Positions 1 to 64,000 of a stretch of DNA of 64,000 nucleotides are shown here, in pieces. The stretch comes from Climacium dendroides. Taxonomy: Eukaryota; Streptophyta; Bryopsida; Hypnales; Climaciaceae. Location of the stretch: positions 372,001 through 436,000 of the forward strand of contig OX467082.1 of the NCBI GenBank assembly GCA_950106755.1, in the 5' to 3' direction. A model generated the notes under the pieces. It was given only the letters and a program-made list of their open reading frames with translations, was not told the DNA's origin and did not search any database. Position 1 is the first letter of the stretch; every line of letters starts with the position of its first letter. The translations under genes and the position numbers were made by a program.

Positions 1-1828
1 ATACCGGTTGGCCCAATATTCTCCTTGCAATTAGAGCAATGAGCTTCCCACATGCGCCTTCAAAATCCCACCAAGCGTGTGCCGATAATTTTTGTTCACT
101 TGGATCCAACATGTTGTGGAAGGGAGGCTCCCTATGTCGAAACGCCATGAATTCCTTGACGACGTCCGCGTAGTCCGTAGGTTTACATATTCGCATGAGA
201 ACACGCTTGCATGCCTCGGTGGCCTCTGAATCGTCGGCTAGTTCTTTATCGTGCAAAAGATAGGGATTCAAAAGAGCTCCTGCGTATTGGAGATCGGTCT
301 CTACCATTTCCCATCTAGCGTTGAACACCTCCTTCAATGGTTTGGCAAATTCGGGGCTCAATAGAAAAGGCGGATTTTCTAACCCCCCCACATGCGACCG
401 TATCTTCCTCATAATATGCAAAACTTTCCCTGAACATGGCATCTTTGCATCTAAATCACGAAGGCCATACACAATAACGCCCATCAACTACACAAAATTC
501 GTGCAACGCCTCCAGAAATGCTCACTGTTTATTATCTTCTTTGTACACCGAGACTTTGTACGGTTCTTCTTTTTCTTGTCATTCAACGTCCTCACATATT
601 GTTCTCAACGCGGATCTGTCACACTCTGTTGAAGTGCTCCCTTCACTTTCAATAAGCGTTCAAGCACAATGAAATTTGAAGCAAATCTTGTTTCGCCTGG
701 CATCAATAAGCTGTGTTCTTTTTCGTATGAACGAAATATTGCAAGCGGCATGTGACGCTTTCTAAAAAACGTAAGAACGATACAAGCTTTGGCCACGACA
801 TCCGCCACCCATGTTTCCTTCCCCCAATCTTTTAGCAACAAATTCAAGGCGTGCACCACACAACCTTGAAAAGAAATGTGAGGATATTTGTCTTTTATGA
901 TTCTACATACTCGAGGGTTTACAGGAGCATTGTCCGTTGTTATTTACACCACATTATGCGGACCCACCTCCTGTATGAATTTGTCCAAAATAGAGGTCAA
1001 GTACTCTGCGTTTTTTACAAACCCACTTGTGTCCACCGATCCCAAAAATTGCTCCCCTACAGAAGATACAAGCATACAATTCACCAATGGCCGATTTGTA
1101 ACCGAACTCCATCCATCAATAGACAAGGTTACTCCAAACTTTCTGATACTATCCTCGGTCCTCTTTTGCAACTTTAGCTTGACATCTTCTATCGCTTTTT
1201 CTAATAATTTGGTTCGTAGAGCGTCGTACGATGGTGGGCTGTATAGCTTACCAAACTCAGCTGTTTTCTTCACTGCTTCTTTGAAGGCCTCACTTCAAGC
1301 TACCGCAAATGGTATGTTGGCTGAATAGAAGAAATTGGCCCACAGCGCATTCAAATTGCGTCTATCAGCTTGTTCAAACCCATCTACTAGCCGACTTTGT
1401 CTTCGGGGCCGATTGATGGAAGAGGGTGGAGTTGGACATTGTTCACTTGATGTTTCCACACTTTGATGTACCCTTGAAGACGCACGATGAATTTCAGACG
1501 GCGCTGCACACGAGTCCTCTTGTGTTGAACGTGAAAAATCCCTTCCATTTGAGGCATTGCTTGCAACCCTCCCTATGTTTTCACCATCTACATTGTCAAG
1601 GGCCGATCTTTGTGGAAATAACCCATTACAACCGGCAAAAAGGGTTCGAATTGACGAAGTCAATTTTGGACATATGCTTACCCCCTTGTCGTGAACACCG
1701 TCTTTGCCTTCATATCCAAGGTGGCTCAACATGCGACACTTCCGATTTGCAAACACTAAGTCACATGCCTTGCACTGCACTTTACCGCTTGATGGAACAA
1801 CATACCAACCGGAAAAATCCTTACTCAT
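1..1828 (-). pseudogene. hAT-family transposase (BED zinc finger + DUF659), C-terminus off the left edge
   Basis: A minus-strand reading frame runs from an ATG at 1828 to the window edge. The N-terminus (about 1828-1650) has a BED-type zinc finger (CKAC pair, then H and C ligands). A DUF659 core follows (about 1270-930), with the motifs LSIDGWSS and TTDNAP. The stretch near position 1 (motifs LLNPYL, AWWDFEGACG, ARRILGQP) is the region just before the hAT dimerisation domain. hAT transposases cut and paste DNA with an RNase H-fold catalytic domain. The frame is broken by TGA 1295-1297, TAA 944-946 (where the family has Gln in VVQ..TDNA), TGA 605-607 and TAG 488-490, and by a frameshift in the C7 run at 383-389. 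All four stops fit a single C-to-T change of CGA, CAA or CAG. The copy is dead. The family assignment is secure; the element ends were not found. Confidence 0.85.
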
Positions 1829-2135
1829 TGTGGAAAGCTCCGTTCAAGTTCAAGTCCAAGTTCAAGTTCCAATCTTGTCTTCAGTTCCAAATGTTTAGGT
1901 TCAAATCACCATGTCACATGTATCAAATATAGTCTGTAAACAAAGCCTTGGAAACCAAAGCCCCCCGATCCACTGAACTATGCATTACCAAGCAAGGGAC
2001 ACAAAGATTGCAGCTCCTAGCCCTTGAAAATCTTAGCGTTTAATTTCTCAGAAGTGCTTGTAAATGCCTTCTTCCTTGCTCTTATATTCCTAACTTGTTG
2101 AATGTTCTAAGCCTTAGAAGTAACCGTTGCCAACG
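1829..2135. other. Leader between GTCCG array and hAT ORF
   Basis: This is the 5' flank of the minus-strand hAT gene. It holds a short degenerate run of TTCAAG/TCCAAG hexamers at about 1845-1880 and no gene I can support. No clear TATA box was picked out. Confidence 0.4.
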
Positions 2136-2372
2136 GTCAGAAAACCCAGCGGACAGGGTGGGTGGACAGGGGGTCGGTCAGGTCGGTCAAGGCGGACAGC
2201 CGGTCAGATGGGGCGGATGGGCGGGCGGACGGGGCGGACGGGGAGGCGGGCGGGCGGGCGGACGGGGTGGACGGATGGGCATGCGGGCCGGACGGGCGGG
2301 CGGGCGGGTCGGACGGGGCAGATGGGTGGGCAGGTCAGACGGGTCGGACGGTCGGTCGTGCAAACAGGGCAT
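2136..2372 (-). repeat. GTCCG-rich array 1
   Basis: A GC-rich array of short degenerate GGACGG/GGCGGGC units on the plus strand, which reads CCGTCC on the minus strand. It lies about 310 bp upstream of the minus-strand hAT start codon. The Gly/Arg-rich and Pro-rich open frames across it (2095-2463 and neighbours) are by-products of stop-poor GC repeats. Three similar arrays lie at 8030-8330, 13096-13395 and 22155-22424. Confidence 0.8.
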
Positions 2373-2610
2373 TTTTAGCCTTTTAGGGTGGTCAATTTTA
2401 CTTAGTTACTTCTTTACTTCGAACTTTTGGGCTCTTGGTTCAGTTGGTTGCATTCCATCCTAGGGATAACTAGTTTACGAAAGTAGTAGAAAACAAGTGC
2501 TAAGTACTACAACAAAATTCTCAATCAAAGACACAATTCACTAAAAATTGGACATAACATGTACATTTCAATAAAACTTAGTCCAAGAAAATGAATTTTA
2601 TGATAAAAAC

Positions 2611-2675
<65 letters not shown>

Positions 2676-2861
2676 GAAAATAAATAATTACTTGCAACAT
2701 GTTTTTCTTCACTACATGTATATGCAATACAAAAAATTCATGATGGACATGGTGGGCCACGTACAATACTACTAGTCATAAAAAAAATGAAGCCCACACT
2801 ACATAATTATATCCTGAGTGCCATTAAAATACGACTACATAGGAAATTAAACATTTCACAA
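2373..2861. other. AT-rich spacer between two minus-strand pseudogenes
   Basis: No gene is seen. It contains a TA microsatellite and separates the 3' end of the RING gene from GTCCG array 1. Confidence 0.6.
2612..2671. repeat. (TA)n microsatellite
   Basis: About 30 uninterrupted TA dinucleotides. The Ile-Tyr open frame that crosses it on the minus strand is an artefact. Confidence 0.97.
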
Positions 2862-5800
2862 TTACTTCAACACACTATTATGTTCTTCGACATCACGAGA
2901 TGTTCCCTCCCTCGCCATGAGTCTTCTACTTGTTCGACGAGGCACCGGTTGCGGACTATTTCCATGGCTGCTCCCTCCGCGGCTAGCTTGTACCTGCATG
3001 TCAACCCTCTCAAATTATAGTTTGGTTTCCGGAGAGTGATCATCCTCCTCTTCAATCTTCCGTTTATTCTTCTTCTTCGGAGACAGCTCCACTTCGTAAG
3101 CCCTCACAGCACAATCTATGTCATTCATCAGTTGTTTTATCATTTCATCCTCGCTTTTCATCATTCAAGTTTGTTCGCCTCCCTCTCCTAGATACTTCCT
3201 CCACTTGGTTATAATGTCCTTCATGTTCATGTCAAATGCCCTTGCAACGTCTTCCATCTTATGCTCTGTAGATGATTTACCGTTTAGGTCCACCACAGAA
3301 CGAACTCTTGTTGCTTCTTTCAACTTCGACAAAATGAGGGCCCGCCCTATCAAATCCGTATTGTAGCCCGCAAATTGCTTTATGACTTTTGGATCACGCT
3401 CAACCTCCACCAAGAGGTCATTTGGACCCTCTCTCTTCCATTCCTTCTCGGGAATTCGAAAGAACTTTTGGTGCTGTGTGCTCCAATGTCCGCCCATGTT
3501 GCGACAGAACAACTCTTGAGCCTCGCTGTTCTTAATCTCGAAGGCACGCAACTCAACCTCCACGTCAGACTTCATCCAAAAGAATTTATCTTTGGTGGAA
3601 AATGGACCATCGCATAGCTCATATATTTGTGATCGAGCATCCCACTTCATTGGTTTCCCCCAATGCAAATAGTTTTGAAATTTGTATGGCTCTTGGTCAA
3701 GTGGAAGGTTCCATCGATTGTATTCGTGCCCCGTAGGCATACGGTACAAAATCCCTAGCATTTCATACAACCTTGGACTCAGAGGAATACGGCATTCGGG
3801 ACAACGGCGTTGAAATTCCGCCGATCTTTGAATGCAAAACATATGGAATGTATGGCGACACTGTCCCAATGCTATAGCTCCTTCGGGCCCAAAACAACCT
3901 TGGCAAAGAGAACAATGACCCTCCAAGATGGGAGTATTTGGAAAACTTCCTAGCACAAGCTCCTTCTCATGTTGCTGGAAGTGAGCTGACAACGTGCCAT
4001 AAGGGATCCATCCTTCCTCCGCTTCCAAAATCCAATCAATATTCTCCGTATCATAGGTCTTTCCGTGGTTTAGCCGCTCATACATCCTATCCATATTCCT
4101 CCAAATCGTAAGTTTTAAATCAGGGTCCTTTCTTTCCTCCTCCAACTTCTCCACAAAACGCTCATAAGAACTCTTGACATTCTCGTATATTGTGTCTGAT
4201 TGCAATGCATACCTCAAGAGCCCGTTCATGAGTCCGGATGATATTGAGGAATGATCTTATAGTTGCCGCGCCCATACCATCCACCGTAAATCCGCATTTT
4301 CCTTTGGAAGGATTTCACTTAGTACCCCTACTTCCATCATTCGTTTCATTGTTGATTCGGCCTCATTCTTTCCTCGAATTGCCAAGTCCAATTGATGCCT
4401 TAACTCTTCAACTTCCGGATTTTGTGACTGCATGGAAGCATCTTCAAATGAGGGGAAAACTATGGATTTTGGACTCGGAATGCGCTGTCGGAGTTCTACG
4501 GTCCCATCCTCAACTTTGCCCTTGTCAAGAGGAAGAGATAGTTGATCGCTCTCTTGTGTTGGTTCACTTGCCTCTAATAGCCCTATTCCGCCAGGCGATT
4601 GTTGACCTGCCTTCTCGTTTTGTAATGTCCACAATGTTTTGCGATGCTCTTCTAACATCTCTTTGCATGTCTTCAACTCCAACACCAACTTCTCATTCAT
4701 AGCCTTGAGATTCTCATTCATGGCCTTCAAATTGTCATTCGTTCGCTTCAAAGTCTTGTTATTTTTCTTGACACTCTCATAGTCATTACCCAAGGGCTTC
4801 AAGTTTGGGGTCGGCTTCCAATACAACGTGTTGTATTTGCTCTCGAATATCTCATACCTTTGCCTTGAGGTCATCATGATCTTCTTTGGAGTAACGCACC
4901 TCCTTCAACTCCAAATTCTGTTGTTCCAAAAAAGTTTTATGCTTAAGGTCTTCCAACTTCTCGTCTTGTAGTTTGTCCGCAAACTCGACAAACTTTCTGA
5001 AAGCCAAAGCACCATGAAGAACGGATGGTGTCATTTTCGTAAATGTATCAGTTATTTGCGCAAAAGCAGGCGTCAATACAGCCACAACTCTAGCTATACA
5101 TGATAGAGAATACGCCGTTCTAAATATCTCGCCAAATCCTACTGTTGAATTGCCTAAAGTGGAGCTGCGTTCTTCATTTGTAGTGCCACCTTCATTAGGA
5201 TTTCCTCCTACATGCTCAGGGCCACCTTTGTTTATAGTGCTCCCTTCATTTCCGCCATTTGTTGCTTCTCTCTGAATTTCAAATTGATTCCATCGGAGAG
5301 AACATTGCAACAAATTCTCCATCTCTTTTAGTGGAGGCATCTTTTGTAGAGTCTTGAGATCTTCTGGGCCCAACAAAGCTAGCAACGAATGATCTTGGAT
5401 AATCAGGGTCTCTTTGTCGTTGTTCACTACAGCCTCGTCTTGAGAGTCCATCCTTACATCTGTTGGTTGAGTTGGATGCTCTTCATTTTGGTTTGGTGAA
5501 GTCCGAATTGCATTTTCAGGTCTGGACAGTAGGCTTGGTTTTTTCCTTGATTTAGGAGACGGAGGGACATAGAACATGATGTCTTGTACTATGTCTGCTA
5601 AAAACCGGTCAATACAAGCGTGAGCCTCCTTCATGTCTTGAATGTCTTCTCTATCTTCAATGTCTTTTATAGGATCCTCTTCTTGGTGCTTCTGTGACAT
5701 CGATGTAGATCCATGTTCTATTGGCCGAGGGAGCTTCATTGCAACATTGCTTTCTGGCAACCCTTCTAACACATTTTGTGTAGAGTTCAAATCCGTCGGT

Positions 5801-6480
5801 GGAGTCAAAAACACCTCTCCCTCCACATCGTCCACAAGACAAGTGCTTCCTTTTGTGGGGTCCCCCATACAAGCCGGTTCTACCACCATTTTCTTTTCAT
5901 TTAGCACTTCCATACGACGCACTTGGATTTCAAGAGGGATCTGAATTGATTCCACAATGTCCTCTAATGCTTTCTTTTTTTCACTTGCTTCAGGAAGTTG
6001 CACCTTCGGAACAAACATATCAGGGATATGTTTCTGATGTCTGCCAATCGCAAGTGGCAATGTCGCTACCGTAGGATACGTACTCCAATCCACCTGACGG
6101 CCCAGTATGAGTTCAGCGTAAACCATGCCTGCCAAGCTGTAGTTAATTTTGCCCTTGCTTATAGCCTTCTCCGGAAATAAGGCCTTCCACACCTCCATCG
6201 AATGGTGCACAAAATGATCATTGAGGCAATTCAATGGTTTAAAACAATATTCACGGGTGTGAAGAGGGTGACACTCTCGAGGCCACAACTTCCCAATGTG
6301 ATACATTTTCACGTATTTGCGGCACAATTTAGAGGTTCAATACTCCACATCCTCTTTTTCCCAACCCATCTCAACCTTGATGTTGACATCATCCAAAATG
6401 TCAAACCGTAGCTCATGACCAACGCCCTTCGGTTTTGACTTCTTCTTGCCTTTAGTTGCAACACTACTTGCCCCCACCAT
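2862..6480 (-). pseudogene. RING-H2 finger protein with central coiled coil, decayed
   Basis: One long gene can be read on the minus strand from ATG 6480 to TAA 2862-2864, about 1,200 codons. The N-terminal ~490 codons (6327-4854) are unlike anything I recognise. A Lys/Asn/Glu heptad stretch near 4800-4650 should form a coiled coil. A RING-H2 finger lies at about 3935-3780 with ligand order C-x2-C, C-x-H-x2-H-x2-C and CPEC, so an E3 ubiquitin ligase role is likely by family. The tail has a Lys-rich patch (PKKKNKRK) near 3060. The frame is broken by TGA 6337-6339, TAA 4257-4259, TGA 3165-3167 and TAA 3015-3017, plus one frameshift between 4854 and about 4750. Each stop fits CGA-to-TGA or CAA-to-TAA. 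The length and order of the pieces argue for one gene; its origin (host or element cargo) is unknown. Confidence 0.65.
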
Positions 6481-6694
6481 GACTGCTTGAGTGTCGAGTA
6501 CTCACTTGCAATTTTAGAATGAAAATTTCCAATATATAATCCCCGTTCTTTCAAAATATATAATGTGCTTCACTGTCTCCAAACGTATGTAAGTAACCAA
6601 GGACCAAAATCCAATGTAGTATGATCAAAATATGACCCCCACTCTTCACCACATAGGAGCAACTAGCGCGTGAAGCAATAGTAGCACATCCGAC
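6481..6694. other. Spacer between divergent ORFs
   Basis: A short AT-rich gap between the RING gene (minus) and the ORF at 6695 (plus). No promoter motif I would defend. Confidence 0.4.
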
Positions 6695-7162
6695 ATGGCA
6701 GTGGATTGGCGTACGGTGCCTGCAAAGGACAAGAAGACCAAATTGAGCTGTGACAAAGCGGTGATAGACACCAATTGGGTTGGCCCAAGCGATTGCATGC
6801 CGGAGTGGTCTAATCAGGGTCAATTTGGATTTCCTCCGGAACCATTGCCAGATGTAGAGGACAATGATGATGATGACGAAGAAGACTTACCACCTCCACC
6901 TCCACCTCCACTTCCACAAAGGCACGTACGTCGAGAAGAGCGCGAAGACTTGGACTTCCAAAATCAATTGCGAGAGGCAACAAGAAATAGTATTTTGGAT
7001 CAAGGTCGCCCGCGTCAACAACGGTCACCACCTCCACCATTTGGGGGTCCATACTTCTCCGATTACGGACAAGGAGGAGGGTCTGGCGGATATGGGCAAT
7101 CTGGTGGCTTTGGTCCCACACCCCAAGGTCGAAATGACGATAGTAGTTCGGATTCAGAATAG
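6695..7162 (+). CDS. Unrecognised acidic, Pro/Gly-rich protein
   Basis: An uninterrupted ORF of 155 codons ending at TAG 7160-7162. From the N-terminus it has a Lys-rich stretch (AKDKKTK), a Trp-containing segment (DTNW, MPEW), an acidic run of Asp/Glu, a run of eight prolines, and a Gly-rich C-terminus that ends in acidic serines. The skewed composition and lack of introns suggest a low-complexity tail. It could be the detached C-terminal tail of a transposase such as hAT, but I found no dimerisation motif upstream in any frame. It may be truncated at its 5' end. I do not assign a function. Confidence 0.4.
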   Translation: MAVDWRTVPAKDKKTKLSCDKAVIDTNWVGPSDCMPEWSNQGQFGFPPEPLPDVEDNDDDDEEDLPPPPPPPLPQRHVRREEREDLDFQNQLREATRNSILDQGRPRQQRSPPPPFGGPYFSDYGQGGGSGGYGQSGGFGPTPQGRNDDSSSDSE

Positions 7163-8029
7163 AGTATAATGTAGTTTAACTATTTAAGGATAAAGTAGAA
7201 GATGTCTTTTGACTTATTTGGAGGTTATGGATTTACTATTATTGTTTAAATGTATTTTGGTGACCACTTTTGTGACCATTAGTGGTCAATGATGTCACTA
7301 TTTAAAACTTTGAACATGCACATCTATTGAACATGTTTAGTTGTAGTATCAAAAATCTCTTCTTGGAAATGCTTGACAGTGCTTTTTCTTTTTGAGATTT
7401 AGTGCAAGGGTACCGAATGCAATGTTGACTTTCTGTATTCTTTACCTGTTCTTGGAAGTTGGAAATGAGATTGAAATGCAATTAGTTCTGGAGAATAAAT
7501 TAGAATCCAAATTCATTTGGAAGAATTGTATAATAGTATTGTGGATTTTGATTAGCCCTAATGTAATTGGGCTTATACACATTAAGCCTTCCAATTTTTT
7601 GTGTCACGAAGTTCAATGGTTTGACTTGCAAGAAATATTTGAACTCTTTTTTGCAATTTGAACACCCTCATAGGTAAACATTATAATTTTTAACTCCATA
7701 AGGGATATTGTTGTGCTTTCTTTTTTTCCATAATGTCTAGTATGTCTAGTTTGAATTTGTATGGTTAAAAACTTGAAATTCCAAGAAAATGATAAATGTA
7801 ATGAAAATATTGACATTTCTTCAGAAGTAAAAATTTCAAGAAATTGAAGGAAGTTGAGAAGAAGCCTTGGGTCTATTTTTTTAATTATTAGGCATTGAAA
7901 TGCCCAAATGCCCAATTCCTCCTAGACAAGAAGACCTACAAGAAGCTTATTGAATGAAAAAGGGGAAAAATCACCCTAAAAATGAGACGGTAGAAATGAA
8001 GCGGACGATCTAAAAATCGCCCCCTCTAG
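7163..8029. other. AT-rich intergenic DNA
   Basis: No gene is seen. It contains the first copy of a diverged repeat (7395-7905) and leads into GTCCG array 2. Confidence 0.5.
7395..7905 (+). repeat. Diverged AT-rich direct repeat, copy 1
   Basis: Shares ordered blocks with 12280-12815: GGGTACC near the left end, a TTTTTTGCAATTT block, GATATTGTTGTGCTTTC, GTCTAGTTTGAATTTGTATG, and AGGCCCAAATGCC or its variant near the right end. Spacing is similar in both copies. Each copy lies a few hundred bases upstream of a GTCCG array, in the same orientation. Confidence 0.65.
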
Positions 8030-8330
8030 ACCGTCCGATCACGCAGACTGTCCGTCCGCTTGAACGGACGGGCCAGAGGGGGCGCACAGCCACCCTGTCC
8101 GCCCGATCGGACGGCTTCTGTTCGACCATGCGAAGCGGACGAGGCGTCCGCCAACCCTAGACCGTCCGATCGGACAGCTAGGAAGAGGCGGACGGCCAGT
8201 CCGTCCGCCCGATCGGACGGACCCGACGGGGCGGCCGATTGGCCATCCGCTCGATCGGATGGCCTCCGTCCGCTGTAGGACTGGAATGAGGCCGTCCGCC
8301 TCATATAAGACAAGCAGACGGACCGTTCGC
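8030..8330 (+). repeat. GTCCG-rich array 2
   Basis: GC-rich array built from GTCCG and the partly palindromic core CGATCGGACGG, which recurs at least three times. It lies 165-465 bp upstream of the kinase-like ORF starting at 8495, with the CCGTCC strand in the sense direction. It interrupts otherwise AT-rich DNA sharply on both sides. Confidence 0.8.
8302..8309 (+). promoter_or_regulatory. Possible TATA box of the kinase-like gene
   Basis: CATATAAG lies at the downstream edge of the GTCCG array, about 190 bp before the ATG at 8495. Spacing fits a short 5' leader. No experimental support. Confidence 0.35.
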
Positions 8331-8922
8331 TCTCACTTTTGCCTTCCCCCTTGCATGCAAGAGAGAGCGGAGAGCTTGGTGGTTTGACCTCCAATGGCTC
8401 CTTTCTTTGGGTGGGTAAGAGTCTAATATTTGGGGTAACTCTTGCCAAATTTTTTATAAAACTTTGACGTTCATCATTCTACCGGGTTATCAACATGCCG
8501 AGGGCGAAGAAGGCTTCCAAGGAGCCAAAGGGAAAAGAAGAAGCCCCCTCTATTCACTGGACAAGGGAGAATCCCTCGGAGAGTTGCAAAGCATTCTTAA
8601 TCGAATTGATTGTGAAGTTTTATGAGACAGAGACTACAGTGTCTTTTGACACTAAATATGTGCGATATGAAGAGAACTGCATCGAGAAATTCTTCGTGGA
8701 TATGAGGCAGAGGATGTTGGACGCCTTGCACGTACCGTAGTGGATTGATGAAACAGAGAAGAAGAATTTCCCCAAATTTCTTGACAGCAAGGTGCATGAT
8801 GCATTATAGAATGCTTCGGTCATTTTAGATAAATATTTGAGGAAGAAACGCGAAAATGATGAAGCCTTCGAGCATGTCATTATGAAAGCGGATTTATTCA
8901 CCAAAAGGTGCCAACCATTTAA

Positions 8923-10490
8923 CACTAGAAGAAAAAAGGGGGTTCTGCGACTACGCTACGCAACTGGTTTTTCAGTTGCATCGGACATTTGCAACTGGAT
9001 TGCAACTAGTGATAATTTGGAATTTTGTAGTCGCAATGGACACTCTAGAATCTAGGAAACGTTTGTAGCAATACACCTTGTCTGTGACTCATTTGCAACT
9101 TGTTTGCAACTTGTAAATTTATAGATTATTAAAACACTAGTCTTGATGATTTGTAGATTTCAAAATTTCAAATCTACCTTTTTCTAGATTTTAGGATTTT
9201 AAATCTACTTTTTTTTCTAGATTTCTAAATTTCAGATCTACTTTTTTCAAGATTTTAGAATTTCAAATCTACTTTTTTCTAGATTTCAGAACTTTTGAAC
9301 TACCTTCTTCCTAGATTTCAAAAATTCAAAAATTGGTATTTAATAGATTTCATTAGGTTAGGAAACTTTACAATTTTATAGATTTTAAAATTTCTTAATT
9401 TTCAATTTTAAAAAAATTTCTATTGGTTGTAGAATTTTGTATTCTATAGAATTCTAAATATTGTAGAAATCTACAAACTGTAGAAATCTTAGAATTCTAC
9501 CAACACAATTCATTACATAAGACAACAATAGCTTACAAGTCTTATATGTCCAACTTTAAGGTACTCTGGACAATAGATATGGGACAACTGAGATACTAAA
9601 AAATGATTAAGAAACAACTAAGATATTGAAAAACAACTAAGAAACAACTAATGTATGACTTAACAATGACTAGGAAGCAACTAAGACAACTAATGTATGA
9701 CTTAACAATGACTAGGAAGCAACTAAGACAACTAATGTATGACTTAAAAGTGACTAGGAAACAACTAAGATAACTAATGCATGACTAGTTTTACTACTAC
9801 AAAACTCAATTTTTGATTGATTTCAACAGATAAGTGAAACAAATCTATACAATCAAATCAACAAAATAGCTAAATTTTCTAAGAGTGTAAAATGACTAAA
9901 AACCAAATGGCCAATTTCATTAAAATGGAGACATTCCATTATTTGGCACTTTTAACAGTTTAGACTGTGCAATCTGAAATCTATATCCATCCTAGATTTC
10001 TAAAATCTATAAAAGTCCTAGATATCTAAAATCTAGATTTTTACTAATTTTTAAAAATCCCACAAACTAAAATCTATATCAGTCTTAGATTTTTGAAATC
10101 TATAAATGTTCTAGATGTACATAATCTATATTAGTCTTAGATGTCATTTTGCAATTGAACCCCCATAGTTTGAAAAATTGCACAGAGAAATATAGAATGC
10201 TACCATTTTAATGAAATTTGCCATACAACTAAAGTACAACTAGAAAGCAACTAGGAAACGACTAGAAAATGACTAAGAAATAACTTTGGTCATTTTATAG
10301 TTGCAATTTTTCTTTAGTTGTTTCCTAGTCATTTTTACAACTATAGATTGACTACTTTGCGACAAAAACAATAATATAAAACAATTAAATTAAATTTGAT
10401 GCAAATAGAGAGGATTTCAGTTGCAGGATAGTTGCATAGGACACTAGTCGCAGAACGGCCAGTTGTGGCGGACACGTTTTTCTTCTAGTG
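8923..10490. mobile_element. Non-autonomous CACTA (EnSpm) element
   Basis: A 1,568-bp element whose ends are inverted copies of CACTAGAAGAAAAA, followed on both sides by the subterminal block GTTCTGCGACTA. It is flanked by the 3-bp duplication TAA (8920-8922 and 10491-10493), typical of CACTA elements. Many TTGCAACT/AGTTGC words near both ends look like the subterminal transposase-binding repeats of this superfamily. No transposase is encoded. It lies inside the frame of the kinase-like gene. Confidence 0.9.
9640..9785. repeat. 42-bp tandem repeat inside the CACTA element
   Basis: Three to four units at a spacing of 42 bp (ATGTATGAC recurs at 9651, 9693 and 9735). Units end in GACTAGGAAGCAACTAAG or a close variant. 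Confidence 0.85.
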
Positions 10491-11553
10491 TAAGAGGAGG
10501 TAGAATAGAGCAGGGTCAATTGGTTGGTGGATGAGCAAGCCTGGAATGGACCAAGCACAAAATACACGTCGCCTTCTAATAGCCCTTCCGGAAACGGCCA
10601 CGGTCATTCCCGTAAATAACAAAATCATGCGGGGTGGCTATGCTACAATTCGGAGAGTGCGAATAGAAGGATGTGCGGAGATTCATTCATCATGGGAGTT
10701 TGCAGCAAAGATGTCTCTCCAAGGAGGTGAACGATCTGCTTTTGCAAAGATGGAACACAATACTGAGACTATGGCAGTAAGGATTCTGCATGCTGGAGTG
10801 ATACGTTTTTTTGCAATGCACTCCAAAAAGAATGAAGGATACTCATTCTGGTGGAACGGCGGTACATTGTGTGAAATGATGCATCGAGATGTCAACTATC
10901 CAGACAACATAGCCCTTCGAGTGCTGTATGAGCCGCGTATAACAGAAGAAGAAATCATTGTTGCTAAAAATCTGAAGCGATTTAGAACCAAATGCGTGGA
11001 GCTTGCATGGGCATTACTGCACATCATGAATGCGGTGCACATCGCTGGACATCTCTACAACGACATTTTTCCGGACAACATCATGTTTCATTTTCCTCAA
11101 GATGAGTCCCGGGTTTACATTGGAGTTTGTGATTGGGGGATGACTAAAGTGTTGAGCGAGCCTATGAAGTCGTTGTATACATTCACATCAACAGCTGAAA
11201 AGGACGAAGCTATAAAGAGGAGGTGGTGGGTGGATCCCAGTATTACTTATGTACACGGAAGAGATGCGGATGTGCAAAACATCCCTTCTCCTTCCATGCA
11301 ATCCGAGCAATATGCTGTTGCTAAATTAGCTGAACGGATCAATAGGCAGTGCATGTCGAAGGCGTATTACAAGTTGCAGCGTGAATCGAGTAGCTCACAT
11401 GTCAAGTACCTCCATCCACAATTTGCACAGGTGTTTGATACTTACCTGAAGCGCGTTCAGAACAAAGAGAGTACTTTGGCACAAGTCATCTTCCGTTTTA
11501 GTAATTCATTCAACTGGCCTATTCCGGATGAACACTTCCGTGGTTCATATTGA

Positions 11554-13095
11554 AGTTCAAGAATAGTTCATATAAGTATATAGGCTGGTAGTATGCATAG
11601 ATGCCAAGTAGTATGTATGCGAATTACATAGTTGCATAGCATATGTGCACCATTTTGATTTTTTAAGACCAATGAATGCCAATGTAGTTGGACTTTTATG
11701 TGCCTTTATAATTGACGAGGATATTTTAATTGATAATGATTTTTAAAGTGTGTGAATTGTCCCTATCTTTTGTCATTGTTGGTTTGCAATTTTGCATAGA
11801 AAAGTCTAAAACCCTACAATTACGGAAATTGTGATTTTTTAAGTTGGTATTTGCAAGATTGGGAAGTTTTTGTTTTAAATTGTATGGTCTTCCAATTCTT
11901 CAATTTGCCATGTATGGTTGAAGATATTCAATTGGACAATGTATTATGTATAATTGTAAATTGTCTTCTAGATTCTAGAAGCATGGTTTTTTGTTTGGTA
12001 TCAATGGTGTGTTGTTAATTTTTTGAATGCAACGGGTTTGTCGGCTTCATTAAGATGTTAAAAAAAAATAGTAATTACCCCCTAAATGCTTGAGGTACCA
12101 AAATATTAAATATGGTGTTTAGAAAACTTAGAAGTTTAGTAAAACCTAACTATTTTTCATCATTTTAGTGAGCTAATAATTTTGGGAAATTCTTTTTGAA
12201 GTCTACTTTTGGCTCCAGAAGTGAGAAGTCCGATCTTGCAATTAAAGGACAATGATTTTTCTGAAAGAGATATTATGTAAGGGTACCTTGTGCAATCTTG
12301 ACTTTTCTTTTGTGTTAAGAGCTTTTGGAAATGAGCCTCAAATACAGTAGATCTTGGAGGAAAATTCATATTAAAAAATTATAGAGTAAATTTTGCAAAG
12401 TTGTAAATTGATTGGGGTAGTACAAGTTTGGCTCATTAACCTCATATTCTTTGGGTCCCCAACATTTTAGATTTGCCTTGCCAAAAAGGCTTCAACTTTT
12501 TTTTGCAATTTTAACAGCATCATAGTCAAATGTTATAATCTTTCACTCTACAAGTGATATTGTTGTGCTTTCTTTTCCTATGCAATCTCTAATAAGTCTA
12601 GTTTGAATTTGTATGGTTACAATTCCAAAAAAATTGATACATCTTACCAAAATGTGGGCTCTTTGTTCAATTTAGAGCAAATTAAAGGAAGTTGAAATTT
12701 GAAAATAAGGCTTGGGCATGTAGGGGTTACAACATCCTATGGTTATTTGTATGATTGAATTTGTTTGAACCATCAACCATTGTTTTTTTGGGCCAATTGA
12801 AGGCCCAAATGCCTAAAAAAAAATGGACTGCACCAAATCTATAGGTTAAATTTGAAGAAAAATTGGATGATAATGCCAAATTGCTCAAATTTGAAAGAAA
12901 AAAAATTGGATGAAATTGCGCACATCAAATGTAACTCATCTAAATATGTGGATGAAAAGATAGTTCTATCCAAAATATAAATGAATACTAAAAGATTTAG
13001 TAACATTATTTTGTCATATATTGCCACTTTAGCAATTTTCCAAAAATTGGAAAACCCCCCATGGTTTCATCCCTACACCGAAGTTTACCCCATTT
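11554..13095. other. AT-rich intergenic DNA
   Basis: The 3' flank of the kinase-like pseudogene, then the second copy of the diverged repeat, then GTCCG array 3. No gene I can support. Confidence 0.5.
12280..12815 (+). repeat. Diverged AT-rich direct repeat, copy 2
   Basis: Collinear with 7395-7905 (shared blocks listed there), same orientation, about 4.9 kb apart. Together the two copies bracket the kinase-like gene and GTCCG array 2. Confidence 0.65.
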
Positions 13096-13395
13096 TCCGC
13101 CCGATGCCCCGATCGGACGACCCCACACCGACCCGTCTGCCCCGTCCGCCTTCCCATCCACCCTCCCGTCCAGCTCCCCGTTTGCCCTCCCTGTCCGCCC
13201 TCCCCGACCACCCTCCCGTCCAGCTCCCCGTCCGCCCTCCCGTCCGGCTCCCCGTCCGCCCTCTTGTCCGCCTCCCGTCCGCCCTGTCCGCCTCCCCGTC
13301 TGCACCGTCCGCTAGACGGTTAGAACGTCCTATGTCAACAGACGTTTAGGAACCGGCGGACGTAGACGCTGGACGTCCGAACGTCCGGACGTCCA
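13096..13395 (+). repeat. GTCCG-rich array 3
   Basis: CCGTCCGCC/CTCCCGTCC-type units, then a right end rich in the palindrome GGACGTCC (13360-13395). The core CGATCGGACG seen in array 2 also occurs here. It abuts the truncated LTR ORF beginning at about 13405. Confidence 0.8.
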
Positions 13396-13404
13396 TATAA
13401 CCCT

Positions 13405-14215
13405 GGAAGAGAGCGGGAGCAGGGACCGGAAACGGAAACGGAACTCGCACCAGCACCCCTTCCGGTCACCGAAGAAGAAGTACAAGCGAAGGACAAGGTG
13501 GAGGAGTGCCAAGCTCTTCCATCTGGTTAGAGCCTAAAGGAGAAATGACTTCCCTACTGGGGGAAGTAACTGACGTTGCTTTTAATGCAGCGCGAGCAGT
13601 AGAGGCTACTGAGGAAGAGAAGACTGGAGAAGTGGAAACAGCAAGCAAGGCGAAGGAAACATCGGAGGAGGTGAAGGCCGCAGTTGAAGAGAAGACGAGA
13701 TCTGGACCGGAACCGTCCGAGAAGAAGAACGTGCCCAAACTAGGGCTGAGCACCAAATTTATCGACCTAAGTGAGTCTCTCCAACTCCTCCTAAAAAGAC
13801 ACAAAAGGTATTTCCTTCCACCCCACTCTCTTTACCTTTGGGGAGCGAAACTGGGTCAATGGAGGAAAGGAAGACCGGATCCTAGGGGCAAGGATCCGGG
13901 AAGAGTAGAACGATTGAGGAAATCACGCTTCAGAGTGCTAGGGCCAATGTTCTGCCCACACCAACCACGCAGAAGAAGAAGCCTCCAATTATGTCAACAT
14001 AGAAGAAGAGGACGATTCTAGAGGATGATGACAAGGAAGAGGAAAAAGAAGAAGATGAAGAGGACGAGGATGAAGAATCCAGTACTGAGGAGGACTCGGA
14101 GTCGTATTCTGACCCGGATCAAGCACAAGCAACGACTCGGGCGACTAAGGCTGCAACATCCAAGAAGAAGAAACTTGCCGCTCGGGATAAGGTACGCCAG
14201 GGACAGAAGACCGGA
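13405..14215 (+). pseudogene. LTR-borne ORF, subfamily 4, C-terminal part, truncated
   Basis: The 5' side starts abruptly at GTCCG array 3. The sequence encodes a Glu/Ala/Lys-rich segment (near 13560-13740), an acidic run of Asp/Glu (about 14020-14100) and a Lys-rich patch (SKKKKLAAR, near 14160), spread over more than one frame, so at least two frameshifts are needed. The last part matches the minus-strand ORF end at 61057-61230 (shared words EEDSE, ATKAA, KKKKLAAR, QGQKT), which defines a fourth subfamily of the LTR-borne proteins. The 3' end is cut by an LTR inserted at 14216. Confidence 0.6.
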
Positions 14216-17065
14216 TGTAGCAATTAGTCGGACCAGTATTCCTCCAGTTAGCCCTTAATTCACACCAAAGGCCTTCTTAGTGTAAACCGCTCCGGAATCG
14301 TTCCCACGAGGACTTGTGGATTACAGTTTTATAAGCTATCTCAATCTAAGCATTCACTTTTCTCTCCGTCAGACTATTCCGGACTTTAGGTCCAGTCCGA
14401 ACTCTAGTGCCGGATGGGTTTCGGAAGAATCCGAAAACATTCAGTGTCCCTTCCAGGATCCCTGGGTTTGGATGACGAGTGGCCAGATCCACCGTCCGGA
14501 TGCTTACCGTGTCCGGAAACACGCTCTCTTTCACTCTCTCTCTCTCATTAACACTAACCTCACTCTTTAGGGACCGGAAGTGTCCTCCTGTTCCGTCGCC
14601 TCACAAATCCGGAAAGATCTGGATTAGGTTACACAGGGACGGTCAAGAACTACAACGTCATTCTAACCTTTAACCGAACACTGAGCCTCCTGTCGACCGG
14701 CTGGTTTCTCCTGTACTTTCTTGAGCTTGCGCCGAGGCTTGACTTTATTCTACGAGGAATTCCGGCAATCCAGAATTCCGGCACTTCCGGCAATACTTCC
14801 ACACACGAAAGTTGCTAGCAGCCTCTCAGATACCCCTTTCACCTAAGGCTGTATCCTACACGCAGGCTATATCGGCATCCGAGCAATACTACACTAACTC
14901 TACTGCCGGAACCATCCGGTTGATCTCCCCCTCAAGTTAATACATCCGAATACTCTCACAAAATCGACTCTTGCCACACAAGGTAAGTTCTCAGTCCCGG
15001 AAACGCAAGAACGGACCCACACCTCTCACAAACATATACCGTACACAAGAAAGATAAGAGATTGGATACTCTAAACACTTTAGAATTAAACTCCGAAAAA
15101 GATACAATGCTGAAACTATGAGATGGCTGTGAATGACCAGAAAGGCCATTAAAACTCCTACTTATACTAAGACTAACGTCATCCTAAAAATCCTACAAAA
15201 CATTCCTATTGGTCCGCTAGATTTCCGGAAGATTCCAGATCCTATTTTTCCGGCTTGACGGCCGGACTTCGATATTGCCGCTATACTACACTACTGCAAA
15301 CTATTCCTTGGAATCCGGATCTTTGGGAGGAACATAGTCCTTCAGAAGATCCAACTTTACCTCCTTCCGGCTACTCTCCGGAGAAAATAGATTCGGACCC
15401 CTTTGGCCCCATCTTTGGACTTCCACAATACTGGTGTCCTTGTCTACACTCCGGGTCTCGACTATCTGAGTGTCCGGACTCCCCTAAGAATCCTTCTGGG
15501 TCTTCTTATGACGCGGAGAAGACTCCACCATCCGTCCGGCGTGAACTTCCGGAGAAGCACCTGTCAAGTCAATGGTCAGAGTCACCAAAAGCAGGTCTTC
15601 ACTTCCCGGAGGTACCACTGCTCCCCAGTCCACTCCTTCTGGCCTTCCGGCTGGTGGTGAAAGTTCCGGATTCACCGGTACCACCGGTGAGACCTCCGTA
15701 ACCATAGGTTCCGGATTGCTGCTTTCCGGAACCACCAAAGTCTGCGCTGACGGGGGAGATTGAGGTGCCGGATCCGACTCCGTAGAAATAAAGTACTCCA
15801 TCATCTCCCTCATCGCGGCCCGGGATGTATCCATTCGTCTTGCCTGCTCTAGTAAGCATTTGACAATAGGAACCCGGCTTAAGCTGACGGCTGCATCGAG
15901 GTTAGTTTCAAACAGATGGGCCTTGTTGATATAATCCGCCGGCACATCCAAAGAGCTTCGGAGCTGAGCTACACTTTGGCACAATGCCGCTATCTGCCGG
16001 CGATGGTCTTCTTCTGTGAGCCGGGCCGTCTCCTGGGCTGTGCGGAGGGTGCTCTCCAACTCCACACATCGGAATTCTGAGTTCCGGAATTGGTCTCGCA
16101 ACGTCTGGTTTTCTACACGCAACATCCCCAACTCCGTCACCAAAGTCTTCCATTCTTCTATGAGGAGGTCGTTCTACTACTCCGCTGCCACCAATGCATC
16201 TGTCCTCCGGAAGATGGCGTTCCGGTCGGTTAGTGCCATCTTCCGGCACACTCGTTTGAGGGCTCTATCATAGTTCTCACAGATCTGGGTGAGATCGTCT
16301 GCCCGCTACACCAGGTGTTGAGCCATCTTCTGGATGTCTTTTAGGGGCGTCCCTCCCAGTCGCATGGTGGTCCGATCCCTCTCCTCCACCTCAATCATCC
16401 GGGTCCGGGAGGGTCCGGCCTCGGCCTGAGTGGCAACGGTGTGTGGTTGTACCGGCCCAACCAGTTGCATGGATGGTTGGGCTTCCTTCGGAACAGATCC
16501 GGTCTCCGTCTTTACCTCCTGAACCTCTTCCTGTGGTTCCGGTGTGGGAGGCTCCTGTAACGGACTTACCGGCAACGTCCTATTCCGCCTTTTCCTCTTC
16601 CTTAGCGGAAAGACCGGCTCCTCTTCTTCTGTGTCCTCATCGTCCGGTTTGTCTCGAGGCGAGGGCTCCTCTCCTCCGTACTGTTGGAGTTGGACTAGGT
16701 CCTGATACGCACTCTCCTCGTTCGCCTTGAGCAAAGAGTGGTAGGCGTACAAATGAGACAAATACGCCGGAAGCAGACTCTGGCTCTTCTTTCTGGACTG
16801 GAGGGCACGCACCAGGTCTCCAACTAACTCATGGATGATGGCTACCCAGTCCATCATCATCTTTCCCTGGAGGCTCCCCAAGATGGTGGAGGCCACCTTC
16901 GCTACTACTCGCCGCAACTTGGTGGGATGGAAGATAGGGTTGAGAAACGCTATCACATCCCAGTACTCCGGATTCACCAGGTCGGAAACCTGGTGACCTT
17001 CCTTCGGGTTGGCGGGTGCCCGGAATTCGCCCTCCATCACCTCCTGGTTCTTCTCCATGACCTTG
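14216..17065 (-). mobile_element. LTR, subfamily 1, copy A (3' part of a split LTR)
   Basis: Read on the minus strand this is the 3' part of a long LTR that ends in GGTCCGACTAATTGCTACA at 14216. Its missing 5' part is copy C (20768-21170). The two halves are separated by the plus-strand solo LTR at 17066-20762. It was itself inserted into the subfamily-4 ORF ending at 14215. It contains most of the LTR-borne ORF and, at about 15163, the TATA-like box placed after the ORF stop. Confidence 0.85.
15301..17065 (-). pseudogene. LTR-borne ORF, subfamily 1, copy A
   Basis: The minus-strand ORF continues from copy C and ends at TAG 15301-15303. The two coding parts (20768-21105 and 15301-17065) sum to 2,103 nt, exactly the length of the ORF in copy B. 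It shows the family order: helical core with motifs PANPKEG, FLNPI, KVASTILG and YLSHLY, then an acidic linker, a basic patch (RKRKRRNR), and a C-terminal helical part (EQARRMDTSRAAMREMMEY). Premature TAG 16303-16305 replaces TGG of copy B, and TAG 16177-16179 replaces CAG. TAG 16174-16176 and a TAG near 15484 are also present. It is not functional. Confidence 0.75.
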
Positions 17066-17353
17066 TGTGGGAATGCGATCCCACATGCTAGACCCATAAT
17101 ACTAACATATGACGGAAAAATTCAAAAATTGTCTCCTTCAGAGGGAAAGTTTTTGAGGTCTCCTAGGAAGTAAGGCAAATTAGGAAAAAACGGATTTCCG
17201 GATCCGGAAAAATTTCATTAGGGCTAAAAACCTAAAATCCGGAACCCTAGAAAGTTCCGGATATCGGATGACGGCGCCGACCCTAAACCGGAAACCGGAT
17301 CCGTACTAGGGATAGGGTTTTGCCGCCAAAACGTGTCCCGTACATTGGGTCCG

Positions 17354-17360
17354 TATAAGA
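17354..17360 (+). promoter_or_regulatory. TATA box before the LTR-borne ORF (copy B)
   Basis: TATAAGA in GC-rich surroundings, 203 bp before ATG 17557. Comparable boxes precede the ORF at 44311 and, on the minus strand, at 40028-40035. Confidence 0.5.
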
Positions 17361-17556
17361 GGGGGACTGTAGCCGGCCGCGGGTACACTTATCCTCTTTC
17401 TTTTGTTCTTCCGCCGGCGTATTCCGTTTTCCTCGCTTCGTTAGAATTCCGGTAGACTGAGGGAATGTGTGAGTTGCGATTGTGTAGGGGTTACTAGAGT
17501 GACAGTTGTGAGCAGAGATTTAGAGAGAGATTGTGTGAGGATTGATCGTGAGCACA

Positions 17557-19659
17557 ATGGCTTCTAGGGCAAGTCGGCGGAAGTTGAAGGACTTGCCTGA
17601 GGATTCAGAGGATGAGGCGCCGGCACCTGTACCTCGACCAAGGACCATCCCGGTGATGAAGGTGGTTCCGGAGGTTCCCACGGAGGAGGACCGGCTGGCA
17701 CGCCTACGGGAGCATCTCCGCAACATGGGGTGTGATGGACTCCTAGAAGTGCCGTGGGGAATCCGAGAGGAGAGCCTGGTTTCGGACATACTTCGTCCGG
17801 AAAATGGTATCTTGGATACCACCATTCAGGCGAAATCAGACTAGTGGACGGTGAACACTTGGCGAGCCGTCTACAAGTTCCGGGAGGCGTCGGACAAGGT
17901 CATGGAGAAGAACCAGGAGGTAATGGAGGGAGAGTTCCGGGCGCCCGCCAATCCGAACGAAGGTAACCAAGTTTCCGACCTGGTGAATCTAGAGTACTGG
18001 GATGTGGTAGCGTTTCTCAACCCTATCCTCCATCCCACCAAGCCGCGGCGAGTAGTAGCGAAGGTAGCCTCCACCATCTTGGGGAGCCTCCAGAGAAAGA
18101 TGATGATGGACTGGGCAGCCATCATCCACGAGCTAGTCAGAGATTTAGTATGTGCCCTCCGGTCCGGAAAGAAGAGCCAGAGTCCTCTTCCAGCATATTT
18201 GTCTCATTTGTACGCCCACCACTCTCTGCTCAAGGCGAATGAGGAGAGTACGTATCAGGACCTAGTCCAACTTCAGTAGTACAGAGGAGACGAGCCCTCG
18301 CCCCGAGATGGACCGGACGATGAGGACACTGAGGAAGAGGAACCAGTCTCTCCGCTAAAGAAGAGGAAATGGCAGAATAGGACGCCGCCGGTAAGTCCGT
18401 CAGAGGAGCCTCCTACACCGGAACCACAGGAAGAGGTTCAGGAGGTAAAGACGGGAACCGGACCTGTTCCGAAGGGAGTCCAACCATCCTTGCAACTGGT
18501 TGGGCCGATACGACCGCACACCGTCGCCACTCAGGTTGAGGCCGGACCCTCCCGGACCCGGATGATAGAGGTGGAGGAGAGGGATCGGACAACCATGCGA
18601 TTGGGAGGGTCGCCCCTAGAAGACATCCAGGAGATGGCTCAGCATCTGGTGTGGCGGGCAGACGATCTCTTCCAGATCTGCGAGAACTATGATGGAACCC
18701 TCAAACGAATGTGCCGGAAGATGGCGCTAACCAACCGGAATGCCATTTTCCGGAGGACGGATGCATTGGTAGCAGCGGAGCAGCAAAACAACCTCCTCAT
18801 AGCAGAACAGAAGAATTTGGTAACAGAGTTGGGGGCGTTGCGTATAGAAAATCGGACGTTGCGAGACCAAGTCCGGAACTCGGAATCCCGCTGAGTGGGT
18901 TTAGAGAGCACCATCCGCACCGCTAAGGAGACAGCCCGGCTTACAGAAGAAGCTCATCGCCGGCAAATAGCGGCCTTATGCGAAAGTGTAGTTCAACTCC
19001 GGAGCTCTCTAGAGGTCCCGACAGACTATATCAACAAGGCCCGGCTGTTTGAAACTAACCTCGATGCAGCCGCCAGCTCAAGCCAGGTTCCTATCGTCAA
19101 ATGCTTACTAGAGCAAGCAAGACGAATAGATACATCCCGGGCCGCGATGAGGGAGATGATGGAGTACATTACGTCCATAAAGTCGGATCCGGCACCTCAA
19201 TCTCCCCCGTCAGCGCAGACTTTGGTGGTTTTGGAAAGCAGCAATCCGGAACCTATGGTTACGGAGGTCTCACCGGTGGTCTCGGTAAATCCGGAACTTT
19301 CACCACCAGCCGGAAGACCAGAAGGAGTGGACTGGGGAGTAGTGGTACCTCCGGGAAGTGAAGACCTGCTGCCGGTGACTCCGACCATTGACCTAACGGG
19401 TGCTTCTCCGGAAGTTCACGCCGGCCGGCCGGTACAGTCTTCTCCGCGTCATAAGAAGACTCAGAAGGATGTAAGAGGGAGTCCGGACACTCAGGTAGTC
19501 GGAACTAGGAGTGTAGACAGGGACACCAGTATTGTGGAAATCCCAAGATGGGGCCAAAGGGGTCCGAATCTGTTTTCTCCGGAGGGTAGCCGGAAAGAGG
19601 TAAAGCTGGATCTTTTGAAGGACTATGTTCCTCCTAAAGATCCAGATTCAAAAGAATAG
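17557..19659 (+). pseudogene. LTR-borne ORF, subfamily 1, copy B
   Basis: A 701-codon frame lying wholly inside the LTR. The start ATG is shared with copy C, and the TAG end is shared with copy A. The N-terminus has an Arg/Lys patch, then an MGCDGLL..PWGI motif. The middle has WRAVYKFR, an NP-E-G stretch, FLNPI, a KVASTILG block and YLSHLYAHH, followed by an acidic linker with a KKRKWQNR nuclear-localisation-like patch. The C-terminal half is helical (LTEEAHRRQIAAL onwards). Stops: TAG 17842-17844, TAG 18277-18279 (CAG in copy A) and TGA 18892-18894 (TGT in copy A). No protease, reverse transcriptase or zinc knuckle is seen. It resembles poorly described plant transposon proteins in general style only; the function is unknown. 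Confidence 0.75.
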
Positions 19660-19794
19660 TATACAGTAGTGTAGTATAGTGGCAATATCGGAGTCCGGCC
19701 GTCAAAGCCGGAAAAATAGGATCTGGAATCTTTCGGAAATCTAGCGGACCAATAGGAATGTTTTGTAGGATTTTTAGGATGATGTTAGTCTTAG

Positions 19795-19800
19795 TATAAG
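19795..19800 (+). promoter_or_regulatory. TATA-like box after the LTR-borne ORF (copy B)
   Basis: TATAAG lies 136 bp after the ORF stop. The same position is occupied in the other copies (23193, 24983, 46615, and on the minus strand 37915-37923 and 60767-60775). This is where the U3/R promoter of the genomic RNA would be expected. Confidence 0.5.
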
Positions 19801-20767
19801 TAGGACTTTTAATGACCTTTCTGGTCATTCACAACCATCTCATAGTTTCAGCATTGTACCTTTTTCGGAGTTTAATTCTAAAGTGTGTTGGAGTATCCAA
19901 CCTCTTATCTTTCTTGTGTACGGTATATGTTTGTGAGAGGTGTGAGTCCGTTCTTGCGTTTCCGGGACTGAGAACTTACCTTGTGTGGCAAGAGTCGATG
20001 TTGTGAGAGTATCCGGATATATTAACTTGAGGGGGAGATCAATCGGATGGTTCCGGCAGTAAGGTTAGGGTAGTACTGCTCGGATGTCGGTATAGCCTGC
20101 GTGTAGGATATAGCCCTAGGTGAAAAGGAGTATCTGAGAGGCTGCTCGCAAACTTCCGTGTACGGAGGTATTGCCGGACGTGCCCGAATTCCGGATTGCC
20201 GGAATTCCTTGTAGAACAGAGTTAAGCCCCGACGCAAGCCCAAGAAAGTACAGAAGAAACCAGCCGGTCGACAGGAGGTTTAGTGTTCGGTTAAAGGTTA
20301 GAATGTCGTTGTAGTTCTTGACCGTCCCTGTATGACCTAATCCGGAAGAGCTTCCGGATTTGTAAGGCGATGGAAAAGGAGGACACTTCCGGTCCCTAAA
20401 GAGTCAGGTTGCTATTAGTATTAGAGAGAGAGAGAGAGAGAGTGAAAGAGAGCGTGTTTACTGACACGGTAAGCATCCGGACGGTGGATCTGGCCACTCG
20501 TCATCCAAACCTAGGGATCCCGGAAGGGACACTGAAACGGTTTCCGGATCCTTCCGGAACCCACCAGATACTAGTATCCGGACCAGACCGAAAGTCCGGA
20601 ATAATCCGACGGAGAGAAAAGTGAGTGCTTAGACCGAGATAGCCTATGAAACTGTAATCCACAAGTCCTCGTGGGAACGATTCCGGAGCGGTTTACTCTA
20701 AGAAGGCCTTTGGTGTGAATTAAGGGCTAATTGGAGGAATACTGGTCCGACTAATCACTACACCTTG

Positions 20768-21105
20768 TCCGGCGCCTCCCGGAACTTGTAGACGGCCCTC
20801 CAAGTGTTCACCATCCACAGGTCTGGCTTCGCCCGAATGGTGGTATCCAAGATACCACTTTCCGGACGAAGTATGTCCAAAACCAGACTCTCCTCTCGGA
20901 TCCCCCACGGCACTTCTAGGAGTCCGTCACACCCCATGTTGTGGAGATGCTCCCGTAAGCGCGCCAACCGGTCCTCCTCCGTCGGAACCTCCGGAACCAC
21001 CTTCATCACCGGGATGGTCCTTGGTCGAGGTGCCGGTGCCAGCGTCTCGTCCTCCGAATCCTCAAGCAAGTCCTTCAACTTCCGCCGGCTTGCCCTAGAA
21101 GCCAT
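20768..21105 (-). pseudogene. LTR-borne ORF, subfamily 1, N-terminal part (copy C)
   Basis: An open stretch of 112 codons with the family N-terminus (MASRASRRK, then MGCDGLLEVPWGIREE and WRAVYKFRE). It ends exactly at the solo-LTR target duplication and continues in frame at 17065 in copy A. This part has no premature stop. Confidence 0.8.
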
Positions 21106-21170
21106 TGTGTTCACAAACAATCCTCACACAATCTCTCCCTAAATCTCTGCTCACAAACTTTCACTCCGGT
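20768..21170 (-). mobile_element. LTR, subfamily 1, copy C (5' part of the split LTR)
   Basis: Minus-strand continuation of copy A beyond the inserted solo LTR. It carries the ORF start (ATG at 21105) and about 65 bp of leader similar to 17490-17556, then stops near 21170. The more distal LTR start is missing, so a deletion or another junction lies there. Confidence 0.8.
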
Positions 21171-21196
21171 AACGTCCGACACGAGCTTCCATCATT

Positions 21197-21784
21197 TTGA
21201 AAGAAATAGAACGTACCGAAAATCGAAGATTGAAGATTTCTTCATTCACCGATGACGAGGAAGATGAGACGTTGGCCTCAATGTTAAAGAAGCAAGGAAA
21301 TCGCCTACCAGCATCTTGGACAAGGCTAACAGACCTGACACTGGAATCTTCAAATGCTATAGAGGCATTCACTGAAGAAGGGAGAAAGGTAGGGATGGCA
21401 ATGATGATGGAAGAACCCTCTAAAGCAAAGAACAAACGAGTAATGGAGCCGTTTGCTATCTCTCCAACGAAGAAAGTAAATGTAGGAAAACCCCCCCTTG
21501 ATTAGCGTCCGTCTATTCTAGAACTTCCGTTGAGAAAAGGAAAAGTGGTTGATCGCCTCCGTAAACGTGTAGGGAAAACCTTGATGAAAGCAAAGAACGA
21601 GCAAATGATGGGCAAGCCTAAGAAAGCTCGTGTATCTTCAACAATACAAGAGAAAAGAGGGGGAAATCAAACACTTTCATCAGACAATGAAGAGAACACC
21701 ATGAGTGATGAAGATGATGGATTCCAATCAAGAGAGTACAGTAGCCGGGCTAAGGTGAAAGGAGATAGTGATTACCACCCCTAG
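21197..21784 (+). pseudogene. Unrecognised Lys-rich ORF
   Basis: One plus-strand frame of about 195 codons, interrupted only by TAG 21503-21505, which fits CAG-to-TAG. The protein is rich in Lys, Glu and Ser. It has an acidic block (TDDEEDE), basic patches (PLRKGK, LRKRVGK) and an acidic Ser-rich tail, and the composition resembles the C-terminal linker regions of the LTR-borne proteins. The start is uncertain because the LTR junction lies about 25 bp upstream. I do not recognise it. Confidence 0.4.
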
Positions 21785-22154
21785 GCATTCAAATTTAGAA
21801 AGGGTTTGAATCAAGAACATTTACAGAATTTGGTGCTCAAATGCTTACGATTTAGAGAGATGAATAGCTAAGATTTATTAGTTCTCGAAGCATTTCATAG
21901 TAGTACAAGGTTGCCAAATTATCTTAAAAAAATTAATCAAACTATCATTTTTGGGGGATTCTGTCCCAAGTGATATTGAAGAAATCTTCATTGTGTTATT
22001 TTTTGTTCTCAATTTCAAGTGTGTAGCACGTAAAAATTTCTGAAGCGCCAAAACTCACAAATATGTAAGAAGAACCCTAAAACAAAATGAAAACCATGCA
22101 AAATTGCAAAATGCAAAGTTACAAACCCTCACTCACTCAGTCGGTCACTCCCTA
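21785..22154. other. AT-rich spacer
   Basis: No gene is seen. It repeats the order found elsewhere: ORF, AT-rich spacer, then a GTCCG array. Confidence 0.5.
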
Positions 22155-22424
22155 AACCCCTTGAACTGTTCGCCCGTCCGCCAATAAAACCGCCCATCCG
22201 TCCACTCGCCTGTCCGCCAATAAAAACGCCCATCCGTCTATTCGCCCGTCCGCCAATAAAAACGCCTAAACCGCCCGCCCGCCCGTCTGCCAGTCTGACT
22301 GGCCCATCCGCTCGCCTGCCCGCCCGCAGAACGGCGACCGAGGACCGTCCGTTTGCATCCGCAGGGTCTGGACGTGCGGACGTCCGATTTTGGACGCAAT
22401 TTCGCTGCGAACGCACGTCCACGA
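22155..22424 (+). repeat. GTCCG-rich array 4, with a ~39-bp tandem repeat
   Basis: The first part contains about three units of a ~39-bp repeat, each including GTCCGCCAATAAAA. The second part is denser and ends in GGACGTCCG-type words. It directly abuts a truncated LTR ORF at about 22425, as array 3 does at about 13405. Confidence 0.8.
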
Positions 22425-23058
22425 CAACCCTGATCAACAAAGCCCAGCTATCCGAGGCCAACTTCGACGTAGCTGCCAACTCCAGCCAGGTTCCATCATT
22501 AAGTGCTTACTAGAGCAGGCGAGACGAATGGACGCCTCCCAAGCCGAGATGAGGGATATAATGGAGTACCTGGCCCCTATAGGGTCAGATCCGGTAAATC
22601 CTTCTTCCCCTTCCACCCAAACTTTGATGGTTCCGGAAAGTAAAGATCTGGAACCCATCGTTACAAAAGTATCACCAGTGGTACCTTCTGCTCCGGAACT
22701 CTTACCACCGCCGAAAAGAATAGAAGAGTTGGATTTGGGTGTCGTGGTACCCCAAGGTGGTGAGGAACTTGTTCCAATAACTCCGATCATCGATCTTACG
22801 GGTACTCCTCCGAAGTCGCGAGGAACTTGAACGATGCAGTCTTCTCCTCATCACAAACAGACCTGGAAGGATTCTCGAGGAAGTCCGGAAGTGCCGATAG
22901 TCGGAACCTAGAGTGTGGACAGGGACACCAATATCACAAGTCCAATTTGGGGAGCAAGAGGTCCGGATTTGTCTTCTCTGGGGAGTAGCCGGAAGCAGAC
23001 TAATCTCGACTTATTGAAGGACCTCATTTTCCCCAAGGATAAGGATCTGGTGGAATAG
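22425..23058 (+). pseudogene. LTR-borne ORF, subfamily 1, C-terminal part (copy D)
   Basis: Matches the C-terminal third of copy B (words CLLEQARRMD, IMEYL, PELLPPP, ITPIIDLTG). The correct frame is reached only after a frameshift near 22490, and another break lies near 22830. It ends at TAG 23056-23058. A remnant only. Confidence 0.7.
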
Positions 23059-24151
23059 TAGGTAGTAGAGTATGCTAGTAGTAGTACAGGAGTCCAGCCG
23101 TCAAAACCGGAAAAATAGGATCTAGGATTATCGGAAATCTAGCAAGCCAATAGGAATGTTTTCTGGGACTTTTAGGATGATGTTAGTTTTAGTATAAGTT
23201 AGGTTTTGATGGACCTTTCTGGTCATTCACATCCGTCCCATTATTTTCAGCTTGTATCTTTTTGAGCTTAATCCAAGTGTTTGGAGGTTTTCATTCTCTA
23301 TCTTTTTGTATTCGATGCATGCTTGTGGGGTGTGTGGGTCCATTCGTGCTTTTCTGGATGCTGAGAACTTACCTTGAATAGCAAGAGTTGACTTTGTGAG
23401 TGGTTTCCGGACGTCTCTGACTTGATGGGAAGATCGGCCGGATTGTTCCGATAGTAGTGTTAGTGTACTACCGCCTGGATGCCGGTATAGCCTGAGGGTA
23501 GGATATGACCTTAGGTGAAAGGGTATCTAAGAGGCTGCTAGCAACTTTCGTGTACGGGAGTTTTGCAAGACGTGCTCGAATTCCAGATTGCTGAAATTTC
23601 CCGTAGATAGAGTCAAAGCCCTGGCGCAACGCCCAAGAGAGTACGAGGAGATCCACCCGGTCGACGGGAGGCTCAGTGTTAGGGTAAGACTAGGATGTCG
23701 TTGTAGTCCTTGACCGTCCCTACGTGACCTGGTCCGATAAGCAATCCGGATCTGTAAGGTGACGGAACAGGAGGACACTTACAATCCCTGAATCGTTAAA
23801 TTAGTGTTAGTATTAGAGATTGAGAGAGAAAGAGAGAGAGAGCGCGTTTTCGGATACGGTAAGCATCCGGACGGTGGATCTGGCTACTCGTCACCCAAAC
23901 CCAAGGATCCCGGAAAGTGCGACTAAACGGTTTCCGGAATTTTCCGGAATCCATCCGGCACTAGGGGCCGGGCCGGACATGTGGTCCGGATTAGTAAGTA
24001 GGAGAGAAAGTGGAAGATAGGATCAAGTTAGCCTATGACTCTGTAAACCTCAAGTCCTCGTGGGAACGATTCCGGAGCGGTTTACTTTAAATGGACCTTT
24101 AGTGAGAATTAAGGGTTAACTGGAGAAATATTGGTCCGACTAATCACTACA
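22425..24151 (+). mobile_element. LTR fragment, subfamily 1, copy D
   Basis: The 3' part of a subfamily-1 LTR, entering within the C-terminal part of the ORF and ending at GGTCCGACTAATCACTACA (24151). The whole post-ORF region (23059-24151) matches 19660-20762 of copy B block for block, including a TATA-like box at 23193. The 5' half was lost at the junction with GTCCG array 4. Confidence 0.85.
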
Positions 24152-26022
24152 GAAGTATCCCAACTAGTGCACTGCCGGAAGCAGTGGCGAACTGCATCAG
24201 CAACCCTGACGAGGTTTGGAAGTCAGAGGAGAAGATGCTGAAGTAGAACATTAACTTGCGGAAGACAGACGAGTTGGTGCTCCGGTTGCAAGGGGAGATC
24301 CAAATCTTCCGGAAAGACTTGGAGACTAGTCGCGAGCAAGTGAAGATTGCGAGGTCTCTACAGGTGGAGACCAAGGTGACAATCGACCGGATAACCGCAG
24401 TAGTGGAGGCATCCCATGACGTAATGGCGAAGGCCAAGCTTTTTGATGAGGGAATGCATAAGGACCAAAAACCTTCTGATATTCGGATTGCCCGCATTCT
24501 AGCTGACTTCGTTGGAGAGATAGAAGAGACCATGAAGGAATTCCGGAAAGTCACTAAAGGGCAAGAGGAAAGTATCCGGAAGTTCTAAAGTGAGCTGATC
24601 TCTCTATCCGAGATTTCGATCCTGGATGAGTTCGATGATTTGCAGAATCTGGAAGGGAAGTTTGAGACTCAGGTCTCAAAAGAAAAGGAGGGAGGAAGGA
24701 CTTCTACTTCAGGGACTCCACGGACAATGGTAGGGACAACTTTCCCTGTAGAACCGGAACGAGTTCCGGAAGGGGGAGACAGGAGTAAGAACTTGAGTGA
24801 ACTCTCACCTATAGCTACTCCAAATAATGGTGGACCCCCTTAGAATGAGTAGGTAGTTAGGAATTTAGAGATAGGGAATTTTGTTAGACCGGACCTTATC
24901 CCGAAAAAATAGGAAAAGTTCAGATCCAAAAATCTTGGCTGGATCAGTGCCGGATTTCCAGGGACCCTCTTTGTAAATTCTGTATATAATTCAAGTCTCA
25001 AGCTTGAGACAAGGAGTTCTTTTTCTTGCATATGTTGTCTCCTTTTGTATTTTCTATCGTTTTCCTTGTCTTTCCAAGGAATGGCTGGGTGAGGAAATGA
25101 GAGATTGAATACAGATGAGCAGATTATAAAAGGAGCTTCTCCCCTTGGTGTGTTCTTGTGATTACATGTGCATGTGAACAAGTTGTAAGTGTTGGGAGTG
25201 AGTCAGGACACCTCAGTAGATTTAGAGTTCATTATTCCGGATGAGATAGCCAGTGTTAGGCTAGGCAGTAAGAGAGGAAATTCTCAACTGCGCTAGAGCT
25301 ACCAGATGGAATATCTGGATTAGCCTCCGATCGCTTGAGAGGTCTTGCCATCTGAAATAGTAAACAGAAGAATTCTAGATTGCGCTAGTCCGGGCGGACA
25401 CATTTGTAGCCACCTTAGTTTCGCACGGATCTGAGGAAACATTAAGGTCGTTGTAGTTGGAAAGGATCATACGGGGGATTTTTGTGTAACCTGCAGGTTG
25501 GGATCATTCCTAGTTTGTCGTGAAAGATCAAACTGGATCCTGTTAGAATAGGGAGTTAGATTAGTTGAGTGAATCTTCCATCACTCTAAAGACCGGAAGG
25601 AGAGGTGGGCCTACCTCTCTCAAAACAAGTGGCGGATCCTTCTGAAGTGCCAATAGAGGTTAAGCGAAACCGGAACGGAAACCGAGGAGGATGAGGTCCT
25701 AGGGCATAGTAATGAAGATCCGATTGGATGTGTGAGTTCCAGTTGGATTTTAGTTGGTTATGTGAACGGATTCTAATTCGGATCGGGTAGTAGCATAGTC
25801 CGGATTAGCGGATGGTAATCTAAAGGAGTTGTCTGGTTTTGAGGGGAAAAAGGTAAACGGGGAGAAAGAAGAGTACTTGAATTGATAATTATCCTCAAAC
25901 CACCTAGTAACACGAAACACTTCACAGAGTCTTTTGGGTTCGATTTTTAGAGTCACTTTGTTATGCTTTAAAGTGATTTTTGTGAGCATAATAGGGAATT
26001 TCACTTACCCTATGCTGCGACA
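24152..26022 (+). mobile_element. LTR fragment, subfamily 3, copy E
   Basis: The 3' part of a subfamily-3 LTR. Its last ~50 bp (GTGATTTTTGTGAGCATAAT to CTGCGACA, end 26022) match the minus-strand LTR end at 36894. A TATA-like box follows the ORF at 24983. Its 5' part is missing at the junction with copy D. The right end cuts the gene remnant at 26023-26486. Confidence 0.8.
24154..24842 (+). pseudogene. LTR-borne ORF, subfamily 3, C-terminal part (copy E)
   Basis: Collinear with the C-terminal half of the ORF at 38108-39721 (shared pattern KA.LF.E..HKD.K and a following VHIL/ARIL helix). It has an in-frame TAG near 24246 and TAA 24586-24588, both one C-to-T change from Gln codons. It ends at TAG 24840-24842. 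Confidence 0.7.
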
Positions 26023-26486
26023 ATTGACATTGAATCAACCTTTTGAGAACGCCAGAGTTCATCCTCTAGTAGTTCTTTCTCCTCGTCTTCATTATCAATG
26101 TCATCTATAAAAAGGTCTTCATCTTCATGACCTCCAATCTCTGGTTGCGTAGTGTCATCAGTCCCTGGTGTCACTATTACTTGATCTAAGCTTTGACTTT
26201 ATACTGATTGTTTTTATTTTTGAATCTTTCATCCACTAAAACGACTAACATGAGGTTCCTCTAGTTGATCAACAGTCCGATTGCAAGCATCTAGGATGTC
26301 CCCTAGGCTTACCACATCACTATCTCCGTGTGGCATTGATCCAATGATTTTGCGAGTGATTTTGTCATTATTCGTCGATGTGGAAGTCATTGGTAGGGAT
26401 TGTCTTGGCATAACTCCAACCTCGTTATATGTGTCAAGTACCATTGAAGAAGAAGCTTGCCCAGTGATATGAACTGTCACCTCCAT
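26023..26486 (-). pseudogene. Remnant of an unrecognised gene, acidic C-terminus
   Basis: A minus-strand frame from ATG 26486, preceded by a good splice acceptor (TTTGTACAG), so this may be an internal exon. It reads on through TGA 26229-26231, TAA 26214-26216 and TAA 26199-26201 into an acidic stretch (EDEDLFIDDIDNEDEE), until the LTR end at 26022 cuts it. All three stops fit CGA-to-TGA or CAA-to-TAA. The product is not recognised; it could be a transposase tail. Confidence 0.4.
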
Positions 26487-27931
26487 CTGTACAAATTATA
26501 AAATGAATCTCACCTTCACAAATTTCATATCAGAATGAAAAGGAATGGAGAGGAAAGACAACATCATTTTTGCTTGTAAATTCCACTATGAGACAAATAA
26601 TATGAAATGACTTAAAGTGAAATCCCAATCCGTCTATTGATACAACCCTAAACCTACAAAAAACCTTATAATATTATCTTTGCTCCATAATGTATTGAAG
26701 GAAGCTTGAAGTTCAAAAAAATATGTACATTAAATCATTTACATTCTACTCTAAATCAATAATCCTAAAGTTCTTCCTTTTCATTTAAATAAGTTTTTGT
26801 GCACCTTGCTCAACTACATTTTTTGTTGTTGAGCCTTCTAAACTTGAAATTTTTGTTGTATTGATTTTGAATTTCTAATTTTATATGATGAAGAATTGAA
26901 TTGAGGGTCTACAAATTAAAAGAAAACAAAAAACTACGTGTTTTTCACTCATTAAATGTACTAACGATGCAAAGAAAATTATGCTTACCAATATATACCA
27001 ATTAAACTCCATGTCATATAAAAAAATTTGAATGACTCAAATAGGTGGTTATAAGATTATAGTACCCACTATACATTGTAATAGATTATAAAACATATTC
27101 ACTACATTCCTTTGATAATTTCTATATTTTCAAAAAAATTATTTGTCAATCGTCATCCTAAAGAATAATGATGTATTATTAATTTTTAATTAGTTTCTTA
27201 GGAACAATATTTTTCATTAAACTATTTTATTTCATTTATTTCTTTTGAAAGAGAAGAAAAAGGTAGAATCCATTACCTTATTTTTTTTTGAATTGTTAAT
27301 TGAAAAATAAAAATAAAATAGAATAAAACTTACAACAAGAAACTCTAAACCACTCATGCATTAATTAGTTAGTTTCATGTTCCATAGCTATCCTATTGAA
27401 CACAAATAGTTATTCATACAGTCACATTATGAATTTCATCCAATATTCTATTTTAATAATATTAAGAGTACACTGAATTATGATTAATGTTGTATTGTAA
27501 CTATATAGTATTTTCTAATTATTGCAATACACCAAAAGTACATTTATAATATTATTAATATGCAATATTGCAAGAAGACAAATTATGTACCTTGTTGGTC
27601 TACTACTATGGTAGCACAAATGTAGTATTGCAAAAGTATTGAGAAAAGGACTGTTTAGTTATATATTTCAATAATAATATTTTGTATTAGTTAACATTGG
27701 ACTTTATAGAAACACATTATTAATGCACTAGAAACGCAATATGAAAATGCTTTTAAAAAATTATTATTATTTTTGTATTAATACAATACTATATGCAGTA
27801 ATGCAAAAGTATTAGTTAGTATAGGCTTCAACATAAGCATAATAGCTAGCATAGTATTAGTTAGCATAGCTAGCATAGTATTTCCTCACGGAATGATGGA
27901 TGGCTTGGATCTCTTCACTTAATCTAACAGT
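26487..27931. other. AT-rich DNA without visible genes
   Basis: Strongly AT-rich. I see no coding pattern and no clear repeat structure. The right end leads into the promoter of the Crinkler-like kinase gene. Confidence 0.5.
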
Positions 27932-27939
27932 TATAAATA
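27932..27939 (+). promoter_or_regulatory. TATA box of the Crinkler-like kinase gene
   Basis: A textbook TATAAATA. It is followed by a pyrimidine-rich leader (about 27965-28080) that continues, after the Harbinger insertion, at 34517. A donor site GAG|GTGAGC at 34543 and an acceptor ending at GATGCAG (34646) frame a leader intron before ATG 34658. Confidence 0.6.
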
Positions 27940-28723
27940 CGAATGGCTTGATCAAGTCCGGGGATCCTACGGCTGTAGGCGGTTTAGGGATACCTGCTGT
28001 TCTTCTGTCCTCCTTCCTTCTCTTTCGATCCCTCATTCGCTTCTTCTCTCGAGAGCTGGGTGGGTGGGTGCTGTGCATCAGGCCCGGTTCAGACCGGGAC
28101 GTCCACAAGCAGTGGACAAAAGACCAAGCAATTTCATTGGTTCAAGATAGGGTTTTGTCCGCTAGGGCTTTCACACCCGGTGGACGTCCACTTCACTAGA
28201 ATTCCATGTCATCAATGTCTCCCGCCAAAACTTAAGATGGATTTGCACTTGTAGTGGACAAGTTTGAGATCATGTTGGGACGTGACCCCAAACTTGTCCA
28301 CAGGACGAAACTCTCTCTTTCATCTTTCACCTACGCGGCTTCAAGTTTTGTTTCTCTCCATCTACCGCATTGCGCTTGCCGCATCATGCCTTACCGCATC
28401 GCGCCTCCTGCATGCCACATCGCGCCTGAAGCATCACGCCTACCACATCGCGCCAGTAGCATCGCACCTTCAAGCTTTGCGACTGCTTCGCACAGCCAAG
28501 CATCGATTACTTGCCTTGAAATCATTGTAAATGAAAAGGTACAATTCTTCACCATTTTGTGCTTCCGTTTTTGTAGCTGCTTTTGTTTCCGTATTTGGAG
28601 GTTGAGGTTATTGTCCAGGTACTGTCCTGGGGAGATGGGTGGAAGACTGACCATCTTTGCTACCATACTGAGATTTCAGCTTTGAAATCAATGACTGTCC
28701 TAGGGAAATGGGTGGAAGACTGG

Positions 28724-28757
28724 CCATCTTTGCTACCAAGGCATGGTGTGAGCATCT
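28724..28757 (+). repeat. 34-bp copy of transposase sequence in the element leader
   Basis: Matches 32581-32614 at 33 of 34 positions in the same plus orientation. Position 32581-32614 is antisense to the transposase, so a plus-strand transcript of 28724-28757 would pair with transposase mRNA. A partial second copy (about 28621-28666) lies just upstream as part of a ~75-bp tandem duplication. Confidence 0.9.
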
Positions 28758-28906
28758 GCTTATAGACATTAAGTTTGAATTGTAAGCTTATTCACACGCT
28801 CCATCCAAGTGGGCGACTTTCAGTCTTTTTCTGTTTTAGACTTTGTCGTACTTCTTTGATCGAGTGGATGTACTGTTTGTGGAAGTTTAACTAACATGCG
28901 TAAGGA

Positions 28907-28908
<2 letters not shown>

Positions 28909-28999
<91 letters not shown>
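28909..28999. repeat. (AT)n microsatellite
   Basis: About 45 uninterrupted AT dinucleotides in the leader of the element's Myb gene. Ile-Tyr frames on both strands are artefacts. Confidence 0.97.
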
Positions 29000-29002
<3 letters not shown>

Positions 29003-29363
29003 GTTCTTCTGGTATGGCTATTACAAACTCTCTCAAGCCTAGGTTGTTTAAGAAAATCCTATTACCTGTGGTACCAGATTGTTTCATGTTTTAGCTAATC
29101 TTGAGATTACGCTTGCTGATTACATTTTGAGCTTTGCATGGTGCACTTTCACGTTTCGAGGTCTGATTCTGCCGTTGGGAGGCCTTAATTGCATTGGTCC
29201 TACTTTCTTCATGCTTCAGTTTGCTCTAATGGTGTGTTGGGATGCAAATTGTTGATGTTCTGATTAGAGGCTCGAGAGTGTTGAACAACAAGACTAGATT
29301 GTTTAAATCTACATTGGAATTCTAAATTGATTTACATGTTTCTAACCCTACAGGTTTATCATC

Positions 29364-30381
29364 ATGCACCAAAGGTTCTCTTCTGAGACACCTAGTGAAG
29401 ATGGAGACAATCAAGTGCCTCATTCCTCTGGTGGCTTCTTGGACATGTTATATGGAGACAACGAGGGGAGTTTTACTCACACAGAGCTCCCTGAAACAGA
29501 GACAACTCAAGGTGAAGCAACCTTGGCTCAAGGCTATGTTTCTGAAGAGAAGGAGCCTACACCCCCTTCAAAGAAGCGCTCGAGGGCTGGGAAGCAGAAA
29601 ATGAAGAACACGAAAAAAGGTGCGACCAAGTCTAAAAAACCCACACAGCACGATGAAAGCTCAGAGGAAGAAGAGGCAAATAAACGAGGACCTAATTGGA
29701 AGGAACATTGGATTGTAAACCTCATCCACTTACGAGGAAAAATACACGACAAATTCAGAGGCATGAAGAAACAAGGTAACTTCACACATACTTTGCATCA
29801 TTTAAATTATTGTCAATTTTATTTTTGTCTTCATATATGATATCATGTTCTTTGGCAATTAAAAAATATCCTTCATTTTTTTTTTAGGTGTGGACAACTG
29901 GGGTGTCCTACACACTCACCTTGTTGCTGCTTATCCCGATTTCAATCGGAGTAGTGATGCATGTCGCAAGAAATGGAAATCTTTGTATGACGACTACAGA
30001 GCCGATTATACTGCCAATGGTATATCTGGCAATGAGAGATCTTCGAGGTCCAAATTCTACTCTCTAATTGACAGTTACATGCATGAATGTGCTAATGTAA
30101 TGAAGCATGTTCATGGAGGTATTGATGATGATGCTCCTAATACTGAACCACAGGAGGACCAAGAAGATTTGCAGGAAAGCATGGGGGTTTCTGAACCTGC
30201 AAGTACTTCTCAAGTTCAAGGCAAAAAAAAGACAGACAAAATGGTTGCCCAACAGGCAATTACATTGATGGCTGAACAGTTTGTGAAGCTCACTAATGCA
30301 ATGAAAGATTCTGAAGCAGCGAAGTTGACTATTCTCCAAGGGATGCTTGCAACAATGAATGAGTTGGTGAGGAAGTTGTAG
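29364..30381 (+). CDS. Harbinger Myb/SANT-like DNA-binding protein
   Basis: Two exons (29364-29775 and 29888-30381) joined by a 112-bp GT-AG intron with a T-rich tract before the acceptor. They give an uninterrupted 301-residue protein ending at TAG 30379-30381. The N-terminal third is acidic with a Lys/Arg-rich patch (KKRSRAGKQK). A trihelix/Myb-SANT-like domain follows, spanning the intron (NWKEHW, then WGVLHTHLVAAYPDFNRSS and CRKKWKSLYDDY). The C-terminus is helical. In PIF/Harbinger elements this partner binds DNA at the ends and helps the transposase reach the nucleus and the TIRs. It is the one gene in the window that looks fully intact. The start choice is the first ATG in the frame. 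Confidence 0.85.
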
Positions 30382-31309
30382 AATGCTTGTTCATGGTCTT
30401 CCATTTCCTTTTTGGAAAGTATGTTTTCGTTTTTGAAGTTTAAATGTGGATTTACACTTCTTAGCTGTACTGCTAAAGACTATTGTTGTAATGTTTGAAA
30501 TTCTGATGCATTCTAGTGATGCATCTTTTGTTTGAACCTGGATTACTAAGACTGCAATTGAATATGCTTCATTGTCTCTTTCTCTTAGCAGTTGTTTGAG
30601 TCTTGTTATTGAAATTTTTTGCCTATTCATGTCTGACAAAGGGGGTATAGTACTTGAAGTTGGCAAGTTGGCTACATGCAATTGAACTGCACACCATGTT
30701 TATACAACATGGTGGAAAAAATAGTAAAAAGAAAGAACTATAGAAATGATTCAAAACATAATTCAAAAGATTTTTTATGATTTCATTTTGAAATTTAAAA
30801 AATGCCAATCCCAATGGTTGCAACACTTCTATATACAATCTAGAACCAAAGATTATTTTTCTTCAAAAAATATAAAAAATTGAATTAAAGGACTTCAAAG
30901 TATATTAATTTAATGTGTGTTGAAAAGTTTTTAGTCAATCCTGAACATTTTAGTAGGATATCTTCTTCATAGTCATTATTTTTTTAAATAGAAATTATAT
31001 ACTACATTATCTCTTCAGAATTGTGAAGCAACCTATTTTAATTGTGGCCTACAGTGAAAAAATAGCAACCGTTGGATGTAATTAACAAAACCTAAGACCA
31101 TTCTTCACTACCATCTAATGTGAATTATTAAATAAAATGTCATTAAAGTCCAACGAACCGCATGACTTGAAATTTTTTTTTTTTGAAAAGTCAATAATTG
31201 TGCTATTGGGTTGAATATTTGTATGTTGTATTGATGAAAGGACTTCTTTCAATATGAACATGTAATATATAAATTAAATATTCAAATTAATTAATGTCAT
31301 TTTGTAGAA

Positions 31310-31500
31310 TTAATATGAATTAATTCATTTAAGGGAATGAACTCAAAATATTTCATTTGAGAAAACCAATTCAATGTAATTCATTTGAGAAAACGAATTC
31401 AATGTTATTCATTTGAGAGAATGAATTTCAATTAATTTTATTGAGGGCATGAATTCTAATTAATTCACTTCAAAGAATGAATTGAAATTAATGCATTTGA
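31310..31500. repeat. AT-rich ~30-bp minisatellite inside the Harbinger element
   Basis: Five or six degenerate units based on ATTCATTTGAGAAAACGAAT between the two converging genes. No gene lies in 30382-32072 otherwise. Confidence 0.6.
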
Positions 31501-32072
31501 TAAAATTTTAACAACATAAAGAAGATTGCAATTTAGTACCATGAGATTGAAGAAAAAAATGTTAAAAACATTAGAATTTCATGTGAAAGTTCTAAATAAA
31601 ATTTAGAAAATGAGATTTTGAATTTTTTCATTGTAATTTAGACTTACCTTTATAATTAAAGCAATTGAGTAGGAAGGAAGTGTATTTGGAGATTGTTTGT
31701 TTCAATGTAGAAAATTGGAAATGATTTTTGTTGAATGGCCACATGCCATGCGGATAAAAATTATTCTTCGACTATCCTACTATTTGGCTTGTATATGGTT
31801 AAAAAACTGTCACTTGAAAAGAGACATAATTCGAATGTTATTTTAATGCATTGATGCATTAATGTATTGCTTACATGTAATTGTTGTGACTATTCTATAT
31901 AATTGAATAAGACAAATTCAAAGTAAAAATTGAAGGCAATGTTCAAAAGAAACAAGAACGACATAGAAATACTAGAATAGAAGGGGAGTTTCATTAGTAA
32001 CTTGAAATTTTGGGAGAACACTTTTGTATCTTAAAAAATTCTTGAACAACAAAGAATAGTACAAGTAGAAGT

Positions 32073-33466
32073 TCATTCTGATTCAGAAGAAGTGAACCCA
32101 ATGTGAGTATGACCTTTGTCTCGAGCCAAATCTCTAAGCCGTTTCCTATTGAATAAAGATTTGGCTATGGCATCGCGGCGCATGCTCATTTCCACTCTAC
32201 TAGAAGATGGAGTGGAGTTCCAACTAGGTATTTCACCCTCGACTGTGGCACGATTGTGAAAATCAATTGGCGTGATGGTAACATTTTGAGCTTCCAATAA
32301 AATAGTTGATGCAGCAGCAGTATCCGCAGGTGTCGGCGTCCTCCCTTGGAGTTGAGTTTGAGCCTCATTAACCCAAGACACATTGAACATGTCATTATGC
32401 ATAATAGTTAAATTATGCAAAATTAAACATGCTGTAACGTGAGCTGGTACATATTGGAGTAGACAATCCATTTTCTTTAAGAGAATCCTCCAACGCAACT
32501 TTAAGATTCCAAAAACACGCTCCACACACATTCGTGAACTAGATTGAATAAAATTCCAATGTTCTTGTTGGCGAGTGAAACCATCTTTGCTACCAAGGTA
32601 TGGTGTGAGCATCTATGGACGAGGTTGGTAAGCAGCATCACCCAATAAAGCATAAGGGTTGAGTTTACCTTCTAAACAATATTTACCTATGGTGGATTTA
32701 CAGAATAAATTGTAATCATGTATACTACCGCACCATCCTATATCGTAGTCCCAGAAATTAAACAACACGAATGATCTACGACCCCTTGTAATAGAACGGA
32801 ATGAAATCCTTTTCTACAATAATAATCTGCAGCGTGCTCATTAGGAGCAAGAATCGGAATGTGACTACCATCTATAGCTCCAGTAATGTATGGTATTCCA
32901 TGTAGTGATTCAAAATTTCTACTTATAGTTTGCAAACGTGATGGAGTAGGCCATCGAATGAAGCTATTTCTACACATTTTTTTTAAAGCATCACAAAAGT
33001 CTAGAACAATAGCATGTACGGTAGATATGCCAACTCTATAGCTATCAGCTATTATATATAGGGAAGAGCCAGATGCTAACCTTGTAATAGCAATAGCAAC
33101 TCTTGTTTCCACTGAAATAGCTGTCCTCCGATTTGTGTCTTGTTTGAAAAGCAACGGCCCAACTTGTTGACACACATACATAAAAGTTTCTTTTGCCATT
33201 CTAAACCTTTGCTTAAAGATAATGTTATTATAGGATCCTACCAAATCAACATCTGCATAGCCCGGGGCCCTATTGTAGGATTGAATCCTTTTTGGTTGTG
33301 ACCCTCCTCTAGCATTTTCAATGAAAAAATGTTGTGCAAGAAGTAGAGCATTTTGATTTAAATTTAAATTGGCCTCTATATTGGCACTAGACGTGGCAAA
33401 CAAAGCAATGAAAGAAGCAAATTGTAGAATGAAGACTGCAACAAGCTTTCTATGCTCTGGATCCAT
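32073..33466 (-). pseudogene. PIF/Harbinger (HARBI1-like) DDE transposase, broken
   Basis: Minus-strand gene from ATG 33466 to 32073. The catalytic triad can be followed: first Asp in GAIDGSHIP, second Asp in GSIHD (about 32700), and Glu in CVERVFG. A helical DNA-binding part (RTAISVETRVAIAITRLASG) precedes the catalytic domain, as usual in HARBI1-like proteins. Two lesions: a 1-nt loss near 32740-32750 and TAG 32613-32615 where the family motif RPWMLTPY expects Trp (TGG-to-TAG). Length without the lesions is about 465 codons, normal for the family. The enzyme would excise and insert the element together with the Myb partner. Confidence 0.9.
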
Positions 33467-36400
33467 CGTTGACACTTAAACAATATAAAAGCATGAGAGA
33501 CTTTGTGAAAGGATCATTCCTAGCAAAAATAATAATATTTATGGCATCATTATCTCTATAATATCAAACCTATACAGAACATGGAGTTAGAGTAAAGGAA
33601 TTATAGTTTAATTTACTTAGTACTCTAAGTTAGAGTCAACTTTATAAAAAATAGAATACTTTGCAAAGTTCAACTTCAATTTGCATGTACTTATTAAAAG
33701 ATGCATACTTTAGCATGTAGTTTGTACACAAAAAGCAATGGGTATGTAGTAACTCTCACTTCATAGATTACTACTATAATTGTATGTAGACTTTGTATAG
33801 GAACATTCTCTCATAAAATTTTCAATAATAAAATACATGGTGAGTTTACATTGATATGGTGTTGTTATATTTCAAAAAAAAATTTTAACATGAACTTCTT
33901 GATTTTTTTAGAATTTTAAAGAGAAAAAGTACCACTAGTACATATTATATATGAGAGAAGTATAGAAGTTTTAGTTTTTTAACAATGACAAAATCCAAAA
34001 TTAAAGATATGAAAAGTTTAAATGTAAATTATTTCATGATGAAGAATTTTGGTATTGAACGTCAATATCAATCTTCCCATTTTTTTAGTGCATTTTTTAA
34101 AGTTTTAGATAAGTTTTAGAATTTTTTGGAGTATATATTCAATATTTTTGAAGTGTATTCTAGATTTTTTACATTTATTTTTCAATGATTTAAAAAAAAG
34201 ATTTAGAATGATTTTGTAAATGAAGGCCAAAGAATGAGGTTAAAATAAAATTAATGTCATTTAAAATACTAAATATTTTTCATGAAAAACAGTAGTTTGT
34301 TGTTGCAATTCCATTTTCACTAGAAGGTTTAAAATTCCACATGAAGCATTGTAAAATATAATGTGACCGGACGTTCGGGCCTAAGTGTGAAAACATACAC
34401 CGGATGGACAAGATGATTGATGATGTGGCAATTTCCCTCCATCAAGTGGTGGACGAAATGGTGGAGACCGGGTTTCGTCCACTGCTTGTGGACGTCCCAG
34501 TCTGAACCGGGCCTCAGTGGCGCCGAGCTTCTGTGTGTGGAGGTGAGCTTCGTTACCCGAGAATGATTTGATTTAGGTGTTTGTGTAGGGTTTGGATTAA
34601 GCCTGCGGTCCTGTCTTTGATTGGGCTCTGACTTCGACGTGGATGCAGGTTATCACAATGACGAGTGTCTACTTCAAGACGGATACATCTGGACCTGCTG
34701 AACTTTCTTGTACCGCTGATGGAAGGATCGATTTCCCTGAACTTGGTCAAAAGTTCAAGTTGGAACCAAGGTCTATTGATTTGAATGGAGTTCGATATAT
34801 TAAAAAAGGACTGAAGTCAGAACTTAAGTGGAAGAGGATCGAGGAGGCCTTCAAACAAAGAGGAAAACCTGTTGGAACGGAAGAAGATCCTGTGATAGTC
34901 ACTGGTGAGGCTCCAGTGTCTACAGGTATGTTTCCCGCGCGCACTTAGTCTCAGTCTCTTCTGGTTTAGGGTTTAGAGTGGTGGAAGCCGATGATGACGG
35001 GTTGAGTGTGGCCACCTTCGTTGTGGTGGGCTGAGTTGAGATTGGTGATAGAGGGTTTAAGGTTCAAGTACTTCCGGTTTGTTGTCACCTGATCGTCGTC
35101 ACTTGTGCCTTGCTAATCGTGACCGCGTTGGCACAGCTCGGATTTTCACTTTCTTGCTTCTTGCTTGAACACCGTTGTGTCTATCTTCTTAGCCTACTTT
35201 CTTTGCGAGCATCTCTTTTGGCCCTCATTGAACCCGCTGCTGGTGGTTTATTTTCTAACTTTCCTAATATTATTGTTTTGATGCATCAAGTCCCTTGCAT
35301 TGAGGTTCATTCTTTTTTAGGACTTACAGTGAATTGATCAGGGTTGCTTATTGTTCCTTTGGTATGCAGAGGGGGAGACTCACCTTCAAAGAAAATAAAG
35401 AGGCCACCAGATGAAGCGGAAGAGTCTCATGCTGCTGCTACAACTAGCTATTTCAATGAACTGTTGGAGGCCCCTGGTGAGCTTCCCAGTAGTGTCGAAG
35501 ATCTCCGGTGCTTTCTGGCCCAGATACCAGCGAAGCTCCCCCTAGATAAACAAACTTTCTATGCAGTAAACCAGCTTGAGCTTGTGACAGTTTCTACTTG
35601 CGCAAGGGAAAAGAAATTGGCAACGTTTCTCGAAGCGTGCTTCTTTGTGATCAAGCAAGTTCCAGGCAATGAGGCCCAAAGCTCATCTGACCTCTCTTTT
35701 ATCACTAGAAAATTCCTCAAATTTCTAGACGAAAACGCTCCAGTAGGCAAACAAATACGAGGATTGGAGTCGATATTGGATGCATCCAACCCCAGTTTAT
35801 CAAGAGGAACACTGTCAGCCCTTGTACCGCTGAAGAGGCCAGATTTTTAGCTGTTTGTGAGTGAGGTACTTCTCCTGAGATGGGAGAATAAATTTCGTGC
35901 AGAAGATTGTGGAGTGGCTCTGGATGAGAACGTGGAAAAATTAAAAGTATGGAGCCCTTTGTACTATGGTGAACTACCGTATGTGATTGGAGGTTGTTGC
36001 GGTGGACGGTTGTTTGAATGGCTAAAGCTCTCCCCAAGAGGCAAGGAAATCGTTGCTGAACCCATCTCAGTTGTTTATGAATTAAATAAGCCGAGCGGTG
36101 GAGCCTTGTTTCTATACAGCATCATCCGGATGCACTGTCTGCTTCGAAAGTTACAGGACAAGCTGACTTCTAGAAGACCCGCTGTGAGGTTGTATAAGGC
36201 AATCCCTCGTGGTGACGATGGTGGATTGGTTACTTTTTATCTTGACTTTGTACTCAAAGTAGTCCCGGCATTGAGCATAGTTAGGACAGAGGAGTTGCAA
36301 TCCCTGTATGATGCAATTAAAGGTTCGAGGTACCTTATTCAGCTAGGTGATAAGATTAGAACCTTCCTCACCAGAATAGTGTTGAAGTTGCGGCCCGTTG

Positions 36401-37914
36401 GTGACCCATTGGCAACGCCTTGTGGTTTGGAGTAGTTGAAAAATGCCATGCATGACCTGTTGCATGCCCTTGAAGTGTTGCACAAGGCGGACTACACCTA
36501 CAGGGATCTGCGATGGCCAAACTGTATTCGAGTAAATGTTAAAAGTGAATGGAAGTGGGTGCTCATTGATTTGGAATATGGTGGACGAGATGGAGCAGAA
36601 TGGGAAGGTGATGGACTCGTGAATTGGGATGCGGGAACTTTGGAAGTCCGTGATGGAAGGAAAGTGTACACCAAGAGATCAGATATGTATGAGCTCGGGA
36701 AGCTTATACTGCAATGGCTGGATAGTCGCGGAGTGACAGAGATAGCCTTGGGGAAACAAAAGAGGAGCTTGTGGAGAAAGGTGAGGACCTAGGGAGAAAA
36801 GATGCAGAAAGAACGTGCAGGAGCAACGCAAATGCTTAAAGAAATCTGTCCTGAAAATTGTACACGCTGTGTCAAGTTTTGGGCGTAGTTGAGTGTCGCA
36901 GGACAGAGTAAGCAATTTCCCTATTATACTCACAAAAATCACTCTAGAGCATAACAAAATGACCCTAAAGATCGAACCCACGAGATCCTGTGAAGTAGCT
37001 AGATCTAACAAGGAGATAAATCCAATTAAACACTATAATTCTACCTTCTGGTTCTATCTCTGACGACCGGAATGTCAAACACCAATCGGAAGACTATGAC
37101 CGGATTATATCCTACTTCCGGTTTTACTAGTTCCCCGGTTTCTGGACTGACTTCTCAATTCTGGACCCTGCAACTTCCGGTCCTATGTACCCTCCTGGGC
37201 GGATCCAATCCGGTCTACCCTTCCGTACCCGGTTTAGTTTTACCTCTGTTTTACCATCAGAGGGTTCGCCGCTTGCTTTGAAAGTGGTAGGCCCACCACT
37301 CTTTTCGTGACTTATAGTAGCTGAAGACCCACTTACCTATCCACTGATCCCCTAACTAACACGGATCCGGTTTGGTCCTTCACAATAATCCGGATAGCAA
37401 CCCGGATCACAGGTCACACAAAGACCCCCCGTACGATCCTCTCATACTACAACGACCTTGACACTGATCCGTTCCGTACAAAGTTCGGTGGCTACAAGTG
37501 CATCTGTCCGTTCCAACACCCACGAAAGTTCTTCCGTTCACCCACAATGGTGGCAAGACCTCACAGGAGTCAAGATACTCGACCGGATTTCCCACCCAGG
37601 AGTTCTAGCGCAGCTAAGGAATCCCTTCCTATCCGCCTAGTCTGATCAACGGATCTCTTACCCGGAATGCTAAACTTCTGTAGCTGCTGAGGCACTGGAA
37701 TCCACTCCTCACTCTTCATAACCTACTCACATGTACCTAGAACCGGAAACATACATCAAGGGGAGAAACTCTATCAACACCTCCGTACTCACCTTCCTAT
37801 TCTGACTCCGTACACTCTTGCCAACATTCGGAAAAAAATACACCAGAGTTAGTTTAAAGGAGAGTACACAAGGAAATGCCAAAAGAACTCTCTTCCCTCC
37901 AGCTCAGAGACTGT

Positions 37915-37923
37915 TTTATATAC
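37915..37923 (-). promoter_or_regulatory. TATA box after the subfamily-3 LTR ORF
   Basis: TATATAAAA on the minus strand, 185 bp after the ORF stop; the expected place of the U3/R promoter for genomic RNA. Confidence 0.5.
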
Positions 37924-38107
37924 AAAAAGCAAAAAGTAAAAAGTGAATACATGATTTCCGCCTCTGAAGGCACTGACAATCCGGTCCTACCTTATCCTAA
38001 CCGGATTCTATTCCGGTTCCTATCTATAAGTCCTAGTTTTACAATCCTTCCTGTTCCGTCTCATACACTCGGGATCCAATGGTAGGGCTCTCATCAGGTC
38101 TCTCCAA

Positions 38108-39721
38108 CTACTTAAAGACCTCATTTAGATTCCGGTTCCGTTCCCCATCCGTAGGTAGAACCGGATGTTCTTCCTCAGCTTCCGGGGAGTCCAAATCTAT
38201 CGGCTGATGTCCGGTCAAGGGCGTCTCCTTCTTCGCCCTACTTGACTGGGGCGTCTTGTCCTTTCCCGGCTCTTGAGCTACATCTTCCGGAAACAAGTCC
38301 GGAAGAGAAATTTCTGAGAGCCGGACCGGAACTTTTGTCAACTTCTGGCTGCTCTCCACGATCCGGTCCGCTGACTCCCGTGCCTTGGATAGGAGCTTCT
38401 CTATCTGCTCCTCAAAATTGGTGAGGATGTGCACTACCCTGGTTCCGGATATCTTCTTGTCCTTGTGCACTTCCTCTTCGAACAGGCGTGCCTTGGTAAC
38501 TGCGGCTCCGGGTTCTCCAAGCACGTCCTTCACTTCTGCGGCCAACTTCTTCATTTCCTCCGCCATCTCCTTTGTCGCGGTGGCGTTCTCAAGCAACGCG
38601 AAAAGTTCGGCCTTGAGGGTGTCCACCTCATCATGCTGCCGCTTGCTGTCCTCCTTCATCTTCCGGAGCTCTTCCGGATTGATAACGCTCTCAGCCACCT
38701 TCCGCGGCAACTGACTGTCCGGTTCCGCTCCGATTAATTCCTCGATCTCCCCGAGCGTCCGCTTCTTAACTTCCCAATCCGCTCGGATTCCACAGAGGAT
38801 CCCAACCAACTCGTCGAACGGATCATCGGTTCCCGATCCGGATGCTACATCCGGTCCGGTTGGAGTATCACCTCTGCGCAGCCGCGGATGTCTCGGGGGC
38901 GTTCCTCGATTCCGAGCCGGTGTGGTCTTCTGCCTCTTGGCGGGAATATACAGTTCCTCCTCTTCCTCTTCTTCTTCTTCCTCCTCCTCCTCGGTTTCGT
39001 TTCCGGAATCCGCTTCTTGGTCGGACTCGGATTCTCCGTACTTCATGGTCCGCTCCTGGGCCTTCCATACCTTCAGCTCCACTTCCGTCAACAGTTCCTG
39101 TTGCTGGTAGAGGTGGTACACATAAGGGCACAGTGGGGTAGCCCTACTTCTCCCCACCCTTGTAGTAAGCTGGGATACCAGATCAAAGAAGATCCGGCCC
39201 CAGTCTACTTTCCGGGTTCCGCTCAGCGCTCCGAAAATCGTGTTAGCCAAGGTGATAGTCACCCTGGTGGGCTTTTCCGGATGCAAAACCGGAACCAGGA
39301 ATTGGAGCAGGCGTCGCTCCCGGTCATCGAGGCAGTCTTCGACCGCGTAGCCGTCCTTCGGGTTTACTACGCTTCCGAACTTGCCCTGGACAAAATCATC
39401 CTTCCGGTTGGCAAGACCGAGTCCTCCTGGCCGGAATCCGTATACGTCCCGCCACAAAGCCTCGGTCCATTGGACCGGATTCCCTCTCAGGGTGTTATCA
39501 AACTGATTCGATACGCCACTCAGGATTTCTCAAACCATCCTCTCATCTTTGAAACCCCAAGGTTTCAAAGATAATCCCTAACAACCCATCGACGCTAAGT
39601 CCTCCCTAAGCTCTCCCTTCTCCGGATCCTTGGTCGGCATGACCGGAACCACTTTTCTCAACCTTACTTCACTCGGGGGCGGGGTGCTAGAGCCTGGTCT
39701 CTTCCGGTTCAGCCGCGGCAT
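38108..39721 (-). pseudogene. LTR-borne ORF, subfamily 3 (full length)
   Basis: Minus-strand frame of 538 codons from ATG 39721 to TAG 38108-38110, wholly inside the solo LTR. N-terminus: a basic patch (RLNRKRPG), a Pro-rich bit, then LREDLASMGC and KPWGF, matching LREHLRNMGCDGLL..PWGI of subfamily 1. Core: LWRDVYGFR, NPKDGYA, FLVPVLHPEKPTRVTITLAN and YVYHLYQQQELL. Then come 14 consecutive Glu (near 38960) and a KRQKTTP patch, then a helical C-terminal half. The only stops are TAG 39578-39580 and TGA 39530-39532, near the N-terminus. The 449 codons after them are open, so this is the best-preserved subfamily-3 copy. Function unknown; acidic plus nuclear-localisation-like patches suggest a nuclear protein. 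Confidence 0.75.
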
Positions 39722-40027
39722 GAGGGTAGCTCTACCCGGTTTTCACTCTCTATAGTCCTAACAAGGGAACGCCGACACTCAGATACTCCGCCTGTAAACT
39801 GACCTATTGGCGTACTCGCACTCTCAGTTTTTCACGTATCCGCTCGCACTCCAGGTCTCACCTACTCATGTCCGGAGGAGATCTCTCCGTCTCACACCCC
39901 TCACTCACTTCCGGACCCTCTTGTACTTTCTCTTCCTTGCTATGGTCAACGATAAAGATGTCAGACGCTAAATCAGGACATGACAACACGTGGAAATCCA
40001 GAGACCAGAAAATGGGCAGGGTCAGGC

Positions 40028-40035
40028 TTTATATA
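40028..40035 (-). promoter_or_regulatory. TATA box before the subfamily-3 LTR ORF
   Basis: TATATAAA on the minus strand, 307 bp before ATG 39721. Confidence 0.5.
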
Positions 40036-40363
40036 GTCCTGACGCCCTGGACTGTCTTTATGACCAGTCGGATATCTGGTCCGGTTCTTGACATCCGGTT
40101 ATCTCCAATCCGGTCAACAAGATTCCGGTCGGAAATACTTATCCAGTTGTACATCTAATCCGTTCCACTTCTACCTAAAATCGGATTAGTTCCGTAAGGT
40201 CCTTTTGTGACTATTTTGGATTTATCTTTCTCTCTAGATGAATCTGGATACTCATTTTCTAATTTCCGGTTCGCTTAAAAAGGTTAACAAATAAAAATAA
40301 AAAATATGAGTTGTCACACTGAGTGTAGTGAGGGGCTCTGGTGGAGAGGATTCTGACATGTGA

Positions 40364-42108
40364 AAGTGCGGTGTTTGATGGCGGTGACATGAGAAGGTCC
40401 CCTAGTACATTGTATCCGATCCTCTCATAACAGCAGAATATGCTTTCTCCGTTAGCAGCGTTCCATCAAATTTGGGATTCCTCAATTATTCCAACACTTG
40501 TATGGCAGACTTGTCCATCTCTCGTTTTGTGACCTTGAAGTTTACTGGTGTTTGTGCAGGTTGACATAACCTTGTTGTCAGTGGTTGCTACATGTTTGAG
40601 GCTCTGCTCTTTTAACCCCTGAAGTCCCGAATCCAATTTTTGTACTTCGGTCAGGTTCATATAGAGTGAGATTTGATTAGAAATTTCTGTCATTTTTGTC
40701 ATTGATTCCCCTCTTTGTGAAGAACATGGGAATGCAATTTTTGAAAACATCAAACTAGTAAAAAAAAACTATAATTCTTGAAAGTCAGAATCTATAATGT
40801 GGGCAGCTATAAAATTTTTATGTTTAATACTTTTTTCAATTTGAATATTTCTTGTGGATTTGTATTCGAAATACTAAATATAGTATCATTCGACTGAAAC
40901 TAAAATATGAACATGCTTGACATGAAAAAATGGCAAAGTTTGAACAAGACAACTAAAAACAAACTTTTAGATGAATGTAGTAGTTCTTTGGAGTTTTTTC
41001 TTGGAAAGCACTTTTATATTTTTGTTTTGGTCAATTGAGTCTATAAACAATAAGAATGCACCAAAACTTGAGAAATTGAAAAAAAAAAATTTAATAATTT
41101 TTTTGTATTTGCCCTATATATGACTTTTTGACAAAAAACAATTATAACTTGTTTTCTACAAATGATTCTCTTGCACAAATTACATTTCTATGTGTGTTAT
41201 GAAGAGACCTATTCACACAAGAAGTGTCATAAATTCAGCTTCAAAATTCTAATCACGATTGCTTGACCAAAGTGCAGAAAGTATCATAAAACAGGGCTTA
41301 GGACTTTAGGGAGTAATCTGTAGTTGGATTTTCTTTAAGGCCTAGGTATGGGACATTTGCCACAGGATACCAATATGTGTATTAGGAAATGTATTTTTAG
41401 GTACCACAACATTTTCATAGAGCATTCTTGGTTAATAATACAGTGTGTTGGTATTTATTCTAGATTTATTCAATTGTTAATTTACTAACCATCACCTGGT
41501 ACTTTTTCTATATTGGAAGACCTACTTCACAAAGCATAATACCATTGGTGTAATCAATTTCTAGTTACAAATTTAAAGGTGAGTTGTAACTGATCAACTT
41601 CACAAGATAATTGTATAGCCAATATTTTTGCTCAATTGACATTAGCTGGGATTCAATAAAATTCAGATCAAATCCTCACACAAGTTTTGGCTTTTATTTC
41701 TTCAATTCTTTTCTGGTTTATGTTTGAATGAAAAATCCTACATAAGATTTTTACACTTAAGATTTTGTACATCCTAAAGTCCAAACATTGAATACTGCAA
41801 TTGGCAAGTTGCATACTTCAAGCATCTTACTGATAAGCGTATGGCGGTACTAGTGGAGTTTGGACAAGAGTTTATCTATAGCAATGTTATATCAAAGAAG
41901 AGTGTTCTTGGTACAAGTCTATGGGTCCAAGGTTTATCATTTAAGGTGGTTTTGGTATAGAGCAAAATGGATGTGCTAAAATGTTTGAACAATATGATGA
42001 CATTTGTTGTGTACTTGTAGTTTTGAGTAAACATTAGCTTTATGTACTGTACATTAGATCCTTATTTAGTATATATGCATGTGCCACTATGAGCTTTAAT
42101 TATAGAGT
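40364..42108. other. AT-rich DNA without supported genes
   Basis: A 95-codon minus-strand frame (40466-40753) is open but has no recognisable features. The rest has no coding pattern. Nothing structured was seen until the duplication beginning near 42110. Confidence 0.4.
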
Positions 42109-42109
42109 A

Positions 42110-42560
42110 ACATGTGACCCATTGATTCTTCATCATTTGTCACTACATTTGGTGTCTGATTTAGGAGTTCAAGATATTTTTGGAAAGTGCTTGAGGGCAT
42201 CTATAAGGTGGAGCTTTTATCTCAATCCAAAAATAGAAAGTTACGGGGTTCAAAAGGAGAAGGAGGTTCAAATACACTTTTTCATGGAGAAGGGCTATTG
42301 AAATCCAAGGGCATGCCCACATAGGTCTTGTCGATGGGATTCTAGAATGATGTGGCACTCTTCGATTGGACGCTCCATGCACAAGTTATGGACGGATGAA
42401 GTTTGGAAATCCAAACTTCATTCATCATTTGCCGCTCCATTTGGTGTCCAATTGGGGGGTTCAAGGTATTTTTGGAAAGTGTCAGAGGGCATCTACAAGG
42501 TGGTGCATCAATTTGATGCTAAGGATTACAATTTTGTGGGGTCAAAACAAGTGTATTACG
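42110..42560. repeat. Two copies of a ~130-bp repeat, ~310 bp apart
   Basis: Both copies share CATCATTTG, a CATTTGGTGTC word, GGGTTCAAGGTATTTTTGG (or a variant) and GAGGGCATCTA..AGGTGG in order. The open frames across them are not convincing as genes. Confidence 0.7.
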
Positions 42561-42599
42561 AGTGTGCTATAATTTAAAGGACCAAGTTAGAAAATTTTA

Positions 42600-43050
42600 C
42601 AAATGTATACGTAAGTGTTTGGTATCAAGTCCACACATAAGTTGCATATTCTTTAGGTTTGTGGAATTCATGACAATATTATTGAAATCAATGTTTTTTT
42701 TAAAATTACAAATGAATGTATTTTAAATGGGTTGGAGTTTGAAGGACCAAAATAAGAATATGTTATAAATTTGTACGTAAGGGTTTAGGAATTAGTGTAC
42801 CTATAAATTCCAAATTCTTTCGCATTGTGGAATTCATGAGAATAATTTTGAAATTCATATTTTTTTTAAAATTATAAATGAATGTATGTTAGGTGGGTTG
42901 TAATTGAGTGAACCAAATAATAAAATATCACAAATTTCTACGTAACTATGTGCATAGAATTAAATGTATCTATAAGTTCTAAATTTTTTAATGTTGTGAA
43001 ATTCATGAGAATAATTTTGAAATTCACGTTATTTTTTAAACTATAAATGA
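42600..43050. repeat. ~168-bp tandem repeat, about 2.7 units
   Basis: The marker GTGGAATTCATGA or its variant recurs at 42661, 42827 and 42996, followed each time by a T-run, AAAATTA and AAATGAATGTA. The array runs directly into telomere-type repeats at 43056. Confidence 0.8.
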
Positions 43051-43055
43051 ATGTA

Positions 43056-43110
43056 GGTTAGGGTTTAGGGTATAGGGTTTAAGGGTTTAGGGTTTAGGGT
43101 TTAGGGTTAC
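43056..43110 (+). repeat. Interstitial TTTAGGG telomere repeat
   Basis: About seven near-perfect TTTAGGG heptamers, plant-type, G-rich strand on plus. Confidence 0.95.
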
Positions 43111-44028
43111 AGGGGCGTTCCATAGCGAAAATAAGTTCTTGTATATCAATGCTTTTGACAATGTTAGTATATGGTTAGAATCACAATCCAATAAGAAAGA
43201 GAACTATCTAAAGCTTTTTTGAAAATTTTAAGTTCTATGAAAGCCCTAAAACCGAAATCAGAGCTAGTTTAGCCCTGATTTAGCCCTAAACAACCTCGGC
43301 ATATCTTTGTGACTTTACAAATCTAAAAAATTGAATTAACAACCTTACAAGACATTAGTAGCAAACCACGTGAACGTCATCTAATATTTGAATACGAGCT
43401 TGAAAATCAGGAGCACGTTACTCTCAGCCTCCCTCTTCTTTCCATCAGGGCTGATGTTGAACTGTGCCGGTCTAAAAACAAACAACGACACTCATCATTA
43501 GAACGAGAACGAGGGCATCAAATCTAGACGTTCAGAAAAGTACAAGGCACGACAGTCACCGCGCAAACTGTATGCCGTCACATGGCAGCACAAGTGACCG
43601 ACTGATCTAAGTCCTGACATCGATAACTGAAGGAGCCATCGGCAGATAAGGATTGGTGTAATCCCTGCAACAAGAAAACAAAACTTTAGAACCGAGCGCG
43701 TGCATCTCAACCCCTTGACTTTCAAATACCAACGTACATGGTGACCCCACCTTATGTGCCAAAACCAAATGCCCCATACAAGTCACACTCCCACACCGCC
43801 AATGCCCAATACTTGCTATGATGACTTTGAAACTTCACGATCAAATCGTTGTGAGCCGAAAACGAAATGTGGAGGTGGCAAGGGCCCACATGATCAGGGA
43901 ACAGATATCTGTGCACGGAACAAATCAACAATGTGAGTGGGCTAATCATCAATTCTCAACTCTAGGATCATCTCAAACGAAACATAAAGGTGAAAGGCAG
44001 AAAAAGGGTTGGTGTTGCTGAAGACACA
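43111..44028. other. Spacer with a possible exon remnant on the minus strand
   Basis: On the minus strand a strong acceptor (TTTTCTTGTTGCAG, ending near 43665) is followed by a 19-codon frame (contains TNPYLPMAPSVIDVR) and a stop. A second acceptor (TTTGTTTTTAG) lies near 43475. These could be terminal-exon remnants of an ordinary gene. I cannot name the protein. Nothing else is supported. Confidence 0.25.
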
Positions 44029-44310
44029 TGTGGGAATCCGGAATCCGGAATCCGGAAACGGATCGATAATACAAGAAGTAGGTGCGAAAAATAGAAAAAA
44101 ATAAAAAAATTTATAGTTAGAACGTGATTTTTGGATAAGATAACTTGAATTAGAAAATAAACGTTCCGGCACAACCTGTAACCGGAACTTATCCGGATTC
44201 ACCCGGAACACAGGAACCTACCGTATAGGTCTCGTAGCTACGGAAGTAGGATATCGTTAATACAACGGACCTGTGGCCGTTGTCTTGATAATCGTAAGAA
44301 GACAGTTTAG

Positions 44311-44318
44311 TATTTAAG
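44311..44318 (+). promoter_or_regulatory. TATA-like box before the subfamily-2 LTR ORF
   Basis: TATTTAAG, 143 bp before ATG 44454; conserved in copy 2 at about 61507. Confidence 0.45.
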
Positions 44319-44453
44319 CTATTTGCCTAGAGTTTTCCTCTTCACTTTCCTGTTTTGCTTTTTCTGAGACTGTCCATGTGAGTAGTTGAGAGAAAGAGTG
44401 GTGAGTTAGCGACTGAAGCAGGGTTACTTCTCCCTCGTTCTGACTTAGATCTT

Positions 44454-46403
44454 ATGGCATCCGGATCAGTACGGAAGGTAGCGGTATTTGCCCGGGTTAT
44501 CTCTCCGGCCATTCCGAATAACTCGGAACTACACAAGCAGTTAGAGGAGGACTTAACTAAGTTAGGGTGTGTCGGTCTACTACACTGACCATGGAACCTC
44601 AAGAGTGAAGATATGATTCAAGAGCTACTTCACGGTGTTCCGAATCAGTATGAGCTCACTTTGAGAGGGCGGCCAGTCGCGTGGACCGAGGACATTTGGG
44701 CGGACGTCTATCAATTCCGGAAGAGCGGGAACGGGTTAGCATCGAGGACGGACCGTTTTGTAGCTGGAAAGTTCACTGGGTTTGCAAACCCTAAGGACGG
44801 ATTCGCTATCAGCGAATGCAAGGACGAGAGACATAGGCGGATACTAGAATTTCTCATTCCCATCTTGTATCCGAAAAAACCAACACGGGTTACCATTACG
44901 GTGGCCAATACTATTTTCGGGGCTATGGAGAACCGAGTGGTGCACTGGGGTAGAGTCATAGCCGGGATCATGGCTAAGCTAGCGGATCATGTGACCCGAG
45001 CAAAGGCGAGTCCAGTTAGCACCTACTTGTTCCATCTGTACCATCAACAGGAACTTTTGAGTGCAGCGGAAGTAATCCAGTATGACACCGGAAAGGCAAT
45101 CCTGTCATACGGACTTTCCGGGGAGGAGGCGGAAGATCCGGTCGAGTCTAATCCGGAGGAACTTCCCGAGGAACGTTTGACCGATCCGAGGACCAAGAAG
45201 AGGAAGTCAATCAATCCGGGGTCGCGATCCAAGCCACAGGCGATGGAGAGGGGGGAGTCCAGCAAGGGACTTGAAGTGGAAACGGAATCCGCATTTTTCA
45301 ATGCGGGGCTCAAGTGGATACGTGAGGCCAAGGTACTCCACGACAGTCTGACGGATTTGGTGATAGATACCACGGAAGTTTTGAAGGTGAAGCCGGATCA
45401 GATCGTGGAAGCTGTCAAGCGATTGCCCAAGCCGGAAGATCTAACGAGGAAGGAGGAGCGGATCCAAGAGTTGGAGGCGGAACGGAACCAACTCCAGGCC
45501 CGAGTGAATTGGGCGAAAGGGAAAATGGCAGCTTCAAAGGAGAAAGAAAAGGAGGCTCTCGCTCTAGTCAAGAATCTATCCGAAGCAGTCAACATCAAAG
45601 CCAACCTTGTCACGAAGGCTGCCTTGTTTGACTCAAAGCTGATATCGGAAGGCCACATTACCGGAACCAAGGTGGTGACTATCCTTGTAGATTTCACTGC
45701 GAGGATAGAGCGAGTTTTGAAGGAGATCCAACAGCTATTGGTGACTATCAACCCAAATCAGGTGATGGATTTCTCCACCTTTTTGGAACTTCCTTTTGTC
45801 TCGGGTACCCCAGGGAGACTAGTGGCGGATCGTGCAACCCAGATGGAGGGATTGAGGGGGATACTCACACCAGCCAAGCATTTCGCCAGCAAGATGCGGA
45901 TGACGGAGCTGAATTTGAGGCCAGCTTCGAAACCAGAACTTGAGTCCAGCGTGAAATCGGTTCTGGTACCACCCAAATTCTCAACTCCAGAAGTTCCCAA
46001 GTTACAAACAATGCCGAATTTGATGATCGGATCATTCAAGGTTCCGGGACAGCAAGTCAGAGGAGACCTCATCAATCGGATCAGTGGAATGACCAATCTG
46101 GCTCGGACTAATCCGAAAGGATTTGTACACATGCAAGAGACCACGCCGGAAAAGAGAAGCAAACCCGCAACCTTGGAGGATACACCGCTAGAAAAAGAGA
46201 AGGAAGTTCAAGTCATTGAAGACTCGGAGGAGGAGAGTGCCCATTCTACTTTCGGACCTGAGGACGACAACGATCCGTCTCCCGCAACGTGTCATATCCA
46301 AACTCGAGCTACATCGAAGACTACGCCAGCTAAAAATACAAAAGGGACACCTACCAGTCAAGTAGGGAGCCGCTCAAAGAAAGGGCGGAAGCCAAAGCAT
46401 TAG
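44454..46403 (+). pseudogene. LTR-borne ORF, subfamily 2, copy 1 (one stop from intact)
   Basis: A 650-codon frame inside the LTR, from ATG 44454 to TAG 46401-46403. It has a single premature stop, TGA 44586-44588, where copy 2 reads CGA. After that stop 596 codons are open. Domain order as in the other subfamilies: N-terminal MASGSVRK, LGCVGLL..PW, then WADVYQFRKSG, NPKDGFA, FLIPILYPKKPTRVTITVAN and YLFHLYHQQELL. An acidic linker follows with DPRTKKRKS, then a coiled coil (RIQELEAERNQLQ, near codons 340-360), a DSKLISEGHITGTKVVTILV block, and a basic C-terminus (SRSKKGRKPKH). No gag zinc knuckle, protease, RT or integrase is seen. Likely a nuclear, possibly DNA-binding protein by composition only. 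Confidence 0.8.
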
Positions 46404-46614
46404 AATCCGTAGGAAAAGAAGTATAGGATCCGGATCGAGTTTCCGAGCATCGGCCCGGTTTCCAGAATCTTAGGCGAATAGTAAGGAAATCCGGTAATTT
46501 CGGACGATAGTTAGTAATCTTTCCGGATATCCCGGGGGATTCAGTGATTGGTTGCCTAGATTTCCGGGTTTCCTTTTCAGGCTGTTAGGAGTTGACTTTG
46601 GGTTTTTGTGTTAG

Positions 46615-46622
46615 TATTTTAA
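46615..46622 (+). promoter_or_regulatory. TATA-like box after the subfamily-2 LTR ORF
   Basis: TATTTTAA, 212 bp after the ORF stop; conserved in copy 2 at about 63836. Candidate promoter for the genomic RNA. Confidence 0.45.
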
Positions 46623-47583
46623 GGGCAGGCAAGTTAGTTGTCTGCCATTCCATCCTACTCCATTCTGTTTTAGCGCTTTCACGTGTGTATTACAATTTCC
46701 TTTTCTTAATCTAAGTCAACCAGGATACCTTTAGTTGCACTTTGTTTAGATAGGGTCTTTTGGCTGAGTGTATGCATGTGTATATTCTTGTACTGGAGAA
46801 AGAGAAGGGAGGGAAAGGAGGAATCCGGATCTTGGGCTACGATTCTCTTGGTGTTGAGCTGAGTGGAAGAGATGCGAGCTGAGTAAGGGAGTGTAAGTGT
46901 TACGTGGCTGTAAATTGCCGGAACGGCAATCTGGATAAGAAGGTAGAGGTCCCTGCGAGTCCAGAACCAGGAGGATTCTGTGCAAAGATAAGCAACCGCC
47001 AAAGGAAAGGAACTCCCGCTATTCCGGAAGGTCTACCCGCCTCCCCCTTTAAGTACATTGTTTTTTTTCTTGAGATTCTATTCCTTTGGGTCTATGAGTT
47101 CAGATCTGTCGTTGTAGTAAGAGAGGTGTGAGAATTACTTTGTGTGACTTGATTCCGGATCGGCCAATCCGGAAACTGTGAGAGAATACTCCTCCCTCTT
47201 CCTACAGCTGTGTTGTCTTGGGTGTGCTGTTTAGTAGATTTAGAGTATAGAGAGGTTAAATTGTACAAGTGGTGAGTCCCCACCCCTTTTAGATCAAGGG
47301 CGGACCCTCTAAGGATAAAACAGAGGCAATAAAAACTAGTGACGGAAGAGAGATGGAACTAAATTCCGGAGGTATCCGGATCCGGAACGGAATCCGGAAT
47401 GTACTAAGTTTCCGGAGTGAGGTAGGGAAAGTGAAAGAAGGGGGATTAAGTGAGTGGTCACAATCCGGATACTTCTAACTCAATCGATATCATACTAGAG
47501 TTTCCTAGAACAATAATTCGTGTCATCTTGCAACAATTTGTCGTTGTAAGGATACTTACGGCTAACTACGCGTACGACACTTT

Positions 47584-47603
47584 TGGCGCCGCTGTCGGGG
47601 AAC
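47584..47603 (+). other. Primer binding site, tRNA-Asp type
   Basis: TGGCGCCGCTGTCGGGGAAC lies 4 bp after the LTR end. It differs at three positions from the tRNA-Asp complement used by many plant Ty3/Gypsy elements. Confidence 0.88.
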
Positions 47604-47734
47604 TACTAAAAAATTATCGATAGAGTGGAAGATAGGAAAAGGTAGTTCAGGACGGTAAGCTAAGACTCAGCCATTCGCCGGATTGTAGACTAAGTTAATG
47701 AGGGTCAAATAAACAAGAATCTGATTCTAGCTTC

Positions 47735-48098
47735 ATGAGTAGGCCTCAAAGAGGAAATACAACTTTACGTCGGGCGGAACATCAAGAGGAAATAAATAGG
47801 CGAATAGTGGTGCACGGGTTACTAGTGTCACAGTTTGCAAAAGATCTGGTTATAATTCCTATTAGGCCGGAAGTACTTCCGGAACGTTCCCAAAGCCCTG
47901 AAGCAGTTGAGGAGCCAGAAGGAGAACCTGTTACCTCTGAAGAGGAGCAGTTCTCTGACGAATTGGATACCATGGTGACCACCACGCGTCTCCATTATAG
48001 TAGGTTCCGGGGAGACGGGAGTAAAGATGTAGATGATTGGATGGGGGAATTTGAAGCTACTACTATAGCTAATCAAGAAGATGTTACATTGGATGTAA
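47735..48098 (+). pseudogene. Ty3/Gypsy gag, N-terminal fragment
   Basis: A short acidic N-terminus leads into the start of a Ty3-type gag domain (RFRGDGSKDVDDWMGEFE). Similarity stops near 48098, where unrelated GC-richer DNA begins, although the frame stays open to 48259. No protease or polymerase follows. This ties the ORF-bearing LTR to a Ty3/Gypsy-type internal region. Confidence 0.75.
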
Positions 48099-48289
48099 TT
48101 TTTGACATAAAAACATGGAATTGTAACATGATGCGCAAAAAAATCTGTCAAGTTAAACGCGGGTTTCTTCTAGTGAAGGGAGCGACGGATGCAAGCAAAG
48201 CGCAGAAGGAGGAAAGGTTAGGGTTCCAGGTTGAGAGGACGCGGCAGCGCCATAGTTGAGGCATTAGGGCGTCGTGGTTGGCGCGGGAT

Positions 48290-49130
48290 CGGAGACAAAT
48301 TGCAAGCGGTGCTTGAGAAAGACGATGGCGATGGCGATGGCGTTTCCTGCAACTCGGGCTTGCGAAATTCAGAGGCGTAAACCAAACTCTCAAACCCTAG
48401 AAGAACACTAGCACCCCTTTCACGGCAGGGGGAATGTCATAATCCAGCAGTGGTTTCGGAATCTGTGGACAGAACCTTAAGATCCAACACGTAAAGCCCC
48501 TGACTGCTGACAAACCCTATGAGAGGAAGAAGTGCAAACAAAATCCCAGAACCACAGCAATCGCCCAGCTCCAGATGTGCTTGCGAAGAGGCAGAAGCCA
48601 ACGAACCTGTGGGAGGGAAAAGACACAGAGACAGAAGGTAAGGTAAAGTACGGCCTGCGCAGACTAGCGAGGGGCTCCCTACTGCTCTCTAACTAACCAT
48701 CGAGAAGCAGAGTGGAGTGGAAGCAACCGAGGTGCAAAATTAGGGTCAGGAACGGGAGCTCCAACATCGAGGGCTGCAGTCAACTCCAACACCTCTCTCC
48801 TAGTCGACTTTTAAAAAATTGCAGAATCCGACCAAATTGAACCCCAAATCCGGAAGCAGATGCACTTACCAAGTTTCCAGACTTCTTCCAATGAACGCTC
48901 CAAGACACGCTTTGTTCGTCCAAGCGCTGAGCTTTTTCCTATGCCAACAACCCTAACCTTAATAACCTTCTCCATGAACCGCTCAAAACCCACAGGAAAT
49001 CACCCTCCCAGCCAGCAACGAAGTAAGAGCTTGCAAAAAACTTACAACAGGATTCCGGGTGCTCGTGCCGTAGCAAGAATCTAGAATTGCGGAAGAGATA
49101 AGGAACACTTGGTCAACCACAAACAACGGG
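48290..49130 (-). other. Possible remnant of a spliced gene
   Basis: On the minus strand, good splice signals flank short open stretches. One is an exon ending at LEEVWKLG before a donor GTAAGT (near 48867); another begins after an acceptor CCCTCCCACAG (near 48600) and encodes a hydrophobic segment (WSWAIAVVLGFCLHFFL). A further donor GTAAGT lies near 49045. On the plus strand, an ATG near 48325 starts a short Ala/Met-rich frame. The pieces resemble an ordinary intron-containing gene but I do not recognise the protein and cannot build a full model. Confidence 0.25.
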
Positions 49131-49320
49131 GGGCGGTCACAGACTTCGGAGCCCGATGGAGTGAACGTGCACTCCACGTGGACGCATCCTGGCTGTAGAT
49201 CTATTATGGTGGAAATGCTCTTGGTCATTGGATTTGCTACGTAGGAGATGAGATTTGTTACCATAAGCACTCTTGGGCGTTGGATTTTCCACATAGGCAA
49301 CAAATTTCATAGGTTTAACT

Positions 49321-49984
49321 CTACAGCTTTGCAATAGCTACATTCAGATAATTTACTTAGTTCGGAAGTATTTTAAACATTGAAGATCTAGATTCATCTC
49401 CAAATTTGATGATTTGAGAAAAAACATTGTAAACTATGATTTAGAAGAATATTTTAGAATTGGTATATAAATGAAAGATGTAGATTTCAATTTTTAAATG
49501 TTATTCGTACAGTTAGATCTTCTAATGCTATCACCAATCAATTTTTATAAATTAAAAAAAAAAATCAAAATTCCTTTTAAATTCAATTATAAGTAAAATA
49601 TTATTATTTTTTATTTATCTAGTTTTGAACTAAAAGTCAATGCAAATTGACCACTTGACATACTTCCACATTTGTAATTTTAGAATTGTATAATATATAC
49701 TAGAATATATATTTTAGAATTGTATAATATATTATATATTGTATAATATATACTATATATACTATTAAACTCTATAATACATTGTATCTATTTTGTTTAA
49801 ATTTTTTCCATTTTGATCAAACAATGGATTCAAGAGGGGTTTTACATTTTGGGAAGGCTTTAAGCATTTTAAATTCTAACAAACATGTAACAATCATTTG
49901 GAAGATCCTACCTTAAATGCTTGTTGCACCAAAAGGTGGTCTCAACAATATTTTGAAGCAAACAAATCCTAATCACATTGCTAT
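49321..49984. other. AT-rich spacer
   Basis: No gene is seen. It holds a few TATATAATA blocks near 49680-49760 and leads into the GGGTTTATTT array. Confidence 0.5.
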
Positions 49985-51525
49985 TTTCAGGGGTTTATTT
50001 TGGAGTTTATTTCAGAGTTTATTTTGGGGTATTTTGAGGGATTTATTCCGGGTTGAATTTCAGGGTTTATTTTCAGGGCTTATTTTAAGGTTTATTTCGG
50101 GGGGTTTTAGGGGTTTATTTTGGGTTTATTTTGGGGTTTATTTTGAGGTTTATTGTAGGGTTTAGGGTTTAGGGTTTATTTTGGGGTTTATTATGGGTTG
50201 AATTTCAGGGTATATTTTCGGGGCTTATTTTTCAGGGTTTATTTTGGGGTTTATTTTGAAGGGTTATTTTGGGGGTTTATATCATGGTTTATTTAGGGTT
50301 TTACTGCGGGATTTATTTCGGGGGTTTTCCAGGGGGGGTTTCAGGGGTTTATTTTGGGGTTTATTATGGGTTGAATTTCAAGATTTATTTTCGGGGTATA
50401 TTTCAAGGTTTATTTTGGGTTTATTTTTGGGTTTATTTTGAGGTTTATTGCAGGGTTTATTTGAGGGTTTATTTTGGAGTTTATTATGGATTGAATTTCA
50501 GGGTTTATTTTCAGGGCTTTTTTGGGGGTTTATTTTGGGGTTTATTTTGAAGGTTTATATTTGGGGTTTATATCGAGGTTTATTTAGGGTTTTACTACAG
50601 GGTTTATTTCGAGGGTTTTCTAGGGGGGTTTTCAAGGGTTTATTTTGGGGTTTATTATGGGTTGAATTTCAGGGCATATTTCAAGGTTGATTTCAGGGTT
50701 GATTTCGGGGTTTATTTTGGGGGTTTATATTGGGGTTTATTTAGGATTTTACTGTGGGGTTTATTTCGGGGGTTTTCTAGAGGGGGTTTCAGGGGTCTAT
50801 TTTGGGGTTTATTATGGGTTAAATTTCAGGGTTTATTTTCAGGGCTTATTTCAAGGTTTATTTCAGGGTTTATTTTGAGGGTTTATTTTGGGGGTTTATA
50901 TCGGGGTTTATTTCGGGGGGGTTCTAGGGGTTTTTTCAGGGGTTTATTTGGGGGTTTATTTTAGGATTCATCTGGGGGGATTTTCAGGGGTTTATTTCGG
51001 AGTTTATTTCAGGGTTCATTTTGGGGTATTTTGAGGGGTTTATTCTAGGTTGAATTTTGAGGCTTATTTTCAAGGTTTATTTTGGAGTTTTTTAGGGGTT
51101 TATTTTGGGGTTTATTTTAGGGTTTATTTATAGGTTTATTGCGGGGTTTATTTGAGGGTTTATTCTAGATTGAATTTCGGGACTTATTTGAGGGTTTATT
51201 CTAGGTTGAATTTCGGGACTTATTTGAGGGGTTTATTTCAAGCTTTATTTTGGGGGTTATTTCGGGGGGGTTTTAGGGTTTATTTTTGGGTTTATTTTTG
51301 GGTTTAGGGTGAGATTTATTTGAGGGTTTATTTGAGGGTTTATATCAGGGGGTTTTAGGGGTTTATTTTTGGGTTTATTTTTGGGGGTTATTTCAAGGTT
51401 TATTCAGGGGTTTATTTTCGGAGTTTATTTGGGGTTTATTCAGGGGTTTATTTTCGGAGTGTATTTGGGGTTTATTCCGAGGTCTATTCCAAGGTTTATT
51501 CCAAAGAATATTCAGGGGATAGCGT
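49985..51525 (+). repeat. GGGTTTATTTT minisatellite array (1.5 kb)
   Basis: Strongly strand-biased array of 10-14-bp units around GGGTTTATTTT, with true TTTAGGG steps at about 50157-50180. Longer units recur, for example TTTATTATGGGTTGAATTTC near 50187, 50362, 50652 and 50806, and TTTTACTG..GG TTTATTTCG near 50298, 50590 and 50740. Gly/Phe/Tyr-rich open frames follow from the lack of stops in G/T repeats and are not genes. It may derive from degenerate telomere repeat. Confidence 0.9.
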
Positions 51526-52373
51526 TGAGGCTTACAGTAAACATCTGGTTCTTAGCAGAGAAAAAGGGGATACAATGAGTAAGCTCCAAAAACAATAAGT
51601 CATAGAAGGACACCAGTTCATTGTAATCAACATAAACTTCTCTATCTCCCACATTGGCAGAGAAAGAAACAATTTCTGTTGATAAAGGCGATGGATATTT
51701 TGATTGTTGCTACAGAAGAGGACAGAAAATAACAAATGAGCTTGGGAACATCAGCCTTGACCTCCTATTGTAAACCAGGTACAATTGCAAAATCAAGTGT
51801 CTCTAGTAAGCGTCTCCTAAGTATGATCAATTTCAATTATAGATGCAGTTCCAACACTAACCACCAAGTAAATTCCAGGAAGACAAACTCAACCTTAACT
51901 ATTAACATTAGATTTAAACTAACCTAGTTACATCATTAACCCACATAAACTTGATCTTTCCCTCTGTCATTACAATATGACAGACGACTAACAGGAATTT
52001 TACGTAAAGCCCTTCCAAATTCCAATTACAGTTTAAGGGTTTCAGGGAAAACTAATAAGCAGAAATCAACAAACAACATTCTTGGCTTTGCATGTGTTCA
52101 AAGGCTAGCTTTAACAAAAGTGTTGTATCAAGTCTGTTCACCAATAAAATATGATACGTATCTCTTGCTGACGTTGACACGGTTTATTTTCTGCATGGCA
52201 TCTTTATTCATCCCTTCATGTTGCTCCAATTTCAGGTTCAGGAGAAAATTAAAGTTTAGGGTTAAGCTTTCAAACCAGAGCTACTTTCATTGTTATAGAA
52301 AGAAACGAGGACATAAAAGACAACATACAATTAGACAATTTCATCAATTCTGAGAAGTTTCACTTCACCATCA
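51526..52373. other. Spacer without visible genes
   Basis: No frame longer than 77 codons and no features I can name. Confidence 0.4.
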
Positions 52374-52530
52374 CTTTGCATTTCTATGATTTTGTGCTTT
52401 TGTGAGCTTTGAGCTTTCATGATTTCAATTTTCTATTGCTACTACCAAATGATTTTGAAAAATTTATTCAATTGAAATGATTTTGGATTCCACAACAATT
52501 AAGTTGTTTAAAAAGCTTTTAAGATTTATA
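52374..52530 (+). repeat. Direct repeat, left copy
   Basis: About 160 bp matching 54003-54160 (shared TCTATGATTTTGT, CTTTTGTGAGC, TTCTATTGCTACTAC, GTGATTTTGGATTCC or close variants). A second shared block (AATTCTAATGATGAATG with GTAGCATAGCAAGC or a variant) follows at about 52795 and 54202. Confidence 0.8.
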
Positions 52531-54002
52531 AATTTTTTTTTTCAATTCTTCAATGTGGATTGCCATTTTTTGTAACAATGGAGTCAAATTTTTAATGCAT
52601 TCTTATGTATGTGTATCTTTTATAGTATTTACCATTGCATATGTTTCATTCATCATTCAATAAATTTCTATTGTACATTTCAATATATGCTTACTTTTAA
52701 AAAAAATTATACAAAGATTTTAGTCATTTTTATTTGAAGATTTATTGAAATTTTTGTTCTGCATTCTATCTAATATATAAAAAAATTATAAAATTCTAAT
52801 GATGAATGCGTAGCATAGCAAGCGCCAACCTCTAGTTGAAACAAAAATACTAAAAAGTTTGTTTACAAACATGAATATCACAAAACTTCATTTGGATAGT
52901 GTAACATTTTTTGTACTTAACCACGATAGTCAATCCTTCAAATTCAATCCCAATGATACCTAAAAGCTTCTTCACATGAAAACCTATGTAGAATACATAT
53001 TTTCATTCCTGAATTTTTTAACGGGAATTGGAAGTGAATCCTTTACCTTGTAATCTTTAAATACTGATTTCTTCATTTGGAAATCATTCTTTTTTTCACT
53101 ATCTAAATCATTGGCTTTAGTAAGGTGTATGAACTTTCATTTGTATACTGACTACTGCCAGAGACCTCCCATTTTAACAAAAAAATTCGATCATTATTAG
53201 TTGCAATTTTGTTCTAGGCATTAAGTGCATACTATAAGAACGATTGACTAATAGTTTCCTTAGATGAATTGGTACTGACTGTAGTAATTATCCCTTTTTA
53301 TTGTGTAACATAATTGATGTAATTCTAAAAAAACTGAAAGAGCACTTATGAATTCCATATAAAAACTTAACTGACAACCTTGGTCAAAGACCTTCAGACC
53401 ACTGTCTTGTTCCTAAAGATTTCAATATAAATTTTTAGGGAAACTTCATTTATAATTTGAATTATACATATGAATTTCTTTATGGCAGTAGAATTCTTAG
53501 CTTATTTATAATTATTCACCATCCTAGCACTCTTCACGATGAACCTTGGAGTGACTAGCCATCAAAACACTTCTATATACAAATTCTTATTGATTACTTT
53601 GAAATAACACAAAAACAATCACCACAAATTTTGCTCACTATTAGTCATAACGTAATATTCATTAAAATGAGAGTATTCCACCAAAATGAGAGTTATAGAA
53701 GTCTAATTTCATTTGAAAACGGAGAAGAGAATTCCTCAAACAATATTCAAATCATACAAGAATTAAAATCAGATGAACACAAATAGGAATCAAATATCAG
53801 AACCACAAGGTAAACGTTCATATTGACCTTTCACTTGTACACCATGAGTTGATCTCTAACAATCACTTTTATAATATCACTTTTTCCACCGGGTGATATT
53901 ATAGACATAATATAGTTGTTGAAATGAAGGTGATATTAAAGAGGATCCATAAAATGATATTATAGAGGTAGCAAATCCATTGCTTCTCTTGGCTTTACAC
54001 TC
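52531..54002. other. AT-rich spacer
   Basis: No gene. A short GATATTATAGA-type repetition lies near 53870-53970. Confidence 0.4.
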
Positions 54003-54160
54003 CTTTGCACTTCTATGATTTTGTTCTTTTGTGAGCTGTGAGTTTTCATGATTTCAATCTTCTATTGCTACTACTAAATAATTTTGAGAAATTCATTCAA
54101 TTGAAGTGATTTTGGATTCCAAAATAATTAAATTCTTCAAAAAGTTTTTGAGATATTTAT
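54003..54160 (+). repeat. Direct repeat, right copy
   Basis: See 52374-52530; about 1.63 kb apart in the same orientation. Confidence 0.8.
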
Positions 54161-54310
54161 TTGAAGATTTATTTGAAAGTTTTACACAACAATTCTTATA
54201 AAATTCTAATGATGAATGGATAGCATAGCAAGCACCAACCCATTTCTTGCTCTGCATTTTATCTAATACATAAAAATTCTACTGAAATTTTGAGGATGAA
54301 TTCATTGGGT

Positions 54311-55110
54311 AGGATTCATTGGAAAAATTATTTTAAAAGAACCGTATTGCTTTCCTACACTTCTTCAATTGAAATGGATTTCAAAACAAATACTCTAAAA
54401 ATCATGCTGTATTTAATAAAACCCAAACCAATAAATTATATTGGTTTGACGTGCAAGCATGTCCAAAAACGTAACACACAAGTTGCAAATGTTCAAAATA
54501 ATTAGGATTCATGGAAAAACTTAATTTTAAGACAACCCTATTGCTTTCCTACACTGTCTTCTTCATTTGAAATGGATTTCAAAACAAATACTCTAAAAAT
54601 CATGCTGTATTTAATAGAACCCAAACCAATAAATTATATCGGTTTGACGTGGAAGCATGTCCAAAAACGTAACACACAAGTTGCATATGTTCAAAATAAT
54701 TAGGATTCATGGAAAAACTTAATTTTAAGACAACCCTATTGCTTCCCCACACTTTTTCAATTGGAATGGATTTCAAAACAAATACTCTAAAAATCATGTT
54801 GTATTTCATAGAACCCAAACCAATAAATTATATCGGTTTGACGTGCAAGCATGTCCAAAAACATAACACACAAGTTGCATATGTTCAAAATAATTAGGAT
54901 TCATGGAAAAACTTAATTTTAAGACAACCCTATTGCTTCCCCACACTTTTTCAAATGATTTTCCAAAAAAATACTTTAGGATTGATGTTGTAATTAATAC
55001 AAACCAAACCATTAATTTGTATCGGTTTGACGTGGAAGCATGTCCGAAAAAATAACACAGAAGTTGCAAATCTCTGCGAAATAATTCGGATTCATGGAAA
55101 AATTAATATT
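54311..55110. repeat. ~194-bp satellite, four units plus a partial
   Basis: The marker AGGATTCATGGAAAAA or its variant recurs at 54311, 54504, 54702, 54896 and 55087 (spacing 191-198 bp). Each unit includes TTTCAAAACAAATACTCTAA, CCAAACCAATAAATTATAT and AAGCATGTCCAAAAA. The short frames on both strands are repeat artefacts. Confidence 0.93.
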
Positions 55111-55259
55111 GCGAACATTATAAAAAGAATTTGAAAGTGCATGCAGTATAATTCCTTAGTGTGTACTAAAACCTTGAATTCAGTTCTAAATTAAATATTT
55201 GTTCAATATTTCAAAAACATGATATGAAATGATTTATTAATCTACAAAAATACCTGAAC

Positions 55260-55376
55260 CCGAGACCCTAAACCCTAGAGACTCTAAACCCTAGAGACCC
55301 TAAACCCTAAAGATCCTAAACCTTGAAAACCCTAAACCCTAAACCCTAAAGACCCTAAATCCTAAACCATAAAACC
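55260..55376 (-). repeat. Interstitial CCCTAAA telomere repeat, degenerate
   Basis: About a dozen CCCTAAA units separated by short GAGA-type interruptions; C-rich strand on plus, opposite to the block at 43056. Confidence 0.9.
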
Positions 55377-56422
55377 CTTATTGATAAAATCACATGCAAA
55401 CACTTGGGTGGTGCAAAAGGTTGTGTTTGTCTAAATTTACAAAGAGACCCTAACTTCAGCAAAATCAAATTGATTTCCAGAAATTGCAAAAGAAAAAAAG
55501 ACAATGAAGATCTCTTGCCTAGATTCTGTTACAAATAGAATCTAAAAATTAATGCTTAACGGTGCAAGAAAGCAACCTCATAAGTACTTAATAGCTGTCA
55601 GTGGCTATTTCTGTCATGAACAGTGTAGGCGGGAATCAAAAATCAAAGGAATTTGTGGAAGGAGTTCGGGATTTTCAAATTCCGTCCTACAGCTCCCGCC
55701 TTCGCATTCGCGCCTACACATTGCCGCCAAAATTGTTTTGAATGTCGTTGCGTCCGTGCGCATTAGGGTACTCTCCTTCTCCGTCGCGAATGCATGGACG
55801 TTCATGCGAGATTTCACTTCTCTCATGTCATTACTGAACTCTATCAACTTCTGTACTTGTACTATCTAAAGTGTCGGAGTATTGCGCTTTGAGGATCTCA
55901 GTGAACGCGCTTATTGCCTTCCGTATGTCTTCAGGTTAGAAGCCTTTAGCATTTTCAAACATTTTCATTCAATGGATTGGACATAGTTACTTTGTAAGCA
56001 CATAGTAGTTTTCTGAGTGTGTATAATGTTTCTTTCAGTGCTGCCATCTATTGTCGAGTTCCTAGTTGCTAAAGTTGGCAGAGTGCGTGTGTTTCCAACG
56101 TTTATTACTGAAAATCGATTTGCACGATTATGAGTTCTGGGCTTCCTCAATTTTTAGTGACAAGGTCTTTATTCAATGTTCAGTTCTCGACATCTGAGTT
56201 GCAGAATTCTGAGAGTGCAGTGCCCGATTATCTCGCCGAGAAACCCGGAACACGAGATCACGGTTACTACGAGACTGGCAACACAATGTCCGAGAAATCC
56301 GGAACTGTTTAGGTCGAGTCGACCTGAATACGAACAACGGTACATGAGTAAATTTTAATGCACTTCAGGTCGAGTCGACTTAAATGTGAGATTGTCTACA
56401 GTAGTCATTCGCACATTATGGT
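55377..56422. other. Spacer upstream of the DUF7869-like gene
   Basis: A 105-codon plus-strand frame (55552-55869) is not convincing. Two copies of AGGTCGAGTCGAC (56311 and 56367), an imperfect palindrome, lie 56 bp apart. No clear promoter. Confidence 0.35.
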
Positions 56423-57774
56423 TTGGATCTCTTTAAACACGATTCAAACTATACAATTGGTTCTATGGCAAAGTTGTTGCGGGATCTGGAATTGCCATCG
56501 AAGTCTTCTTCTCAGCAATTATTTTCTGGGTCAGGGTCTTCAAATTTGTTCAGGGCAGTGCTGCAGGGTAAAGAAATGTGCAACGCGTCACTGCCATCAC
56601 CTCCAATGAATGCAGTTCCAGCAGTGCCTTTGCCTCCTATTTTGAATGTACAAATGGACAATGCCACCGGCGACAACAAGAATAGATATGTTTTCTGTTT
56701 CTGGTCTCTACTTGTTGCTAACAAGATCTTCAGAGAAGTGTATGTCAACTTCATGATTGTTGGTCACACACACGACGACATTGACGCATTGTTTGGAAGA
56801 TGGAGCATGCTGTTGAAGAAGGAGAACTTCCCAACAATCCCGGCGCTCATGAAGTCATTCATGGATGTTGAGTCTATTCCTACTATCCCTCACCTCATAG
56901 AGGAGGTGCCTGATTTCAAGCGTTTCATTGCAGGAAAATGGATGGATGGTGATGAAATCCTTGTGGGACACACAAGACCGCAACAAGTGAAGTTCTACCT
57001 AGACTTTGTTGGATGCCCAGTCATGAAGTACAAGTTGAAGTGCACGGATGAAAATTGGTTAGGCAAGCACGGTCAAGCCATTAAGTTGTGGAAAGAAGAC
57101 GATGAAGGACGGAGTTTGTGGCCACGTGGTGTGCCTTTGCCAGTACCACTCAACCCAATGAAAGGTGTCAATGACATTGTCAAAGGTTTATCAGGATTCA
57201 TAAACTATTGGGACGACTTGTGGAGAGCAGACGTGAGTGGAGAACATCGTAGGCATTATGAGAATGTGGTGCGCTATTGGTGTGGTGTAAAGGCAGCTCT
57301 TCAAGAGCCACTTCCTACTTCTAGTGCTCTAAAAGACGGTTTCTAGCCAACTACTCGTATTCAAGTGATAGAAGTTGATCATTTAGACGAAGATGGTAAG
57401 ATCTCGAAGAGCATGGAGAGGATGAGCCTTATGTTGGGCCCTTGAGGGATCGTCCACAACCATCCTTTAGGGTGGCTCGAGATGTATACGAAGGGTATTT
57501 TGTTGCAGTTCGCCCTGCAGACGGTGACAGCAGACCAGTTTAGATTGCCAGAGCATTGTCTGATCCAAACTCTAACCCCGAGAAACCAAACTGTGTGCAC
57601 ATTCAATACTTTCGGCCAACATCACGCAATCAAGAAGTTCAAGACTTCTATGAAGGATGGGATAGTGATAGAGGTTTGCTTTGGAGGGTTGATGAAACCG
57701 AAGAACCTGCGTGGGAGACAACAAACGCTTTAATTACAGCATGGAAGTCTCAAAACAGAAGAGGTACTCGCTAA
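56423..57774 (+). pseudogene. DUF7869-like protein, C-terminal part, decayed
   Basis: A 307-codon open stretch followed by more of the same gene after lesions. The motifs DNATGDNKNRYVF and GHTHDDIDALFGRW are, as I remember the family, the core of the DUF7869-type domain. The conserved acidic and His residues look like an RNase-H-like catalytic fold, so a transposase origin is possible. TAG 57344-57346 interrupts the frame. A frameshift near 57400-57425 moves it to the frame that ends at TAA 57772-57774, and TAG 57541-57543 sits where Trp is plausible (TGG-to-TAG). The first codons are uncertain; the N-terminal half of the usual protein is not visible upstream. Confidence 0.6.
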
Positions 57775-58284
57775 TGCAGAATCAAGATCCCTACAGTTCA
57801 AATCGAAATCATCAACCAGAGTTTGGCTTCATATACATGATATGGAGAAATCATGTACATACATTGGATGCATTTTAACTATGGCATTCATATGGAGGGT
57901 ATTGTTTTATTTCTACATCTTATATGAAGTTGTTTTTCATTGCATAAGTGTTGGACCCTTAATATTATAATAGATGATAGTCGTTTCAGTTTTTTTTAGA
58001 GGATATAGGTTTCCGTTGATTGATTCTATTTTAGTGTTTGATACTGCATGATTGTTTTCAAGTGTATGTCTTGTGTTTACAGAACAATGGAATTTAAATA
58101 TAGTCTTTAATATATATATATTTTTTATTCTTGAGGTATATTTTCTCTATTTTTTTAATTCATTTTCTTATTTGTGTATCACTAAATATATTTTATTTGA
58201 AATTACATTGCTATTGGAGAAAAAAATGTAGTGGATATATCCACTATTTATTTGGTTAATATGTAAAGCACTTGTCACATTCTG
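57775..58284. other. AT-rich spacer
   Basis: 3' flank of the DUF7869-like pseudogene; no features seen. Confidence 0.4.
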
Positions 58285-58490
58285 GGTAGGGGGTTGGTTG
58301 GTTGTTACAACTTTCCTGCCGGCAAAGCTCACTTAGTAGTACCAAGTCATGTTTTTTCTCTCATGTGCTCATACAAACCCAATGGGAATCGAACCCGGAC
58401 CGCTTCAATGAGATGAACAACCCCTTACAACCAACCGCGGAGCTTATGACTTGGTGTTCAAAAGATGTCATTCTCTTCACTTATATAAAT
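58285..58490 (-). mobile_element. tRNA-derived SINE-like sequence
   Basis: On the minus strand, an A-box-like TAAGCTCCGCGG (58446-58435) is followed about 40 bp later by a B-box match GGTTCGATTCC (58395-58385), the internal pol III promoter layout. The flanking sequence does not fold as a tRNA. It is followed by AT-rich DNA, but a tail and target duplication were not defined. Confidence 0.5.
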
Positions 58491-58694
58491 AAGAATATAT
58501 ACCCTAAAGCAAACTTCATGTATTTCAACAGTCCATCACTAAAAAGACTCTCATTTTAACGGAAATTGTGTATTACAACTAGCAAAGTTAGTGTTTGCCC
58601 ACCTAAACTAGTTAACATGACAATTCACTTTTTAGGGCCTAAATGGAAAATATTATTATGAGAGGCCCTAAACCTCTCAAAATATTGAATATTG
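58491..58694. other. Short spacer
   Basis: AT-rich flank between the SINE-like sequence and an LTR fragment. Confidence 0.4.
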
Positions 58695-59619
58695 TGTTGA
58701 GGATCCGGCCTCGGCCTAAGTGGCAACGGTGTGTGGTCATACTGGCCCAACCAGTTGTATGGACGGTCGGACTTCTTTTGGAACAGGTCTGGTCTCCATC
58801 TTTACCTCTTGAACTTCTTCTTGTGGTTCTAGTGCGGGAGACTCCTCTGACGGACTTACCGGCGGCGTCCTATTCCGCTTTTTCCTCTTCTTTAGCGGAG
58901 AGACCAGCTCCTCTTCTTCTGTCTCCTCATCGTCCTGTTCGTCACGAGGCGAAGGCTCTTTTCCCCCGTACTGCTGGAGCTGGACTAGGTCCTGATACGT
59001 ACTCTCTTCGTTTTCCTTGAGCAGAGAGTGATGGGCGTACAGATGAAACAAATACGTCGGAAGCAGAATCTGGCTCTTCTTCCCGGACCGGAGGGAACGC
59101 ACCAGGTTCCCGACTAACTTATGGATGATGGCTGCCCAATCCATCATCATTTTTCCCTGGAGGTTCCCCAAAATGGTGGAGGCTACCTTTGCTACTACTC
59201 ACCGCGGCTTGGTGGGATGGAAGATAGGGTTAAGAAACGCTATCACATCCCGGTACTCCGGATTCACTAGGTCGGAAACCTGGTAACTTTCCTTCGGGTT
59301 GGCGGGCGCCCGAAATTCGCCCTCCATCACCTCCTGGTTCTTCTCCATGACCTTATCCGGTGCCTCCAGGAACTTGTAGACGGCCCTTCAAGTGTTCACC
59401 GTCTACAGGTCTGGCTTCATCCGAATGGTGGTATCCAAGATGCCACTTTCTGGACGAAGGATGTCTGAAACCAGACTTTCCTCCCGGATCCCCCATGGCA
59501 CCTCTAGGAGTCCGTCACACCCCATGTTGTGGAGGTGCTCCCGTAGGCGCGTCAGCCGGTCCTCCTCTGTCGGAACCTCCGGAACCACCTTCATCACCGG
59601 GATGGTCCTTGGTTGAGGC
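58695..59619 (-). pseudogene. LTR-borne ORF, subfamily 1, copy F (fragment)
   Basis: Minus-strand N-terminal and central part of the subfamily-1 ORF, from VMKVVPEVPTEEDRL to the acidic linker and KKRKKRNR patch. It is cut on the right by an LTR at 59620 and on the left near 58695. Five premature stops can be compared with intact codons in copies A, B or C: TAG 59403-59405 (TGG), TGA 59388-59390 (TGG), TGA 59199-59201 (CGA), TGA 58737-58739 (CGA) and TAG 58716-58718 (CAG). All five are single C-to-T or G-to-A changes. Confidence 0.8.
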
Positions 59620-61230
59620 TGTCGTAGCACAGGAAACCAAAAATCCTTCTCTAAGGCTCAATATTTCTTAAAAGAGGCCTTAAAGTGACTCGAGTATCGT
59701 TCCCACGAAGATCGAATTTTCTAGGTTCACAATTACTAGAAAATGGTAGAGTGATGGTCACGAACACACACACACAAAACCCTAAGCAAAACAATAGACT
59801 GGAACTTCCACTTGGCTTCTTTGTTTCCTCGGACAAACACGACCGGATCCCTTCGGTCCAACAATTACTAATACACTTTAGACCGGATCTTCCCGATCTA
59901 ACAACACTGACCGGATTGATTCCGGTCTAACATCCACTTGTTTATCACACAGATTCTCTAATTGGTTAGTTTACTACCCCACAGCTTTACACTACCCTGC
60001 AACTCTCCCAACACTTCTATTCACATACCTTTGGTAGTTACATGTATTTACATTTTACAGACCGTAACCGGAATTCGCGTTTCCACAGATCTAACCTTAA
60101 CCTCTAGTATTCACATCCGGTCTAGATCTCTACTTGTAACCATGTGGATTTTAACCTCTCGACAAGGGATCTACTTAATTGGGCTTTAGGAAGGAAGCTT
60201 AACTCCTACCCTCCGATTTTAAAGTGTCAGAAGATTCACTATGTGATCAAACTTTCAAAAATAAACTTTCAAATCCTACAAATGAGAAAACAGACCGTCC
60301 TCACAATTGGAAAGGAAACGTAATCGTGTCCAGCAGGTCACGCAAGTCGGTCTAATCCCTCCTAACCAATGCTACAACTACAGCCTACTGAGTTAGTCCT
60401 AAATCCGGTCTGAACTAGCGGGGAAGAGAGGGGAAACAAGCGCTGCGGAGGCGTGCTAACCCTTACTCTTTCCGGAGAGTGGTCCTCAATCCGTACTCCC
60501 TTCCGAGTCCATTCCTAGTCCACACTAGAGATCCCTTCTACCTCCATCCACACGCACTAATTCAATACTGGACCGGATAAACTCAGCATCCGGATACACC
60601 TTGTATCCACTTACACTCACTTTCCAGCCTGGACTTCCAAAACACGGACAAGTGTCAAGTATACACAACTATAATTTCTTTCAATCACGCGAAGAGCGAA
60701 CTCCCAGGTACTCATGAATATAAGAAGGTAAGATAAAGATGCACACCGGGACCAAAGAAGTCCCGGATTTAAATACTAAACTACTCCCTCAAAATCCTAA
60801 CCTAAAAGTAACGCTCCAGCCAATCAGGGCTCAACACATTTCATTCCCTTACTAATTTCTAGCCCTGTTGACTTTCACTCAAACTCCCACTACTTCCGCT
60901 AAAAGTGGATCTCAGATCCTATAATTACGGACCCGGTCACTTTCCAACTGCTAGTGGCCGTGTCACTCAAAAAGTAATTTTCCTAATTATGTACAACTAT
61001 CTCAAAACTTCAGATTTTCACTACCCTATCCTCAGAAATTTACCCTATGTAACTTTCTAAGTTTTTAACTTCTTCATGGCTGGCTTCTTTCCTGTTCTAG
61101 TCTTCTGTCCTTGGCATACCTTACCTCGAGCGGCAAGCTTCTTCTTCTTGGATGCTGCAGCCTTGGTCGCCTGAGTCTCTACCAATGCTTGATCCGAGTC
61201 AGAATATGGCTCCGAGTCTTCCTCAGTACC
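59620..61230 (-). mobile_element. LTR fragment, subfamily 4
   Basis: The 3' part of a minus-strand LTR ending GTGCTACGACA at 59620, inserted into the copy F ORF. The proximal part runs into the ORF end (61057-61230), where a subfamily-2 LTR inserted at 61231 interrupts it. A TATA-like box (60767-60775, minus strand TATTTAAAT) follows the ORF stop. The rest of this LTR should lie beyond the window's right edge. Confidence 0.82.
61057..61230 (-). pseudogene. LTR-borne ORF, subfamily 4, C-terminal end
   Basis: The last 57 codons of the subfamily-4 protein, ending at TAG 61057-61059: an acidic Ser-containing stretch (EEDSEPYSDSD), then ATKAAASKKKKLAAR and a Lys-rich terminus. It matches 14060-14215 and extends it to the natural stop. 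It is separated from the rest of its gene by the LTR at 61231. Confidence 0.75.
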
Positions 61231-64000
61231 TGTGGGAATCCGGAATCCGGAAACGGATCAATAATACAAGAAGTAGGTGTGAAAAATAGAAAAAAATCAA
61301 AAAATTTATAGTTAAAGCGAGATTTTTGGACCAGATAGCTTGAATTAGGAAATAAGCGTTCTGGCACAACCTGTAACCGGAACTTATCCGGATTCACCCG
61401 GAACACAGGAACCTACCGTATAGGTCTCGTAGCTACGGAAGTAGGATACCGTTAATACAACGGACCTGTGGCCGTTGTCTTGATATCCGTAAGTAGACGG
61501 TTTAGTATTTAAGTTGTTTGCCTAGGGTTTTCCTCTTCACTTTCCTATTTTGCTTTTTCTGAGACTGTCCGTGTGAGTAGTTGAGAGAAAGAGTGGTGAG
61601 TTAGCGACTGAAGCAGGGTTACTTCTCCCTCGTTCTGACTTAGATCTTATGGCATCCGGATCAGTACGGAAGGTAGCGGTATCTGCCCGAGTTATCTCTC
61701 CGGCCATTCCGAATAACTCGGAACTACACAAGTAGTTAGAGGAGGACTTAACTAAGTTAGGATGTGTCGGTCTACTACACCGACCATGGAACCTTAAGAG
61801 TGAAGACATGATTCAAGAGCTACTTCACGGTGTTCCGAATCAGTATGAGCTCACTTTGAGAGGGCGGCCAGTCGCATGGACCGAGGACATTTGGGCGGAC
61901 GTCTATCAATTCCGGAAGAGCGGGAACGGGTTAGCATCGAGGACGGACCGTTTTGTAGCTGGAAAGTTCACTGGGTCTGCAAACCCTAAGGACGGATTCG
62001 CTATTAGCGAATGCAAGGACGAGAGACATAGGCGGATACTAGAGTTTCTGATTCCTATCTTGTATCCGGAAAAGCCAACACGGGTTACCATTACGGTGGC
62101 CAATACTATTTTCGAGGCTATGGAGAACCGGGTGGTGCACTAGGGTAGAGTCATAGCCGGAATCGTGGCTAAGTTAGCGGATCACGTGACCCGAGCAAAG
62201 GCGAGTCCAGTTAGCACCTACTTGTTCCATTTGTACCATCAACAGGAACTTTTGAGTGTAGCGGAAGTAATCCAGTATGACACCGGAAAGGCGATCCTGT
62301 CATACGGACTTTCCGGGGAGGAGGCGGAAGATCCGGTCGAGTCTGATCCGGAGGAACTTCCCGAGGAACGTTTGACCGATCTAGAAGAACTTCCCGAGGA
62401 ATGTTTGACCGATCCAAGGACCAAGAAGAGGAAGTCAACTGATCCGGGGTCACGATCCAAGCCACAGGCGATGGAGAGAGGGGAGTCCAGCAAGGGACCT
62501 GAAGTGGAAACAGAATCAGCATTTTTCAATGCGGGGCTCGAGTGGATACGTGAGGTTAAGGTACTCTATGACAGCTTGGCGGATTTGGTGATAGATACCG
62601 CGGAGGTGTTGAAGGTGGAGCCGGATCAAATTGTGGAAGCTGTTAAGCGACTGCCCAAACTGGAAGATCTGAAGAAAAGGGAGGAGCGGATCCAGGAGTT
62701 GGAGGCGGAACGGAACCAACTCCAGGCCCGAGTGAATTGGGCGGAAGGGAAAATGGCAGCTGCAAAAGAGAAAGAGAAAGAGGCTCTCGCTTTGGTCAAA
62801 AATCTATCCGAAGCAGTCAACATCAAAGCCGACATCATCACAAAAGCTGCCTTGTTTGACTCGAAGATGATATCGGAAGGCCACATTACCGGAACCAAGG
62901 TAGTAACCATCCTCGTAGACTTCACTGCGAGGAGAGAGCGAGTTTTGAAGGAGATCCAGCAGCTATTGGCGGCTATCGACCCAAACCATGCGATGGATTT
63001 CTCCACCTTTCCGGAACTTCCTTTTGTCTCGGGTACCCCAAGGAGACCAGTGGTGGATCGTGCAACCCGGATGGAGGGATTGAGGGGGATATTCACACCA
63101 GCCGAGCCTTCCGCTGGCAAAATGCGGATGACGGAGTTGAATTTGAGGCCAGCTTTGGAACCGGAACCTGAGTCCAGCGTGAAATCGGTTCCGGTACCAC
63201 CCAAATTCTCAACCCCGGAAGTCCCCAAGTCCCAAACAATGCTGAACTTGATGACTGGATCATTCAAGGTTCCGGGACAGCAAATCAGGGGAGACCTCAT
63301 TAACCGGATTGGTGGAATGACCATCAGGCTCGGACTAATCCGAAAGGATTTGTACACATGCAAGAGACCACGCCGGAGAAAAGAAGCGAACCCGCAACAT
63401 TGGAGGATATACCGCCAGAGAAGGAAAAGGAAGTTCAAGTCATCGAAGATTCTGAAGAGGAGAGTGCCTACTCCACCTCCAGAACGAAGACGACAGCGAT
63501 CTGTCTCCCGCAACGCGCCATATCCAGACTCAGGCCACAACGAAAACCACGCCAACAAAGAATACGAAGGGGACTCCTACCAGCCAAGCGGGGAGCCGCT
63601 CAAGGAAAGGACGGAAGCTAAAACATTAGAATTCGTAGGAGAAGTATAGAATCCGGATCGGGTTTCCGAGCATGGACCCGGTTTCCGGAATCTTAGGCGG
63701 ATAGTCAAGAAATCCGGCAATCTCGGACGGTAGTTAGTAATCTTTCTGGATATCCCGAGGTTTTCAGTGATTGGTTGCCTGGATTTCCGGGTTTTCTTTT
63801 TAGGCTTTTAGGAGTTGACTTTGGGTTTTTGTGTTAGTATTTTAAGGGCAGGCAAGTTAGTTGTCTGCCATTCCATCCTACTCCATTCGATCTTAGTGCT
63901 TTTACATATGTATTACGATTTCTTTTTCTTAATCTAAGTCAACCAGGGTGCTTCTAGCTGCACTTTGCTTAGACGGAATCTTTGGCTCAGTGTATGCATG
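61231..64000 (+). mobile_element. LTR, subfamily 2, copy 2 (continues past the window)
   Basis: Collinear with 44029-46770 of copy 1 from TGTGGGAATCCGG onward. The left flank is GTACC (61226-61230). It is inserted in the subfamily-4 ORF, so there is no polypurine tract before it and it is not the 3' partner of copy 1. Confidence 0.92.
61649..63629 (+). pseudogene. LTR-borne ORF, subfamily 2, copy 2
   Basis: Same protein as 44454-46403, with five lesions. TAG 61733-61735 replaces CAG of copy 1 and TAG 62141-62143 replaces TGG. An in-frame 33-bp tandem duplication at about 62350-62415 repeats EELPEERLTD. Single-base deletions lie near 63320 and near 63480; between them the original frame is lost, after the second it returns to the frame that ends at TAG 63627-63629. 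Copy 2 is 31 nt longer than copy 1, exactly +33 -1 -1. Copy 2 keeps CGA where copy 1 has its only stop, so the two copies decayed independently. Confidence 0.82.

What the first reader, a model, noticed from the sequence alone, without database searches (positions are those of the whole stretch)
44029..47579. Giant LTRs that carry their own protein gene inside U3
The 3.55-kb LTR (TG...CA, primer binding site directly after it) contains a 650-codon ORF. Solo LTRs at 17066-20762 (with an exact duplication) and 36894-40318 contain homologous ORFs of 701 and 538 codons. The ORF is therefore truly inside the LTR, not between LTRs, and would be duplicated in every insertion and survive LTR-LTR recombination. 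At least four subfamilies share one domain order (GC.GLL..PW; W..VY.FR; NP..G; FL.PI..P.KP.RV; YL.HLY; acidic linker; basic patch; helical C-terminus). ORFs in LTRs are rare. A nuclear accessory or anti-silencing factor is one idea, but that is inference.
Basis: partly seen in the sequence, partly recalled or inferred. Interest (0 to 1): 0.88.

Follow-up and report, generated by a model that had tools for sequence, protein, structure and literature searches.

The report
Retrotransposon LTRs carrying a conserved protein gene
In this plant-like genome, the giant end repeats of a family of jumping genes each contain a protein gene kept intact by natural selection, which may make a protein that binds those same repeats and helps them escape the host's silencing.

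Summary
The ORF really lies inside the LTR. An element elsewhere in the same genome has two ORF-bearing LTRs (98.7% identical, sharing two stop codons), a PBS, a polypurine tract and matching AGGGC target-site duplications; 13 of 30 copies examined are clean solo LTRs. The ORF is under purifying selection: median pairwise dN/dS 0.19 over 30 copies, against 0.22 for gag. Changes shared by copies are constrained; private changes are nearly neutral. The window's own copies carry stop codons; stop-free copies exist elsewhere. The elements are Ty3/gypsy; integrase ends at the polypurine tract.

Most likely: an LTR-encoded, sequence-specific anti-silencing or activating factor. LTR location and selection are shown; DNA binding and anti-silencing are inferred.

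The parts
44029..47579 (+). LTR A, a 5' LTR (TG...CA) carrying the gene
   Evidence: TG..CA ends, PBS directly after (locus L039 is this copy)
44454..46403 (+). LTR gene of copy A, 650-codon frame with a TGA at codon 45
   Evidence: ATG and TAG kept in 30 of 30 copies, this one included (the copies were best-scoring hits)
44311..44318 (+). TATA-like site P1 before the gene (in TAGTATTTAAG), candidate promoter of the gene
   Evidence: exact in 22 of 30 copies; not among the six best TATA-matrix matches of this LTR; inference
46615..46623 (+). TATA-like site P2 after the gene (in TAGTATTTTAAG), candidate promoter of genomic RNA
   Evidence: exact in 23 of 30 copies; overlaps the third best conserved noncoding 14-mer, but not among the six best TATA-matrix matches; inference
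47584..47601 (+). Primer binding site TGGCGCCGCTGTCGGGGA (tRNA-Asp type, recalled)
47735..48083 (+). Start of gag, broken off by unrelated DNA
   Evidence: 38 of 40 scored copies stop matching at this point; gag goes on in those read
61231..64000 (+). Second A-type LTR (copy B), cut by the window end, frame broken
17066..20762 (+). Solo LTR C1 with the gene 17557-19659 (three internal stops), TSD CCTTG
14216..17065 (-). Older LTR C2 of the same family, split by C1; its other part runs from 20763 to at least 21173
36894..40318 (-). LTR D with the gene (frame about 39723-38108 by reading; 473 codons open), flanks TTGAG/CTGAG
22417..24151 (+). 3' part of a C-like LTR (C3)
24152..25680 (+). Piece of a D-like LTR that adjoins C3
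58699..61229 (-). C-related LTR (C5) interrupted by copy B

Best explanation
These are Ty3/gypsy retrotransposons whose LTR is also a complete gene. Shown: the LTR holds a conserved gene for a protein with a predicted N-terminal domain, an acidic linker, a basic patch and a predicted coiled coil, and that gene is in 5' LTRs, 3' LTRs and solo LTRs. Inferred: a promoter before the ORF (P1) drives its mRNA, a second one after the ORF (P2) starts the genomic RNA, and the protein enters the nucleus as a coiled-coil oligomer. There its N-terminal domain binds the many CCGG-cored motifs of the LTR and keeps its own family transcribable, by removing or blocking DNA methylation as VANC does or by plain activation. 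Gene and target sites sit together in one repeat, so every new copy and every solo LTR carries both.
Confidence: 0.55

Rival explanations
1. The protein is a plain transcriptional activator of its own LTR (Tat- or Tax-like), without any effect on silencing.
For: Motifs lie on both sides of the ORF near the TATA-like sites; NLS-like patch, acidic stretch and predicted coiled coil.
Against: The best fold match is an anti-silencing protein, not an activator.
Confidence: 0.21
2. It is a structural or particle accessory protein (env-like or gag-like), placed after pol as env is, whose gene was taken into an expanded LTR.
For: At the 3' end the LTR gene is the next gene after pol: in 3 of 4 loci the integrase frame ends 14 bp before the LTR.
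Against: No signal peptide or membrane segment noticed on reading (no predictor was run); NLS-like patch in 7 of 7; no gag or env model among the Pfam rows.
Confidence: 0.09
3. It is a suppressor of RNA silencing or an RNA-binding factor acting on the genomic RNA.
For: An extra ORF of active sunflower Tekay elements was reported to resemble dsRNA-binding proteins (PMC12844716, passage).
Against: No RNA-binding domain among the Pfam rows; the fold match is to a DNA-bound protein; a family-specific DNA motif exists.
Confidence: 0.08
4. A chance or captured ORF without function.
For: 27 of 30 copies, and all those in the window, hold stops.
Against: dN/dS 0.19 and frame-specific; homologues at 20-52% identity.
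Confidence: 0.02

Closest known systems
VANC anti-silencing proteins of Arabidopsis VANDAL transposons (MULE DNA transposons)
   Same: TE-encoded; best structural match of the N-terminal domain; short motif enriched in the DNA of the same TE and different between families (PMC5735166, passages)
   Different: Here in the LTR of a retrotransposon; no sequence or Pfam similarity found; motif is CCGG-cored, not YAGTATTAY, and not confined to noncoding DNA; effect on methylation unknown
MMTV sag and other retroviral genes reaching into the 3' LTR
   Same: Protein gene inside the LTR (for sag recalled); MMTV has two promoters in its LTR (PMC2723071, passage)
   Different: Ty3/gypsy element; larger ORF with nuclear features; no MMTV Sag model among the Pfam rows
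Extra ORFs of plant LTR retrotransposons (Athila ORF1, Ogre, Retand/Grande, Retrosat2 ORF0)
   Same: A conserved extra gene in large Ty3/gypsy elements
   Different: Those are described as in the internal region (PMC11963269) or upstream of gag-pol in an element with LTRs over 3.2 kb (PMC3485330); passages seen in PMC6317226 and PMC7264820 mention no ORF inside an LTR

Membership tests
Ty3/gypsy (Metaviridae) LTR retrotransposon | Reverse transcriptase of the Ty3 type | tested here: met
   P0008 from L070 matches 4ol8 (RT/RNase H, E 8e-18) and Ty3 polyprotein 7q5b (3e-17); Pfam RVT_1 only 0.011, under its cut-off
Ty3/gypsy (Metaviridae) LTR retrotransposon | Two LTRs, PBS, PPT and TSD in one element | tested here: met
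   C3 element: L062 and L053; the insert that splits the 5' LTR was not read
Ty3/gypsy (Metaviridae) LTR retrotransposon | Integrase after RT, gag with zinc knuckles | tested here: inconclusive
   integrase-like frame before the PPT in 4 loci, reaching it in 3 and CCHC-like motifs in gag, both recognised by eye; no single copy was read from RT to integrase
OTA (Athila/Tat) lineage | Place in an RT-RH-INT tree, extra RNase H for Tat | not tested
   no whole pol was read and no tree was made
VANC | DUF1985 and DUF287 domains (PMC5735166) | tested here: not met
   neither is listed for 14 members at E<=10; HMMER filters drop very weak matches
VANC | Fold of the DNA-binding part of VANC21 | tested here: inconclusive
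VANC | Short target motif repeated in the noncoding DNA of the same TE | tested here: inconclusive
   TCCGGA or ACCGGA clusters by family, but also in the ORF, in D more than in noncoding DNA; binding not tested
VANC | Encoded by a VANDAL-type MULE | tested here: not met
   it lies in the LTR of a Ty3/gypsy element
VANC | Causes loss of DNA methylation on its own TE | not testable with these tools
   needs methylome data
Retroviral U3 gene such as MMTV sag | ORF inside both LTRs | tested here: met
Retroviral U3 gene such as MMTV sag | ORF upstream of the genomic RNA start, in U3 | tested here: inconclusive
   TATA-like sites both before and after the ORF

The most novel reading that the evidence does not exclude
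The LTR is a self-contained selfish unit: promoter, gene for a sequence-specific anti-silencing protein, and the array of its binding sites, all inside one repeat. LTR-LTR recombination, normally the end of an element, would then leave a working helper gene with its own target, so solo LTRs could keep the whole family unsilenced in trans, and LTR size would be explained by selection to keep gene and targets together. This would be a VANC-like system in retrotransposons rather than DNA transposons, with protein and motif diverging among subfamilies.
Probability: 0.33. Interest if true: 0.93.

Novelty: new variant of a known kind. Interest (0 to 1): 0.86.

Why it matters
In the accounts I saw, extra genes of plant LTR retrotransposons lie outside the LTRs; one inside the LTR changes what a solo LTR is, from a dead scar to a possible gene. 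If the protein is an anti-silencer acting on motifs in the same repeat, it would show how large LTR families escape methylation and would extend VANC-type anti-silencing from DNA transposons to retrotransposons. The genome also holds subfamilies with diverged proteins and diverged motifs, so co-evolution of protein and target can be tested directly.

Full report
What was checked. It looks like a land plant, perhaps a bryophyte, but that is my reading and was not tested. LTR A is at 44029-47579, followed by a PBS at 47584-47601 and the start of gag at about 47735. In the window gag is broken off at about 48083; 38 of 40 scored copies stop matching the window there, and those read go on into gag with CCHC-like knuckles. 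A protease-like frame (by eye; no Pfam match) and a Ty3-type RT follow in locus L070, where DNA with a DUF7869-like frame interrupts RT (likeness to the window's DUF7869 ORF by eye). In four 3' LTR loci an integrase-like frame precedes the polypurine tract (G/A)AAAAAGGGGTAA; in three of them it ends 14 bp before the LTR, in L066 it breaks earlier. No chromodomain and no other extra ORF was noticed there; the stretch between RT and integrase was not read.

The ORF is inside both LTRs. Of 73 scored ORF matches, 30 were cut out as loci L039-L068, the window copy included. By their flanks: 4 are 5' LTRs with a PBS, 4 are 3' LTRs with a PPT, 13 are solo LTRs with a perfect 5-bp duplication, 2 (L046, L068) are solo with 4 of 5 bases, 2 (L040, L045) have exchanged duplications, 1 (L062) is the split 5' LTR of the element described next, and 4 are truncated or rearranged. 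That element lies on the minus strand of contig C3. Its 5' LTR (L062) breaks off at LTR position 3372 and resumes at about 3369 in the PBS-bearing match, some 5 kb on; the DNA between was not read and is taken as an insert. Its 3' LTR (L053) follows a PPT. The two LTRs are 98.7% identical over 3327 bp, the closest of all 435 pairs (next 96.1%). Both ORFs have the same two stops, codons 82 and 420 counting ATG as 1, and AGGGC flanks both outer ends.

Selection. Over 30 copies the frame 44454-46403 has median pairwise dN/dS 0.187 in 435 pairs. Summed over pairs, pN/pS is 0.21 in frame, 1.00 and 1.38 in the wrong frames, 0.66-0.76 in the 3' noncoding and 0.53-0.83 in the 5' noncoding part; by region it is 0.41 for residues 1-53, 0.16 and 0.13 for 54-120 and 121-220, and 0.20-0.28 after that. 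Private changes have N/S 0.87 of expectation, changes shared by three or more copies 0.37, as expected if selection acts while elements move and copies decay once inserted. gag of 26 of 28 loci gives 0.224. The copies were the best-scoring hits, so intact frames are over-represented; this biases counts of intact copies more than it biases the wrong-frame comparison. In the C family of the window, C1 against C2 gives 0.21 and 0.27 in two separate parts, C1 against C5 0.18-0.19 and C2 against C5 0.55. Matches without stops: 19 of 73 for A (this includes the window copy, whose stop lies upstream of the query) and 32 of 90 for D (both counted by eye).

The protein. D and C1 are 35% and 21% identical to A. 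Two searches of 5.8 billion proteins gave 6 and 11 rows, 11 different relatives in all; their sources give no organism, and P0005 and P0011 (83% and 98% identical to A, listed with contigs of the same length) may be pieces of one copy. No Pfam family fits: scattered hits to single members, the best CENP-H at 0.0039 in one; positions were shown only for the first members, where they lie in the coiled-coil part. The AlphaFold2 model of P0004 with 14 sequences is confident for about residues 11-220 except 66-75, disordered at 224-281, then mostly helical to 433; mean pLDDT is 64.5. An NLS-like basic patch follows the domain in 7 of 7 long members; acid-rich stretches lie in the linker or the tail.

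Promoters. Each of A, C1 and D has a TATA-like site before the ORF and one after it. In D these are the two best matches of the whole LTR to a TATA matrix typed from recall; in C1 they are second and third, after a site inside the ORF; in A neither is among the six best, though the words around them are exact in 22 and 23 of 30 copies. This is inference.

Placing it. It works like VANC in my best reading, but it is not filed as a VANC: sequence domains are not met, the host element differs and function is untested. Extra ORFs of plant elements are described as internal in PMC11963269 and as upstream of gag-pol in PMC3485330; the passages I saw of PMC6317226 and PMC7264820 mention none inside an LTR. 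Reports of VANC I saw concern VANDAL DNA transposons (PMC5735166, PMC10398659, PMC13317346, PMC12844716; passages). My searches for a gene inside a plant LTR found none in their listings, within one open-access library.

Noticed in passing
L040 (C37:31715002-31716789) and L045 (C39:106704-108491): Two otherwise ordinary LTRs have swapped target-site duplications (ATATG left and CACTT right in one, CACTT left and ATATG right in the other), as a reciprocal exchange between chromosome ends through these LTRs would leave.
   Followed up: partly
14082-25680 and 58699-64000: LTRs of these families are inserted in each other several times, often antisense inside the LTR gene (C1 in C2, C2 in a C5-like piece, B in C5); possible insertion preference for their own LTRs.
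   Followed up: partly
56423-57346; also L070 minus strand 2653-4002: DUF7869 ORF (E 3e-35), and by eye a close relative inserted inside the RT gene of a gypsy copy: a mobile family whose mechanism is not clear to me.
   Followed up: no
C38:30087876-30091676 (L010) against 47300-48100: A second place matches across the same break in gag at 95% identity, which suggests a duplication of this part of the genome.
   Followed up: no
49981-51500; also in L069: Long tandem array of diverged T-rich units (GTTTATTTTGGGG-like) near the broken element; a similar-looking frame is read in L069.
   Followed up: no
54310-55107: Tandem repeat with a period of about 195 bp.
   Followed up: no
32738-33475: HARBI1-like transposase fragment (DDE_Tnp_4, E 0.001, under its cut-off).
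   Followed up: no
3165-6327 and 10531-11553: RING-finger-like ORF with neighbouring long ORFs, and a divergent protein-kinase-like ORF (E 7e-5, under its cut-off).
   Followed up: no
P0006: A relative of the LTR protein is named rRNA processing protein Krr1/Pno1 by its source, most likely a wrong name.
   Followed up: no
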